A stretch of 35,432 bases of DNA. It comes from a virus. Positions 1 through 35,432 of the stretch are shown here, one piece after another (the stretch's first letter is position 1; every line of letters begins with the position of its first letter). The notes under the pieces were generated by a model, which saw only the letters and a list, made by a program, of their open reading frames with translations, searched no databases and had not been told where the DNA came from. The translations under genes were made by a program, and so were the position numbers. The DNA is taken from the IMG/VR virus record IMGVR_UViG_3300005613_000215, positions 1 through 35,432 of that record. One strand, written 5' to 3'.

Positions 1-177
1 AATAGCGCATATGGCGTTTACGCTTTTATTTATCGGTAGTGGTTGCGATATTATTCTTACAAGTGGCCGTTATCCACCTCAAAAATTCGGTAGCACCATC
101 AGTGCCAATCCGATTAACCCAAGTAGCACACCGTGCCACCATCGAAGGCGATAAGGTTTATTTAGATGGTTCATAAT
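1..177. other. Left end, no convincing gene
   Basis: No supported gene. Two short plus-strand frames exist. One runs from ATG at 11 to the stop at 152-154 (47 codons). The other is open from codon 6 to the stop at 174-176 and reads as a hydrophobic stretch followed by a polar tail, but it has no ATG. Neither has a recognisable leader or family. The stretch looks richer in G+C than the A+T-rich genes beside it. It could be the end of a gene cut by the window edge, or foreign or chimeric sequence. Confidence 0.4.
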
Positions 178-399
178 TTAAGAGTTAAATCTGACATTGT
201 AATGATCCATGATCTCATATAGCTGATTTCTAACCTCTTCATAAACCTCGTATTTGTCTTGTTTTAGGTTACCATACTTCATTCTTTCCCTTAAGTACTG
301 GTCTATATCCCATAAAGATAAATGAAGTTCAAGAGACTTTACAGCCATCAAATGCTCCTCCCTATCTTCAGGTAAATTAAATTCTAAAGTTGCTTTCAT
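178..399 (-). CDS. Small conserved phage protein, 73 aa
   Basis: An acidic, helix-rich protein of 73 residues. It opens with MKATLEFNLPED and has a central LWDIDQYLRERMKYG segment. I recognise this pattern (a beta strand ending in FNLPE, then a W/D-x-D-x-x-LR helix) from many small phage proteins of unknown function that sit near replication genes. No catalytic motif, membrane segment or cysteine pair is visible. It is the last gene of the minus-strand arm, 36 bases beyond the phosphatase gene. The ATG at 397-399 is preceded in the gene's direction by an A/T-rich leader without a Shine-Dalgarno sequence. A regulatory or nucleic-acid-associated role is only a guess. Confidence 0.8.
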   Translation of the reverse strand: MKATLEFNLPEDREEHLMAVKSLELHLSLWDIDQYLRERMKYGNLKQDKYEVYEEVRNQLYEIMDHYNVRFNS

Positions 400-435
400 A
401 GTAAGTCTGTAAAATAACTGTAATACTGAACTTCT

Positions 436-1119
436 TTACAATTTTGAAACTGATAAATCATACCCGTCCGATCCTTCTGATATAATTAAGGCTTCTGTAC
501 TTGTACCTAAGGTATCAATAAAAGTGAAACCATAAGTATCTGCCTCTAAATTAATTGATTGTTGAGTTGTATGGCCTACAATTTGATGCCAACCATGAAT
601 CTTGTTTAACATCAGACTTCGAGGGCGAACCCAAATTGGGGAAGATTTAGTTGAATCACCATATGGGTCATGTCCTTGGAATCTGAAATCTTTGATATCA
701 GATTGATTAATCTGATTTACAATATCCTTTTGATCAATCCCTATCAACTCACACCAATCTTTGGTTACACCAGCATGAGTAAATAAATAAGGACCAAACG
801 AATGAGCAAATTGCAGTCGGTTTCTATGTTCCCTTAACATATCAATAATACCATATCCTGCGAATCCTTGATATCCACTATACGTTTCATTAATGCCCAT
901 GTAATGAGCATCATGATTACCAATCAATAGTATTACATCATCCAGTTGGTCTTCTTTTAAGGAGATGATATCTTTAAAATTATGTATCTGTTCTGCTGTA
1001 CTTATATCGAAAGAATCAAAATAATCCCCCACAAATATAACTTTATCAGGTTGAACTTTATCAATATGAGTTTTCCATATAGTACGTCCATGTATGTCGC
1101 CTAATACTAATGTTTTCAT
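436..1119 (-). CDS. PPP-type metallophosphatase
   Basis: A 227-residue calcineurin-like phosphoesterase most like the PPP-family phosphatases of phages (lambda phosphatase type). All metal-binding motifs can be read: GDIHG (Asp8, His10), GDYFDS (Asp32, Asp35), GNHD (Asn68, His69, Asp70), FTHAG (His115) and VGHT (His183). Such enzymes use two metal ions to hydrolyse phosphomonoesters on proteins, or nucleotides such as diadenosine tetraphosphate; the real substrate here cannot be read. A WVRP motif near residue 163 is also typical. The ATG at 1117-1119 puts the first metal motif at residue 7, as usual for the family. It lies just after tRNA-Arg in the minus-strand arm. It is the first of two metallophosphoesterases in the window; the second (31469-32641) has a different domain layout. 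Confidence 0.9.
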   Translation of the reverse strand: MKTLVLGDIHGRTIWKTHIDKVQPDKVIFVGDYFDSFDISTAEQIHNFKDIISLKEDQLDDVILLIGNHDAHYMGINETYSGYQGFAGYGIIDMLREHRNRLQFAHSFGPYLFTHAGVTKDWCELIGIDQKDIVNQINQSDIKDFRFQGHDPYGDSTKSSPIWVRPRSLMLNKIHGWHQIVGHTTQQSINLEADTYGFTFIDTLGTSTEALIISEGSDGYDLSVSKL

Positions 1120-1138
1120 TGTTTTTAATTTTTAATTG

Positions 1139-1212
1139 TACCCCCAACAGGATTCGAACCTGTAACCTATGCATTAGAAGTGCATTGCTCTATCCTGTTG
1201 AGCTATGGGGGC
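1139..1212 (-). tRNA. tRNA-Arg (anticodon UCU)
   Basis: On the minus strand the sequence folds into a standard 74-nt cloverleaf. The acceptor GCCCCCA pairs with TGGGGGT, with a G-U at the first pair. The anticodon stem ATGCA/TGCAT closes the loop CTTCTAA, giving anticodon TCT, and the T arm is ACAGG-TTCGAAT-CCTGT. The discriminator base is A and CCA is not encoded. It reads AGA, the commonest arginine codon in the portal gene. It lies between the phosphatase and an 84-residue gene, so it is probably processed from the operon transcript. Confidence 0.96.
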
Positions 1213-1217
1213 ATCAG

Positions 1218-1472
1218 TTAATCGTATTCTTTTAAGACTTCGGCTTCAATATCTCTGTGATGGATTTCAGTGAGGTCTGTAATATCCTCCTCCCCAATAT
1301 ATACAGCTTGTATTTCCACAAATTTAGGATTTCCTGGGTGACCATCCCCATTTTGTGTTCTATAAATTGTTGGTTCTTCTGGGTAAAAATGATAATAAAC
1401 ATCTATCCAGGTGTCTAAGAATTTAATGTGTGATACAGTACACCCATCTAAATATATCTGATTCGTATTCAT
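1218..1472 (-). CDS. Small acidic phage protein, 84 aa
   Basis: An acidic protein of 84 residues. The middle has YYHFYPEEPTIYR and a Gly/Pro-rich turn, and the second half ends with GEEDITDL followed by a helical acidic tail. This layout (short beta strands, a V/I-x-x-G-x-D-I/V-T-D-L segment and a final helix with IEAE) recurs in small unannotated phage proteins; no biochemical function is known to me. No membrane segment, zinc site or catalytic motif is visible. It sits between tRNA-Arg, which begins 5 bases beyond its stop, and a 79-residue gene, in the same direction, and is probably part of one transcript. Confidence 0.75.
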   Translation of the reverse strand: MNTNQIYLDGCTVSHIKFLDTWIDVYYHFYPEEPTIYRTQNGDGHPGNPKFVEIQAVYIGEEDITDLTEIHHRDIEAEVLKEYD

Positions 1473-1485
1473 TTTTTAAGGTTTG

Positions 1486-1725
1486 TTATTTAAATTCAAT
1501 TTCATCTAATGCTTTTTGTAAAAGAATAGAAGAGTCTTTAAGTACTTCATCAACTCCTCCCTGCCTAACGTCTACAGATAAAAGCTTATCCAGCTCTTTC
1601 TGTAGTCCGTTGATATGGAATTTGACTTTTTGCTTATAAAGTGATCTTCCTTCTGTTTCATCCAGTAGCTCTTGTAAAAGCATTGAAACAATAAATATCT
1701 TAGTTGCAAGTTCTGATTCACTCAT
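1486..1725 (-). CDS. Helical small protein, 79 aa
   Basis: A 79-residue protein predicted by eye to be nearly all helix, with heptad-like spacing of leucines (LLQELLDE, LQKELDKLL, LLQKALDEIE), so a coiled-coil or helical bundle is likely. I do not recognise the family. It has no cysteine, signal peptide or enzymatic motif. It starts 25 bases beyond tRNA-Leu in the gene's direction, with a leader made almost only of A and T, and is followed 13 bases later by the 84-residue gene. This close packing supports a real gene in the minus-strand operon. Confidence 0.72.
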   Translation of the reverse strand: MSESELATKIFIVSMLLQELLDETEGRSLYKQKVKFHINGLQKELDKLLSVDVRQGGVDEVLKDSSILLQKALDEIEFK

Positions 1726-1750
1726 TTGAAAATTAATTTGAATTAATTAG

Positions 1751-1835
1751 TACCGAGAGCGGGAGTCGAACCCGCACGAGCATTACTGCTCAAAGGATTT
1801 TAAGTCCTTCGTGTCTACCATTTCACCACCTCGGC
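1751..1835 (-). tRNA. tRNA-Leu (anticodon UAA)
   Basis: The minus strand gives an 85-nt class II tRNA with a long variable arm (AGCAGTAATGCT). The acceptor is GCCGAGG with TCTCGGT, with G-U at the first and last pairs. The anticodon stem AAGGA/TCCTT closes the loop CTTAAAA, giving anticodon TAA, and the T arm is GCGGG-TTCGACT-CCCGC. The discriminator is A and no CCA is encoded. It reads UUA, a leucine codon favoured by A+T-rich genes such as the late genes here. Confidence 0.96.
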
Positions 1836-1856
1836 AGATTATTACTTGTATTTTAT

Positions 1857-1864
1857 TAAATTTG
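1857..1864 (+). promoter_or_regulatory. Possible -7 element TAAATTTG
   Basis: An exact match to the Bacteroidetes -7 element TAnnTTTG, 5 bases before the ATG of the basic gene. No TTG is found about 21 bases upstream, where tRNA-Leu lies, so the match may be chance. If real, the transcript would start at or next to the start codon. Confidence 0.3.
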
Positions 1865-1869
1865 TAATT

Positions 1870-2196
1870 ATGTCAAAGAATAGGTTTGCAGGTAATCACC
1901 CCTCTTATAAAAAGAGGAATATGTCCCCCTCTCAAGTTAAAGCTAAAAGAGAGTACGACAAGAAATACAACGGGACTGAAGAGCGTAAAAAATATAGAGT
2001 CAAGCTCAACAAAAAGAATCGTGAAAATAAAACCTACGGTAACGGGGATAAGAAAGATCTTAGCCACACTACTGGAGGTAAACTTGTTCAAGAACCTCAA
2101 TCTAAAAATAGAGCTAGAAACAGAGGCCGTAAGAAAAGAAGGGAAGGGGGAAGAGTAGTTTCCTACCCTGCCCTCCCTTCCATCAACCAAAACTAA
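1870..2196 (+). CDS. Basic HNH-like or DNA-binding phage protein
   Basis: A strongly basic protein of 108 residues, the only gene of the left arm on the plus strand. It has KREYDKKYNGTEERKKYR, then GNGDKKDLSHTTGGKL and QSKNRARNRG. This order resembles a group of phage proteins whose fuller members read GDGKDxxHKDGNP...SKxSNR, an HNH-nuclease-like or DNA-binding fold of unclear role. Here the second histidine and the NP turn are missing, so nuclease activity is doubtful. I chose the ATG at 1870 over the frame's earlier start because it opens with MSKNRFAGNHPS and follows TAAATTTG. Its last bases overlap the stop of the convergent 57-residue gene. Confidence 0.75.
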   Translation: MSKNRFAGNHPSYKKRNMSPSQVKAKREYDKKYNGTEERKKYRVKLNKKNRENKTYGNGDKKDLSHTTGGKLVQEPQSKNRARNRGRKKRREGGRVVSYPALPSINQN

Positions 2197-2366
2197 ACCA
2201 ACTCCTCTGAGTCACAGTGCTCTTTACACCATGAACAGATGTCCGTATCTGCATAGATCATTGCCCCACAGCAATTAGAAACCGTGTTAGGGTCTCCTGC
2301 CATGTCGGACAAATGTTCTTGCATTTTCTCTTCGTCTAGAGAGTAAAACTTTGGAAATAGTGGCAT
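2193..2366 (-). CDS. Zinc-binding microprotein, 57 aa
   Basis: A 57-residue minus-strand gene. It starts with MPLFPKFYSLDEE and ends with a cysteine cluster: Cys32-Cys33, then DICSWCKEHC with Cys44, Cys47, His50 and Cys51. The CCGA...CxxCxxHC arrangement is a small zinc-ribbon pattern common among phage microproteins, and probably binds one zinc ion. It may bind nucleic acid or a host protein; the target is unknown. Its stop overlaps the end of the convergent basic gene by 4 bases. It starts 4 bases beyond the stop of the 61-residue gene, which supports membership of the polymerase operon. Confidence 0.75.
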   Translation of the reverse strand: MPLFPKFYSLDEEKMQEHLSDMAGDPNTVSNCCGAMIYADTDICSWCKEHCDSEELV

Positions 2367-2370
2367 TGTA

Positions 2371-2556
2371 TTATAGTTTTAGGGTTACTTTACAACTGAA
2401 GTATTCGTGAACAGAGTCATATAACTTTTCAAGTGTATTATGACATGTTTCAGGATTCATCTGTGTTTGACCATCCTCTAATGAATTGAAGTAATATGTT
2501 AACTCTTTCATTAGTTGATTTAAGTCTTTCTCAGGGTCTTTACTTTTTCCAGACAT
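2371..2556 (-). CDS. Small helical protein after polymerase
   Basis: A 61-residue protein opening MSGKSKDPEKDLNQLMKEL, with a likely helix followed by a second helix around LEKLYDSVHEYF. I do not recognise it. There is no zinc site (two separate cysteines only), no membrane segment and no catalytic motif. Its start overlaps the last 17 bases of the DNA polymerase gene, the usual sign of translational coupling, so it may be made together with the polymerase. A role as a small polymerase partner is possible only by position. Confidence 0.65.
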   Translation of the reverse strand: MSGKSKDPEKDLNQLMKELTYYFNSLEDGQTQMNPETCHNTLEKLYDSVHEYFSCKVTLKL

Positions 2557-4432
2557 TAGATATTTCTGTTTCTGCGGTTAATAATCCGTTAGTTATAATA
2601 ACATTAGCAGCTTCCTCCATCAATTCATTCATTCTATCTCTCCACTCTTCAGACAATTCCTTTTTACAGATAGTATCAATCTGGTCATGAACAGTCATAA
2701 CCATTTTGACTTTTTTGTAAAATCTAGATTCCGGATCATTTATCTCGTCATAGATTTTAACCATAGCAAGTTTAGTCATATCAGCACTTGATCCTTGAAT
2801 TGGGGTGTTCTTTGACTGACGTTCAATACTCCCACGATCTTGAGGTGCAGTCATTCCGTGAGGTAACCAGCTATCAAACCAACGCCTACGTTTGAACGGT
2901 TTAAATGTTCTGATATACCCATTCTTTACCCCAAACTTTGCAAGTTTATTTAAAAACTCCTGGATAGATGGGAATGCATTGAAATACTTATCAATTAACT
3001 CTGACGCTTCATTGACTTTAATATCAAGTTGATCAGCAAGTTTATGCGGACCCATCCCATAAGCTAACCCGAAGTTGATAGACTTAACCTGCGTCCTCAA
3101 TTGTTTGTGTTTTGGGCAGTTACATTTCTGCTTTGAAATGTTATACGCACAATCAGGTTCGCTTGAGTTTATCCATTCATCCCCAAATACAAGTTCTGCA
3201 CATACAGAATGAAGATCTTGTTTATTTTTGAGAGCATCTAAGAACACAGGATCTTTAGACCCATAAGCAATTACATTCAACTCTTGACTTGAGTAATCAG
3301 ATGAAACAAACACCCAACCGTTAGGGGCAACAAAACAGTTACGATACTTGTTATCTGCAGGTATTTGTTGCATGTTAGGTTCGCTTGAGCTCACCCTCCC
3401 AGTATCAAGTATTTGTCTGAAGTTAGTGTGTATTTTCCCATCACAACTGATTAAGCTGTAAAAGTTATCCCCGTAAGAACTTGTTAGTTTAGTGATCTCT
3501 TTGTACTCCATGTACTCTTTAATCAAGTTATGCTTACGTCTGTACTTATAAAGAGAGTTAGCATTGACATCTTCAAGTCCAGGGACCAGAAGCTTAAATA
3601 CTTTAACTACTTGTGCCGGACTTTTCCAATTAATGTTCGTCTTACGAATCTGAGTTTCAAACATGTCTTGCTGCACAGGCTCGTGATAAGGATCAAGCTT
3701 TGGGTTAGATATTACTAAGTCATCTAGCTCAAGCTCTTTTTGCTTAGCTTTTTTGAGATTATCTTTTGACAATTCATCCCAGGAATCTTTGTTAATTAAT
3801 AACCCTTCATACTCAATTTCAGAGAATGGGATTACAGCTAAATTCTCAAGCTTAACAACTTCAGCTAACTCGTACTTTTCAATTAAGGGTTGTTGCTTTT
3901 CATAAAGCTGGATTAAGAACTCAACATCCTTAGCCCCATACACAATTTGTTGTACTGAGTACGGTTGCCCAGTTAAATTAATGAACTGGTTTCTCGTTGA
4001 TTTATCTAGTTCAATACCCAGGTATCTTTTAACAAGTTTATTCAACCCAAACCCAAAATCCTTTTTCCCACAATGAATTACTCTTTCTGTGAGATAAGTG
4101 TCATAAATGTTTCTTGTTTGAATACCATGAGTTCTGATGAACTTGTAATCAAACTTAGCATTGTGAAAGATTTTTATGATGTCCTCTGACTCTAAAATTT
4201 CTTTCAAAGGTTGAATCGAAATAAATCTTGTATCAATGATATATTGCATATCACGATCCCCGATTTGAAACATAATCATTTTCTTACAAGTGAAGTCTAA
4301 CCCTTCAGTCTCAGTATCTACCCCAAGAATGTGCTTGTCTTTGCAATACTCAACAACTTCCTCAATAGTAGCTGTTTGAATTGATGGGTCAATTGTCTTC
4401 GTCGTCGATACGAAGCGGATTTTTGGATGCAT
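2540..4432 (-). CDS. Family A DNA polymerase with 3'-5' exonuclease
   Basis: The replicative polymerase of the phage, 630 residues, Pol I/T7-like. The exonuclease motifs are DTETEG (Asp39, Glu41), HNAKFD (Asn91, Asp95) and YGAKD (Tyr165, Asp169), so proofreading should work. The polymerase motifs are A, DYSSQEL (Asp379 to Leu385); B, R446-x3-K450-x3-F454-x3-Y458-G; and C, VHDQ (His582, Asp583). The residue matching E. coli Phe762 is phenylalanine (454), as in cellular Pol I. There is no N-terminal 5'-3' exonuclease. Just before motif B, Cys428, Cys437, Cys439 and His442 form a possible zinc site. The start ATG lies within the end of the preceding 75-residue gene. No helicase or primase accompanies it in this window. 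Confidence 0.97.
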   Translation of the reverse strand: MHPKIRFVSTTKTIDPSIQTATIEEVVEYCKDKHILGVDTETEGLDFTCKKMIMFQIGDRDMQYIIDTRFISIQPLKEILESEDIIKIFHNAKFDYKFIRTHGIQTRNIYDTYLTERVIHCGKKDFGFGLNKLVKRYLGIELDKSTRNQFINLTGQPYSVQQIVYGAKDVEFLIQLYEKQQPLIEKYELAEVVKLENLAVIPFSEIEYEGLLINKDSWDELSKDNLKKAKQKELELDDLVISNPKLDPYHEPVQQDMFETQIRKTNINWKSPAQVVKVFKLLVPGLEDVNANSLYKYRRKHNLIKEYMEYKEITKLTSSYGDNFYSLISCDGKIHTNFRQILDTGRVSSSEPNMQQIPADNKYRNCFVAPNGWVFVSSDYSSQELNVIAYGSKDPVFLDALKNKQDLHSVCAELVFGDEWINSSEPDCAYNISKQKCNCPKHKQLRTQVKSINFGLAYGMGPHKLADQLDIKVNEASELIDKYFNAFPSIQEFLNKLAKFGVKNGYIRTFKPFKRRRWFDSWLPHGMTAPQDRGSIERQSKNTPIQGSSADMTKLAMVKIYDEINDPESRFYKKVKMVMTVHDQIDTICKKELSEEWRDRMNELMEEAANVIITNGLLTAETEISNVWKK

Positions 4433-4616
4433 AATTAATTAAATTTTGTGCATACTTTGTACTCATGTATGCCCCGTCAAATATAAACATATCTTGGTTG
4501 TTGTCTACAGCTTCTTTACAAGCTGTATTAAGATCCTCAATACGTCTACTCTCCATTAGTTGATGGAGATATTTCATGTGTCCCATAATGTGTTGGTTAG
4601 CGCGATGATAGTGCAT
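4389..4616 (-). CDS. Small basic/helical protein before polymerase
   Basis: A 75-residue protein: MHYHRANQHIMGHMKYLH, rich in histidine and methionine, then helices through ACKEAVDN and a final polar tail. I do not recognise the family. An earlier in-frame GTG at 4646 would add ten residues, but I prefer the ATG at 4614-4616 because it follows an A/T-rich leader and places the small hairpin 4635-4648 outside the gene. Its last 44 bases overlap the polymerase start, so the two are probably translated together. The histidines could bind metal, but there is no clear motif. Confidence 0.65.
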   Translation of the reverse strand: MHYHRANQHIMGHMKYLHQLMESRRIEDLNTACKEAVDNNQDMFIFDGAYMSTKYAQNLINYASKNPLRIDDEDN

Positions 4617-4634
4617 TTTTTTAATAAACTTCTT

Positions 4635-4648
4635 AAGTGTTATCACTT
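4635..4648 (-). promoter_or_regulatory. Leader hairpin before the 75-aa gene
   Basis: AAGTG pairs with CACTT around a 4-base loop, 18 bases before the start codon at 4616. By itself the stem is short. It is listed because several left-arm genes have a hairpin at a similar distance. Confidence 0.35.
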
Positions 4649-4664
4649 AGACATTAGAGTAAAA

Positions 4665-4740
4665 AAGTACAGCAGCTTACTAACTGCTGTACTTAATAAT
4701 GATAGAGAGGAGAGCTTGTATGCTCCCCCCTCTTATCATT
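4665..4740 (-). terminator. Tandem hairpins, probable terminator
   Basis: Two adjoining inverted repeats lie between the stop at 4749 and the next gene. 4665-4675 and 4684-4694 form a perfect 11-base-pair stem (AAGTACAGCAG) with an 8-base loop. 4698-4740 forms a long imperfect stem whose ends are AATGATA and TATCATT. On the minus strand they come directly after the paralogue gene, and the second stem met is followed by a T-rich run (4661-4666 read as T). They probably end the 5.3-4.7 kb transcript and separate it from the polymerase operon. Confidence 0.7.
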
Positions 4741-4748
4741 GAGACTGC

Positions 4749-5336
4749 TTAGTCCCAGATCTCACCGGTATCGGTGTCAACAACTGCTTCAGACTCCTCG
4801 TCTGTTTGCAGGAAGGTGTGACTACGCTGCCCTTCAAGTACAATCTCCGTGTTGGAGAAGATGTGCTTGCCGTTGTGCAGCATGAACGGACCGTCTGCAC
4901 CCTTACGCTTAGCCCGCTCCTCAATGTTAGAGGCTTGGTAAGCGTCAGGTGTAGTTGTCTCAGTCACCTGAAGTACCAGACGTCCGTGAGGGATCTCTGG
5001 GTTCAGGATGTTCAGAGGACGTACCATCTTTTTAGATGAGCGTCCAAGCTGAGACTTTTTCCAACCTGCCTCTGAAGTAAGAGTCCCTTCCTTGAGACCC
5101 AGCAACTCCTCTGCGTCCGCTGCTTCAACAGTCATCCACGCACGACGTGGGCGACGTTGGAATCGGTCGTCAGATTTGTTGAACACCCCGAGGAGGTTGG
5201 TTCCTCTTGGGGTTTCTTCAACGATTTCTGCAACCTCAAGCTGAATTTTCTCAGTTGAAGTTGCTACTGCCTGCACGAGGAGGCTGTTACCTGGAGTTAA
5301 GGTCTCCAGTGTACCTGAATTCAATGCATTTTCCAT
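4749..5336 (-). CDS. Conserved phage protein, paralogue A
   Basis: A 195-residue protein clearly related to the gene at 6515-7090. Shared blocks are GNSLLV, the FNKSDDRF segment, RRAW-T, LN-LNP, and AKR-GADGPF-LH-GK-IFSNTE. I recognise this as a conserved family of marine phages without an established function. Single-stranded DNA binding would fit its position beside replication genes, but no motif proves it. I chose the ATG at 5334-5336 (MENALNSGTLETL) over an earlier one because the other copy begins at the matching point. The G+C content is higher than in the late genes. A hairpin (5359-5386) precedes it and tandem hairpins follow it, so it is probably a single-gene transcript, likely abundant. 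Confidence 0.85.
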   Translation of the reverse strand: MENALNSGTLETLTPGNSLLVQAVATSTEKIQLEVAEIVEETPRGTNLLGVFNKSDDRFQRRPRRAWMTVEAADAEELLGLKEGTLTSEAGWKKSQLGRSSKKMVRPLNILNPEIPHGRLVLQVTETTTPDAYQASNIEERAKRKGADGPFMLHNGKHIFSNTEIVLEGQRSHTFLQTDEESEAVVDTDTGEIWD

Positions 5337-5358
5337 GCTTGAAATGTAATTTAATGTT

Positions 5359-5386
5359 GAGTGCAACTTAATTCGGGCATGCACTC
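5359..5386 (-). promoter_or_regulatory. Leader hairpin before paralogue A
   Basis: GAGTGCA (5359-5365) pairs perfectly with TGCACTC (5380-5386) over a 14-base loop, 22 bases before the start codon. It may stabilise the message or affect translation. Confidence 0.5.
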
Positions 5387-5399
5387 TTACTCCCGCTGT

Positions 5400-5534
5400 T
5401 TATTTTACGTGTCGAGAAAGAACTCGAATGACTACTTGGTCATGAAGATGTTTCACTTCATTTTTACCCCAACCAGTCTTAGCTTCGAGCTCCTTCTCAA
5501 ATTCTGCTTTGATCTCAAAAATTAATTCAGTCAT
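5400..5534 (-). CDS. Microprotein, 44 aa
   Basis: A 44-residue gene: MTELIFEIKAEFEKELEAK, then TGWGKNEVKHLHDQ and a hydrophobic end. It has the charge pattern of a folded helical protein, and the TGWGKNEV segment looks conserved in kind with other small phage proteins. I assign no function. Its ATG overlaps the stop of the upstream lipoprotein gene as TGATG, so translation is probably coupled. It closes a four-gene minus-strand operon (6311 to 5400). Confidence 0.65.
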   Translation of the reverse strand: MTELIFEIKAEFEKELEAKTGWGKNEVKHLHDQVVIRVLSRHVK

Positions 5535-5674
5535 CACCAGTTATTTACACATTGAGGCTTTTCCCAACGTTTGAGTTTAATTACTTGTTTACCTCTCTGT
5601 TCGTAGATTGCAGTTGAAGTAGCACAGCTAGAGAGCAGTGCTACAACAACTACAAATAGTAGTAACTTCTTCAT
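5534..5674 (-). CDS. Small lipoprotein, 46 aa
   Basis: A 46-residue protein with a full lipoprotein signal: MKKLLLFVVVVALLSSC, with lipobox LSSC and the lipidated cysteine at 17. The mature part is only about 29 residues, polar and basic, with one more cysteine near the end. It should be anchored in the inner or outer membrane, facing the periplasm. Phage lipoproteins of this size are often o-spanins or superinfection-exclusion proteins; here it lies far from the endolysin and holin, so exclusion of other phages is a slightly better guess. Both ends overlap neighbouring genes by one base (TGATG), giving tight coupling with the 143- and 44-residue genes. Confidence 0.75.
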   Translation of the reverse strand: MKKLLLFVVVVALLSSCATSTAIYEQRGKQVIKLKRWEKPQCVNNW

Positions 5675-6105
5675 CAGTTATTCAATCTTTGGGTTTGTTG
5701 AATGAACTCATTAGCTGCATGTTTCCCCATTGCCTCTTGCATCTCCCAAGCCATTGGGAGTACCTGATCTAAGGGAATACAACGAGCCATAGTATCTTCG
5801 TCAATGATAGATGCACAAGCTTCAATACGATCGAAGTGTGCATCAATGTCACTGTCAAGTAAGAATGTAGGGAGAGTCTCGAACTTAATCGTGATGTGTC
5901 TCCCTGTACTCACATGCTTGATAGGTGAGATATAGTACTCACCCATTTGATCTTCAAACGTATCAATAAAGACATGCAGGACTTTTTCCAGAGTCCAGTC
6001 TTTATCATACGTGTTGTAAGTCATCCCAATGATCTCCTCACCACGAAAGAAACACATAGTCTCTTGAACGATGTGAGACTCGCTAATCAATACTTCGTAC
6101 TTCAT
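5674..6105 (-). CDS. Unknown protein, 143 aa
   Basis: A soluble acidic protein of 143 residues, beginning MKYEVLISESHIVQETMCFF. The first two thirds look like alternating beta strands, and the last third is a helix rich in Met and Ala (LPMAWEMQEAMGKHAANEF). No motif I recognise, no signal peptide and no membrane segment. It overlaps the upstream two-helix membrane gene by 4 bases (ATGA) and the downstream lipoprotein gene by one, so it belongs to a coupled operon with two membrane-associated products. That suggests a job at the envelope, but nothing in the sequence proves it. Confidence 0.8.
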   Translation of the reverse strand: MKYEVLISESHIVQETMCFFRGEEIIGMTYNTYDKDWTLEKVLHVFIDTFEDQMGEYYISPIKHVSTGRHITIKFETLPTFLLDSDIDAHFDRIEACASIIDEDTMARCIPLDQVLPMAWEMQEAMGKHAANEFIQQTQRLNN

Positions 6106-6311
6106 GACTTAATTCGATTTGAATAAACCATAAATAACACTGAAGATAGCATGAACACCATGAACCCAAAGAACCAAAGTCTCTCCTGAGTTGAGGTTGA
6201 GTATTCACTAAACCAATTAAGTATTGGCATTCCGATTATCAACATGAATGCTGTTAGCATAGCATATGAGAACAGGATTGCTCTCGCAATGAATCTTAAT
6301 ACTTGTTTCAT
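6102..6311 (-). CDS. Small two-helix membrane protein
   Basis: A 69-residue protein with two hydrophobic segments (about residues 8-30 and 45-63) joined by a short polar loop with SEYSTSTQERL. I start it at the ATG at 6309-6311 (MKQVLRFIARAIL), because an earlier in-frame ATG would add a leader of unlike composition and the chosen start follows an A/T-rich leader. It is first in the operon with the 143-residue protein, lipoprotein and microprotein. It could be an early membrane or exclusion protein, or a holin-like protein; the function is unknown. Confidence 0.72.
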   Translation of the reverse strand: MKQVLRFIARAILFSYAMLTAFMLIIGMPILNWFSEYSTSTQERLWFFGFMVFMLSSVLFMVYSNRIKS

Positions 6312-6514
6312 AATTAAAATGAATTTGAATGAATTTAAATGTAAAATAAGGGGCACTACCCTTGTCGTAGTGTTCTGCTCCCCGTGATCAGGACAAGGCT
6401 GCCTACCTACAACTAAAGCACTGATTACGTGAGGGGTAGGTTCTCACATATCAGTGTGCAGAATACAAAGAAAGCAAGGGAGCGCAATGCTCCCCTGCAA
6501 TCATAACTTAGGAC
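6312..6514 (-). other. Spacer with hairpins between paralogue B and the membrane operon
   Basis: A spacer of about 200 bases without a gene. CACTAC (6354-6359) pairs with GTAGTG (6367-6372), flanked by GGGG and CCCC. A CCTACC/GGTAGG pair lies further on, around 6400-6441. The terminator-like hairpin 6478-6494 is listed separately. The spacer probably holds the promoter for the membrane operon, but I found no TAnnTTTG match on the minus strand. Confidence 0.5.
6478..6494 (-). terminator. Probable terminator after paralogue B
   Basis: GGGAGC (6478-6483) and GCTCCC (6489-6494) form a 6-base-pair G+C-rich stem with a 5-base loop, about 20 bases past the stop of the 191-residue gene. On the minus strand it is followed by a T-rich run (TTGCTTTCTTTG). 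Confidence 0.6.
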
Positions 6515-7090
6515 TTAGTCATTAAGTCCCCCAAGAATAGACGAGCCTGACACTGAAGTCGTTTGCTCATCGGCTTCAAGCAACAAGTGCTTCGCCTCGT
6601 TAAAGACGACTTCGGTGTTGCTGAAGATGTACTTGCCACCGTGCAAGATGAAAGGACCGTCAGCCCCTGCACGCTTAGCAGCACGCTCGATGTTCTGTGC
6701 CTGCCATGATGAAGGCTCCGTGGTCTCGACAATGCGAACACGTAATGTGTTGCCGTTGACCTGTGGATTGAGAACATTGAGCGGAAGAATCTCACGCCCT
6801 TGATCATCGGTCATCCAAGCTGGGTTAGATGTACTGAGATCAATGCCCAACAAGTTAGAGGCATCTGTCGGTTCAGCTGTTAACCAAGCACGACGAGCAC
6901 CACCCGCAGAAAAGCGATCATCTGACTTGTTGAACATACCAAGCACGTTGGTTGCTCCGCGGTCAGCAGATTCGATTATTTCTGCAAGCTCAAGTTGAAC
7001 TTTGCCCCCGTTAACGCGTCGCGCATGAACGAGGAGAGAATTGCCTGCTGTTAAGGTCGCAAGTGAACCTGTGTTTACTGTGTTTACCAT
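6515..7090 (-). CDS. Conserved phage protein, paralogue B
   Basis: A 191-residue protein of the same family as the gene at 4749-5336. The two share GNSLLV near residue 16, a V-L-G-FNKSDDRF block, RRAW-TAE, a LN-LNP strand and the GADGPF-LH-GK-IFSNTE block near the end, by eye close to half identical. The family is widespread in marine phages, without an established role; single-stranded DNA binding is a guess from location. One 60-base stretch (6841-6900) counts about 52% G+C, against about 28% for 16021-16080 in the portal gene. A 426-base spacer with repeats and a palindrome lies upstream and a terminator-like hairpin downstream, so it is probably transcribed alone and in quantity. Confidence 0.85.
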   Translation of the reverse strand: MVNTVNTGSLATLTAGNSLLVHARRVNGGKVQLELAEIIESADRGATNVLGMFNKSDDRFSAGGARRAWLTAEPTDASNLLGIDLSTSNPAWMTDDQGREILPLNVLNPQVNGNTLRVRIVETTEPSSWQAQNIERAAKRAGADGPFILHGGKYIFSNTEVVFNEAKHLLLEADEQTTSVSGSSILGGLND

Positions 7091-7201
7091 GATGGTAAGT
7101 TTAAAATGATTAAAAAATGAAAAAAAATTGAATTATGATAAAAGCCTGAGTGGCTAAAATCCAAAGTTTAAAAATGCAAGTTTAAAAGTGTAAACTGCAA
7201 T

Positions 7202-7216
7202 ACTGTATGATACAGT
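7202..7216. promoter_or_regulatory. Operator-like palindrome
   Basis: ACTGTAT, G, ATACAGT is a perfect inverted repeat with 7-base arms around one central base. This spacing is typical of the site of a dimeric DNA-binding protein. It lies about 110 bases upstream of the 191-residue gene. Confidence 0.5.
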
Positions 7217-7346
7217 GTAAAATAGGTGTTGCAAAAATGTGGGTAAAAGTGTGGTGAGGTGTCTGGAACACATACACATACACATCAATGCAACACGCAA
7301 AAGTGCACGAGTTAGCCCGAGCCCTTAAACCTATTCTTGCATAGAG

Positions 7347-7413
7347 GTAATTAGCTTGAGTGCTGATGACAGTGCAAAGCCGTAGTTAGCTTGACTGCCA
7401 ATGATAGTGCAAA
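7347..7413. repeat. Imperfect direct repeat, period 35
   Basis: Two 32-base copies, 7347-7378 and 7382-7413, agree at 27 positions. Both contain TTAGCTTGA and end in AGTGCAAA. Iterated boxes like these in a gene-free region may be iterons or operators. Confidence 0.7.
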
Positions 7414-7516
7414 AAACAATGCACTAAAGCCCCTATGCGCACTGGTAAGATAGAGACTTTTAAACTATTTTAATCAAAAGAAAAGGCAGTTTATACACAT
7501 GCCTAGGTGTTGTCGC

Positions 7517-7723
7517 TCAATCCTCTACAATATAAATGTAGAAGAGAGCAACCAGTGTCCCGAAGAAGGACACTGCGTTGGTGGCGGCGTACCCCCAAGT
7601 AGGACCAAAGTCCGTACCAAAGAGCAGCACCGCGAGGAAGGTTACTACAATCCTCACTAAAACCGCCACCAAGGCAGCTACGAGCAAAGCCCTAGCTACC
7701 GCAATAAAATTTCTCTTAACCAT
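7517..7723 (-). CDS. Small two-helix membrane protein
   Basis: A 68-residue protein with an N-terminal basic end (MVKRNF), a long hydrophobic stretch at about residues 8-35 rich in Val, Ala and Leu, a short loop with Gly/Pro/Trp, and a second hydrophobic segment at about 45-65, ending IYIVED. Two membrane helices are likely, with both ends in the cytoplasm. No family recognised. The DNA is G+C-rich (about 58% in the 60 bases 7561-7620). The start follows a hairpin (7744-7765) by 20 bases. It could be an early protein acting on the host membrane or a holin-like protein. Confidence 0.75.
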   Translation of the reverse strand: MVKRNFIAVARALLVAALVAVLVRIVVTFLAVLLFGTDFGPTWGYAATNAVSFFGTLVALFYIYIVED

Positions 7724-7743
7724 AGCGGATGGTTTAAGAGTTA

Positions 7744-7765
7744 AGAGAACTTGCAGGTGTTCTCT
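7744..7765 (-). terminator. Hairpin between two early genes
   Basis: AGAGAAC (7744-7750) pairs perfectly with GTTCTCT (7759-7765) over an 8-base loop. It lies after the 82-residue gene and 20 bases before the start of the 68-residue gene. It has no long T run, so it may act as a leader hairpin of the second gene as well as, or instead of, a terminator. Confidence 0.5.
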
Positions 7766-7817
7766 ATAACCTAAGTTTCTGTTGCCAGGTCTTCACCCCG
7801 AGTCTGACTCAGTTGAC

Positions 7818-8066
7818 TCACTTACGACGACGACCGCCTTCACGTACAAATGGTACGTGAGGCTCTCGAGTAGGGAGAGAGTTTCTCCACTCCTCAAAGT
7901 CTGCCCAAAGGTCGTCCTTAGGGTACTCTGGCCATTCGCCATTGTTCCCTACGAACTCCTTCAGGCAGTCGCCCTTGGAGTCGAAGACCATGATAGCCCA
8001 CTCTCCGCTACCTAAACCGATAGCGCGAGTGTTACCAAGGTCTTCAAGATAAATCTGTTCACTCAT
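7818..8066 (-). CDS. Unknown early protein, 82 aa
   Basis: An 82-residue protein: MSEQIYLEDLGNTRAIGLGS, then a strand-rich middle (EWAIMVFDSKGD), an aromatic acidic segment (EYPKDDLWADFEEW) and a basic tail ending GGRRRK. The mixture of an acidic body and an arginine/lysine tail suggests binding to a nucleic acid or a host protein, but I recognise no family. Its start overlaps the end of the 62-codon frame by 4 bases (ATGA) and is preceded by a hairpin (8086-8108) 19 bases away. The 7 bases TAAATCTTTC-type motif before its ATG also stands before the gene that starts at 8507. Confidence 0.72.
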   Translation of the reverse strand: MSEQIYLEDLGNTRAIGLGSGEWAIMVFDSKGDCLKEFVGNNGEWPEYPKDDLWADFEEWRNSLPTREPHVPFVREGGRRRK

Positions 8067-8251
8067 GATGAAAGATTTACAGTGAACACGACTTGTTGGG
8101 TGTCGTGTATAACCCAGTACTTACGGTAGTACCCACCTTTGTCTGGTTGCGTGCAACGCAACACAGACTTATTATAGTGACGAATGTCACTATAAAGAAC
8201 AAAGAAGGGAGCCGAAGCCCCCTTCTGTTGTTCGATGCTCTTACTCGTCAT
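8063..8251 (-). CDS. Doubtful 62-codon frame over four hairpins
   Basis: A 62-codon frame, MTSKSIEQQKGASAPFFVLY at the start and YYRKYWVIHDTQQVVF near the end. For a gene: it starts inside the end of the 88-residue gene (11-base overlap) and its stop overlaps the next start as ATGA. Against: the same 140 bases hold four successive stem-loops (8086-8225), one of them a textbook terminator right after the 88-residue gene, which would seldom leave room for a message. It may be coding, a structured leader, or both. No family recognised. Confidence 0.4.
   Translation of the reverse strand: MTSKSIEQQKGASAPFFVLYSDIRHYNKSVLRCTQPDKGGYYRKYWVIHDTQQVVFTVNLSS
8086..8195 (-). ncRNA. Row of three stem-loops, possible structured leader
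   Basis: Three stems follow one another: ACACGAC/GTCGTGT (8086-8092 with 8102-8108, 9-base loop); GTCTG plus GTTGCG with CGCAAC plus CAGAC (8141-8151 with 8157-8168, 5-base loop, one bulged A); and TTATAGTGAC/GTCACTATAA (8172-8181 with 8186-8195, 4-base loop). With the terminator at 8204-8225 they fill the space before the 82-residue gene. Confidence 0.5.
8204..8225 (-). terminator. Rho-independent terminator
   Basis: On the minus strand, GAAGGGGGC and GCTCCCTTC form a 9-base-pair stem (one G-U) closed by the stable TTCG loop, followed by TTTGTTCTTT. It comes about 15 bases after the stop of the 88-residue gene. On the plus strand the same stem has an A-C mismatch and no T run, so it is directed to the minus strand. 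Confidence 0.85.
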
Positions 8252-8507
8252 ACGACAAGAAGAGCATCTCGGTGCCGTCTGAGAAGCACATAGGCTCCCC
8301 AGTCTCGCGGCTCTTCTGAGTCACGAGATTATAACCGACTGGGATCTCAACGAGAGATCCCACTTCTGCCCCAGCAAACGGCTGTGCTGGGGCATAAACC
8401 GTCTTATCCGTTACGCTGAACGGATTTGTTTTGACGGCCAGAACGGCAAAGCTGCCATTCTTGCTGAAGCCCTTAAGGCGGGCTAAGACCATATTCTGAT
8501 CTTTCAT
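8241..8507 (-). CDS. Unknown early protein, 88 aa
   Basis: An 88-residue protein, mostly beta strands by eye: MKDQNMVLARLKGFSKNGSF, then VKTNPFSVTDKTVY, a Pro/Gly-rich middle (PAQPFAGAEVGSLVEIP) and an acidic end. The strand order could form a small barrel such as an OB or SH3-like fold, but no known family is evident. It is the first gene of the minus-strand arm next to the divergent control region, so it is probably an early gene. A 10-pair hairpin (8522-8553) ends 14 bases before its start and a strong terminator follows its stop, so it is mainly a single-gene transcript. Its G+C content is high. Confidence 0.75.
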   Translation of the reverse strand: MKDQNMVLARLKGFSKNGSFAVLAVKTNPFSVTDKTVYAPAQPFAGAEVGSLVEIPVGYNLVTQKSRETGEPMCFSDGTEMLFLSYDE

Positions 8508-8521
8508 AGCGAAAGATTTAT

Positions 8522-8553
8522 GTGCAGACGCTGCTAATTAATAGCGACTGCAC
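8522..8553 (-). promoter_or_regulatory. Leader hairpin with an alternative partner
   Basis: GTGCAG-A-CGCT (8522-8532) pairs with AGCG-A-CTGCAC (8543-8553), ten pairs with one A-A mismatch. The TGCACG at 8549-8554 can instead pair with CGTGCA at 8581-8586. The two stems exclude each other, as in an attenuator or translational switch. The first ends 14 bases before the start of the 88-residue gene. Confidence 0.5.
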
Positions 8554-8617
8554 GAGTTAAAAATACACACAGACTCTCTGCGTGCACAAGGTAGGACAAC
8601 ACCGTAAAGGTATTCTG

Positions 8618-8734
8618 CTACTGCATGGCAGCCTGTACGGTAGCTCGCTATCACCTGAGCTACGGTAGACTCCGCAGTAGTTGGCAACGTCCTAATTGCC
8701 AAGCTTTGAACTTAATCCCGGGGGATACGTTCAA
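8618..8734. ncRNA. Candidate structured RNA of three adjoining stem units
   Basis: CTACTGC (8618-8624) pairs with GCAGTAG (8674-8680) and encloses TAGCTC/GAGCTA (8641-8646 with 8657-8662). Directly next to it, TTGGCAA (8681-8687) pairs with TTGCCAA (8696-8702). Three bases on, TTGAAC (8706-8711) pairs with GTTCAA (8729-8734) around an inner ATCC/GGAT (8715-8718 with 8723-8726). All stems are perfect. The strand is not settled; the minus strand would make it the leader of the 88-residue gene. Confidence 0.45.
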
Positions 8735-8816
8735 TTGCAACAGGTAGTGGGGGACTTTTAATATATTGGTCACCGCTCTCAAAAACTCCCAACAAAAAAT
8801 TTTTTCCCCAAAATTT

Positions 8817-8848
8817 TTGCAGTATAGATTATATTTTATATACCTTTG
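8817..8848 (+). promoter_or_regulatory. Bacteroidetes-type promoter of the right arm
   Basis: TTG (8817-8819), 21 bases, then TACCTTTG (8841-8848): an exact match to the -33/-7 pattern of the Bacteroidetes housekeeping sigma factor. The expected start of transcription is near 8853. An identical layout occurs at 11469-11500. Confidence 0.85.
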
Positions 8849-9150
8849 CACTGTAACCAACATATAGTGTTGATCACCCTCGAGGGTCGAAAGATAGTTA
8901 GAGGGTCAGAAGTCGGGTTGTAGGCTGCAGTCTTGAAATAACAGACAAACATAGCGGTTGAGATGTCCCCGATAGTTACACAAAGTGCGTTGATATAAAA
9001 CTCTAGGTGGGAAGAAGACTATAGGCTGAAAGAAATTGTCCCCACGAAGGCTAAAAACGGTAGAGAAGAAATTCAACGTTAATCAGAAATCCAAGGGGGT
9101 AATATGCTCAATTCAGAAATAAGTTTTATTTTTGCAATAAATCTCTGATT
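8849..9150 (+). other. Leader of about 300 bases before the first right-arm gene
   Basis: No gene longer than 14 codons fits here. Visible structures are the perfect palindrome ACCCTCGAGGGT (8876-8887); GTGGG/CCCAC (9007-9011 with 9041-9045); an A/T-rich 6-pair hairpin (9117-9131); and AATCAGA (9081-9087) with TCTGATT (9144-9150), which ends directly before the start codon. It also has a 14-codon frame from 9104 after GGGGG. The length suggests control of translation. Confidence 0.5.
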
Positions 9151-9393
9151 ATGAGTAACAGAACAGAAACAAACTCTTGGTACATAGGAACACAACAAGA
9201 ATGTGAAGATTATAATTCCTATGTAACTGAACAAGAGAATTACCCCGGCCCAGACACAAACATGTTCAGCGTACTTACCCCTCACCCTACTAACGGTACA
9301 TACGCAATAGTAAAACACCCAAACCATGAAGATCAGTCAAGAAACATGACTGAAGTTTTAAACTTGGATGAAACCTGGTACCCAGAAAACTAA
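9151..9393 (+). CDS. Small conserved phage protein, 80 aa
   Basis: An acidic protein of 80 residues with the order WYIGTQQECEDYN, VTEQENYPG, then YAIVKHPNHE and a final MTEVLNLDETW. I recognise this as a small phage family that often stands in the tail or lysis region (Y-I-G-T-x-E-x-C-x-x-Y-N, E-N-Y-x-G, and A-I-x-K-H-P). The function is not known; short forms occur beside tail-fibre genes, so a tail accessory or chaperone role is possible. It is the first gene after the promoter at 8817 and overlaps the next start by one base (TAATG), so it is coupled to the lectin-like protein. Confidence 0.8.
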   Translation: MSNRTETNSWYIGTQQECEDYNSYVTEQENYPGPDTNMFSVLTPHPTNGTYAIVKHPNHEDQSRNMTEVLNLDETWYPEN

Positions 9394-10286
9394 TGAAACT
9401 ATCTACAAATTTACATATAGGAGGATATGTTCCTCAATCAGAAGGAGGATTTGATATCTCTAATTACGGGACAATAGTTATTGCAGCTTCTTTTAGAAAA
9501 ATAAACTCTAACTATACCGGACCCTTAATCAGAATAAGAAGGGCCTCAGATAACGTAGAACAAAATTTCGGGAGCAGTTTAAGTCTTGGGGAATTTGTAG
9601 ACGACGTAGAAATAGCAACATTTTTAGGAGGTACAGGATCAAGTCTAGGCTTTATAACCAGAATATTTGATCAATCTACAAACGGGTTTGATTACTTACA
9701 ATCCTCTGCTTCAAGACAACCGAGATATTTTGATCCAGTCATCCCTATAGGGATCGCTACCCCAAAAGCTTTCTTTGATGGGACGGACGATTTACTGCAA
9801 GCAGATACAGGAAGTTTAAAAATAGGGAAATCCACGTCAACCCAAACAACCTTTATAGTTACTCAATCCAGCACCTATGGGTTTGAGGCACTAACTACTG
9901 CAGGAAATGACCCTACAAATAATAACGGGCTTAGGCAATACAGACTAATAAGATCTTCATCATACGCAAGAATGTCTTATTTAGGGGATGTTACAGACCC
10001 ATTAACTAATACCTCAGCACCTTCAACTATATCTGCCCCAGAAATATTTACTTTAAATGCAAACAAAACTGTTGCAACATTTAAAAGAAATAACACAAAC
10101 GATATAACAGCAACACTAACTGCGTCACAACCAAACGGGGTAAGATACTCTAACCTAATGTCGGGGTCTGCGACTACCTGGTCAAAACAAGGATTATTTC
10201 ATGAGTATATCCTATTTGACTCTGCACTATCTGCAGCAAACGAATTAGAAGTCTACTCTAACTTAGAATCAACTTATATTCCATAA
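9393..10286 (+). CDS. Lectin-like virion protein (arabinofuranosidase B-type domain)
   Basis: A 297-residue protein. Residues about 34-115 have the order F-R-x6-YTGPLIRIRRASD-N-x-E, then LGEFV, a GF-x-TRIFDQS-NG-D block and QPRYFD. This is the signature of the concanavalin-A-like domain related to the catalytic domain of alpha-L-arabinofuranosidase B, often found in phage tail proteins. The rest looks like beta strands with FHEYILFDSALS near the end, a common ending of lectin-like folds. Probably it binds, or perhaps trims, host surface polysaccharide; the catalytic residues cannot be assigned with confidence. It comes before the amidase gene, in the same transcript. Confidence 0.85.
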   Translation: MKLSTNLHIGGYVPQSEGGFDISNYGTIVIAASFRKINSNYTGPLIRIRRASDNVEQNFGSSLSLGEFVDDVEIATFLGGTGSSLGFITRIFDQSTNGFDYLQSSASRQPRYFDPVIPIGIATPKAFFDGTDDLLQADTGSLKIGKSTSTQTTFIVTQSSTYGFEALTTAGNDPTNNNGLRQYRLIRSSSYARMSYLGDVTDPLTNTSAPSTISAPEIFTLNANKTVATFKRNNTNDITATLTASQPNGVRYSNLMSGSATTWSKQGLFHEYILFDSALSAANELEVYSNLESTYIP

Positions 10287-10288
10287 AA

Positions 10289-10705
10289 ATGAGAACAATT
10301 AACGAAATTATACTACACTGCTCTGCAACCAAAGAGGGTAAACACTTTGACGCTGAAGACATTCGGGTCTGGCATGTAAACGGGAATGGGTGGTCAGACA
10401 TAGGCTATCACTTCGTAATACTGTTAGACGGAACAATAGAACATGGACGTCCGATAGAAAAAATGGGGGCTCATGTTAAAGGTAGAAATAGAAATTCTGT
10501 AGGAGTATGTTATATAGGGGGATTAGATGAAGACGGTAAACCTAAAGATACTATGACTGAAGCTCAGGAAAAATCTTTTGAAGACATAGTAAAATCAATA
10601 AGATTAATTTTTGGGAAAGACATCACAATACACGGACATAATGAGTTCTCATCTAAAGCTTGCCCAAGCTTTAAAGTACATAAAAAATTCACTCACCTTT
10701 TATAA
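10289..10705 (+). CDS. N-acetylmuramoyl-L-alanine amidase (endolysin)
   Basis: A 138-residue amidase of the T7 lysozyme type (Amidase_2 fold), which cuts the bond between N-acetylmuramic acid and L-alanine in peptidoglycan at lysis. The zinc ligands are visible: His10 in ILHCSAT, His117 in HGHNEF, and Cys125 in KACPSF. Lys123 and Tyr40, in GYHF, match the catalytic positions. There is no signal peptide and no separate cell-wall binding domain, so it needs a holin, for which the gene at 31074 is a candidate. The ATG at 10289 is 2 bases past the lectin-like gene, in the same promoter-to-terminator cassette. Confidence 0.95.
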   Translation: MRTINEIILHCSATKEGKHFDAEDIRVWHVNGNGWSDIGYHFVILLDGTIEHGRPIEKMGAHVKGRNRNSVGVCYIGGLDEDGKPKDTMTEAQEKSFEDIVKSIRLIFGKDITIHGHNEFSSKACPSFKVHKKFTHLL

Positions 10706-10720
10706 CTACATAACATCATC

Positions 10721-11389
10721 ATGAAAAACTTAGACTACTTTAGCGCTCCGATAGCAATTACATTATTCATAGGATTTGTAATCTTACTGTTCAACCTTGT
10801 AGGTTGTCAGAAAGATGAAAACTTAAACAAAGAAATAGATGTAAGTACCTACGTAGATGAACAACTAATTGAAACTCTCCCAAAATGTACAGAATATTCT
10901 CAAGCTTCTCAGTATCGCTCTTTTCCAATGTTCAACATGTGTCAATGCGCAGACGGTTTAACAGGAGAGGCAGAAGGTTTAGAAAGTAGCTACAAACTAT
11001 ACCGAAAAGCTGTAATCATCAACAACTCTCAAGCTTATCAAGAGTTCTATACTGGGGCGGAAGACTATATAAAATTTAACTCTTATGTAGGACTATCTTC
11101 CCCGGATATTTACGACTTTGATTCTGATGGAAAAGTAGGCACATCTGATCTTCTCCCAGTACTTTCTGGGTGGGGAAATCAACCAGATACAACCTATAAT
11201 CTTTGTAATGTGCAAGTAAACTTCCCAAATTCTCACGGTTGGCCAAGCTCATATCCTGGAGCCTACTTCTCTGTTGTACATACTACACAAATAGATGAAG
11301 ACGGGGACGGGACAGACATGTGCCCATTAAATACTTTCAGATTAGAATTGGTATATTTAGATTCTACACTATATTTGTGGTACCACTAA
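10721..11389 (+). CDS. Lipoprotein with dockerin-like calcium loop
   Basis: A 222-residue protein. The N-terminus has a hydrophobic segment (about 10-27) and the lipobox LVGC, with Cys29 as the lipid site. Residues 132-143 form a complete 12-residue EF-hand loop (Asp132, Asp134, Asp136, Gly137, Asp143) followed by LLPVLSGWG, as in dockerin modules; a second acidic stretch (192-199, DEDGDGTD) could also bind calcium. Cysteines at 56, 74, 76, 162 and 201 may form disulphides in the periplasm. The function is unknown. A place in the envelope is likely, next to the amidase. It may act in lysis like a spanin, or protect the infected cell from other phages. A terminator follows. Confidence 0.85.
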   Translation: MKNLDYFSAPIAITLFIGFVILLFNLVGCQKDENLNKEIDVSTYVDEQLIETLPKCTEYSQASQYRSFPMFNMCQCADGLTGEAEGLESSYKLYRKAVIINNSQAYQEFYTGAEDYIKFNSYVGLSSPDIYDFDSDGKVGTSDLLPVLSGWGNQPDTTYNLCNVQVNFPNSHGWPSSYPGAYFSVVHTTQIDEDGDGTDMCPLNTFRLELVYLDSTLYLWYH

Positions 11390-11423
11390 CTATCGTAGAT
11401 TTTTAAATCTATAGACCCTAAAG

Positions 11424-11460
11424 ATGCCCGTCAGTTGAAACGTCAACGGCGGGCATTTTA
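11424..11460 (+). terminator. Rho-independent terminator
   Basis: ATGCCCG (11424-11430) pairs with CGGGCAT (11450-11456) around an inner GTTGA/TCAAC stem, followed by TTTATTTTG. It ends the cassette 9151-11389 about 35 bases after the lipoprotein gene. Confidence 0.9.
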
Positions 11461-11468
11461 TTTTGAAT

Positions 11469-11500
11469 TTGTTTACATAATAAATTTTTATATATCTTTG
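11469..11500 (+). promoter_or_regulatory. Bacteroidetes-type promoter of the late region
   Basis: TTG (11469-11471), 21 bases, TATCTTTG (11493-11500). Spacing and boxes match the promoter at 8817-8848. Transcription should start near 11505, giving a leader of about a dozen bases before the ATG at 11517. Confidence 0.85.
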
Positions 11501-11516
11501 TAACAAATCAAACATT

Positions 11517-11792
11517 ATGAAAATTAATTTTAACCCCACAAGGGACTGGGTAGTTCTCCCACTTCAAAGAAAGAATAAAACAGAATCTGGAATAATCCTA
11601 AACGGGGAGGCTGAAAAAAGCCTTAGAAGTAACATACTTGAAGTAATAGCTACAGGTCCAGACTGCCAAATGGTTAAAGCTGGAGATACCGTCATGGTTC
11701 ACCCAGAATCTCAAGGACTAATAATTACACTTGAAGAGGGGGAATTTATCATGGTTAATGAGTTCATGCTTTTAGGAGTAATCTCAAACTAA
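11517..11792 (+). CDS. GroES-like co-chaperonin
   Basis: A 91-residue protein with the Cpn10 layout: an opening PTRDWVVLPL strand, a mobile loop RKNKTESGIILNGE with the hydrophobic tripeptide Ile26-Ile27-Leu28 that docks on GroEL, then VIATGPDC, KAGDTVMV and a final strand FMLLGVI. Phages such as T4 (Gp31) and cyanophages replace or supplement host GroES to fold their capsid protein. That is the likely job here, as it is the first gene of the late transcript that includes the capsid gene. It is slightly shorter than bacterial GroES (about 97 residues). No GroEL gene lies in the window. Confidence 0.9.
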   Translation: MKINFNPTRDWVVLPLQRKNKTESGIILNGEAEKSLRSNILEVIATGPDCQMVKAGDTVMVHPESQGLIITLEEGEFIMVNEFMLLGVISN

Positions 11793-11796
11793 ACAG

Positions 11797-12066
11797 ATGA
11801 AAGGTAGTGTAACTATAAGTCTAGACGACTACAAATCTTTAGAATCAAATAAAGAAGAAGTAGAACAGTTTAAATCTAAACTTGTTACTGCCGCTAAAGA
11901 GCTTGAAGTCTTTTTATCGTTTTTAATTTCAAGAGATAATATCTCTGAATACGTAGAAGAATTCAACAGACAATCCACAAAATCAGAAATTGTAATTACA
12001 GATGGGAGAGCAAAAATCAAATTCAAAGACTCAGATATTAAAAATACCGGCAGACACGACATCTAA
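11797..12066 (+). CDS. Small coiled-coil protein, 89 aa
   Basis: An 89-residue protein. It starts with a short strand (GSVTISLDDYKSL), passes into a helix with heptad-like spacing (EEVEQFKSKLVTAAKEL), and ends with strands EIVITDG and KIKFKD. The pattern is common in small phage proteins between early and packaging genes; no function is known. It lies 4 bases past the co-chaperonin stop. Its last 65 bases overlap the start of the winged-helix gene. Confidence 0.72.
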   Translation: MKGSVTISLDDYKSLESNKEEVEQFKSKLVTAAKELEVFLSFLISRDNISEYVEEFNRQSTKSEIVITDGRAKIKFKDSDIKNTGRHDI

Positions 12067-12352
12067 AAAACTACAAGTTTTTAATGGTATTTTAGAGCTT
12101 ACTGATAAAGAAATGGAAGTTCTTTCTCTTCTTATTGACAAAGGAGAAACTGTAGATTTATGTTCCCCCACAAACAAACGAATAGTAGCTGAAGAGCTCA
12201 ATATTTCTGATCATAACACCTTAAATAACTACGTAAAAAGGTTAAAAGATAAGAAAGTAATCATTAAAACCAAAGATGGGTATCAAATTAATGCCCTTTT
12301 AGACCAAGTAATTAACCCAAAAGTTCAAACAATAATTAAACTTATAAAGTAA
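12002..12352 (+). CDS. Winged-helix DNA-binding protein
   Basis: A 116-residue protein with a winged helix-turn-helix core at about residues 34-98: LTDKEMEVLSLLIDKG, then KRIVAEELNISDHNTLNNY as the helix-turn-helix, KRLKDKKVI, and the wing IKTKDGYQIN. It resembles MarR-like regulators in layout. It could regulate late genes, or, near the terminase genes, bind the packaging site. The only in-frame start before the core is the ATG at 12002, giving a 65-base overlap with the gene before it. It ends next to the ATG of the zinc-ribbon gene (TAATG). Confidence 0.78.
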   Translation: MGEQKSNSKTQILKIPADTTSKKLQVFNGILELTDKEMEVLSLLIDKGETVDLCSPTNKRIVAEELNISDHNTLNNYVKRLKDKKVIIKTKDGYQINALLDQVINPKVQTIIKLIK

Positions 12353-12684
12353 TGACTTCATTTTTTGAAATGGTTAAAAACTTTGCAAAAGAAACCAAAG
12401 AATTCATCAAGCAGGGTGCCCCGTCTGTAACAGAGGCACAATATAAAGAGAGGTTAGATGAATGCGATTCTTGTCCCCACTTGATTCGTAAAGAAATGAG
12501 ATGCGGACTGTGCGGGTGTATGGTGGAACATAAAGCTAAATGGCAAACCTCTAATTGTCCAGATAAAAGATGGACTAAGATAGTAGTAGGGGAAGACGGT
12601 AAAAAATTAAACCTAAAAGATGGAAGAAAAGACAATACTACAAAAGCTGTCGATGGAGTACAACCTCCCAATCAAAAAAGTTGA
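12352..12684 (+). CDS. Zinc-ribbon protein, 110 aa
   Basis: A 110-residue protein. The middle has a cysteine-rich block: C38-x2-C41, C51-x2-C54-x-C56 and C69, in the order CDSCPH, CGLCGC, NCPDKRW. Such a block is recurrent in phages of Bacteroidetes and other marine hosts and should bind one or two zinc ions; the function is unknown, with nucleic-acid binding the usual guess. The front end is a basic helix (FFEMVKNFAKETKEFI) and the tail is polar and basic. The end overlaps the HU-like gene by 65 bases in another frame, a repeat of the overlap seen at 12002-12066. Confidence 0.8.
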   Translation: MTSFFEMVKNFAKETKEFIKQGAPSVTEAQYKERLDECDSCPHLIRKEMRCGLCGCMVEHKAKWQTSNCPDKRWTKIVVGEDGKKLNLKDGRKDNTTKAVDGVQPPNQKS

Positions 12685-12850
12685 AGAAGCAGTATTTTAT
12701 CAGTTTAAACATGTCACCAATACTATGAGAGAAGGTAATTTTGAAGGAGTTCGTCTCCCATATTTAGGGAAGTTTCATGTTAACCCTAACAGAATCAAAC
12801 ACATAGAAAACAATAAAACTAAAAATGAAAGAATTAGTAACAATAAGTGA
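12620..12850 (+). CDS. HU-like small DNA-binding protein
   Basis: A 76-residue protein: MEEKTILQKLSMEYNLPIKK, then VEEAVFYQFKHV and NFEGVRLPYLGKFHVNPNR. The order of two short helices followed by a strand ending R-L-P-x-L-G-K-F is that of the HU/IHF-like family found in Bacteroidetes and their phages. It lacks the long DNA-clamping arm of HU. A role in DNA bending, perhaps in packaging, is plausible by position. The start lies in the preceding gene; a later Met12 would cut the first helix. Confidence 0.75.
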   Translation: MEEKTILQKLSMEYNLPIKKVEEAVFYQFKHVTNTMREGNFEGVRLPYLGKFHVNPNRIKHIENNKTKNERISNNK

Positions 12851-13322
12851 AAACAAGGCTATTCCTTCTGCTTATGCGTTAGCTATTCCAGAGTTTAAAG
12901 ATTTATCAGCAAAAGAACTCTCTTTTGTATATTTCTATGCAGACCACAGATCTCCTTACGCCCCATATGATGTTGAAGAAAGATATATTAAACTTCAAGA
13001 CGATTTAAAAATTAAAAAATCTGTTAAATTAGATAAAGCTATTCAAAAATACAACCAGCTTTCTGAAACATCTGCAGTAAAACTTTTAAAATCAGCCAGG
13101 CAGGCAGTTACAAAACTAGAAAAATACTTCCGAACAGTTGACTTAACTGAAATTGATGAGAATGGGAAACTGATATATAGCGCTAAAGACTTAGTAGCTA
13201 ACTTATCTAATATGGGGAAAGTAGTTAGCGGGCTAGACGAGTTAGAAGACATAGTTAAAAAGCAGCAGCAGCAAGAATCAAGCAATAGAGGCGGAGTTAT
13301 AACCAATAAATATTCTCATTGA
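12825..13322 (+). CDS. Possible terminase small subunit
   Basis: A 165-residue protein directly before the large terminase, overlapping its TTG start. It has IPEFKDLSAKELSFVYFYAD, HRSPYAPYDVEERY and a long helical middle, ending with a Gln-rich stretch. The segment F-V-Y-x-x-x-D-x-R-S-P-Y is familiar from proteins placed before the terminase of Bacteroidetes phages. The helix-rich layout and position suit the small terminase subunit, which recognises phage DNA and activates the large subunit, but I see no classical helix-turn-helix. A virion role is possible too. Confidence 0.8.
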   Translation: MKELVTISENKAIPSAYALAIPEFKDLSAKELSFVYFYADHRSPYAPYDVEERYIKLQDDLKIKKSVKLDKAIQKYNQLSETSAVKLLKSARQAVTKLEKYFRTVDLTEIDENGKLIYSAKDLVANLSNMGKVVSGLDELEDIVKKQQQQESSNRGGVITNKYSH

Positions 13323-15286
13323 AATTTAAAGACACACATAACTTCTCCCCTGCAGCTCGGTACTATCTAGAACATGGATTTTATACAGATACGCTGCCCG
13401 GCACCAAAGAATATTTTGAATTTTGGGATGAAGAACAACGAAGATGCTTGCAGGGGTACGAAGTAAACGGAGTTAAAATTTCTGGGTACCACTATTTCTA
13501 CTTAAACTACTGCCCAATAGACAGAGCAGTAGATGAAACTCAGGAAGATGGATCTATATTAGCAAAACGTGAAAGAACTTTTCCTGCATTTTACGATGGG
13601 GATTTTGACTTCTTTCATGTTATAGACAATTGTCGTAAAACAAACAAGCACTTAACTGTACTTAAGGCCCGACGTAAAGGTTATTCATACAAAGCCGGGT
13701 CTATGATGGCTCGTAATTACTTTCATGTAAAAAACTCTAAAAACTTTGTATTTGCTGAGCAAAAAGAATACTTAATCGGGGATGGGATACTATCAAAAGT
13801 ATGGGATTTTATATCTTTTGTAGATGATAATACTGCATGGACTCAACCTAGACTGATTGATAAAGAAATGCACAAGCAGGCAGGGTATAAAAAGAGAGTT
13901 AACGGAGCAGATGTAACCCTTGGTAAAAAATCTCAGATAATTGGGGTGTCTCTAAAAGACAATCCAGATAAAGTACGTGGTAAAGCGGGTGAACTTATAT
14001 TCTTTGAAGAGGCGGGTTCATTCAACGGATTATTAAAAGCTTGGGAAGTAGCAATGCCTACAATGCGTCAGGGGTCAAAAACCCTTGGGACAATGATTGC
14101 CTTCGGTACGGGCGGGGAAGAAGGTCCTGGATTTGAATCTATGGAAGAAATGTTCTACCACCCAGAAGCCTATGATTGTATGCACTTTGATAACATTTGG
14201 GATGAAGGAGCACAAGGAACTAAATGTGGTTATTTTGTCCCAATCTACCAAAACCTTGACGGGTTTATAGACGAAGATGGGAACTCTTTAATAGAATCAG
14301 CTAAATCATTTGAAGAAGAGCAAAGGGAGAAGAAAAGAAAGGCAAACGATCCAAAAGCTTTTGATCAATACATAGCAGAGCACCCATTCTCCCCACAAGA
14401 AGCTACCCTCCAAGTAACTGCAAATTTATTTGATGTTGGAACACTAAAAGAACAATACAATAGGGTAATAGTACATGAACTTTGGAAAAGGGAGGGAACT
14501 GCAGGAGATTTATATCACGACCAAAATAACAATGTTCAATTTCGCCCAAACCCTGCAAGAAAACCAATCATAAAATTCCCCCACAGAAAAGATGATGCAA
14601 TAGAAGGGGCTGTAATTGTATACGAACCCCCGTTTAGAACAAAAGATAATTTAACTCCACACAATCTATACTTCATTTGCCATGACCCCTACGCGCAGTC
14701 TGGGAGTACAGGAGATTCTCTCGGGGCTGCTTACGTAATCAAACGAACAAATAACTTATCTAAGCCCGATGACATTATTGTAGCATCATATGTAGGACGC
14801 CCAAAAACTCAGGACGAGTACAATAGAAATCTGTTTATGCTCGCTGACTATTATAACGCTAAGATAGGGTTTGAGAACGATAGGGGGGAAGTAATACCTT
14901 ACGCTAAGAGGTTTAGAAAGTTACACAAGCTGCAAGAAGAATTTGAAATGCTTGACAAAAAAGAACTTCAATCTCGTAACGTTAAACGTCAGTATGGGAT
15001 GCATATGACGCAACAACGAAAACAACAAGGCGAGTTGTACATAAGAGACTGGTTGAGCACCCAAAGAAGTAAAGACGAAGACGGGAATGTAACTTTAAAC
15101 TTACATAAGATTTATGACCCCGCACTACTACAAGAACTAATTAAATTCAATCATAAGGGAAACTTTGACCGGGCTATGGCACTCATGATCGGGATGTATC
15201 ATAGTAGAGAGTTATATAATAGAGAAGTAGTTGAAGTTCTAAATGACCGTTCTCAAGACGATTGGTTTGATAAAAATTACAAGTAA
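13319..15286 (+). CDS. Terminase large subunit
   Basis: The 655-residue packaging motor. The ATPase part has a modified Walker A (KARRKGYSYK, residues 116-125) and Walker B ELIFFEE (225-231). The nuclease part has Asp456 in CHDPYAQ, Glu519 in IGFEN and Asp617 in FDRAM, fitting the three metal-binding acids of the RNase H-like domain. The front carries SGYHYFYLNYCPI, a mark of the terminase of crAss-like and related Bacteroidetes phages. It translocates DNA into the prohead through the portal and cuts it. The start is probably TTG at 13319, overlapping the stop TGA of the gene before; no ATG is available until residue 129, past the ATPase motif. Confidence 0.95.
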   Translation: MKFKDTHNFSPAARYYLEHGFYTDTLPGTKEYFEFWDEEQRRCLQGYEVNGVKISGYHYFYLNYCPIDRAVDETQEDGSILAKRERTFPAFYDGDFDFFHVIDNCRKTNKHLTVLKARRKGYSYKAGSMMARNYFHVKNSKNFVFAEQKEYLIGDGILSKVWDFISFVDDNTAWTQPRLIDKEMHKQAGYKKRVNGADVTLGKKSQIIGVSLKDNPDKVRGKAGELIFFEEAGSFNGLLKAWEVAMPTMRQGSKTLGTMIAFGTGGEEGPGFESMEEMFYHPEAYDCMHFDNIWDEGAQGTKCGYFVPIYQNLDGFIDEDGNSLIESAKSFEEEQREKKRKANDPKAFDQYIAEHPFSPQEATLQVTANLFDVGTLKEQYNRVIVHELWKREGTAGDLYHDQNNNVQFRPNPARKPIIKFPHRKDDAIEGAVIVYEPPFRTKDNLTPHNLYFICHDPYAQSGSTGDSLGAAYVIKRTNNLSKPDDIIVASYVGRPKTQDEYNRNLFMLADYYNAKIGFENDRGEVIPYAKRFRKLHKLQEEFEMLDKKELQSRNVKRQYGMHMTQQRKQQGELYIRDWLSTQRSKDEDGNVTLNLHKIYDPALLQELIKFNHKGNFDRAMALMIGMYHSRELYNREVVEVLNDRSQDDWFDKNYK

Positions 15287-15291
15287 TTTTG
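15284..15291 (+). promoter_or_regulatory. Possible promoter element before portal gene
   Basis: TAATTTTG matches TAnnTTTG and overlaps the terminase stop. A TTG (15262-15264) stands 19 bases upstream, shorter than the 21 of the two clear promoters. Transcription would start within a few bases of the ATG at 15299. Chance is possible in such A/T-rich DNA. Confidence 0.3.
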
Positions 15292-15298
15292 CAAGGAT

Positions 15299-17521
15299 AT
15301 GTACGGTTCCCATAAAATTCCACAACAGAGACTCCCACTAAATAAGAAAACCCAAAAGTGGAGAGAAGAATGCGTAGATGCATTTATAAATCTCTCTAAG
15401 TTTGGGTTATCTGAAAGAAGAAGCTACTTAAAAACTTTGTATGACTATTACAATGGGGAGATAGATGAGCAAGACTACAAATATGTACTAAAACCTTACG
15501 GACGCACGCGAGAGAACTTCCCATCTAAACTACGTAACTACCCAATAATTAAACCAATCATAGATTTATTGCTTGGGGAGAAGTCAAAAAGAGCATTAAA
15601 TTTTACAGTAGCCGTTAAAAACGGAGATGCAGTATCTTTAAAGGAGCAAGCAAAAAAAGAAGTATTAGTGTCTGCAATACAAAAAATGTTTGTGCAGCAG
15701 GTAGTAGCAATGACAAATCCAGAAATGGGGGCAGATGCACAAATGGATCCACAGCTTCCCAAACAAATAGTAGAGCAATTTGAAACTAGTTACGTAGACG
15801 ATAGAGCAATAAAAGGGCAAGCGGCTATCAACTACATAATGCAAAATGAAGAGCTTTACGACAAACTTCAAAAACAATTCTTCCATTTTTTAGTATCAGG
15901 AGAATGTTATTCTGAAAAAGGAGTCAGATCAGGAGAACCTTTTTACGATGTAATTAACCCCTTAGATATAGACTACGATAAAGATCCGGATATTGACTTT
16001 GTAGAAGATGCAGATTGGGCAATAATTAGAAAGTTTGCTCATGCATCTACAATTATAGATAATTTTGGGGACTATCTTACAGATGAACAGGTACTTGCAC
16101 TTGAAGACCCTCAGCAATCTTCAGTCGATTCTTACTTGTTGTACAGAGCTGAAGCATCTGGAGCAGACGATAACATTTACAGAAATAGACTTATAGAGTG
16201 TGTAACTGTATACTGGAAAGGCCGTAAACGAATAGGATTTGTTACTTACATAGATCCTGCTACAGGTACAGAGGAGGAATTTCAAGTAGAAGAGGGCTAT
16301 AGAATGCCGTTAGAACTAAAAGAACAAGGAGCAAAATTAAACTGGGAATGGGTAAATGAAGTCTGGCAGGGAACTAAAATAGATGGGAGGTTTTTTATAA
16401 ACATTAACCCAATCTCAAACCAAAGACTCTCTTTAGATAACCCATCAAGATGTAAGCTCCCAATTAACGGGAGAAAATACTCAGATATAAACTCTAACAA
16501 CATCTCTTTAGTTAGTCTCGGGATTCCTTATCAGCTTAATTACAATATTTACAAATATCGACTCGAGCTTGCAATTGCAAGGAGTAAAGATATTATTGCT
16601 CAGTTCGACATTAACATGATCCCTAAAAAGTGGGATATGGATAAATTCATGTACTACGTAGAGGGTACTGGTATTGCATGGGTTGATTACAACAAAGAAG
16701 GGATTCAGCTTTCTCCTCAACATCAGTCAGTTCTTGACATGTCGATTAAAACAATCCAACAATACATTCTACTGTTAGATTCAATCATGATGGAGTGGGA
16801 GAAGATTTCCGGAGTTAATAGGCAACGACAAGGATCTATTGGACAGTACGAAGGTAAAGGAAGCTCACAGCAGGCCATTGTACAATCTTCACATATAACT
16901 GAAGATATATTTAGAAAGTTTGCAAATTTTGAGCAAAGAGAACTTCAAGGATTACTAGATTATTCTAAAGAGGCATGGATTACAGGTAAAAAGGGAATGT
17001 ATGTAATGCCGGACAACACCATGCAATTTGTAGATATAGATTCTTTACAACATATGGAATCTGAGTATGGAGTGTTTGTATCTGATGCTGGTAAAGATCT
17101 AGAAAAACGAGATCAAGCCAAACAATTAGCTCAGGCTATGATTCAAAATGGAACTCCGGCCTCTGAAGTATTAGAGATGATGGAAGCAGAAAATTTTGCA
17201 AGCATCAAACAAAAAATTAAACAAGCTGAAAAAGCAAGACAAGAGTTAATGCAAGCACAGCAACAGGCAGAACAAGAAAGACAACAAATGCAAATGCAGG
17301 CAGAGCAAATGAAAGTACAACAAGAAGCAATAGATAAAGAAAAAGATAGGCAAAAAGATATTGAAATTGCACTAATTAATGCAGAAGCAAAAGATACATC
17401 AGATAAATTAAATCTTGATCTTCAAAAAATGATGAAAGACTTTGAAGTTAAAGAAAGAGAAATTAGCTTAAAAGAGCAGGAGCTTGCTCAAAAAATAGAG
17501 CAACAAAATCGTGAAAGTTAA
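15299..17521 (+). CDS. Portal protein
   Basis: A 740-residue protein directly after the terminase, with the features of the portal of crAss-like phages: an early helix-rich part with YLKTLYDYYNGEID, the segment KLRNYPIIKPIIDLLLGEK, a mixed core with EIDYDKDPDID-like acidic turns, and a long helix in SIMMEWEKISGVNRQRQG before GQYEGKGSSQQAI. The last about 110 residues are a Gln/Glu-rich coiled coil (AEQERQQMQMQAEQ and onward). Twelve copies form the ring through which DNA enters and leaves the head. Arginine is mostly AGA/AGG here, matching the phage tRNA. The stop overlaps the next start (TAATG). Confidence 0.92.
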   Translation: MYGSHKIPQQRLPLNKKTQKWREECVDAFINLSKFGLSERRSYLKTLYDYYNGEIDEQDYKYVLKPYGRTRENFPSKLRNYPIIKPIIDLLLGEKSKRALNFTVAVKNGDAVSLKEQAKKEVLVSAIQKMFVQQVVAMTNPEMGADAQMDPQLPKQIVEQFETSYVDDRAIKGQAAINYIMQNEELYDKLQKQFFHFLVSGECYSEKGVRSGEPFYDVINPLDIDYDKDPDIDFVEDADWAIIRKFAHASTIIDNFGDYLTDEQVLALEDPQQSSVDSYLLYRAEASGADDNIYRNRLIECVTVYWKGRKRIGFVTYIDPATGTEEEFQVEEGYRMPLELKEQGAKLNWEWVNEVWQGTKIDGRFFININPISNQRLSLDNPSRCKLPINGRKYSDINSNNISLVSLGIPYQLNYNIYKYRLELAIARSKDIIAQFDINMIPKKWDMDKFMYYVEGTGIAWVDYNKEGIQLSPQHQSVLDMSIKTIQQYILLLDSIMMEWEKISGVNRQRQGSIGQYEGKGSSQQAIVQSSHITEDIFRKFANFEQRELQGLLDYSKEAWITGKKGMYVMPDNTMQFVDIDSLQHMESEYGVFVSDAGKDLEKRDQAKQLAQAMIQNGTPASEVLEMMEAENFASIKQKIKQAEKARQELMQAQQQAEQERQQMQMQAEQMKVQQEAIDKEKDRQKDIEIALINAEAKDTSDKLNLDLQKMMKDFEVKEREISLKEQELAQKIEQQNRES

Positions 17522-19260
17522 TGAACAATTCTGAAAGAAAAATACTACTTGATAAAACTAAACAAGCTCAACAACAAGGGTTTCAAGGATCTTACTTAGA
17601 CGTTCTTCAAAACCCTCAGACGTTAATGCAATTTGAGCAAGAATTACAAAAACAACAAATGTCTACTCCTCGAGTAGAGGCTGGTTCTAACCCGAATGTA
17701 GAAGTTGCTCAAACACCACAACAAAGACAACAAGGACTTAGAGGACGATCTCGTAGTGAAATGCCTCAAGCAATGGTTTTCCCAAACGTTTCTCCTAATA
17801 CCCCGTTCAACACTATGGGCATGAAAGCCCCAATAGATATAAAGAAGTATGATGAGCAGGGACACTTGGTAAAATCCTACGAGAACGTTCCTCCAGGAAT
17901 TAAATCTCTCCCCACAGGACCAGCTAGAGGCACTATTGTAGAAACCCCGAGTAGGATGAGATCTGGGGGGAAAAGAAGAAAATATCAGACAGGGAACTCA
18001 CCACTTTCTACTTTTAAATATAATCTCCCCGCTAAAAAATCTAGTATTAGAGACAAACAAGTTGATTTAGGTGTTGGTCCATACCATACTGCAAGAAGAG
18101 ATAACACCAGTACCCAAGCTCCTAACTTTCAAAGTAAAGAAGAAGTAGAAGCTCAACAACAAAGAAGATTTTTTAATCAAGCAGTTCAAGAAGCAGACAG
18201 AGTGTCTGCAATAACAGGAGAGCAGCCAAACTACTCTCAAGCCCGTCAAAACATTGTTACAGGCGAACGCCCACAGTTTGTAACAAACACAGACAATCCT
18301 GGCTATCAAGAAAGGGCAAAAGCTTATAGAGATAAATATGGAGTAGAGATAGATGAGCCTACTATAATAGAACGCATGGCTAATCCTATAGCTCAATTAG
18401 AATATTATAACAGATATGGTAGTTTCCCAAACAGGGCTCAGATGAATCTAGACTCTACTTACGGTAACCCGCTAGATATGCCTTTAGCTATGTATAATCC
18501 TGCTTCTTATGTACAATCTGCAGCAGACGCTAAAAACGCGGCAGGTGAGGGTAATTATATGGCAGCAGGATTATACGGATTGGGGGCTTTACCCGGAGGC
18601 TCTGGAGCCAAAGGTGCATCCTCAGCAATTAAAACCAGTAGAGGAATTAAAAACCTTCGCAAAATTAATGAGCCTAAATTTGTACCAGCTTCCGAAGGTT
18701 TAGAATCTACAACTAAAGTTTTTGGAGAAATTTTGCCCCAACTAAAAATTCGTGGTAAAGTTTATGATGAACAGTTTAGTACTGAACAGTTGCTAAATCC
18801 CCTTGCAGATAAAAGTAATGTTGAACTTTTTGGAACATATGGTGGAAGACCCGTCGTTGGAGTTAAAATGCCAAATGATGAAACCGAGTACTTTTATAAA
18901 TCTACGGGCTGGGGAGGTAAAAAAGCTGCAGAGTCGAACACAACAGCAGGAATGTGGCAGCCTTTTGGAGGGTTTTTAGATAGAGGTAAAAAGGGCAGTT
19001 GGTTTATTAAAGACGATGATTATATAAACTATTACAACAGTAAAGCTTTTAAAACTATTGCTGAGGGCTTAGATCCTATATTAATGAGTCACCTTGGGGC
19101 GGGATCAGTAGATGAATTAAACAAAATATTAAATTTTAAAGGTCAAACCTTTGGAGATTTAGATAGTTATATACCCGGAAGCACATTGTCAAAAAAGCAA
19201 AAAGGGGGTAAAGCAGTTAGCACAAAATTTAGGGCATACAAATCACTCCCAAAATACTAA
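17521..19260 (+). CDS. Unknown virion protein, 579 aa
   Basis: A 579-residue protein between portal and scaffold. The front is Gln-rich and low in order (QKQQMSTPRVEAG, TPQQRQQGLRGRSR). The middle has basic patches (SGGKRRKYQTGNSP) and a Gly/Ala hydrophobic run (GLYGLGALPGGSGAKGASSA) that could enter a membrane. The back, residues about 390-560, is a distinct globular domain with GGRPVVGVKMPNDETEYFYK, STGWGGKK, WQPFGGFLDRGKKGSWF and NYYNSKAFK. I think domains like this occur in other Bacteroidetes phages but know no function. Position suggests an internal head or ejected protein. The end (KGGKAVSTKFRAY) is basic. Confidence 0.8.
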   Translation: MNNSERKILLDKTKQAQQQGFQGSYLDVLQNPQTLMQFEQELQKQQMSTPRVEAGSNPNVEVAQTPQQRQQGLRGRSRSEMPQAMVFPNVSPNTPFNTMGMKAPIDIKKYDEQGHLVKSYENVPPGIKSLPTGPARGTIVETPSRMRSGGKRRKYQTGNSPLSTFKYNLPAKKSSIRDKQVDLGVGPYHTARRDNTSTQAPNFQSKEEVEAQQQRRFFNQAVQEADRVSAITGEQPNYSQARQNIVTGERPQFVTNTDNPGYQERAKAYRDKYGVEIDEPTIIERMANPIAQLEYYNRYGSFPNRAQMNLDSTYGNPLDMPLAMYNPASYVQSAADAKNAAGEGNYMAAGLYGLGALPGGSGAKGASSAIKTSRGIKNLRKINEPKFVPASEGLESTTKVFGEILPQLKIRGKVYDEQFSTEQLLNPLADKSNVELFGTYGGRPVVGVKMPNDETEYFYKSTGWGGKKAAESNTTAGMWQPFGGFLDRGKKGSWFIKDDDYINYYNSKAFKTIAEGLDPILMSHLGAGSVDELNKILNFKGQTFGDLDSYIPGSTLSKKQKGGKAVSTKFRAYKSLPKY

Positions 19261-19324
19261 ATGTTATATATTTAACAACTAGTATAAAAAATAATTACAT
19301 AAATTTTTAACTAAACAATTTAAA

Positions 19325-19332
19325 TACATTTG
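19325..19332 (+). promoter_or_regulatory. Possible promoter of the scaffold-capsid genes
   Basis: TACATTTG, exact to TAnnTTTG, ends 4 bases before the ATG at 19337. The gap 19261-19336 is the longest between late genes up to that point and is almost all A and T. No TTG stands at the -33 position. If used, the message would start at or close to the ATG (leaderless). Confidence 0.45.
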
Positions 19333-19336
19333 CAAC

Positions 19337-20428
19337 ATGGCAGACACAAAAGAAAAACTAGATTTAGATTCTATCTCCTTTGACGATATGTTAGGGGATG
19401 GACTTAACTCTGTATCAGAAGAGACAGATACTGATATAGATACTGTTGAAGACGAGGAAGAGATTGAAGAAGAAGAGGAAGAACTAGAAGAAGAAGATTC
19501 TTTTGAAGAAGAAGAGGAAGAAGAATTTGAAGAAGAGGGGGAAGAGGAAGAAGAGGAAGAATTTGAAGATGATGATACTCCGAGTTCTGTAGCCGGAGAA
19601 ATTGCAAAAACTCTAGGGTTTGAACTTGAAAATGAATACGCAGATACAGTTGAGGGATTAACTGAATTTGCAAGAGATCTTTCTCAAGAAATGGCGGAAG
19701 ATCAACTTCAATCATTATTTGAACAGTTCCCAGAAGTACAAAAACACCTGGATTATGTAATGTCTGGGGGAGAATCAGAAAAGTTCTTTGAAGCATACAA
19801 CCCTAAAACTGACTACAACAACATTGAAATTGCAGAGAATGATTTAGGGATGCAAAAAGCAGTACTTGCTCAATACCTACAACTAAAAGGTCATGAGCAA
19901 GAGTTTATCCAAGAAATGCTTGAAGATTTTGAGGATAGCGGTAAACTGTATGGTAAGGCTACTCAAGCAAAAGATGCATTAGCACAAGCTCAAGCTGATT
20001 ATAGAGAGCAGATGCTCCAACAGCAAGAGCAAGAAAACAAAAGACTGCTTGAAGAACAAGCACAGTTTTGGGATCAAGTTGCAGATACAATCGAGTCTGG
20101 GAATGAATTTGCAGGTGTTAGAATCCCAGATAAGCATAAATCAAGATTCTTTGATTATATATCAGAACCTGTAGGACCTAATGGAGAAACCCAAAGAGAC
20201 CTTGATTACGCAGAAGCAGAATTAGAAGCTAAGCTTGCAATTGATTATTTAATGTATAATGGATTCAATCTTAGTGACATTATAGATACAAAAGCGAGAA
20301 CAAAAAGCGCACAAAGTTTGAGAGATAGAATTCAATCAAACCAGGAAAAAGTTAAAAGCGCTAGAAAAGCTCGCAAAAGTACAAAAACATTTGATCCAGA
20401 TGATCTGGACACTACGGCGCTTTTTTAA
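19337..20428 (+). CDS. Acidic scaffold candidate
   Basis: A 363-residue protein. Residues 28-80 are almost only Glu and Asp, with a few Phe and Gly. The remainder is helix-rich (QLQSLFEQF, QAKDALAQAQADYREQ, RIQSNQEKVKSARKARK) with a basic C-terminal segment. A very acidic front plus helical body with a basic end, directly before the major capsid gene, is the usual profile of head scaffold proteins, which guide capsid assembly and are then lost. The basic end would bind the capsid protein. No protease gene is visible nearby. The run of GAA/GAG codons makes a false leucine-rich frame on the other strand. Confidence 0.85.
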   Translation: MADTKEKLDLDSISFDDMLGDGLNSVSEETDTDIDTVEDEEEIEEEEEELEEEDSFEEEEEEEFEEEGEEEEEEEFEDDDTPSSVAGEIAKTLGFELENEYADTVEGLTEFARDLSQEMAEDQLQSLFEQFPEVQKHLDYVMSGGESEKFFEAYNPKTDYNNIEIAENDLGMQKAVLAQYLQLKGHEQEFIQEMLEDFEDSGKLYGKATQAKDALAQAQADYREQMLQQQEQENKRLLEEQAQFWDQVADTIESGNEFAGVRIPDKHKSRFFDYISEPVGPNGETQRDLDYAEAELEAKLAIDYLMYNGFNLSDIIDTKARTKSAQSLRDRIQSNQEKVKSARKARKSTKTFDPDDLDTTALF

Positions 20429-20454
20429 ACTTTAAAACAAAAAAATAGAATATC

Positions 20455-21903
20455 ATGGCTTTACAACAAGTCTTAAAGACTTACTACAACGATCAGCAAA
20501 TGACCGACACTAACTCGTTGGTCAACGCTCTAATGGAAAAACCAGAAGAGTTATCACCTATTATTACTCACCTTGCAGGACGCGAAGAAAAAAAGTTCCC
20601 ACTCTCTTTCCTTACGGAAGGTGTAGGTAATACTAAATCAATTGACCGTTTTGAATACGAGTATCGAGTTAAAACTCATGAAGTAAACGTACGTCCTGTA
20701 GTTTCTTCAAGTGGTAACGGTGCAGGAGGTTCAATCTTCACTGTAGTATTCCCAGACAAATGGTTTATTTTCCCATATACACTTGTATCTCAAACTGGGG
20801 TACTCGCACGTATTATGGCAGAACCACAACCTGTATCTGGTGGGTATGAATACAAACTCAAACTTGTATCTCCTGACCAAACAAGTATGCCCTCAGCAGA
20901 CGTTGCAGCTGGTGCACTGTTTGGTATGCTCTACGCTAACGTAGGAATTGACTTCTCACGTGGAAATGCATCTAACTGGAGTGCTCCAGGACTTGTACGT
21001 TCTAAGATTGGTACAATTCGTAAATCTTACCACTTCTCAGGAAATGCAAAAGACTATGTTGCACAGTTTGAGCTCCCACTTAAAGAAGGACGATCTACTA
21101 AGCTTTGGATGGATTACGAAGAGTACCGTCACATGCTCAAGTTTAAAGAGGAATGTGAGATGTACTACTGGTATGGTGCTAAAACTTATGACAGCAACGG
21201 TGTTAACCAAATGCTGGATGAGAACGGACAGCCAGTAATCTCTGGTCCAGGTTTGTTTGAGCAAATTATCAACAAAGACACTTACTCTAACCTCACTCAG
21301 TCTAAACTTGAGGATGTTATCGGTGATCTTTTCTACGGTATGACTGATGCTACAGATAAACAAGTAACACTGTTTACTGGTATTGGGGGTGCTCGTGAAT
21401 TCGATAAAGCTCTGAGATCTTACTACGCTAACGGTATTTCAAGTTCAGGTGTAGGAACTGCTACAAATGCTTACCTCAGAACTACTGAGTCTAAGTTTAT
21501 CACAGGTAGCGGACGTAGTCTTGGAATTACTGGTTACTTCACCTCTTACGATCACATTGATGGTCACACAGTGAATGTAGTTAAAGTTCCATTGTTTGAT
21601 CACGGCCCTGTTGCTCAAGCATCTAATCAGCACCCAGAAACTGGATTGCCGCTTGAGTCTTACCGTATGGTGTTTGTTGACCAGTCTACATATGATGGTC
21701 AGAACAACCTACAAATGATTAACAAAAAAGGACGAGAAATGCTCCGCTGGTGTGTTGCAGGTTCAGTCGTACCTAACGGCTTTACTTCAACTGATACCCG
21801 CGCGTCAGATATCGACGGTGCTTCTGTCCACATGTTGAAAACTGCAGGTGTTTTACTTCGTCGTTTTGACACCAGCCTCGATCTTCAATGTGTAGCATCG
21901 TAA
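20455..21903 (+). CDS. Major capsid protein
   Basis: A 482-residue protein following the scaffold, with HK97-like features of the Bacteroidetes phage type. It has an opening helix (ALQQVLKTYYNDQQMTD), PEELSPIITHLAGREEKKFP, a strand-rich middle with GNGAGGSIFTVVFPDKWF, the WMDYEEYRHMLKFKEECEMY segment and a compact end. It forms the icosahedral shell. Its codon use stands apart: by hand count 18 of 20 arginines are CGN and only two AGA, against mostly AGA/AGG in the portal gene, as expected for the most strongly made protein. A stable hairpin follows (21912-21964). Confidence 0.92.
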   Translation: MALQQVLKTYYNDQQMTDTNSLVNALMEKPEELSPIITHLAGREEKKFPLSFLTEGVGNTKSIDRFEYEYRVKTHEVNVRPVVSSSGNGAGGSIFTVVFPDKWFIFPYTLVSQTGVLARIMAEPQPVSGGYEYKLKLVSPDQTSMPSADVAAGALFGMLYANVGIDFSRGNASNWSAPGLVRSKIGTIRKSYHFSGNAKDYVAQFELPLKEGRSTKLWMDYEEYRHMLKFKEECEMYYWYGAKTYDSNGVNQMLDENGQPVISGPGLFEQIINKDTYSNLTQSKLEDVIGDLFYGMTDATDKQVTLFTGIGGAREFDKALRSYYANGISSSGVGTATNAYLRTTESKFITGSGRSLGITGYFTSYDHIDGHTVNVVKVPLFDHGPVAQASNQHPETGLPLESYRMVFVDQSTYDGQNNLQMINKKGREMLRWCVAGSVVPNGFTSTDTRASDIDGASVHMLKTAGVLLRRFDTSLDLQCVAS

Positions 21904-21911
21904 TTTGTGTG

Positions 21912-21964
21912 TTTGGTTTGCATGAGGTGGGGAGGCAATTAGGTCTCCCCTCCTCTAAACCAAA
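21912..21964 (+). terminator. Long hairpin after capsid gene
   Basis: TTTGGTTT (21912-21919) pairs with AAACCAAA (21957-21964), enclosing GAGG-T-GGGGAG with CTCCCC-T-CCTC. The stem is very stable but no T run follows. It may be a partial terminator or a 3' stabiliser of the capsid message, letting some transcription pass to the tail genes. Confidence 0.7.
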
Positions 21965-22022
21965 TACTACTTACAAATCAAATACAATAACTATTTAGTT
22001 ATTCTTTAAACTATAAAAGAAC

Positions 22023-22832
22023 ATGAGAAAAGTAATTATTAGAAGAAAAGAAGTATTCAACCATCTCCCCAAAGAAATTAGGGCGGGAGCAAAAGTTAGG
22101 ATTGGGTCACATTATGTAGGACGCCAACCACTTAAAGGAGTTGAAGGAGAAGAAGCTAAAAAGCTTCTAAAAGACATTATTGACGTGCCTGCAGATCATC
22201 CAGATTGGCCTAAATTAGAAAAAGAATTTTGGGCCTCACTCTACATTAAAGTACCATTTGAAGGCGTAGAATTAAATGTAACTACAGATGAAGAAGGTAA
22301 TCCTGAAAACCCATTAGACTACATTAAATACAAATGGTGTTTGAAGCACAGACTTGTAGGAAGTACAAAAGAAGAAATGGATCAGGACGGTCGTAAAAAG
22401 TTCTATATCTACGACCCACAAAAAGATCTACTTAAAAAGAATACTCTTGTAAAAGTGAGTAAAGAAGCAGATAAAGAATTTATAAAAGCTTCTTCAAAAA
22501 TAGATCAAATGAAAATGCTTCTTCGTGTATTGTCAAAAGATTCTAACCCGGAGCGAATGACAGACATGGAGATTGAAAATGCTTTGTACGAAATTAAAAA
22601 TCAAAACCCTGCAAGATTTTTAAAATTTGCAACAGATAAAGATCTTGAACTTAAATCAGAAATTGCAGAAATGGTTGAAAAAGATGTGATTCGTAAAATT
22701 GGGAATCAGCACATCTATGAAGACGAGACCATTGGCGAAAATCTTGCAGATACTATTGTATACTTTAAAAACAAAAAGAATTCAGGCTCAGTTAATGCTA
22801 TGAGAGCACGCCTGAAAGAAGCTAAAGTATAA
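22023..22832 (+). CDS. Unknown late protein, 269 aa
   Basis: A 269-residue basic and acidic helix-rich protein, starting MRKVIIRRKEVFNHLPKE. It has a PADHPDWPKLEKEFWASLYI segment and a long charged second half (EKDVIRKIGNQHIYED). I see similarity in layout with proteins that follow the capsid gene in crAss-like phages, but have no function to offer; a head-completion or internal protein fits the position. No membrane segment or zinc site. It overlaps the next start by one base (TAATG), so it is coupled to the ring protein. Confidence 0.8.
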   Translation: MRKVIIRRKEVFNHLPKEIRAGAKVRIGSHYVGRQPLKGVEGEEAKKLLKDIIDVPADHPDWPKLEKEFWASLYIKVPFEGVELNVTTDEEGNPENPLDYIKYKWCLKHRLVGSTKEEMDQDGRKKFYIYDPQKDLLKKNTLVKVSKEADKEFIKASSKIDQMKMLLRVLSKDSNPERMTDMEIENALYEIKNQNPARFLKFATDKDLELKSEIAEMVEKDVIRKIGNQHIYEDETIGENLADTIVYFKNKKNSGSVNAMRARLKEAKV

Positions 22833-23950
22833 TGACTGTAGAAGAAATGCATATAGCTGTTAACCTGGGAGTGCAAAAAATTGCATCTTTCCAGGTTGAC
22901 AACTTATTGCCTCAAGAGATTGATCATGAGCTTAATGCATCTATGGATAGATTTATTAAACTTAGATACACTCCTTTAGGTAATAAGTATAGACGAGGGT
23001 TTGAACAGTCTCAAAAACGAATAGATGACTTAAGAAACCTCGTAGTAGATGCATCACTTCCAGCATTCTTTTTGTCAGACTCGTTAGGAGATATTCCAGA
23101 TTTTGGGAATAACTACTTTATAGAAAGATCCGCTTTACCTACAGACTACTTATTCTTAGTAAATGTAGCTGCTCAAACAATACACAATTGCGGACAAGTA
23201 ATTGACACTAATATTCTAACGGAATCTAAAAATTTTGTTAGGGTACACTTATCTCCCCCAATAACTGGGTACGTCTTAACCGACATACAAATAAATCTTT
23301 ATCAGGGAGATCCTGCAGTATCGGTAATTTCTAATCAAGAAGGGCTACATATAGATCAGCTGTTAGATAGTTCAGAATATGTATCAGGTACCCCTACTTT
23401 GTCCATAGAAGATCAAAGTGTTTTTGGGGGAACATTTGAAGAAACCCCAACAACTGATAGTAACGAATTTTATTTATCATTTAATGAAACTTTTGACGGT
23501 ACGCTCTTTGTGACTACAATTTGGTCAGATCCTACAGGAAATCTACCAGATGTCCCAGTAAATTTAAATGAGCCTCCACTAACTGTAAACTATCAAACTA
23601 GAATTACCTCAGCATCTAGAAGATCAAAAGATGTTTGTAGGTATTCTCAACATGATGATTTATACACATTATTAAACGACCCTTTTAACACTACTAAGTA
23701 CGACGATCCAATATATACAATACAAGAAAATTTTGTAGATATACATACAAATGATACTTTTGTAGTGCAGAGAACTTATGTAAAATACATAAGAAGACCT
23801 AACAGAATTAACAGATCTACTGGTTCTGGGTGTGAATTACCAGTACACACGCACCAGGAGATTGTAGACATGGCTATTAAAAGCATACTAGAGGGCATTA
23901 GTGATCCTCGGTATAACACGCAATCTCAAGAGGTTGCAGAAAATGAATAA
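22832..23950 (+). CDS. Neck/ring protein candidate
   Basis: A 372-residue protein. The front is helical: TVEEMHIAVNLGVQKIAS, then LLPQEIDHELNASMDRFIK and RRGFEQSQKRIDDLRNL. The remainder is strand-rich. The front pattern (V-x-x-G-V-Q-K-x-A-S-F, L-x-x-Q-E-I-x-x-x-L-N) is known to me from the neck or ring proteins of Bacteroidetes phages, which sit below the portal and join head and tail. The neighbours (269-residue protein before, abundant structural protein after) agree. The end has the charged PVHTHQEIVDMAIKSIL helix, like the closing segments of adaptor proteins. Confidence 0.8.
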   Translation: MTVEEMHIAVNLGVQKIASFQVDNLLPQEIDHELNASMDRFIKLRYTPLGNKYRRGFEQSQKRIDDLRNLVVDASLPAFFLSDSLGDIPDFGNNYFIERSALPTDYLFLVNVAAQTIHNCGQVIDTNILTESKNFVRVHLSPPITGYVLTDIQINLYQGDPAVSVISNQEGLHIDQLLDSSEYVSGTPTLSIEDQSVFGGTFEETPTTDSNEFYLSFNETFDGTLFVTTIWSDPTGNLPDVPVNLNEPPLTVNYQTRITSASRRSKDVCRYSQHDDLYTLLNDPFNTTKYDDPIYTIQENFVDIHTNDTFVVQRTYVKYIRRPNRINRSTGSGCELPVHTHQEIVDMAIKSILEGISDPRYNTQSQEVAENE

Positions 23951-23983
23951 TTATTATTAATCCCAAAAAACAAAAAAGAAAAC

Positions 23984-25096
23984 ATGGGAACTAATTTATC
24001 ACAAGTGTTTATTTCAAACACTGACATTCTTCAAGCTCCATCAGGAGCAGGTACTGACGCATTTACTGATCTGGCTTCAACCCCAGAAGTAGGTATTTGG
24101 TCACATCAAGCTGACTCTAACGGAGATCATTGGGTAGATGGAAATGCAACAAATCCTCTGTACGCTACTACTGTCGATACCGACACAAGTAACGCGGATG
24201 ACACTACTGTTGCAGCTCTTACTGTAGCTAACCCACTTTGGTTGTACAGAGACCTTCAATTTGCTCAGGGAACTTCAGGCAATCCAATTGCTTCTCCTTT
24301 GATCAATACTAGAGACATCAAACGAATTAAGTACGACCCGTACCAAGCGTTTGTAGGGACTCAAGCAACTATTGTTGATGCTACATTAAACGTAGCGGGG
24401 GCAACAGACAATGATGAGTACAACTTCAAGTTTATCATTAAAACTACCCCTACTGATTACCTTGAGTTTTACGATCAAGAAGGTTTGAACATTTTTACAG
24501 ACTTCCCTCTTGGGGCATTCAACACCACTAACCACAAGGCTATTAACATGACTGTTACTATTCCTGATGTGGACGATGCTGATGCTCCAGGAAACGTAAC
24601 TGCAATTCAAAACGCAATTGCAGACCACCCAATCTTGTCTAAAATGTTCACAGCTGCAGATGTAAATACTGATGTTGTTATCACTGCAATCCACCCAGGA
24701 TTGATTTTTGATCTCATCATTCAAAACCTTACTCAAGATGCTGATCCTGTAGATGCTGCAATCACTGGACAAGTTCTTGGTGTGGGTAATGACTGGCAAG
24801 TAGCTGGTGAAGAGCTTCGTACTCGTGGTAGATACGGAAACTTTAACCGTATGTACTTGCCGCAGAACATGCCTCTTTACACTACTCAAGGGTACTTCTA
24901 CGACAAAGTGACTATTGAGTACGCTCACAACTGGCCAACCTCTACAGGTATTGCACCTGCAGGAACTCTCAACCAGATTGTATTGTACTTTACTGACACT
25001 GACGGTACTGCCCCAGTAGTAGGCGATGCAGGTACTGCTACCTATGACAACGCTTTTGGGTTGACTATTGCAACCGCAGCAGAGTTTGTTTGGTAA
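23984..25096 (+). CDS. Second major structural protein
   Basis: A 370-residue protein, rich in Thr, Asp, Ala and Asn and in beta strands: MGTNLSQVFISNTDILQAPS, RDIKRIKYDPYQAF, DEYNFKFIIKTTPTDYLEFY, RTRGRYGNFNRMYLP. The alternate use of choice codons (CGT, GGT, CTT) looks like that of the capsid gene, so it is probably made in large amounts: a tail, head-decoration or hub protein. I know similar proteins only as unnamed virion proteins of crAss-like phages. It stands alone between a short A/T-rich leader and a strong terminator. Confidence 0.8.
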   Translation: MGTNLSQVFISNTDILQAPSGAGTDAFTDLASTPEVGIWSHQADSNGDHWVDGNATNPLYATTVDTDTSNADDTTVAALTVANPLWLYRDLQFAQGTSGNPIASPLINTRDIKRIKYDPYQAFVGTQATIVDATLNVAGATDNDEYNFKFIIKTTPTDYLEFYDQEGLNIFTDFPLGAFNTTNHKAINMTVTIPDVDDADAPGNVTAIQNAIADHPILSKMFTAADVNTDVVITAIHPGLIFDLIIQNLTQDADPVDAAITGQVLGVGNDWQVAGEELRTRGRYGNFNRMYLPQNMPLYTTQGYFYDKVTIEYAHNWPTSTGIAPAGTLNQIVLYFTDTDGTAPVVGDAGTATYDNAFGLTIATAAEFVW

Positions 25097-25106
25097 GAAT
25101 AATTTT

Positions 25107-25150
25107 AAAAACAATGCCTGGGAAGCAAAGGGCTTCCTGGGCTTGTTTTT
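25107..25150 (+). terminator. Rho-independent terminator
   Basis: GCCTGGGAAGC with GCTTCCTGGGC, 11 pairs with two G-U, followed by TTGTTTTT. The A run before the stem can also pair with the T run after it, so it could work on both strands. It separates the abundant structural gene from the adhesin genes. Confidence 0.85.
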
Positions 25151-25172
25151 ATTACACTTTTAAATAATAAAC

Positions 25173-25649
25173 ATGAGTTCAATAGTTATAAATAATAATT
25201 GTTCAGAGGCAGCAGTTTCTTTGGACTTTGGGGTTCAAACTAATGGTCAGACAACAGCAACTATAATTTTAAACGGGGGCACTCCAACAACTTTGCCTAT
25301 AAACGTTCAATTAGGAATTGCTAATTTTGTCATAAACCCAAATACTATTGGCTCTAATCTGCATGGGGTTATTCAAATTCAATCAGAAATAAATGGATTT
25401 GTGGCAGAGGCAGCTACTGTAGGAAGCTGTCAAATAGACTGCTGTATAGCTAAATTGTTAGAATCCGCAATTAACTGTACATGCCACTGCGATAAATGCA
25501 AAGAAGAACTTGACATAGCAGAAAAGATCTTTTTACTTTTACAATCATCTAAATATGCTGCAGAGGCTGGAAATAATTATGACGATGCAGTAGCAAAATA
25601 CAACAAGGCAAACGAACTTTGTATAGAAACTTGTGCTTGCGGCTGTTAA
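25173..25649 (+). CDS. Cysteine-rich tail-associated protein
   Basis: A 158-residue protein in two parts. Residues 1-85 are strand-rich and polar with few charges. Residues 86-109 are full of cysteine (86, 90, 91, 102, 104, 106, 109), followed by a helical part (DIAEKIFLLLQSSKYAAEAG) and a final CIETCACGC. Twelve cysteines in all suggest zinc binding or disulphides. It stands 3 bases before the long adhesin-like gene, so a small tail-tip or adhesin partner is likely. No enzyme motif, no signal peptide. Confidence 0.8.
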   Translation: MSSIVINNNCSEAAVSLDFGVQTNGQTTATIILNGGTPTTLPINVQLGIANFVINPNTIGSNLHGVIQIQSEINGFVAEAATVGSCQIDCCIAKLLESAINCTCHCDKCKEELDIAEKIFLLLQSSKYAAEAGNNYDDAVAKYNKANELCIETCACGC

Positions 25650-25652
25650 AAA

Positions 25653-28600
25653 ATGAGACTATTCTACGCCCATACAGAACCAAAAGCAGTTAAAATAACT
25701 GCCCCATATCAAACGTTCCCAACAACAGAGTTTGATGAAGTTATTACTGTTCAACCGATACGTTACCAAAGTTATAACGGTAAGCGTACAAAGTTTAAAG
25801 ATGAGGATATAAGTAAATTAGTTTACTCCCCTAAAAACAATGGGCACAAAGAAATAACAGTAGTTTTCTCAGACACTTTTGATGCTGCCACAGTAACGTT
25901 AAAGGTATGGTTTAAAACAGGATTTTCTCAATTATTTACATTACCATACATAACCACTACAACTGTAGATAAATCATACGCAAGTACAAATGAAAAAGAA
26001 ATAGCTTGCTCTAGACCATATTCAGTGTCTAACTTAACCTTGACTAAAACCTACGTAGATTCTAAATTTATAAATACAACAGAATCCCCAAACGGGTTTA
26101 AATTAGATCTTAAAAACCTAAACACTTCAAAAAATTCTACCATAGAAGTTGTAGGAGCTACTATAGATATGAATTCTTCTGACTACTCCAACCTTGAAGT
26201 TATCAGTGGATTTAATCAGGTTAACACAAAATTTTTAGAATCAAATCAATTTGTAAGTAATACTGAAGGATTAAAATCTTCTGCAGGGTATGTCTATATA
26301 TATGGTCAAGAAATTAATCTCTCCAGCAGCAAATCAGATTTAGGAGGATGCTTAGATCCCAACGCAGATTCTACAACAGTAGGAGCTACATATACAAATA
26401 ATACATGCGTATATGCAACAAGAGCCCCCGAAAATGTTGAAGTAGAAACTACTGTCGCATCTAAAACAAAAGATGTTACAGTAACGTATTTAGAAAAAGC
26501 CCTTCCTTCAGCCTCGGGAGAAATAGACAATATAACAGATTTCTCTGTACTCTCTTACGATGATGGGGTGACTCTTTCGGGACCGGATACAACCCCAACA
26601 TCTAAAGTATTAGACATTAAAAACGATATAGGGTATTTAAGAGTTACATGGACAGATGGGGGATATGCTGCAGGATTTAATAGTGATTTATCTATTGGCA
26701 CTTTAGATGGGGAAATAGTAGCCACAGACACAGTTAACAGCAAAACTCTAACAATACCTGTAGTGGCTTTTAGAGCTTCTACTATTGGGTGTAACGATCC
26801 TAACGCTATAAATTATAACGCAGACAATGAAGGATGTGGCCCAGATCTACCAGACTGCTGTTTATACTGTGACGCTATATATAATGTAAATACTACTGCA
26901 AACGTACAACCAGTAAACGTAGATAGTTCTGGAATTGATACCCCAATTAATCTGGCATTTACGTCCTCAGTTCAAGGCGATATAAATGACCCATCTCTAC
27001 AGCAGGAGCTTATTGAATATTTTTCTTCAATCCCTGCAGCAGATATTGCTTATAATATATATGATGTTAGTCAGGTTAATTACATCACTTCAGTGCAAAA
27101 CTTTCAAGCACAGATTACTGGATCCCCTCTACTGACTTTAAGTAATCAGTCAACTGTACCAGGGCTAGATAATGCATTTGCAGCCCCACTATTTCCGGTC
27201 ATAGCAGGAAATAATATTGTTACGGGGGGAGAGTACGTAGTAGAAACTGTTTTTTTAAACACTCTCCCTATTCCATGTGCAGCTGAATTGTTGTATATAT
27301 ACACAACATTCAACATCCCATTCAATGGATGTGCAGACCCCAATGCTGAAAATTATGATCCAAATGAATTTAACACTGGAGCAGGGCAATGTAATTACGC
27401 AGAAGACGCTACCCCATGCACAGCTATTTATAGCGTAGAAGGACCTACCTTAAATGCAGACGGGAATTATTTATATACCTTAGTAATATACGGACAAGAT
27501 TTAGACGGGGACAATACTGCAGACACTTCAATAGAAGTTTCATTAGATATTAATTTTGGGAATGGGTCTACAGCAATAGTCCCATTTATTCAAGGCTTCC
27601 CAAACAGCCCATTTAGCTATAATTTTGTAGTAGAGCCTACAAACACAGCTACAATAATACTTACAAACCTTGAAGTAGATAATTGTCAATTTACAATAAC
27701 TGCTGACGGTCCAGAAGAAGTAGCTATACAAGGCTGTACAGATCCTTTAGCTGAAAATTATAATTCAGAAGCTGACCAAGATGACGGGAGTTGCGTGTAT
27801 TGTTCAGATGTATCAGTAGAAATTGCAAGAGTCTCAAATGATACTGGGACATGCGGATCATTTAACAATGACGGATTTGTAGATATTGAAGTTATAAATG
27901 CTCCAGGTAATTATACTATTAACCTAATAAATGGGAATGCAGAAACAGTCTTTTCAGAAACATACAATGTAAATGAAGATGGGAGTGTAGTTCAAATAAC
28001 AGACCTTCCTCCCAACGCTTATCAAGCACAAGTCATAATTCAATTAACTCCTACAATATTTTGTCAGGGACCTGAATACAATCTACAATTTGCAGTAACA
28101 AATAATGAATTAGATTGTGGGTGCACAGACCCAAATGCAATAAATTACGAAGAAGATGCCGTAATAGATAATGGGTCTTGTATTTACGCCGGGTGTACAG
28201 ATACTTTAGCAGCTAACTACAACCCAAATGCTACTTACGATGATGGGAGTTGTGTATACCCAGTCCCAGAAGTAGATGAAGAATACCTATGCATCCCAGA
28301 TACAGTAGATGGAATTAACTTTGACACTATACTTAGCAACTTAAAAGAATGTGTTAGTAATAACGGGACTACCCTACTATTTAAAATACGTGGGGGTATA
28401 AAATGCGATACAGTAGATCTTGTAAAGCTGTCCCTAGCTTCATACCTTTTAAATAAAATAGGTTTAGAATGTTTGTACAATTGTAACTATACCTATTACC
28501 ACGGTGATGAAGAGTTTGATTGTGAAGAACTTTGGAATTCAAACGGACAGGAAGATTGGGTAACCGGTACAGAATATGTTTCAGGATCAATTGTTAGACA

Positions 28601-28877
28601 TCTTGTTTCTGGAGAATATCAATACTTTTTTGCCGCGGGAAATATTGCAGGACCGTCTGCAACCGTACAGCCCCAAGTAAATGCTAAATGGAATTTATGT
28701 CAAAATGTATCTTTACCCTCCGGAACAGAAACTTATTTAGAAACTTTTCTTAACTTTGTACGCAAGTACTGTACAAGCTGTGTAGTAGATACCACACAGG
28801 TAAATACGCCCCAAGGAAACCTTACACAATATTTAGACGGAATAGATTTAGAAAATGGTAATAACCTTGAGATATAA
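25653..28877 (+). CDS. Large adhesin-like tail protein with six Cys repeats
   Basis: A 1,074-residue protein, probably the receptor-binding or tail fibre protein. The body is built of beta-rich domains separated by six short repeats (first Cys at residues 233, 380, 560, 695, 824, 848) of the pattern GC-x-DP-x-A-x-NY-x5-A-x3-D-GSC-x-Y, known from secreted proteins of marine Bacteroidetes. The front (1-230) resembles a virion-attachment part; the back (about 890-1074) is a separate cysteine-rich domain without repeats. The repeats probably are held by Ca and a disulphide. The stop overlaps the next fibre gene (TAATG). Confidence 0.85.
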   Translation: MRLFYAHTEPKAVKITAPYQTFPTTEFDEVITVQPIRYQSYNGKRTKFKDEDISKLVYSPKNNGHKEITVVFSDTFDAATVTLKVWFKTGFSQLFTLPYITTTTVDKSYASTNEKEIACSRPYSVSNLTLTKTYVDSKFINTTESPNGFKLDLKNLNTSKNSTIEVVGATIDMNSSDYSNLEVISGFNQVNTKFLESNQFVSNTEGLKSSAGYVYIYGQEINLSSSKSDLGGCLDPNADSTTVGATYTNNTCVYATRAPENVEVETTVASKTKDVTVTYLEKALPSASGEIDNITDFSVLSYDDGVTLSGPDTTPTSKVLDIKNDIGYLRVTWTDGGYAAGFNSDLSIGTLDGEIVATDTVNSKTLTIPVVAFRASTIGCNDPNAINYNADNEGCGPDLPDCCLYCDAIYNVNTTANVQPVNVDSSGIDTPINLAFTSSVQGDINDPSLQQELIEYFSSIPAADIAYNIYDVSQVNYITSVQNFQAQITGSPLLTLSNQSTVPGLDNAFAAPLFPVIAGNNIVTGGEYVVETVFLNTLPIPCAAELLYIYTTFNIPFNGCADPNAENYDPNEFNTGAGQCNYAEDATPCTAIYSVEGPTLNADGNYLYTLVIYGQDLDGDNTADTSIEVSLDINFGNGSTAIVPFIQGFPNSPFSYNFVVEPTNTATIILTNLEVDNCQFTITADGPEEVAIQGCTDPLAENYNSEADQDDGSCVYCSDVSVEIARVSNDTGTCGSFNNDGFVDIEVINAPGNYTINLINGNAETVFSETYNVNEDGSVVQITDLPPNAYQAQVIIQLTPTIFCQGPEYNLQFAVTNNELDCGCTDPNAINYEEDAVIDNGSCIYAGCTDTLAANYNPNATYDDGSCVYPVPEVDEEYLCIPDTVDGINFDTILSNLKECVSNNGTTLLFKIRGGIKCDTVDLVKLSLASYLLNKIGLECLYNCNYTYYHGDEEFDCEELWNSNGQEDWVTGTEYVSGSIVRHLVSGEYQYFFAAGNIAGPSATVQPQVNAKWNLCQNVSLPSGTETYLETFLNFVRKYCTSCVVDTTQVNTPQGNLTQYLDGIDLENGNNLEI
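26346..28256 (+). repeat. Six copies of a 23-24 residue Cys/Asp/Asn repeat
   Basis: Copies start at 26346, 26787, 27327, 27732, 28119 and 28191. The last three are close to the consensus GCTDP-x-A-x-NY...D-GSC-x-Y. The first lacks NY, the second lacks the GSC end and the third reads GQC. Copies 5 and 6 are in tandem; the others are spaced by 400-540 bases of domain sequence. The repeat is visible in the protein, not as exact DNA repeats. Confidence 0.85.
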
Positions 28878-30259
28878 TGGCGAAAATTTCAGATTTAAGT
28901 ACTTTAAGTAAAACAGCTGTAACAAGCTCAGACTACTTACTTTCAAGCAATATTAGCAGAAGTACAAACAATAAGTTTGCCCTTAGCGATCTCTTCCCGT
29001 CTATGACTACCGTAGGTACAGGAGGGGAAGCTTTATTTGTAGATGTATCTTCTAAGAATAACCTCAGATTTAAAGGGATCACAAATAGTGATAGCAAGAT
29101 CGGAGTTACCACTAGCTCTAATAATATACTTTTAAGCCTGGTTGAAGCTCAAATTGATCTTTCAAACTGCGACAACACATCTTCTGGATTTTTAAGCACA
29201 GTTAGTTTAACTGCTTCTTATGTATCTGGAACGCTGCCTGTATCTAAAGGAGGAACTAACGCTACCTCGTTTGCAGATAAATCTATAATTGCCTCTCAAC
29301 TTACAGGTACAGATACTCTAAGAGCGCTACAAATGACGTCCAATGGTCAATTAATTATTGGGGGTACAAGCGGTCCACAAGTAGCTACATTAACTGCAGG
29401 TTCAAACATAACCATTACAAACGCAGACGGGGGCATTACAATAGCAGCATCTTTAGGATCTGTATCTTCAGATCTTGATATGAATAACTTTGATATTGAT
29501 CTTGGGTCAGGATATTTAAGTTCTACAGGAGCATCTAACGGTATAAGAGTTACAGGAAACAATGCTTACATTGGGGCCTCTACATCTTACTTTGATGATG
29601 CCTGTTTAAACTTATCCGGAGGAGTGTCCTTTGCACAAAATATATCTCACACAATCAAAGTCCTTTCAGGAATAACTCCAGGCACACTCAATATTAAAGC
29701 ACAAGATACTTCTGCAACTAATGGTAATGGGGGAGTGCTTCAATTAACTTCAGGTAACGGGTCAGGTTCAGGAACTGGGGGAAATATAGATTTATACTCA
29801 GGAACTACAGGCTCTGGAACTCCCGGCGAAATAAATTTTTACATCAATAGCTCATTAGCCTTTGAAGTAGTTAGCAATAATGATGTTAAAGTACATTCTG
29901 GGGATTTAGAAATAGGAACAAACACTAAAGGTTTAAAATACAGCTCAGTACCAACAGTTACTCAGTTAACAGATTACACTACAGGAGTAACAATTAATGG
30001 AACGATAGGTGTAATTACTTTAGAATCGACAGATACTTTAAGTGCTCACAGCAGTACAACCTTTACAGTTACAAACAGTTCTGCAAAATCTAACTCAGTT
30101 ATATTTTTAACTGCAGTTGATAATACAACTACCGGTGAGCTTGATTTTAAAGTATCTAACCCTTCAAACGGAAGTTTCGATATCATTGTAGGAAACCACG
30201 ATACCGGCACATCTACTGCAGGAGACATTAAAGTTCAGTTTTTAATTATAAATCAATAA
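28877..30259 (+). CDS. Tail fibre protein
   Basis: A 460-residue protein rich in Ser, Thr, Gly and Asn, with the look of a phage fibre. The opening ISDLSTLSKTAVTSSDYLLS is typical of the attachment part, PVSKGGTNATSFADKSII is the common fibre motif (P-V-x-x-G-G-T-G/N-A-T-S), and a Gly/Ser stretch (SGNGSGSGTGGN) lies near residue 295. The remainder should be a trimeric beta-helical shaft ending in a small globular tip (AGDIKVQFLI). No chaperone domain or enzymatic motif is visible. It follows the long adhesin with a one-base overlap. Confidence 0.85.
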   Translation: MAKISDLSTLSKTAVTSSDYLLSSNISRSTNNKFALSDLFPSMTTVGTGGEALFVDVSSKNNLRFKGITNSDSKIGVTTSSNNILLSLVEAQIDLSNCDNTSSGFLSTVSLTASYVSGTLPVSKGGTNATSFADKSIIASQLTGTDTLRALQMTSNGQLIIGGTSGPQVATLTAGSNITITNADGGITIAASLGSVSSDLDMNNFDIDLGSGYLSSTGASNGIRVTGNNAYIGASTSYFDDACLNLSGGVSFAQNISHTIKVLSGITPGTLNIKAQDTSATNGNGGVLQLTSGNGSGSGTGGNIDLYSGTTGSGTPGEINFYINSSLAFEVVSNNDVKVHSGDLEIGTNTKGLKYSSVPTVTQLTDYTTGVTINGTIGVITLESTDTLSAHSSTTFTVTNSSAKSNSVIFLTAVDNTTTGELDFKVSNPSNGSFDIIVGNHDTGTSTAGDIKVQFLIINQ

Positions 30260-30262
30260 TAT

Positions 30263-30667
30263 ATGCAAACCATAAAAACTACAAACCAAGAGCTCTTAGA
30301 TTTACTAAGAGGACTGCAAGAAACCAAAGAAGTAAAAGGTTCTAGATTTGCTTTAGTAGCGGCTAGAAATTTAAAAATTATCTCTAAAGATCTTGAGTAC
30401 ATTGACAAGATGGCTTTCCCATCTCAAGAGTTCCAAGAGATTAGTGTAAAAGCTCAAAAATTTATTGAGGCAGAAGATTCTCAAGCCCTTGAAAAATTAG
30501 AAAAAGAGCACAAAGAGATTATTCAAGCTAGAAAGGATCAGCTGGAGCAAGTAAGCAAAGAGCTTCAAAAAGAAGTAGAAGTACAACTGCACACAATTAG
30601 TGAGGATAACCTCCCAGAAGAAATTTCTACAGAGCAAGTAATAAAATTAATGCTGATAATTAAGTAA
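30263..30667 (+). CDS. Coiled-coil protein, 134 aa
   Basis: A 134-residue protein, nearly all helix and strongly charged: KTTNQELLDLLRGLQETKEV, ALVAARNLKIISKDLEYID, ALEKLEKEHKEIIQARKDQL. It ends with a small folded part, LHTISEDNLPEEISTEQV. The final L-H-x-I-x-x-x-x-L-P-E-E-I pattern is common in small proteins of marine Bacteroidetes phages near the fibre and holin genes; the function is unknown. A fibre or baseplate chaperone would fit. Confidence 0.78.
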   Translation: MQTIKTTNQELLDLLRGLQETKEVKGSRFALVAARNLKIISKDLEYIDKMAFPSQEFQEISVKAQKFIEAEDSQALEKLEKEHKEIIQARKDQLEQVSKELQKEVEVQLHTISEDNLPEEISTEQVIKLMLIIK

Positions 30668-30669
30668 CT

Positions 30670-31068
30670 ATGCCCGGATTAACAGTAAAAATGGAGATGT
30701 TTTCAGCAGGTTTGTTGTCATCCCCACTAAGAATACTTAAAAGTATTACAGAAACTACCTCTAGGAAAGTAGTTCAAGGAGCACAAAATATAAAATCTAC
30801 AGGTGCCTCCCCAACTACAATCCTTGCAAAAGCTGATTTTACAGATTCAGAAGAAGTGGTTTATGTAATAATTGCAAATACCACTACAACTGCGAATAAA
30901 TATATTCAAGTAGATATAGGTTCTCAAGATGCATTTAAAATTGGTCCTGGAGCTTTTGCAGTATTTCCCTGGTATGTAGATAACACTGATGGGGGAGATA
31001 TTGCTGTGTGGTCTAACGATGCATCTGTAGGAGTCAATGTTGAATTTACTGCTGTTGAATTAAGTTAA
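30670..31068 (+). CDS. Small structural protein candidate
   Basis: A 132-residue protein with strand-rich body: VVYVIIANTTTTANKYIQVD, GPGAFAVFPWYVDNTDGGDIA and a Val-rich end. The pattern resembles small head- or tail-decoration proteins with a beta-sandwich. No cysteine, no membrane segment. It lies 2 bases after the coiled-coil gene and 5 before the holin candidate. Function not known. Confidence 0.72.
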   Translation: MPGLTVKMEMFSAGLLSSPLRILKSITETTSRKVVQGAQNIKSTGASPTTILAKADFTDSEEVVYVIIANTTTTANKYIQVDIGSQDAFKIGPGAFAVFPWYVDNTDGGDIAVWSNDASVGVNVEFTAVELS

Positions 31069-31073
31069 AAATT

Positions 31074-31472
31074 ATGAACCCCATCCTTGGCAAAATTTTC
31101 GGAGGTCTAGCTAAAAATGCAGGCAGCATTATAGACGAAGTAGTCACTACCAAAGAAGAGAAGTTAGAGGCTAAACGTCGTCTTGAAGAGTTAATTAGAA
31201 ACTCAGAAGCTCAGGCAGATAGAGAGATAACCGAACGTTGGAAAGCAGACATGGTTAATGGTAATATGCTAAGTAAAAGTATACGACCATTAACCTTAGC
31301 TTTCTTAGTAGTATCAACTGTACTTTTAGTATTTATTGATGCGGGACAGATTGAGTTTGAAGTTAAAGACCACTGGGTAGACTTATTGCAAATGGTTTTA
31401 ATAACTGTAATAGGTGCGTACTTTGGGGGGAGATCTTATGAAAAAGCGTCAGTCACAAAATCACACAAATGA
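31074..31472 (+). CDS. Holin, GTA-type
   Basis: A 132-residue protein. After a Lys/Glu-rich amphipathic front (EEKLEAKRRLEELIRNSEAQ) and ERWKADMVNGNMLSKSIRP come two membrane helices at about 72-88 and 101-118, ending GAYFGGRSYEK. The order W-x-x-D-x3-x-x-x-L-S-K-x-x-R-P...YFGGRSxEK is that of the 3-TM holin family found in gene transfer agents and many phages. It should form the inner-membrane lesion that lets the amidase (10289-10705) reach the wall. It stands far from the amidase gene, which is unusual. Its end overlaps the phosphoesterase start by 4 bases. Confidence 0.85.
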   Translation: MNPILGKIFGGLAKNAGSIIDEVVTTKEEKLEAKRRLEELIRNSEAQADREITERWKADMVNGNMLSKSIRPLTLAFLVVSTVLLVFIDAGQIEFEVKDHWVDLLQMVLITVIGAYFGGRSYEKASVTKSHK

Positions 31473-32641
31473 ACAAGCACGAAATAAAAAAATTCTTAGA
31501 AGAAAAACCGGGGTACTTAAAAAAGAGTCCTGAAATACTTTCCGAACGATTGGACTGTAGTGTAGAAGCTTGTAAAGCTGCGCTTGAAGAATCAAGGCTA
31601 GAGTTTAAATTAGAAAACTCCAGCGACAACATTACAAAAGAATTTAAATCTAATAAGGTTTCAAAAGAAATTGAACCTGAGTTTGAAACTTATCTAGAAA
31701 ATAACGGCATTAAAAAAGAAGATGTTAAAAGCGTAAAGTATTGGCAAACAGCTTCTGGTGAGCAGAGATTTTCTGTAGTTACAAAGCAAAACCCAACTGA
31801 TGTACAAAAAATTAAAAAAGAGATTGAAGACTTTGCAGCTCAAATGTCTGCAGCTGTACTTAAAATGGGAGAGCCTTCTACTCTTTATTTTTCTTTAAAA
31901 GATCCAGTACTCTATGAAATATCTCTCCCAGATATCCATTACGGGAAATTATCAGAAGAATCTTTAGAAGACTGCGAGTCACTTTTTATGTCTACAGTTA
32001 AAACTTTAGTCAGAAAGGCTGAAGGATTAGATATAGAAAGATTTCTACTCCCTATTGGGAATGATGGTATGAACTCAGAAGGCATGAGACAAAGTACTAC
32101 AAGAGGAACACCTCAACATGATAATGCTGGTTGGAAAGAAACTTTTAGAGGGTACTGGAAATTGATTGTAAAGGCTGTAGATTATTTAAAAAGAACTGCA
32201 CCTGTAGACATTGTAGTTGTTTCAGGGAATCACGATTATGAAAGAATGTTTTATGCGGGAGATGTATTATCAGGATGGTATAGAAATGATGAGTATGTAA
32301 CTGTAAATAACTCTCACAGCTCAAGAAAGTACTATGAGTATGGTAAGAATATGATTATGTTTACTCATGGAGATAATGAAAAACCAAATGACATGCCGCT
32401 TATAATGGCTACAGAACAACCTGAAATGTTTGCACGTACTGAGCATAGAGAAGCTCATTGTGGACATTTCCATAAAGAAATGGTAAATGAGTACAGAGGA
32501 ATCAAAGTCAGATTTATACCTTCTATATGTCCTGCAGATGAATGGCATAAGCGAATGGGGTATGAAGCTAAGCGAACAGGACAGGGATATATATGGAATA
32601 GCAAAAAAGGACTTGAAGGATACTTACAAGCAAATGTTTGA
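31469..32641 (+). CDS. Metallophosphoesterase with extra N-terminal part
   Basis: A 390-residue protein. The calcineurin-like core begins at about residue 140: LPDIHYGK (Asp155, His157), IGNDGMNSEG (Asn198, Asp199), SGNHDYER (Asn254, His255, Asp256), FTHGDNEK (His300) and CGHFHKE (His333, His335), a full set. Residues 1-50 look like a helix-turn-helix (PEILSERLDCSVEACKAAL) and 51-140 are of unknown fold. Large enzymes of this kind in Bacteroidetes phages stand in the structural region, and their substrate is not known; nucleic acid is possible. The front helix-turn-helix points to DNA. It overlaps the holin gene before it and the next gene by 8 bases. Confidence 0.88.
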   Translation: MNKHEIKKFLEEKPGYLKKSPEILSERLDCSVEACKAALEESRLEFKLENSSDNITKEFKSNKVSKEIEPEFETYLENNGIKKEDVKSVKYWQTASGEQRFSVVTKQNPTDVQKIKKEIEDFAAQMSAAVLKMGEPSTLYFSLKDPVLYEISLPDIHYGKLSEESLEDCESLFMSTVKTLVRKAEGLDIERFLLPIGNDGMNSEGMRQSTTRGTPQHDNAGWKETFRGYWKLIVKAVDYLKRTAPVDIVVVSGNHDYERMFYAGDVLSGWYRNDEYVTVNNSHSSRKYYEYGKNMIMFTHGDNEKPNDMPLIMATEQPEMFARTEHREAHCGHFHKEMVNEYRGIKVRFIPSICPADEWHKRMGYEAKRTGQGYIWNSKKGLEGYLQANV

Positions 32642-32915
32642 TTCAGAAGATAACGAAATAAATATAAGTCTCGAAGAAGAAATAGAACTTCTTAGAGAGG
32701 CTTACGAGAACTCTTATCTAATAGCAACTGGAAAAATTACAATCCAAGAGTTATTAGAAAAGTCGGAGGGTATTTTATTCCTCCCATTTGACCCATCAGA
32801 AAAAAACTCTATGATTGAAGCCATAGATGATACCATAGAGTTTTTTCAAAACGAAGAAGAATACGAAAAGTGCTCAGAGCTTGTAAAAGCTAAAAATGAT
32901 TTAAATGACGTTTGA
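32634..32915 (+). CDS. Acidic protein, 93 aa
   Basis: An acidic, helical protein of 93 residues: MFDSEDNEINISLEEEIELL, then AYENSYLIATGKITIQELLE, and SMIEAIDDTIEFFQNEEEYE. I start it at the ATG at 32634, which overlaps the phosphoesterase stop by 8 bases; an earlier in-frame ATG at 32487 would overlap by 155 bases and code for a front unlike the rest. No family recognised. The acid helices may form a chaperone-like or regulatory partner of its neighbour. It overlaps the next gene by 11 bases. Confidence 0.75.
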   Translation: MFDSEDNEINISLEEEIELLREAYENSYLIATGKITIQELLEKSEGILFLPFDPSEKNSMIEAIDDTIEFFQNEEEYEKCSELVKAKNDLNDV

Positions 32916-33573
32916 TGAGATAGCATACAACCTACTTAATTTAGTTAGAGGAGGAAGATCTAACAATGATGAGCATATATCTCTTGATCAGATTAAGTTC
33001 AACATTAAGCACTACCGTGCCATGTTTATAAGAAGAGATTTTGCTCGTAATGGACTTATCACTCGTCATTTAGAACAAGATCTTGGGTGTATTAATCTTA
33101 TCAGAGTAGACGCTTCTAAATGCTGTAATCTCCCTAGTACATGCCCCATATATAGAACTGAACATGTAATCCCCAAAACCGTAAGGTTTAATTTTAGAGA
33201 AGCTATAACGTACACAGGAGATATTACAGGACTTGGGAGGATACCTATGGTAGAACCTTATGAAATTGCATATATTCCGTATGATAAGTATACAGCTAAC
33301 AACCCAAAAACATATATGATTGAAGATTATTTATATGTTTACAACCCAAAAGGAATGGATGTAATTAACATAAGAGGAATATTTGAAGACCCAGAAGAAG
33401 TAAACAAATTTAACAACTGTGATGAAGGTCCCTGTTATAATGAAGATTCCCCATTCCCTATGCCTATGGATATGGTGAGCGCAATAACTGCAGGACTTGT
33501 TAACGGAGAACTTAAACTACTGTCAGGAACATTCAGTGATGATGAAAATGACAGACAACAAGATAGACAATAA
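32905..33573 (+). CDS. Neck/tail stabilisation protein candidate
   Basis: A 222-residue protein. The front TFDEIAYNLLNLVRGGRSNN, DEHISLDQIKFNIKHYRAMF is the pattern of neck or ring proteins of crAss-like phages (a helix, then D-E-x-I-x-x-x-x-I-x-F-x-I-x-x-Y-R-A). The middle has cysteines at 73-74 and 80 (CCNLPSTC) and a LGRIPMVEPYEIAYIP strand region. The closing part PMPMDMVSAITAGLVNGEL is a conserved helix of these proteins. With the ring candidate at 22832 it suggests a neck made of at least two different rings. Confidence 0.8.
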   Translation: MTFDEIAYNLLNLVRGGRSNNDEHISLDQIKFNIKHYRAMFIRRDFARNGLITRHLEQDLGCINLIRVDASKCCNLPSTCPIYRTEHVIPKTVRFNFREAITYTGDITGLGRIPMVEPYEIAYIPYDKYTANNPKTYMIEDYLYVYNPKGMDVINIRGIFEDPEEVNKFNNCDEGPCYNEDSPFPMPMDMVSAITAGLVNGELKLLSGTFSDDENDRQQDRQ

Positions 33574-33860
33574 TGGCTAATACAAAAGAAGAAATATTAC
33601 TTAAGGACCTAAAGAAGCTTGATATGAACTCTTTAGGTCAGTGCGGATCAATTATTATTGACGACACTGTGGAGCATACTGGACCATTTATAGCCTTTAC
33701 AGCATTGGCTGAAGCAGTTATAGACACTTCAGAATGTGACCTTGGTTCATTAGAAGACCAACCAGATACAATAACTATCCCATTAGGAGTTACAATATTT
33801 GGATTATTTGAGTCCGTTGAATTAGATTCAGGGACAATAATTGCTTATAGAAGATGCTAA
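33573..33860 (+). CDS. Small beta-rich structural protein, 95 aa
   Basis: A 95-residue protein. After a helical front (KEEILLKDLKKLDMNSL) it is strand-rich and ends with ITIPLGVTIFGLFESVELDS and GTIIAYR. The pattern I-T-I-P-x-G-V-T-I-x-G-x-F-x-x-V-x-L-x-S-G-x-x-I-A-Y-R is common in small proteins of marine phages, probably capsid decoration or tail-surface proteins that form trimers. Its TAATG overlap couples it to the neck protein. No cysteine pair of note. Confidence 0.75.
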   Translation: MANTKEEILLKDLKKLDMNSLGQCGSIIIDDTVEHTGPFIAFTALAEAVIDTSECDLGSLEDQPDTITIPLGVTIFGLFESVELDSGTIIAYRRC

Positions 33861-33870
33861 AAACTTTGAC

Positions 33871-34134
33871 ATGAGCGCGTGGCAAAAAAAGGCAGGTAAA
33901 AACCCTAAAGGGGGATTAAATGAAAAGGGGAGAAAATCTTACGAAAGAGAAAACCCTGGATCAGATTTAAAACGTCCTCAACCCGAAGGAGGAAAGAGAC
34001 GCAATTCTTTTTGTAAACGCATGTGTGGAATGAAGAGAAGAAGAACTGGAAGTGAAACAAAAAATGATCCTAACTCAAGAATTAATAAATCATTAAGAGC
34101 TTGGAAATGTGGATCATGTAGCAATTGGACTTAA
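33871..34134 (+). CDS. DUF6321-like basic zinc protein
   Basis: An 87-residue basic protein with WQKKAGKNPKGGLNEKGRKS, YERENPGSDL, then SFCKRMCGMKRRR, NDPNSRINKSLRAWKC and a closing GSCSNW. I recognise this order (K-K-A/S-G-K-N-P-K-G-G-L-N-E-K-G-R, F-C-x-R-M-C-G-M-K, N-D-P-N/D-S-R-I-N-K-x-L-R) as that of DUF6321 proteins of marine viruses. The cysteine pairs may bind zinc; nucleic-acid binding is likely from the charge, but the function is unknown. I start it at the ATG at 33871; an upstream TTG at 33841 is inside the gene before. Confidence 0.8.
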   Translation: MSAWQKKAGKNPKGGLNEKGRKSYERENPGSDLKRPQPEGGKRRNSFCKRMCGMKRRRTGSETKNDPNSRINKSLRAWKCGSCSNWT

Positions 34135-34135
34135 A

Positions 34136-34366
34136 ATGGACCCATTAACTATTTATGAATTGGTAGCAATAGCAGGTGTAATTATTGGCACCTACGTTAA
34201 GCTAAAGACAGATATTACAAGATTAGAAGCAAAAGTAGAATCTAATTTGAATAAAATTAAAGATTTAGAAAGGGACAATAGTAACGTGTCTAAAATGCTT
34301 CAGAAATTACATGAAGATTTAAACGAGATAAAATTATTACTTGCAAGAAATCAACTTGATAAATAA
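34136..34366 (+). CDS. Membrane-anchored coiled coil, 76 aa
   Basis: A 76-residue protein with one membrane helix at about residues 5-21 (YELVAIAGVIIGTYVKL) and a long coiled coil after it (about 24-70), ending RNQLDK. One helix plus a coiled coil is the profile of i-spanins and of XhlA-type lysis proteins, so a role in lysis beside the holin and amidase is reasonable. I start it at the ATG at 34136, after the stop of the preceding gene; an earlier in-frame ATG lies inside that gene. Its stop overlaps the next start. Confidence 0.72.
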   Translation: MDPLTIYELVAIAGVIIGTYVKLKTDITRLEAKVESNLNKIKDLERDNSNVSKMLQKLHEDLNEIKLLLARNQLDK

Positions 34367-34623
34367 TGTTAGCATCCCCAGAAAGATATCAGAAAGGAGG
34401 TAAGTCTGAAGGACTACGTAAGTGGTTTGGGCGAAACCAAGGAAGGGGATGGGTAGATTGTAAAGCATCTAAAGCTGCAGGTAAATTTGTACCTTGTGGT
34501 AGAAAAAATACTGATAAGAATAGAAAGACTGGGTACCCAGCATGCCGCCCAACACTTTCTCAATGTACAAGTAAAGGTATGCGTAAAAAGAAAAGCTCTA
34601 AAAGAGTTAACTGGAAAAAATAA
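34366..34623 (+). CDS. DUF5872-like basic zinc protein
   Basis: An 85-residue, highly basic protein: GLRKWFGRNQGRGWVDCKAS, then FVPCGRKNTDKNRKTGYPAC, RPTLSQCTSKGMRKKKSSKR. The order W-F-x-R-N-x-G-x-G-W-V-D-C-K, V-P-C-G-R, Y-P-A-C-R-P-T, M-R-x-K-K-S-S-x-R is that of DUF5872 proteins of marine viruses, with four conserved cysteines (32, 44, 60, 67) that may bind zinc. Such proteins are thought to be packed in the virion or to bind nucleic acid, but no function is shown. It stands next to the DUF6321-like protein, as often in marine viruses. Confidence 0.85.
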   Translation: MLASPERYQKGGKSEGLRKWFGRNQGRGWVDCKASKAAGKFVPCGRKNTDKNRKTGYPACRPTLSQCTSKGMRKKKSSKRVNWKK

Positions 34624-34641
34624 CATTTAAAACAAAAAACA

Positions 34642-35421
34642 ATGTACGGTAAAAAGAAAATGTACGGAAGCTCTCGAATGAAGAAGGGGATGGGAGGTAG
34701 AAAATTATATTCAAATGGAGGAGCAAAGGTAGGCTCTCCTTATGTGTATGATGATTCTACAGGTAAATATACAATTTACGGCAGTGAAGCCGAAGCAGAA
34801 AACGCTGCTAAAGGTAAGAGGGGTGTAAGAGTAGGAACTATGGATGAGGGAGATCTTAGTATTTATAAAGATCAAAAAAAAGCATCGCCCAAATCTCCCC
34901 CTAAAAAAGATAATAAGCCAGCCACTAAATCTAAAACAATTACTGGCCCTAATTCTGCAGCAAGAGTTAGAAAAGAGTCTCAAAAAACATCTAGAGTCCC
35001 TAAAAAAGGAATGTCTTATGTAAGAGACGAAAAAGGAAATTATGTTTTTTACAGTGCGAGTAAAGATGCTTCTGCTCGAACAGCAGCTGAAAAACAATTA
35101 GGGGCTTCTGGAAAAATATCTTCAGGCAAAGTGGGAGACATTTTTATGGAAGAGCGTCCAGATAAAATGAAGAAAATGCAGAAAAGGGGAGCAGATGTGT
35201 CATCTAAAAGTAAGGCTCCTGAAAAGCTTAAAACTCCTAAAAAGCAAGCTCTTAAAGATATGGGTATAGAAGAGAGCAAAGAAGTTAAATTTGATGCCCC
35301 TTCAAAAGCTAATGCAAAAACAAGAATGCGGAGTGAAGATAAAGTAGCTAAAGCTAAAGCTAAGCAAGAAAAAAGAACTGCTAAGCTTACTGAACCAAAC
35401 AAAGCCAAAAAGCCTCAATAA
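34642..35421 (+). CDS. Lysine-rich protein with internal duplication
   Basis: A 259-residue basic protein, the last gene of the window. It has two related parts: residues 32-75 (YVYDDSTGKYTIYGSEAEAE ... VGTMDEGDLSIY) and 123-169 (YVRDEKGNYVFYSASKDAS ... KVGDIFM). Each has Y-V-x-D-x-x-G-x-Y-x-x-Y, a run of Ala, and a G-D end. Between and after them lie Lys/Pro/Ser/Ala-rich stretches like those of histone H1 (KASPKSPPKKDNKPATKSK, KAKAKQEKRTAKL). It probably binds DNA or covers it in the head, but no function is proven. The front has repeated MYG words. Confidence 0.75.
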   Translation: MYGKKKMYGSSRMKKGMGGRKLYSNGGAKVGSPYVYDDSTGKYTIYGSEAEAENAAKGKRGVRVGTMDEGDLSIYKDQKKASPKSPPKKDNKPATKSKTITGPNSAARVRKESQKTSRVPKKGMSYVRDEKGNYVFYSASKDASARTAAEKQLGASGKISSGKVGDIFMEERPDKMKKMQKRGADVSSKSKAPEKLKTPKKQALKDMGIEESKEVKFDAPSKANAKTRMRSEDKVAKAKAKQEKRTAKLTEPNKAKKPQ

Positions 35422-35432
35422 GCGTCTGATAG

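Follow-up and report, generated by a model that had tools for sequence, protein, structure and literature searches.

A hairpin with an invariant loop and a covarying stem in the divergent control region of a crAss-like phage

What is a chain of adjoining stem-loops doing between two divergent blocks of phage genes? The window, by which we mean the whole stretch of DNA that was analysed (35,432 nucleotides), is a 35.4-kb virus contig from IMG/VR. Its large terminase has 353 relatives among the IMG/VR candidates and is about 40% identical to the terminases of Crassvirales among the annotated phages, so the contig belongs to a crAss-like phage whose lineage is absent from the annotated collection. 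The leftward genes, below 8507, comprise DNA polymerase A, small early genes and two tRNA genes. The rightward genes, above 9151, include the amidase, terminase, portal and capsid. The divergent gap of 8508-9150 holds the stem-loop chain, which we call element A. It was originally predicted to be a compact structured RNA, perhaps a leader that senses a signal or a small RNA made early. The features discussed here are collected in Table 1.

Table 1. Features in and beside the divergent region, in positions of the window
Feature	Positions	Strand	Remarks
First leftward gene, 88 aa	8241-8507	-	Product resembles proteins of L005 (84 aa) and L007 (87 aa)
Intrinsic-terminator-like hairpin	8563-8587	-	11 bp, TATTTTT; between element A and the first leftward gene
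Element A, chain of stem-loops	8618-8734	-	Putative 5' leader of the leftward early operon, with the RNA assumed to be the minus strand
Enclosing stem, 8618-8624/8674-8680	8618-8680		In L005 and L007 other letters form this stem
Core hairpin, arms 8640-8647 and 8656-8663	8640-8663		Invariant loop, covarying stem
Octaloop, CTATCACC (+) = GGTGATAG (-)	8648-8655		Identical in 9 distinct instances
Second stem-loop, TTGGCAA...TTGCCAA	8681-8702		Small hairpin of other sequence nearby in L005 and L007
Third stem-loop, TTGAAC...GTTCAA, inner ATCC/GGAT	8706-8734		GGGGGAYACGTTCAAT side kept and re-paired in L005 and L007
Element B, leftward promoter-like motif, TTTTTGAG..CCTACACnATCAnnGACCCC	8749-8785	-	About 29 distinct loci aligned
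Bacteroidota-type promoter of the rightward transcript, TTTG-N21-TACCTTTG	8816-8848	+	Consensus match
Element C, conserved structured non-coding RNA of about 245 nt	8855-9105	+	Start of the rightward (structural) operon; covariation

Pairing and folding of the stem-loop chain

Three of the predicted stems match letter for letter: CTACTGC/GCAGTAG (8618-8624 with 8674-8680), TTGGCAA/TTGCCAA (8681-8687 with 8696-8702) and TTGAAC/GTTCAA (8706-8711 with 8729-8734). The inner hairpin, placed at 8641-8662, is present and is really one pair longer than proposed, with seven perfect pairs at 8640-8646/8657-8663 (GTAGCTC/GAGCTAC), beyond which a G-T pair closes the octaloop. Minimum free energy folding recovers the four helices, together with the 4-base inner stem, on either strand. 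In the interval 8611-8740 compatible perfect stems of at least 6 bp cover 27 pairs, a number that none of 1000 dinucleotide shuffles reached (4.9±4.4, maximum 20). When compared with shuffled sequence, as had been suggested, the folding is better on both strands (z -2.19 for plus and -3.15 for minus).

The fold energy of element A by itself is only moderate, and the case is carried by comparative evidence. The adjoining leftward stretches are equally rich in hairpins or richer (hairpin scores of 30 for 8126-8255 and 26 for 8321-8450), therefore hairpin richness at element A is not special. Indeed, five leftward genes of the window have mRNA fold z-scores of -7.5, -6.9, -6.2, -4.4 and -4.3 against shuffles that preserve protein and codons, the first leftward gene being the one at -7.5. 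Most rightward genes lie between 0 and -2.7, with 9151-9393 as an exception at -4.7. Some leftward genes of relatives behave similarly (L043 -8.0, L064 -8.8, L005 -5.5 and L071 -4.8), and the excess is much smaller in the early genes of phi14:2. The synonymous codons of the leftward early genes favour strong mRNA hairpins, which makes element A the non-coding beginning of an early region with widespread structure. This raises the question of what selects hairpins within coding sequence. The over-structured leftward genes of the window lie within 4389-8507 on the minus strand, and some leftward genes of G012 are likewise over-structured.

As predicted, no coding frame accounts for the chain. 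A 67-aa minus-strand ORF (8660-8863) overlaps it and is not kept in L005, and the hairpin stems differ in length among relatives; no conserved reading frame was found. Element A matches no family in Rfam 15, in agreement with the remark that no riboswitch class could be recognised; a search of 8400-9200 gave nothing meaningful even at E-values up to 10, and the window as a whole gave two tRNAs and nothing else at the gathering threshold. The description as a compact structured element therefore holds, as element A is non-coding, outside the Rfam families and covarying in its core. A possible relationship to Y RNA and Ro found no TROVE protein in 15 related records. The suggestion that the element senses a signal is not supported. 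Nothing indicates a riboswitch, since there is no conserved junction core and the hairpin loop alone is invariant.

Two further observations concern the leftward genes. The protein of the first leftward gene, when used as a search anchor, found no relatives in IMG/VR. Elsewhere in the arm, the minus-strand genes at 4749-5384 and 6515-7090 are paralogues of unassigned function, similar to each other over most of their length, and both correspond to a single gene of L008.

The core hairpin and its occurrence

Plain DNA similarity finds no counterpart of 8618-8719. In L005, L007 and L008 the neighbouring 8720-9102 shows about 80% identity, and about 40 loci retain parts of it. A DNA similarity search of the intergenic region against annotated phages gave no match, and an exact search with the minus-strand hairpin sequence found none. 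L005 and L007 nevertheless carry a hairpin at the corresponding place, in which the loop, GCTATCACCT, is unchanged and the stem differs. Like the window, each of these two loci has a stem that encloses the hairpin, a further small hairpin and a GGGGGAYACGTTCAAT arm that is paired anew, with letters that are all different. These alignments show that 8618-8719 is conserved as structure and not as sequence, although the outer parts of element A are less firmly supported than the core, being compared in only three independent sequences.

A search for the loop together with a stem identified more instances in divergent crAss-like loci (L060, L064, L066, L068, L080, L092, L110, L111 and L120/L137). 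Nine distinct hairpins of divergent relatives share the loop CTATCACC and its flanking T without change, and the loop length is 8-10 nt across the instances. These nine hairpins, aligned without gaps, were compared with 500 shuffles. In the core stem 84.7% of cells are paired (55.2±3.9 shuffled), 24 cells carry a double change (8.2±2.2) and the covariation score is 0.806 (0.272±0.054), values that in each case were reached by 0/500 shuffles; the compensatory changes proposed as a check are thus found in the core hairpin. All four pair types (GC, CG, AU and UA) occur at the second pair from the loop, and in slid registers of the stem the covariation falls to 0.08-0.29.

A covariance model, R1, detects the window hairpin with an E-value of 7.2e-5 and recovers the known instances, with almost no further matches in 858 kb of related sequence. 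Exact matches to GTGRCTATCACCTCAC occur in 21 contigs; outside the crAss-like contigs they nearly always fall within a gene and lack the extended stem. We consider it very probable that element A contains a conserved functional hairpin. An invariant loop on a stem rewritten by matching pairs points to a control element that may be bound by a loop-reading factor.

In the genomes searched, carriers have a single copy of the hairpin, and a leftward gene always lies downstream of it. It is found either in the leader of the operon (the window, L005 and L007) or after the first leftward gene, and it sits between leftward genes in L060, L064, L092 and L137. The distance to the leftward start codon is 20-215 nt. 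No convincing match was found in the long relatives L009/G002 (86.7 kb) and G007 (78.6 kb), in G006, G017 and G021, or in Cellulophaga phage phi14:2 and two gut crAss-like phages. L009, whose terminase is 80% identical, has the flanking elements and lacks the hairpin. Relatives without the pairing, which the original prediction regarded as evidence against it, do therefore exist (L009/G002, G007 and others), whereas the carriers show compensation. As several relatives do without it, the hairpin is a lineage-variable accessory rather than a universal part.

Two partners for the loop were considered and set aside. The plus-strand loop reads AUCACCU (window 8648-8656; the minus loop is its complement), which matches part of the 3' end of 16S rRNA, the anti-Shine-Dalgarno region. 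This may be chance, and mimicry of that region by the plus loop is inseparable from it. Complements of 7-8 nt that could form a pseudoknot or kissing contact with the loop occur nearby in L060, L092, L066 and L080 only, so such pairing is not general. In L066 (about position 3602) and L080 (about position 132) the loop complement GGTGATAG, flanked by inverted repeats, lies about 90 nt from the hairpin, and this arrangement is seen in that clade only.

Strand, transcription and possible roles

Element B adjoins element A, about 15 nt upstream on the minus strand, and is conserved just before leftward genes in its roughly 29 distinct loci. The suggestion of an early-transcript leader fits this arrangement, in which element A closely follows a conserved, promoter-like leftward motif. 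Element B does not match the Bacteroidota -33/-7 consensus, which precedes element C on the opposite strand. In crAss-like phages an injected virion polymerase transcribes the early and replication genes, and the late genes are probably transcribed by the host enzyme (PMC10136315). Given this division of labour and its non-Bacteroidota sequence, element B may be a promoter of the virion RNA polymerase.

Element A itself is observed as a structure; we infer its transcription, strand and function. No Bacteroidota-type plus-strand promoter was found upstream of it, and the only promoter-like context found is leftward. Folding of the left arm is stronger in the mRNA sense than on the opposite strand (mean z of -1.98, compared with -1.44). 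On the plus strand a G-U or A-U pair closes the octaloop in 9/9 instances, and on the minus strand this pair is A-C in 8/9, which leaves room for the plus strand, or DNA, as the acting form. The G-U counts of the core stem (3 against 4) give no decision. We favour a minus-strand RNA, and do not regard this as proved.

Terminator-like sites are enriched in the left arm (18 in 1-8800, 5.3±2.2 expected), in contrast to the right arm (11 in 9100-28900, 12.2±3.2 expected). Five minus-strand hairpins in 1-8800 are strongly terminator-like (8587, 8226, 6498, 4733 and 4694), mostly after genes, and the plus strand of the right arm has one. The leader terminator was not seen in L005 or L007. The core hairpin does not look like an intrinsic terminator, as no T-run follows it in the window, L005, L007 or L137; one does in L060 and L110 only.

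Our preferred reading, put forward tentatively, is that element A acts in cis within the leftward early transcript of this marine-type crAss-like phage and that its loop is recognised in an antitermination similar to that of nut or put. If transcription starts at the conserved motif 8785-8749, the nascent minus-strand RNA would fold into element A almost at once. A phage factor, a host factor or the RNA polymerase itself would then read the loop GGUGAUAG on a stem of free sequence, most likely resulting in read-through of terminators, the first at 8587-8563, so that the mode of action would resemble that of lambda nut or HK022 put. This likeness is suggested by the invariant loop, the free stem, the position in the early transcript and the many terminator-like sites downstream, and the analogy would be one of function, not of descent. 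Against read-through, most of the strong left-arm terminators follow genes, like ordinary operon punctuation.

A rather unlikely alternative is a post-transcriptional operator, where a protein or RNA bound to the loop controls translation, processing or stability of the leftward mRNA and leaves the polymerase unaffected. Operator hairpins such as those of T4 gene 43 and R17/MS2 typically combine an invariant loop with a variable stem, and the hairpin here adjoins the leftward start codon at the distances given above. However, it is often far from that codon, and its conservation cannot be traced to one regulated gene, since the genes beside it vary from phage to phage.

Less likely again is that the hairpin acts as DNA, i.e. 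as a hairpin or cruciform that provides a replication origin, a primosome site or a folded promoter. It is present in single copy, its plus-strand closing pair is kept in all instances, and in G012 the cumulative GC skew (3-kb bins) has its minimum just before the hairpin and the divergent region. The virion enzyme of N4 uses hairpin promoters. CrAss-like phages also inject a virion RNA polymerase, in a programme that has been compared with that of N4 (PMC10136315). An origin should be universal, yet L009 and L036, at 86.7 and 78.6 kb, gave no match, and the position shifts relative to the first gene. It also counts against a DNA element that the crAss virion polymerase is not known to be related to the N4 enzyme. 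We give a somewhat lower place to the idea that the injected multisubunit virion RNA polymerase, and not the host enzyme, is loaded or modified at the hairpin. This would then be either a put-like RNA or a folded promoter, placed at the head of an early transcript whose genes are under selection for strong mRNA structure.

We think it improbable that the region is a stand-alone small RNA, as in the second half of the original prediction. A minus-strand transcript from about 8748 to 8560, ended by the terminator at 8587-8563, would have a promoter-like motif, structured body and terminator-like end in the right order. However, no such terminator was seen in L005 or L007, other phages (L060, L064 and L092) carry the hairpin between leftward genes, and the conserved part is a 24-bp hairpin only, not a whole RNA body. 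The least probable reading, that the hairpin has no specific function and is the by-product of a hairpin-filling process or pressure in the leftward arm, agrees with a neighbouring coding sequence that is also full of hairpins, but generic hairpin formation fails to explain an invariant loop and covarying stems in distant phages; the flanking stems of element A, taken alone, could be such a by-product.

Across the gap, element C has 22 predicted pairs, 14 of them with compensatory change and few broken, based on 27 dereplicated crAss-like sequences. It starts just after the Bacteroidota promoter and ends with AAGGGGG ahead of the following start codon, an arrangement compatible with a leader as well as with a separate RNA. 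It has no match in Rfam, is absent from phi14:2 and the two gut crAss-like phages, and its pattern was not found in genome contigs that might have given a clue to the host. Element C would be a new RNA family common to many crAss-like phages. Between elements B and C most relatives, e.g. L036, L067 and L013, carry a gene for a small basic protein (M..SRPGVHAKTK...YKKAYRGQGR), which is missing in the window, L005, L007 and L009.

In the crAss-like phage papers searched, we came upon no account of cis-acting RNA or promoter elements. The invariant loop on covarying stems offers a concrete, mutable target for work on crAss-like early transcription control.

Comparison with known systems

The promoters of the N4 virion RNA polymerase are similar in that a hairpin precedes early genes and the phage brings its own RNA polymerase into the cell by injection. 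Their hairpins have a 3-nt loop and occur in several copies, unlike the single hairpin here, with its 8-nt loop and a polymerase not known to be related. The operators of T4 gene 43 and the R17/MS2 coat gene share with the core hairpin a short stem and the loop-specific recognition proposed for it, and the T4 gene 43 operator also has an 8-nt loop. The loop sequences differ, however, and the genes beside the element A hairpin are not conserved.

HK022 put is, like the proposed leader RNA, a multi-stem-loop RNA near the start of an early transcript, in the leader or further downstream and before terminators; putL follows PL directly, and putR lies about 270 nt beyond PR (PMC9378689). Antitermination by put needs no dedicated factor and works through the zinc-binding domain of RNA polymerase. 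In put a two-stem sequence of about 70 nt is conserved, whereas element A has one conserved hairpin loop; the phage order and host are different, and the polymerase possibly so. Several adjoining stems are found in the window, L005 and L007, and mainly one hairpin in the other phages. Lambda nut differs in the boxB pentaloop, which is recognised by an N-type arginine-rich protein, compared with an octaloop (8-10 nt) in a single-copy hairpin here, and no shared linear motif resembling boxA was seen by eye beside the hairpins. The nut hairpin, whose loop is conserved and whose stem is free in sequence, lies in the leader (nutL) or after the first gene (nutR), and the alignment shows the same combination of conserved loop and free stem in the core hairpin, in what would be the early transcript.
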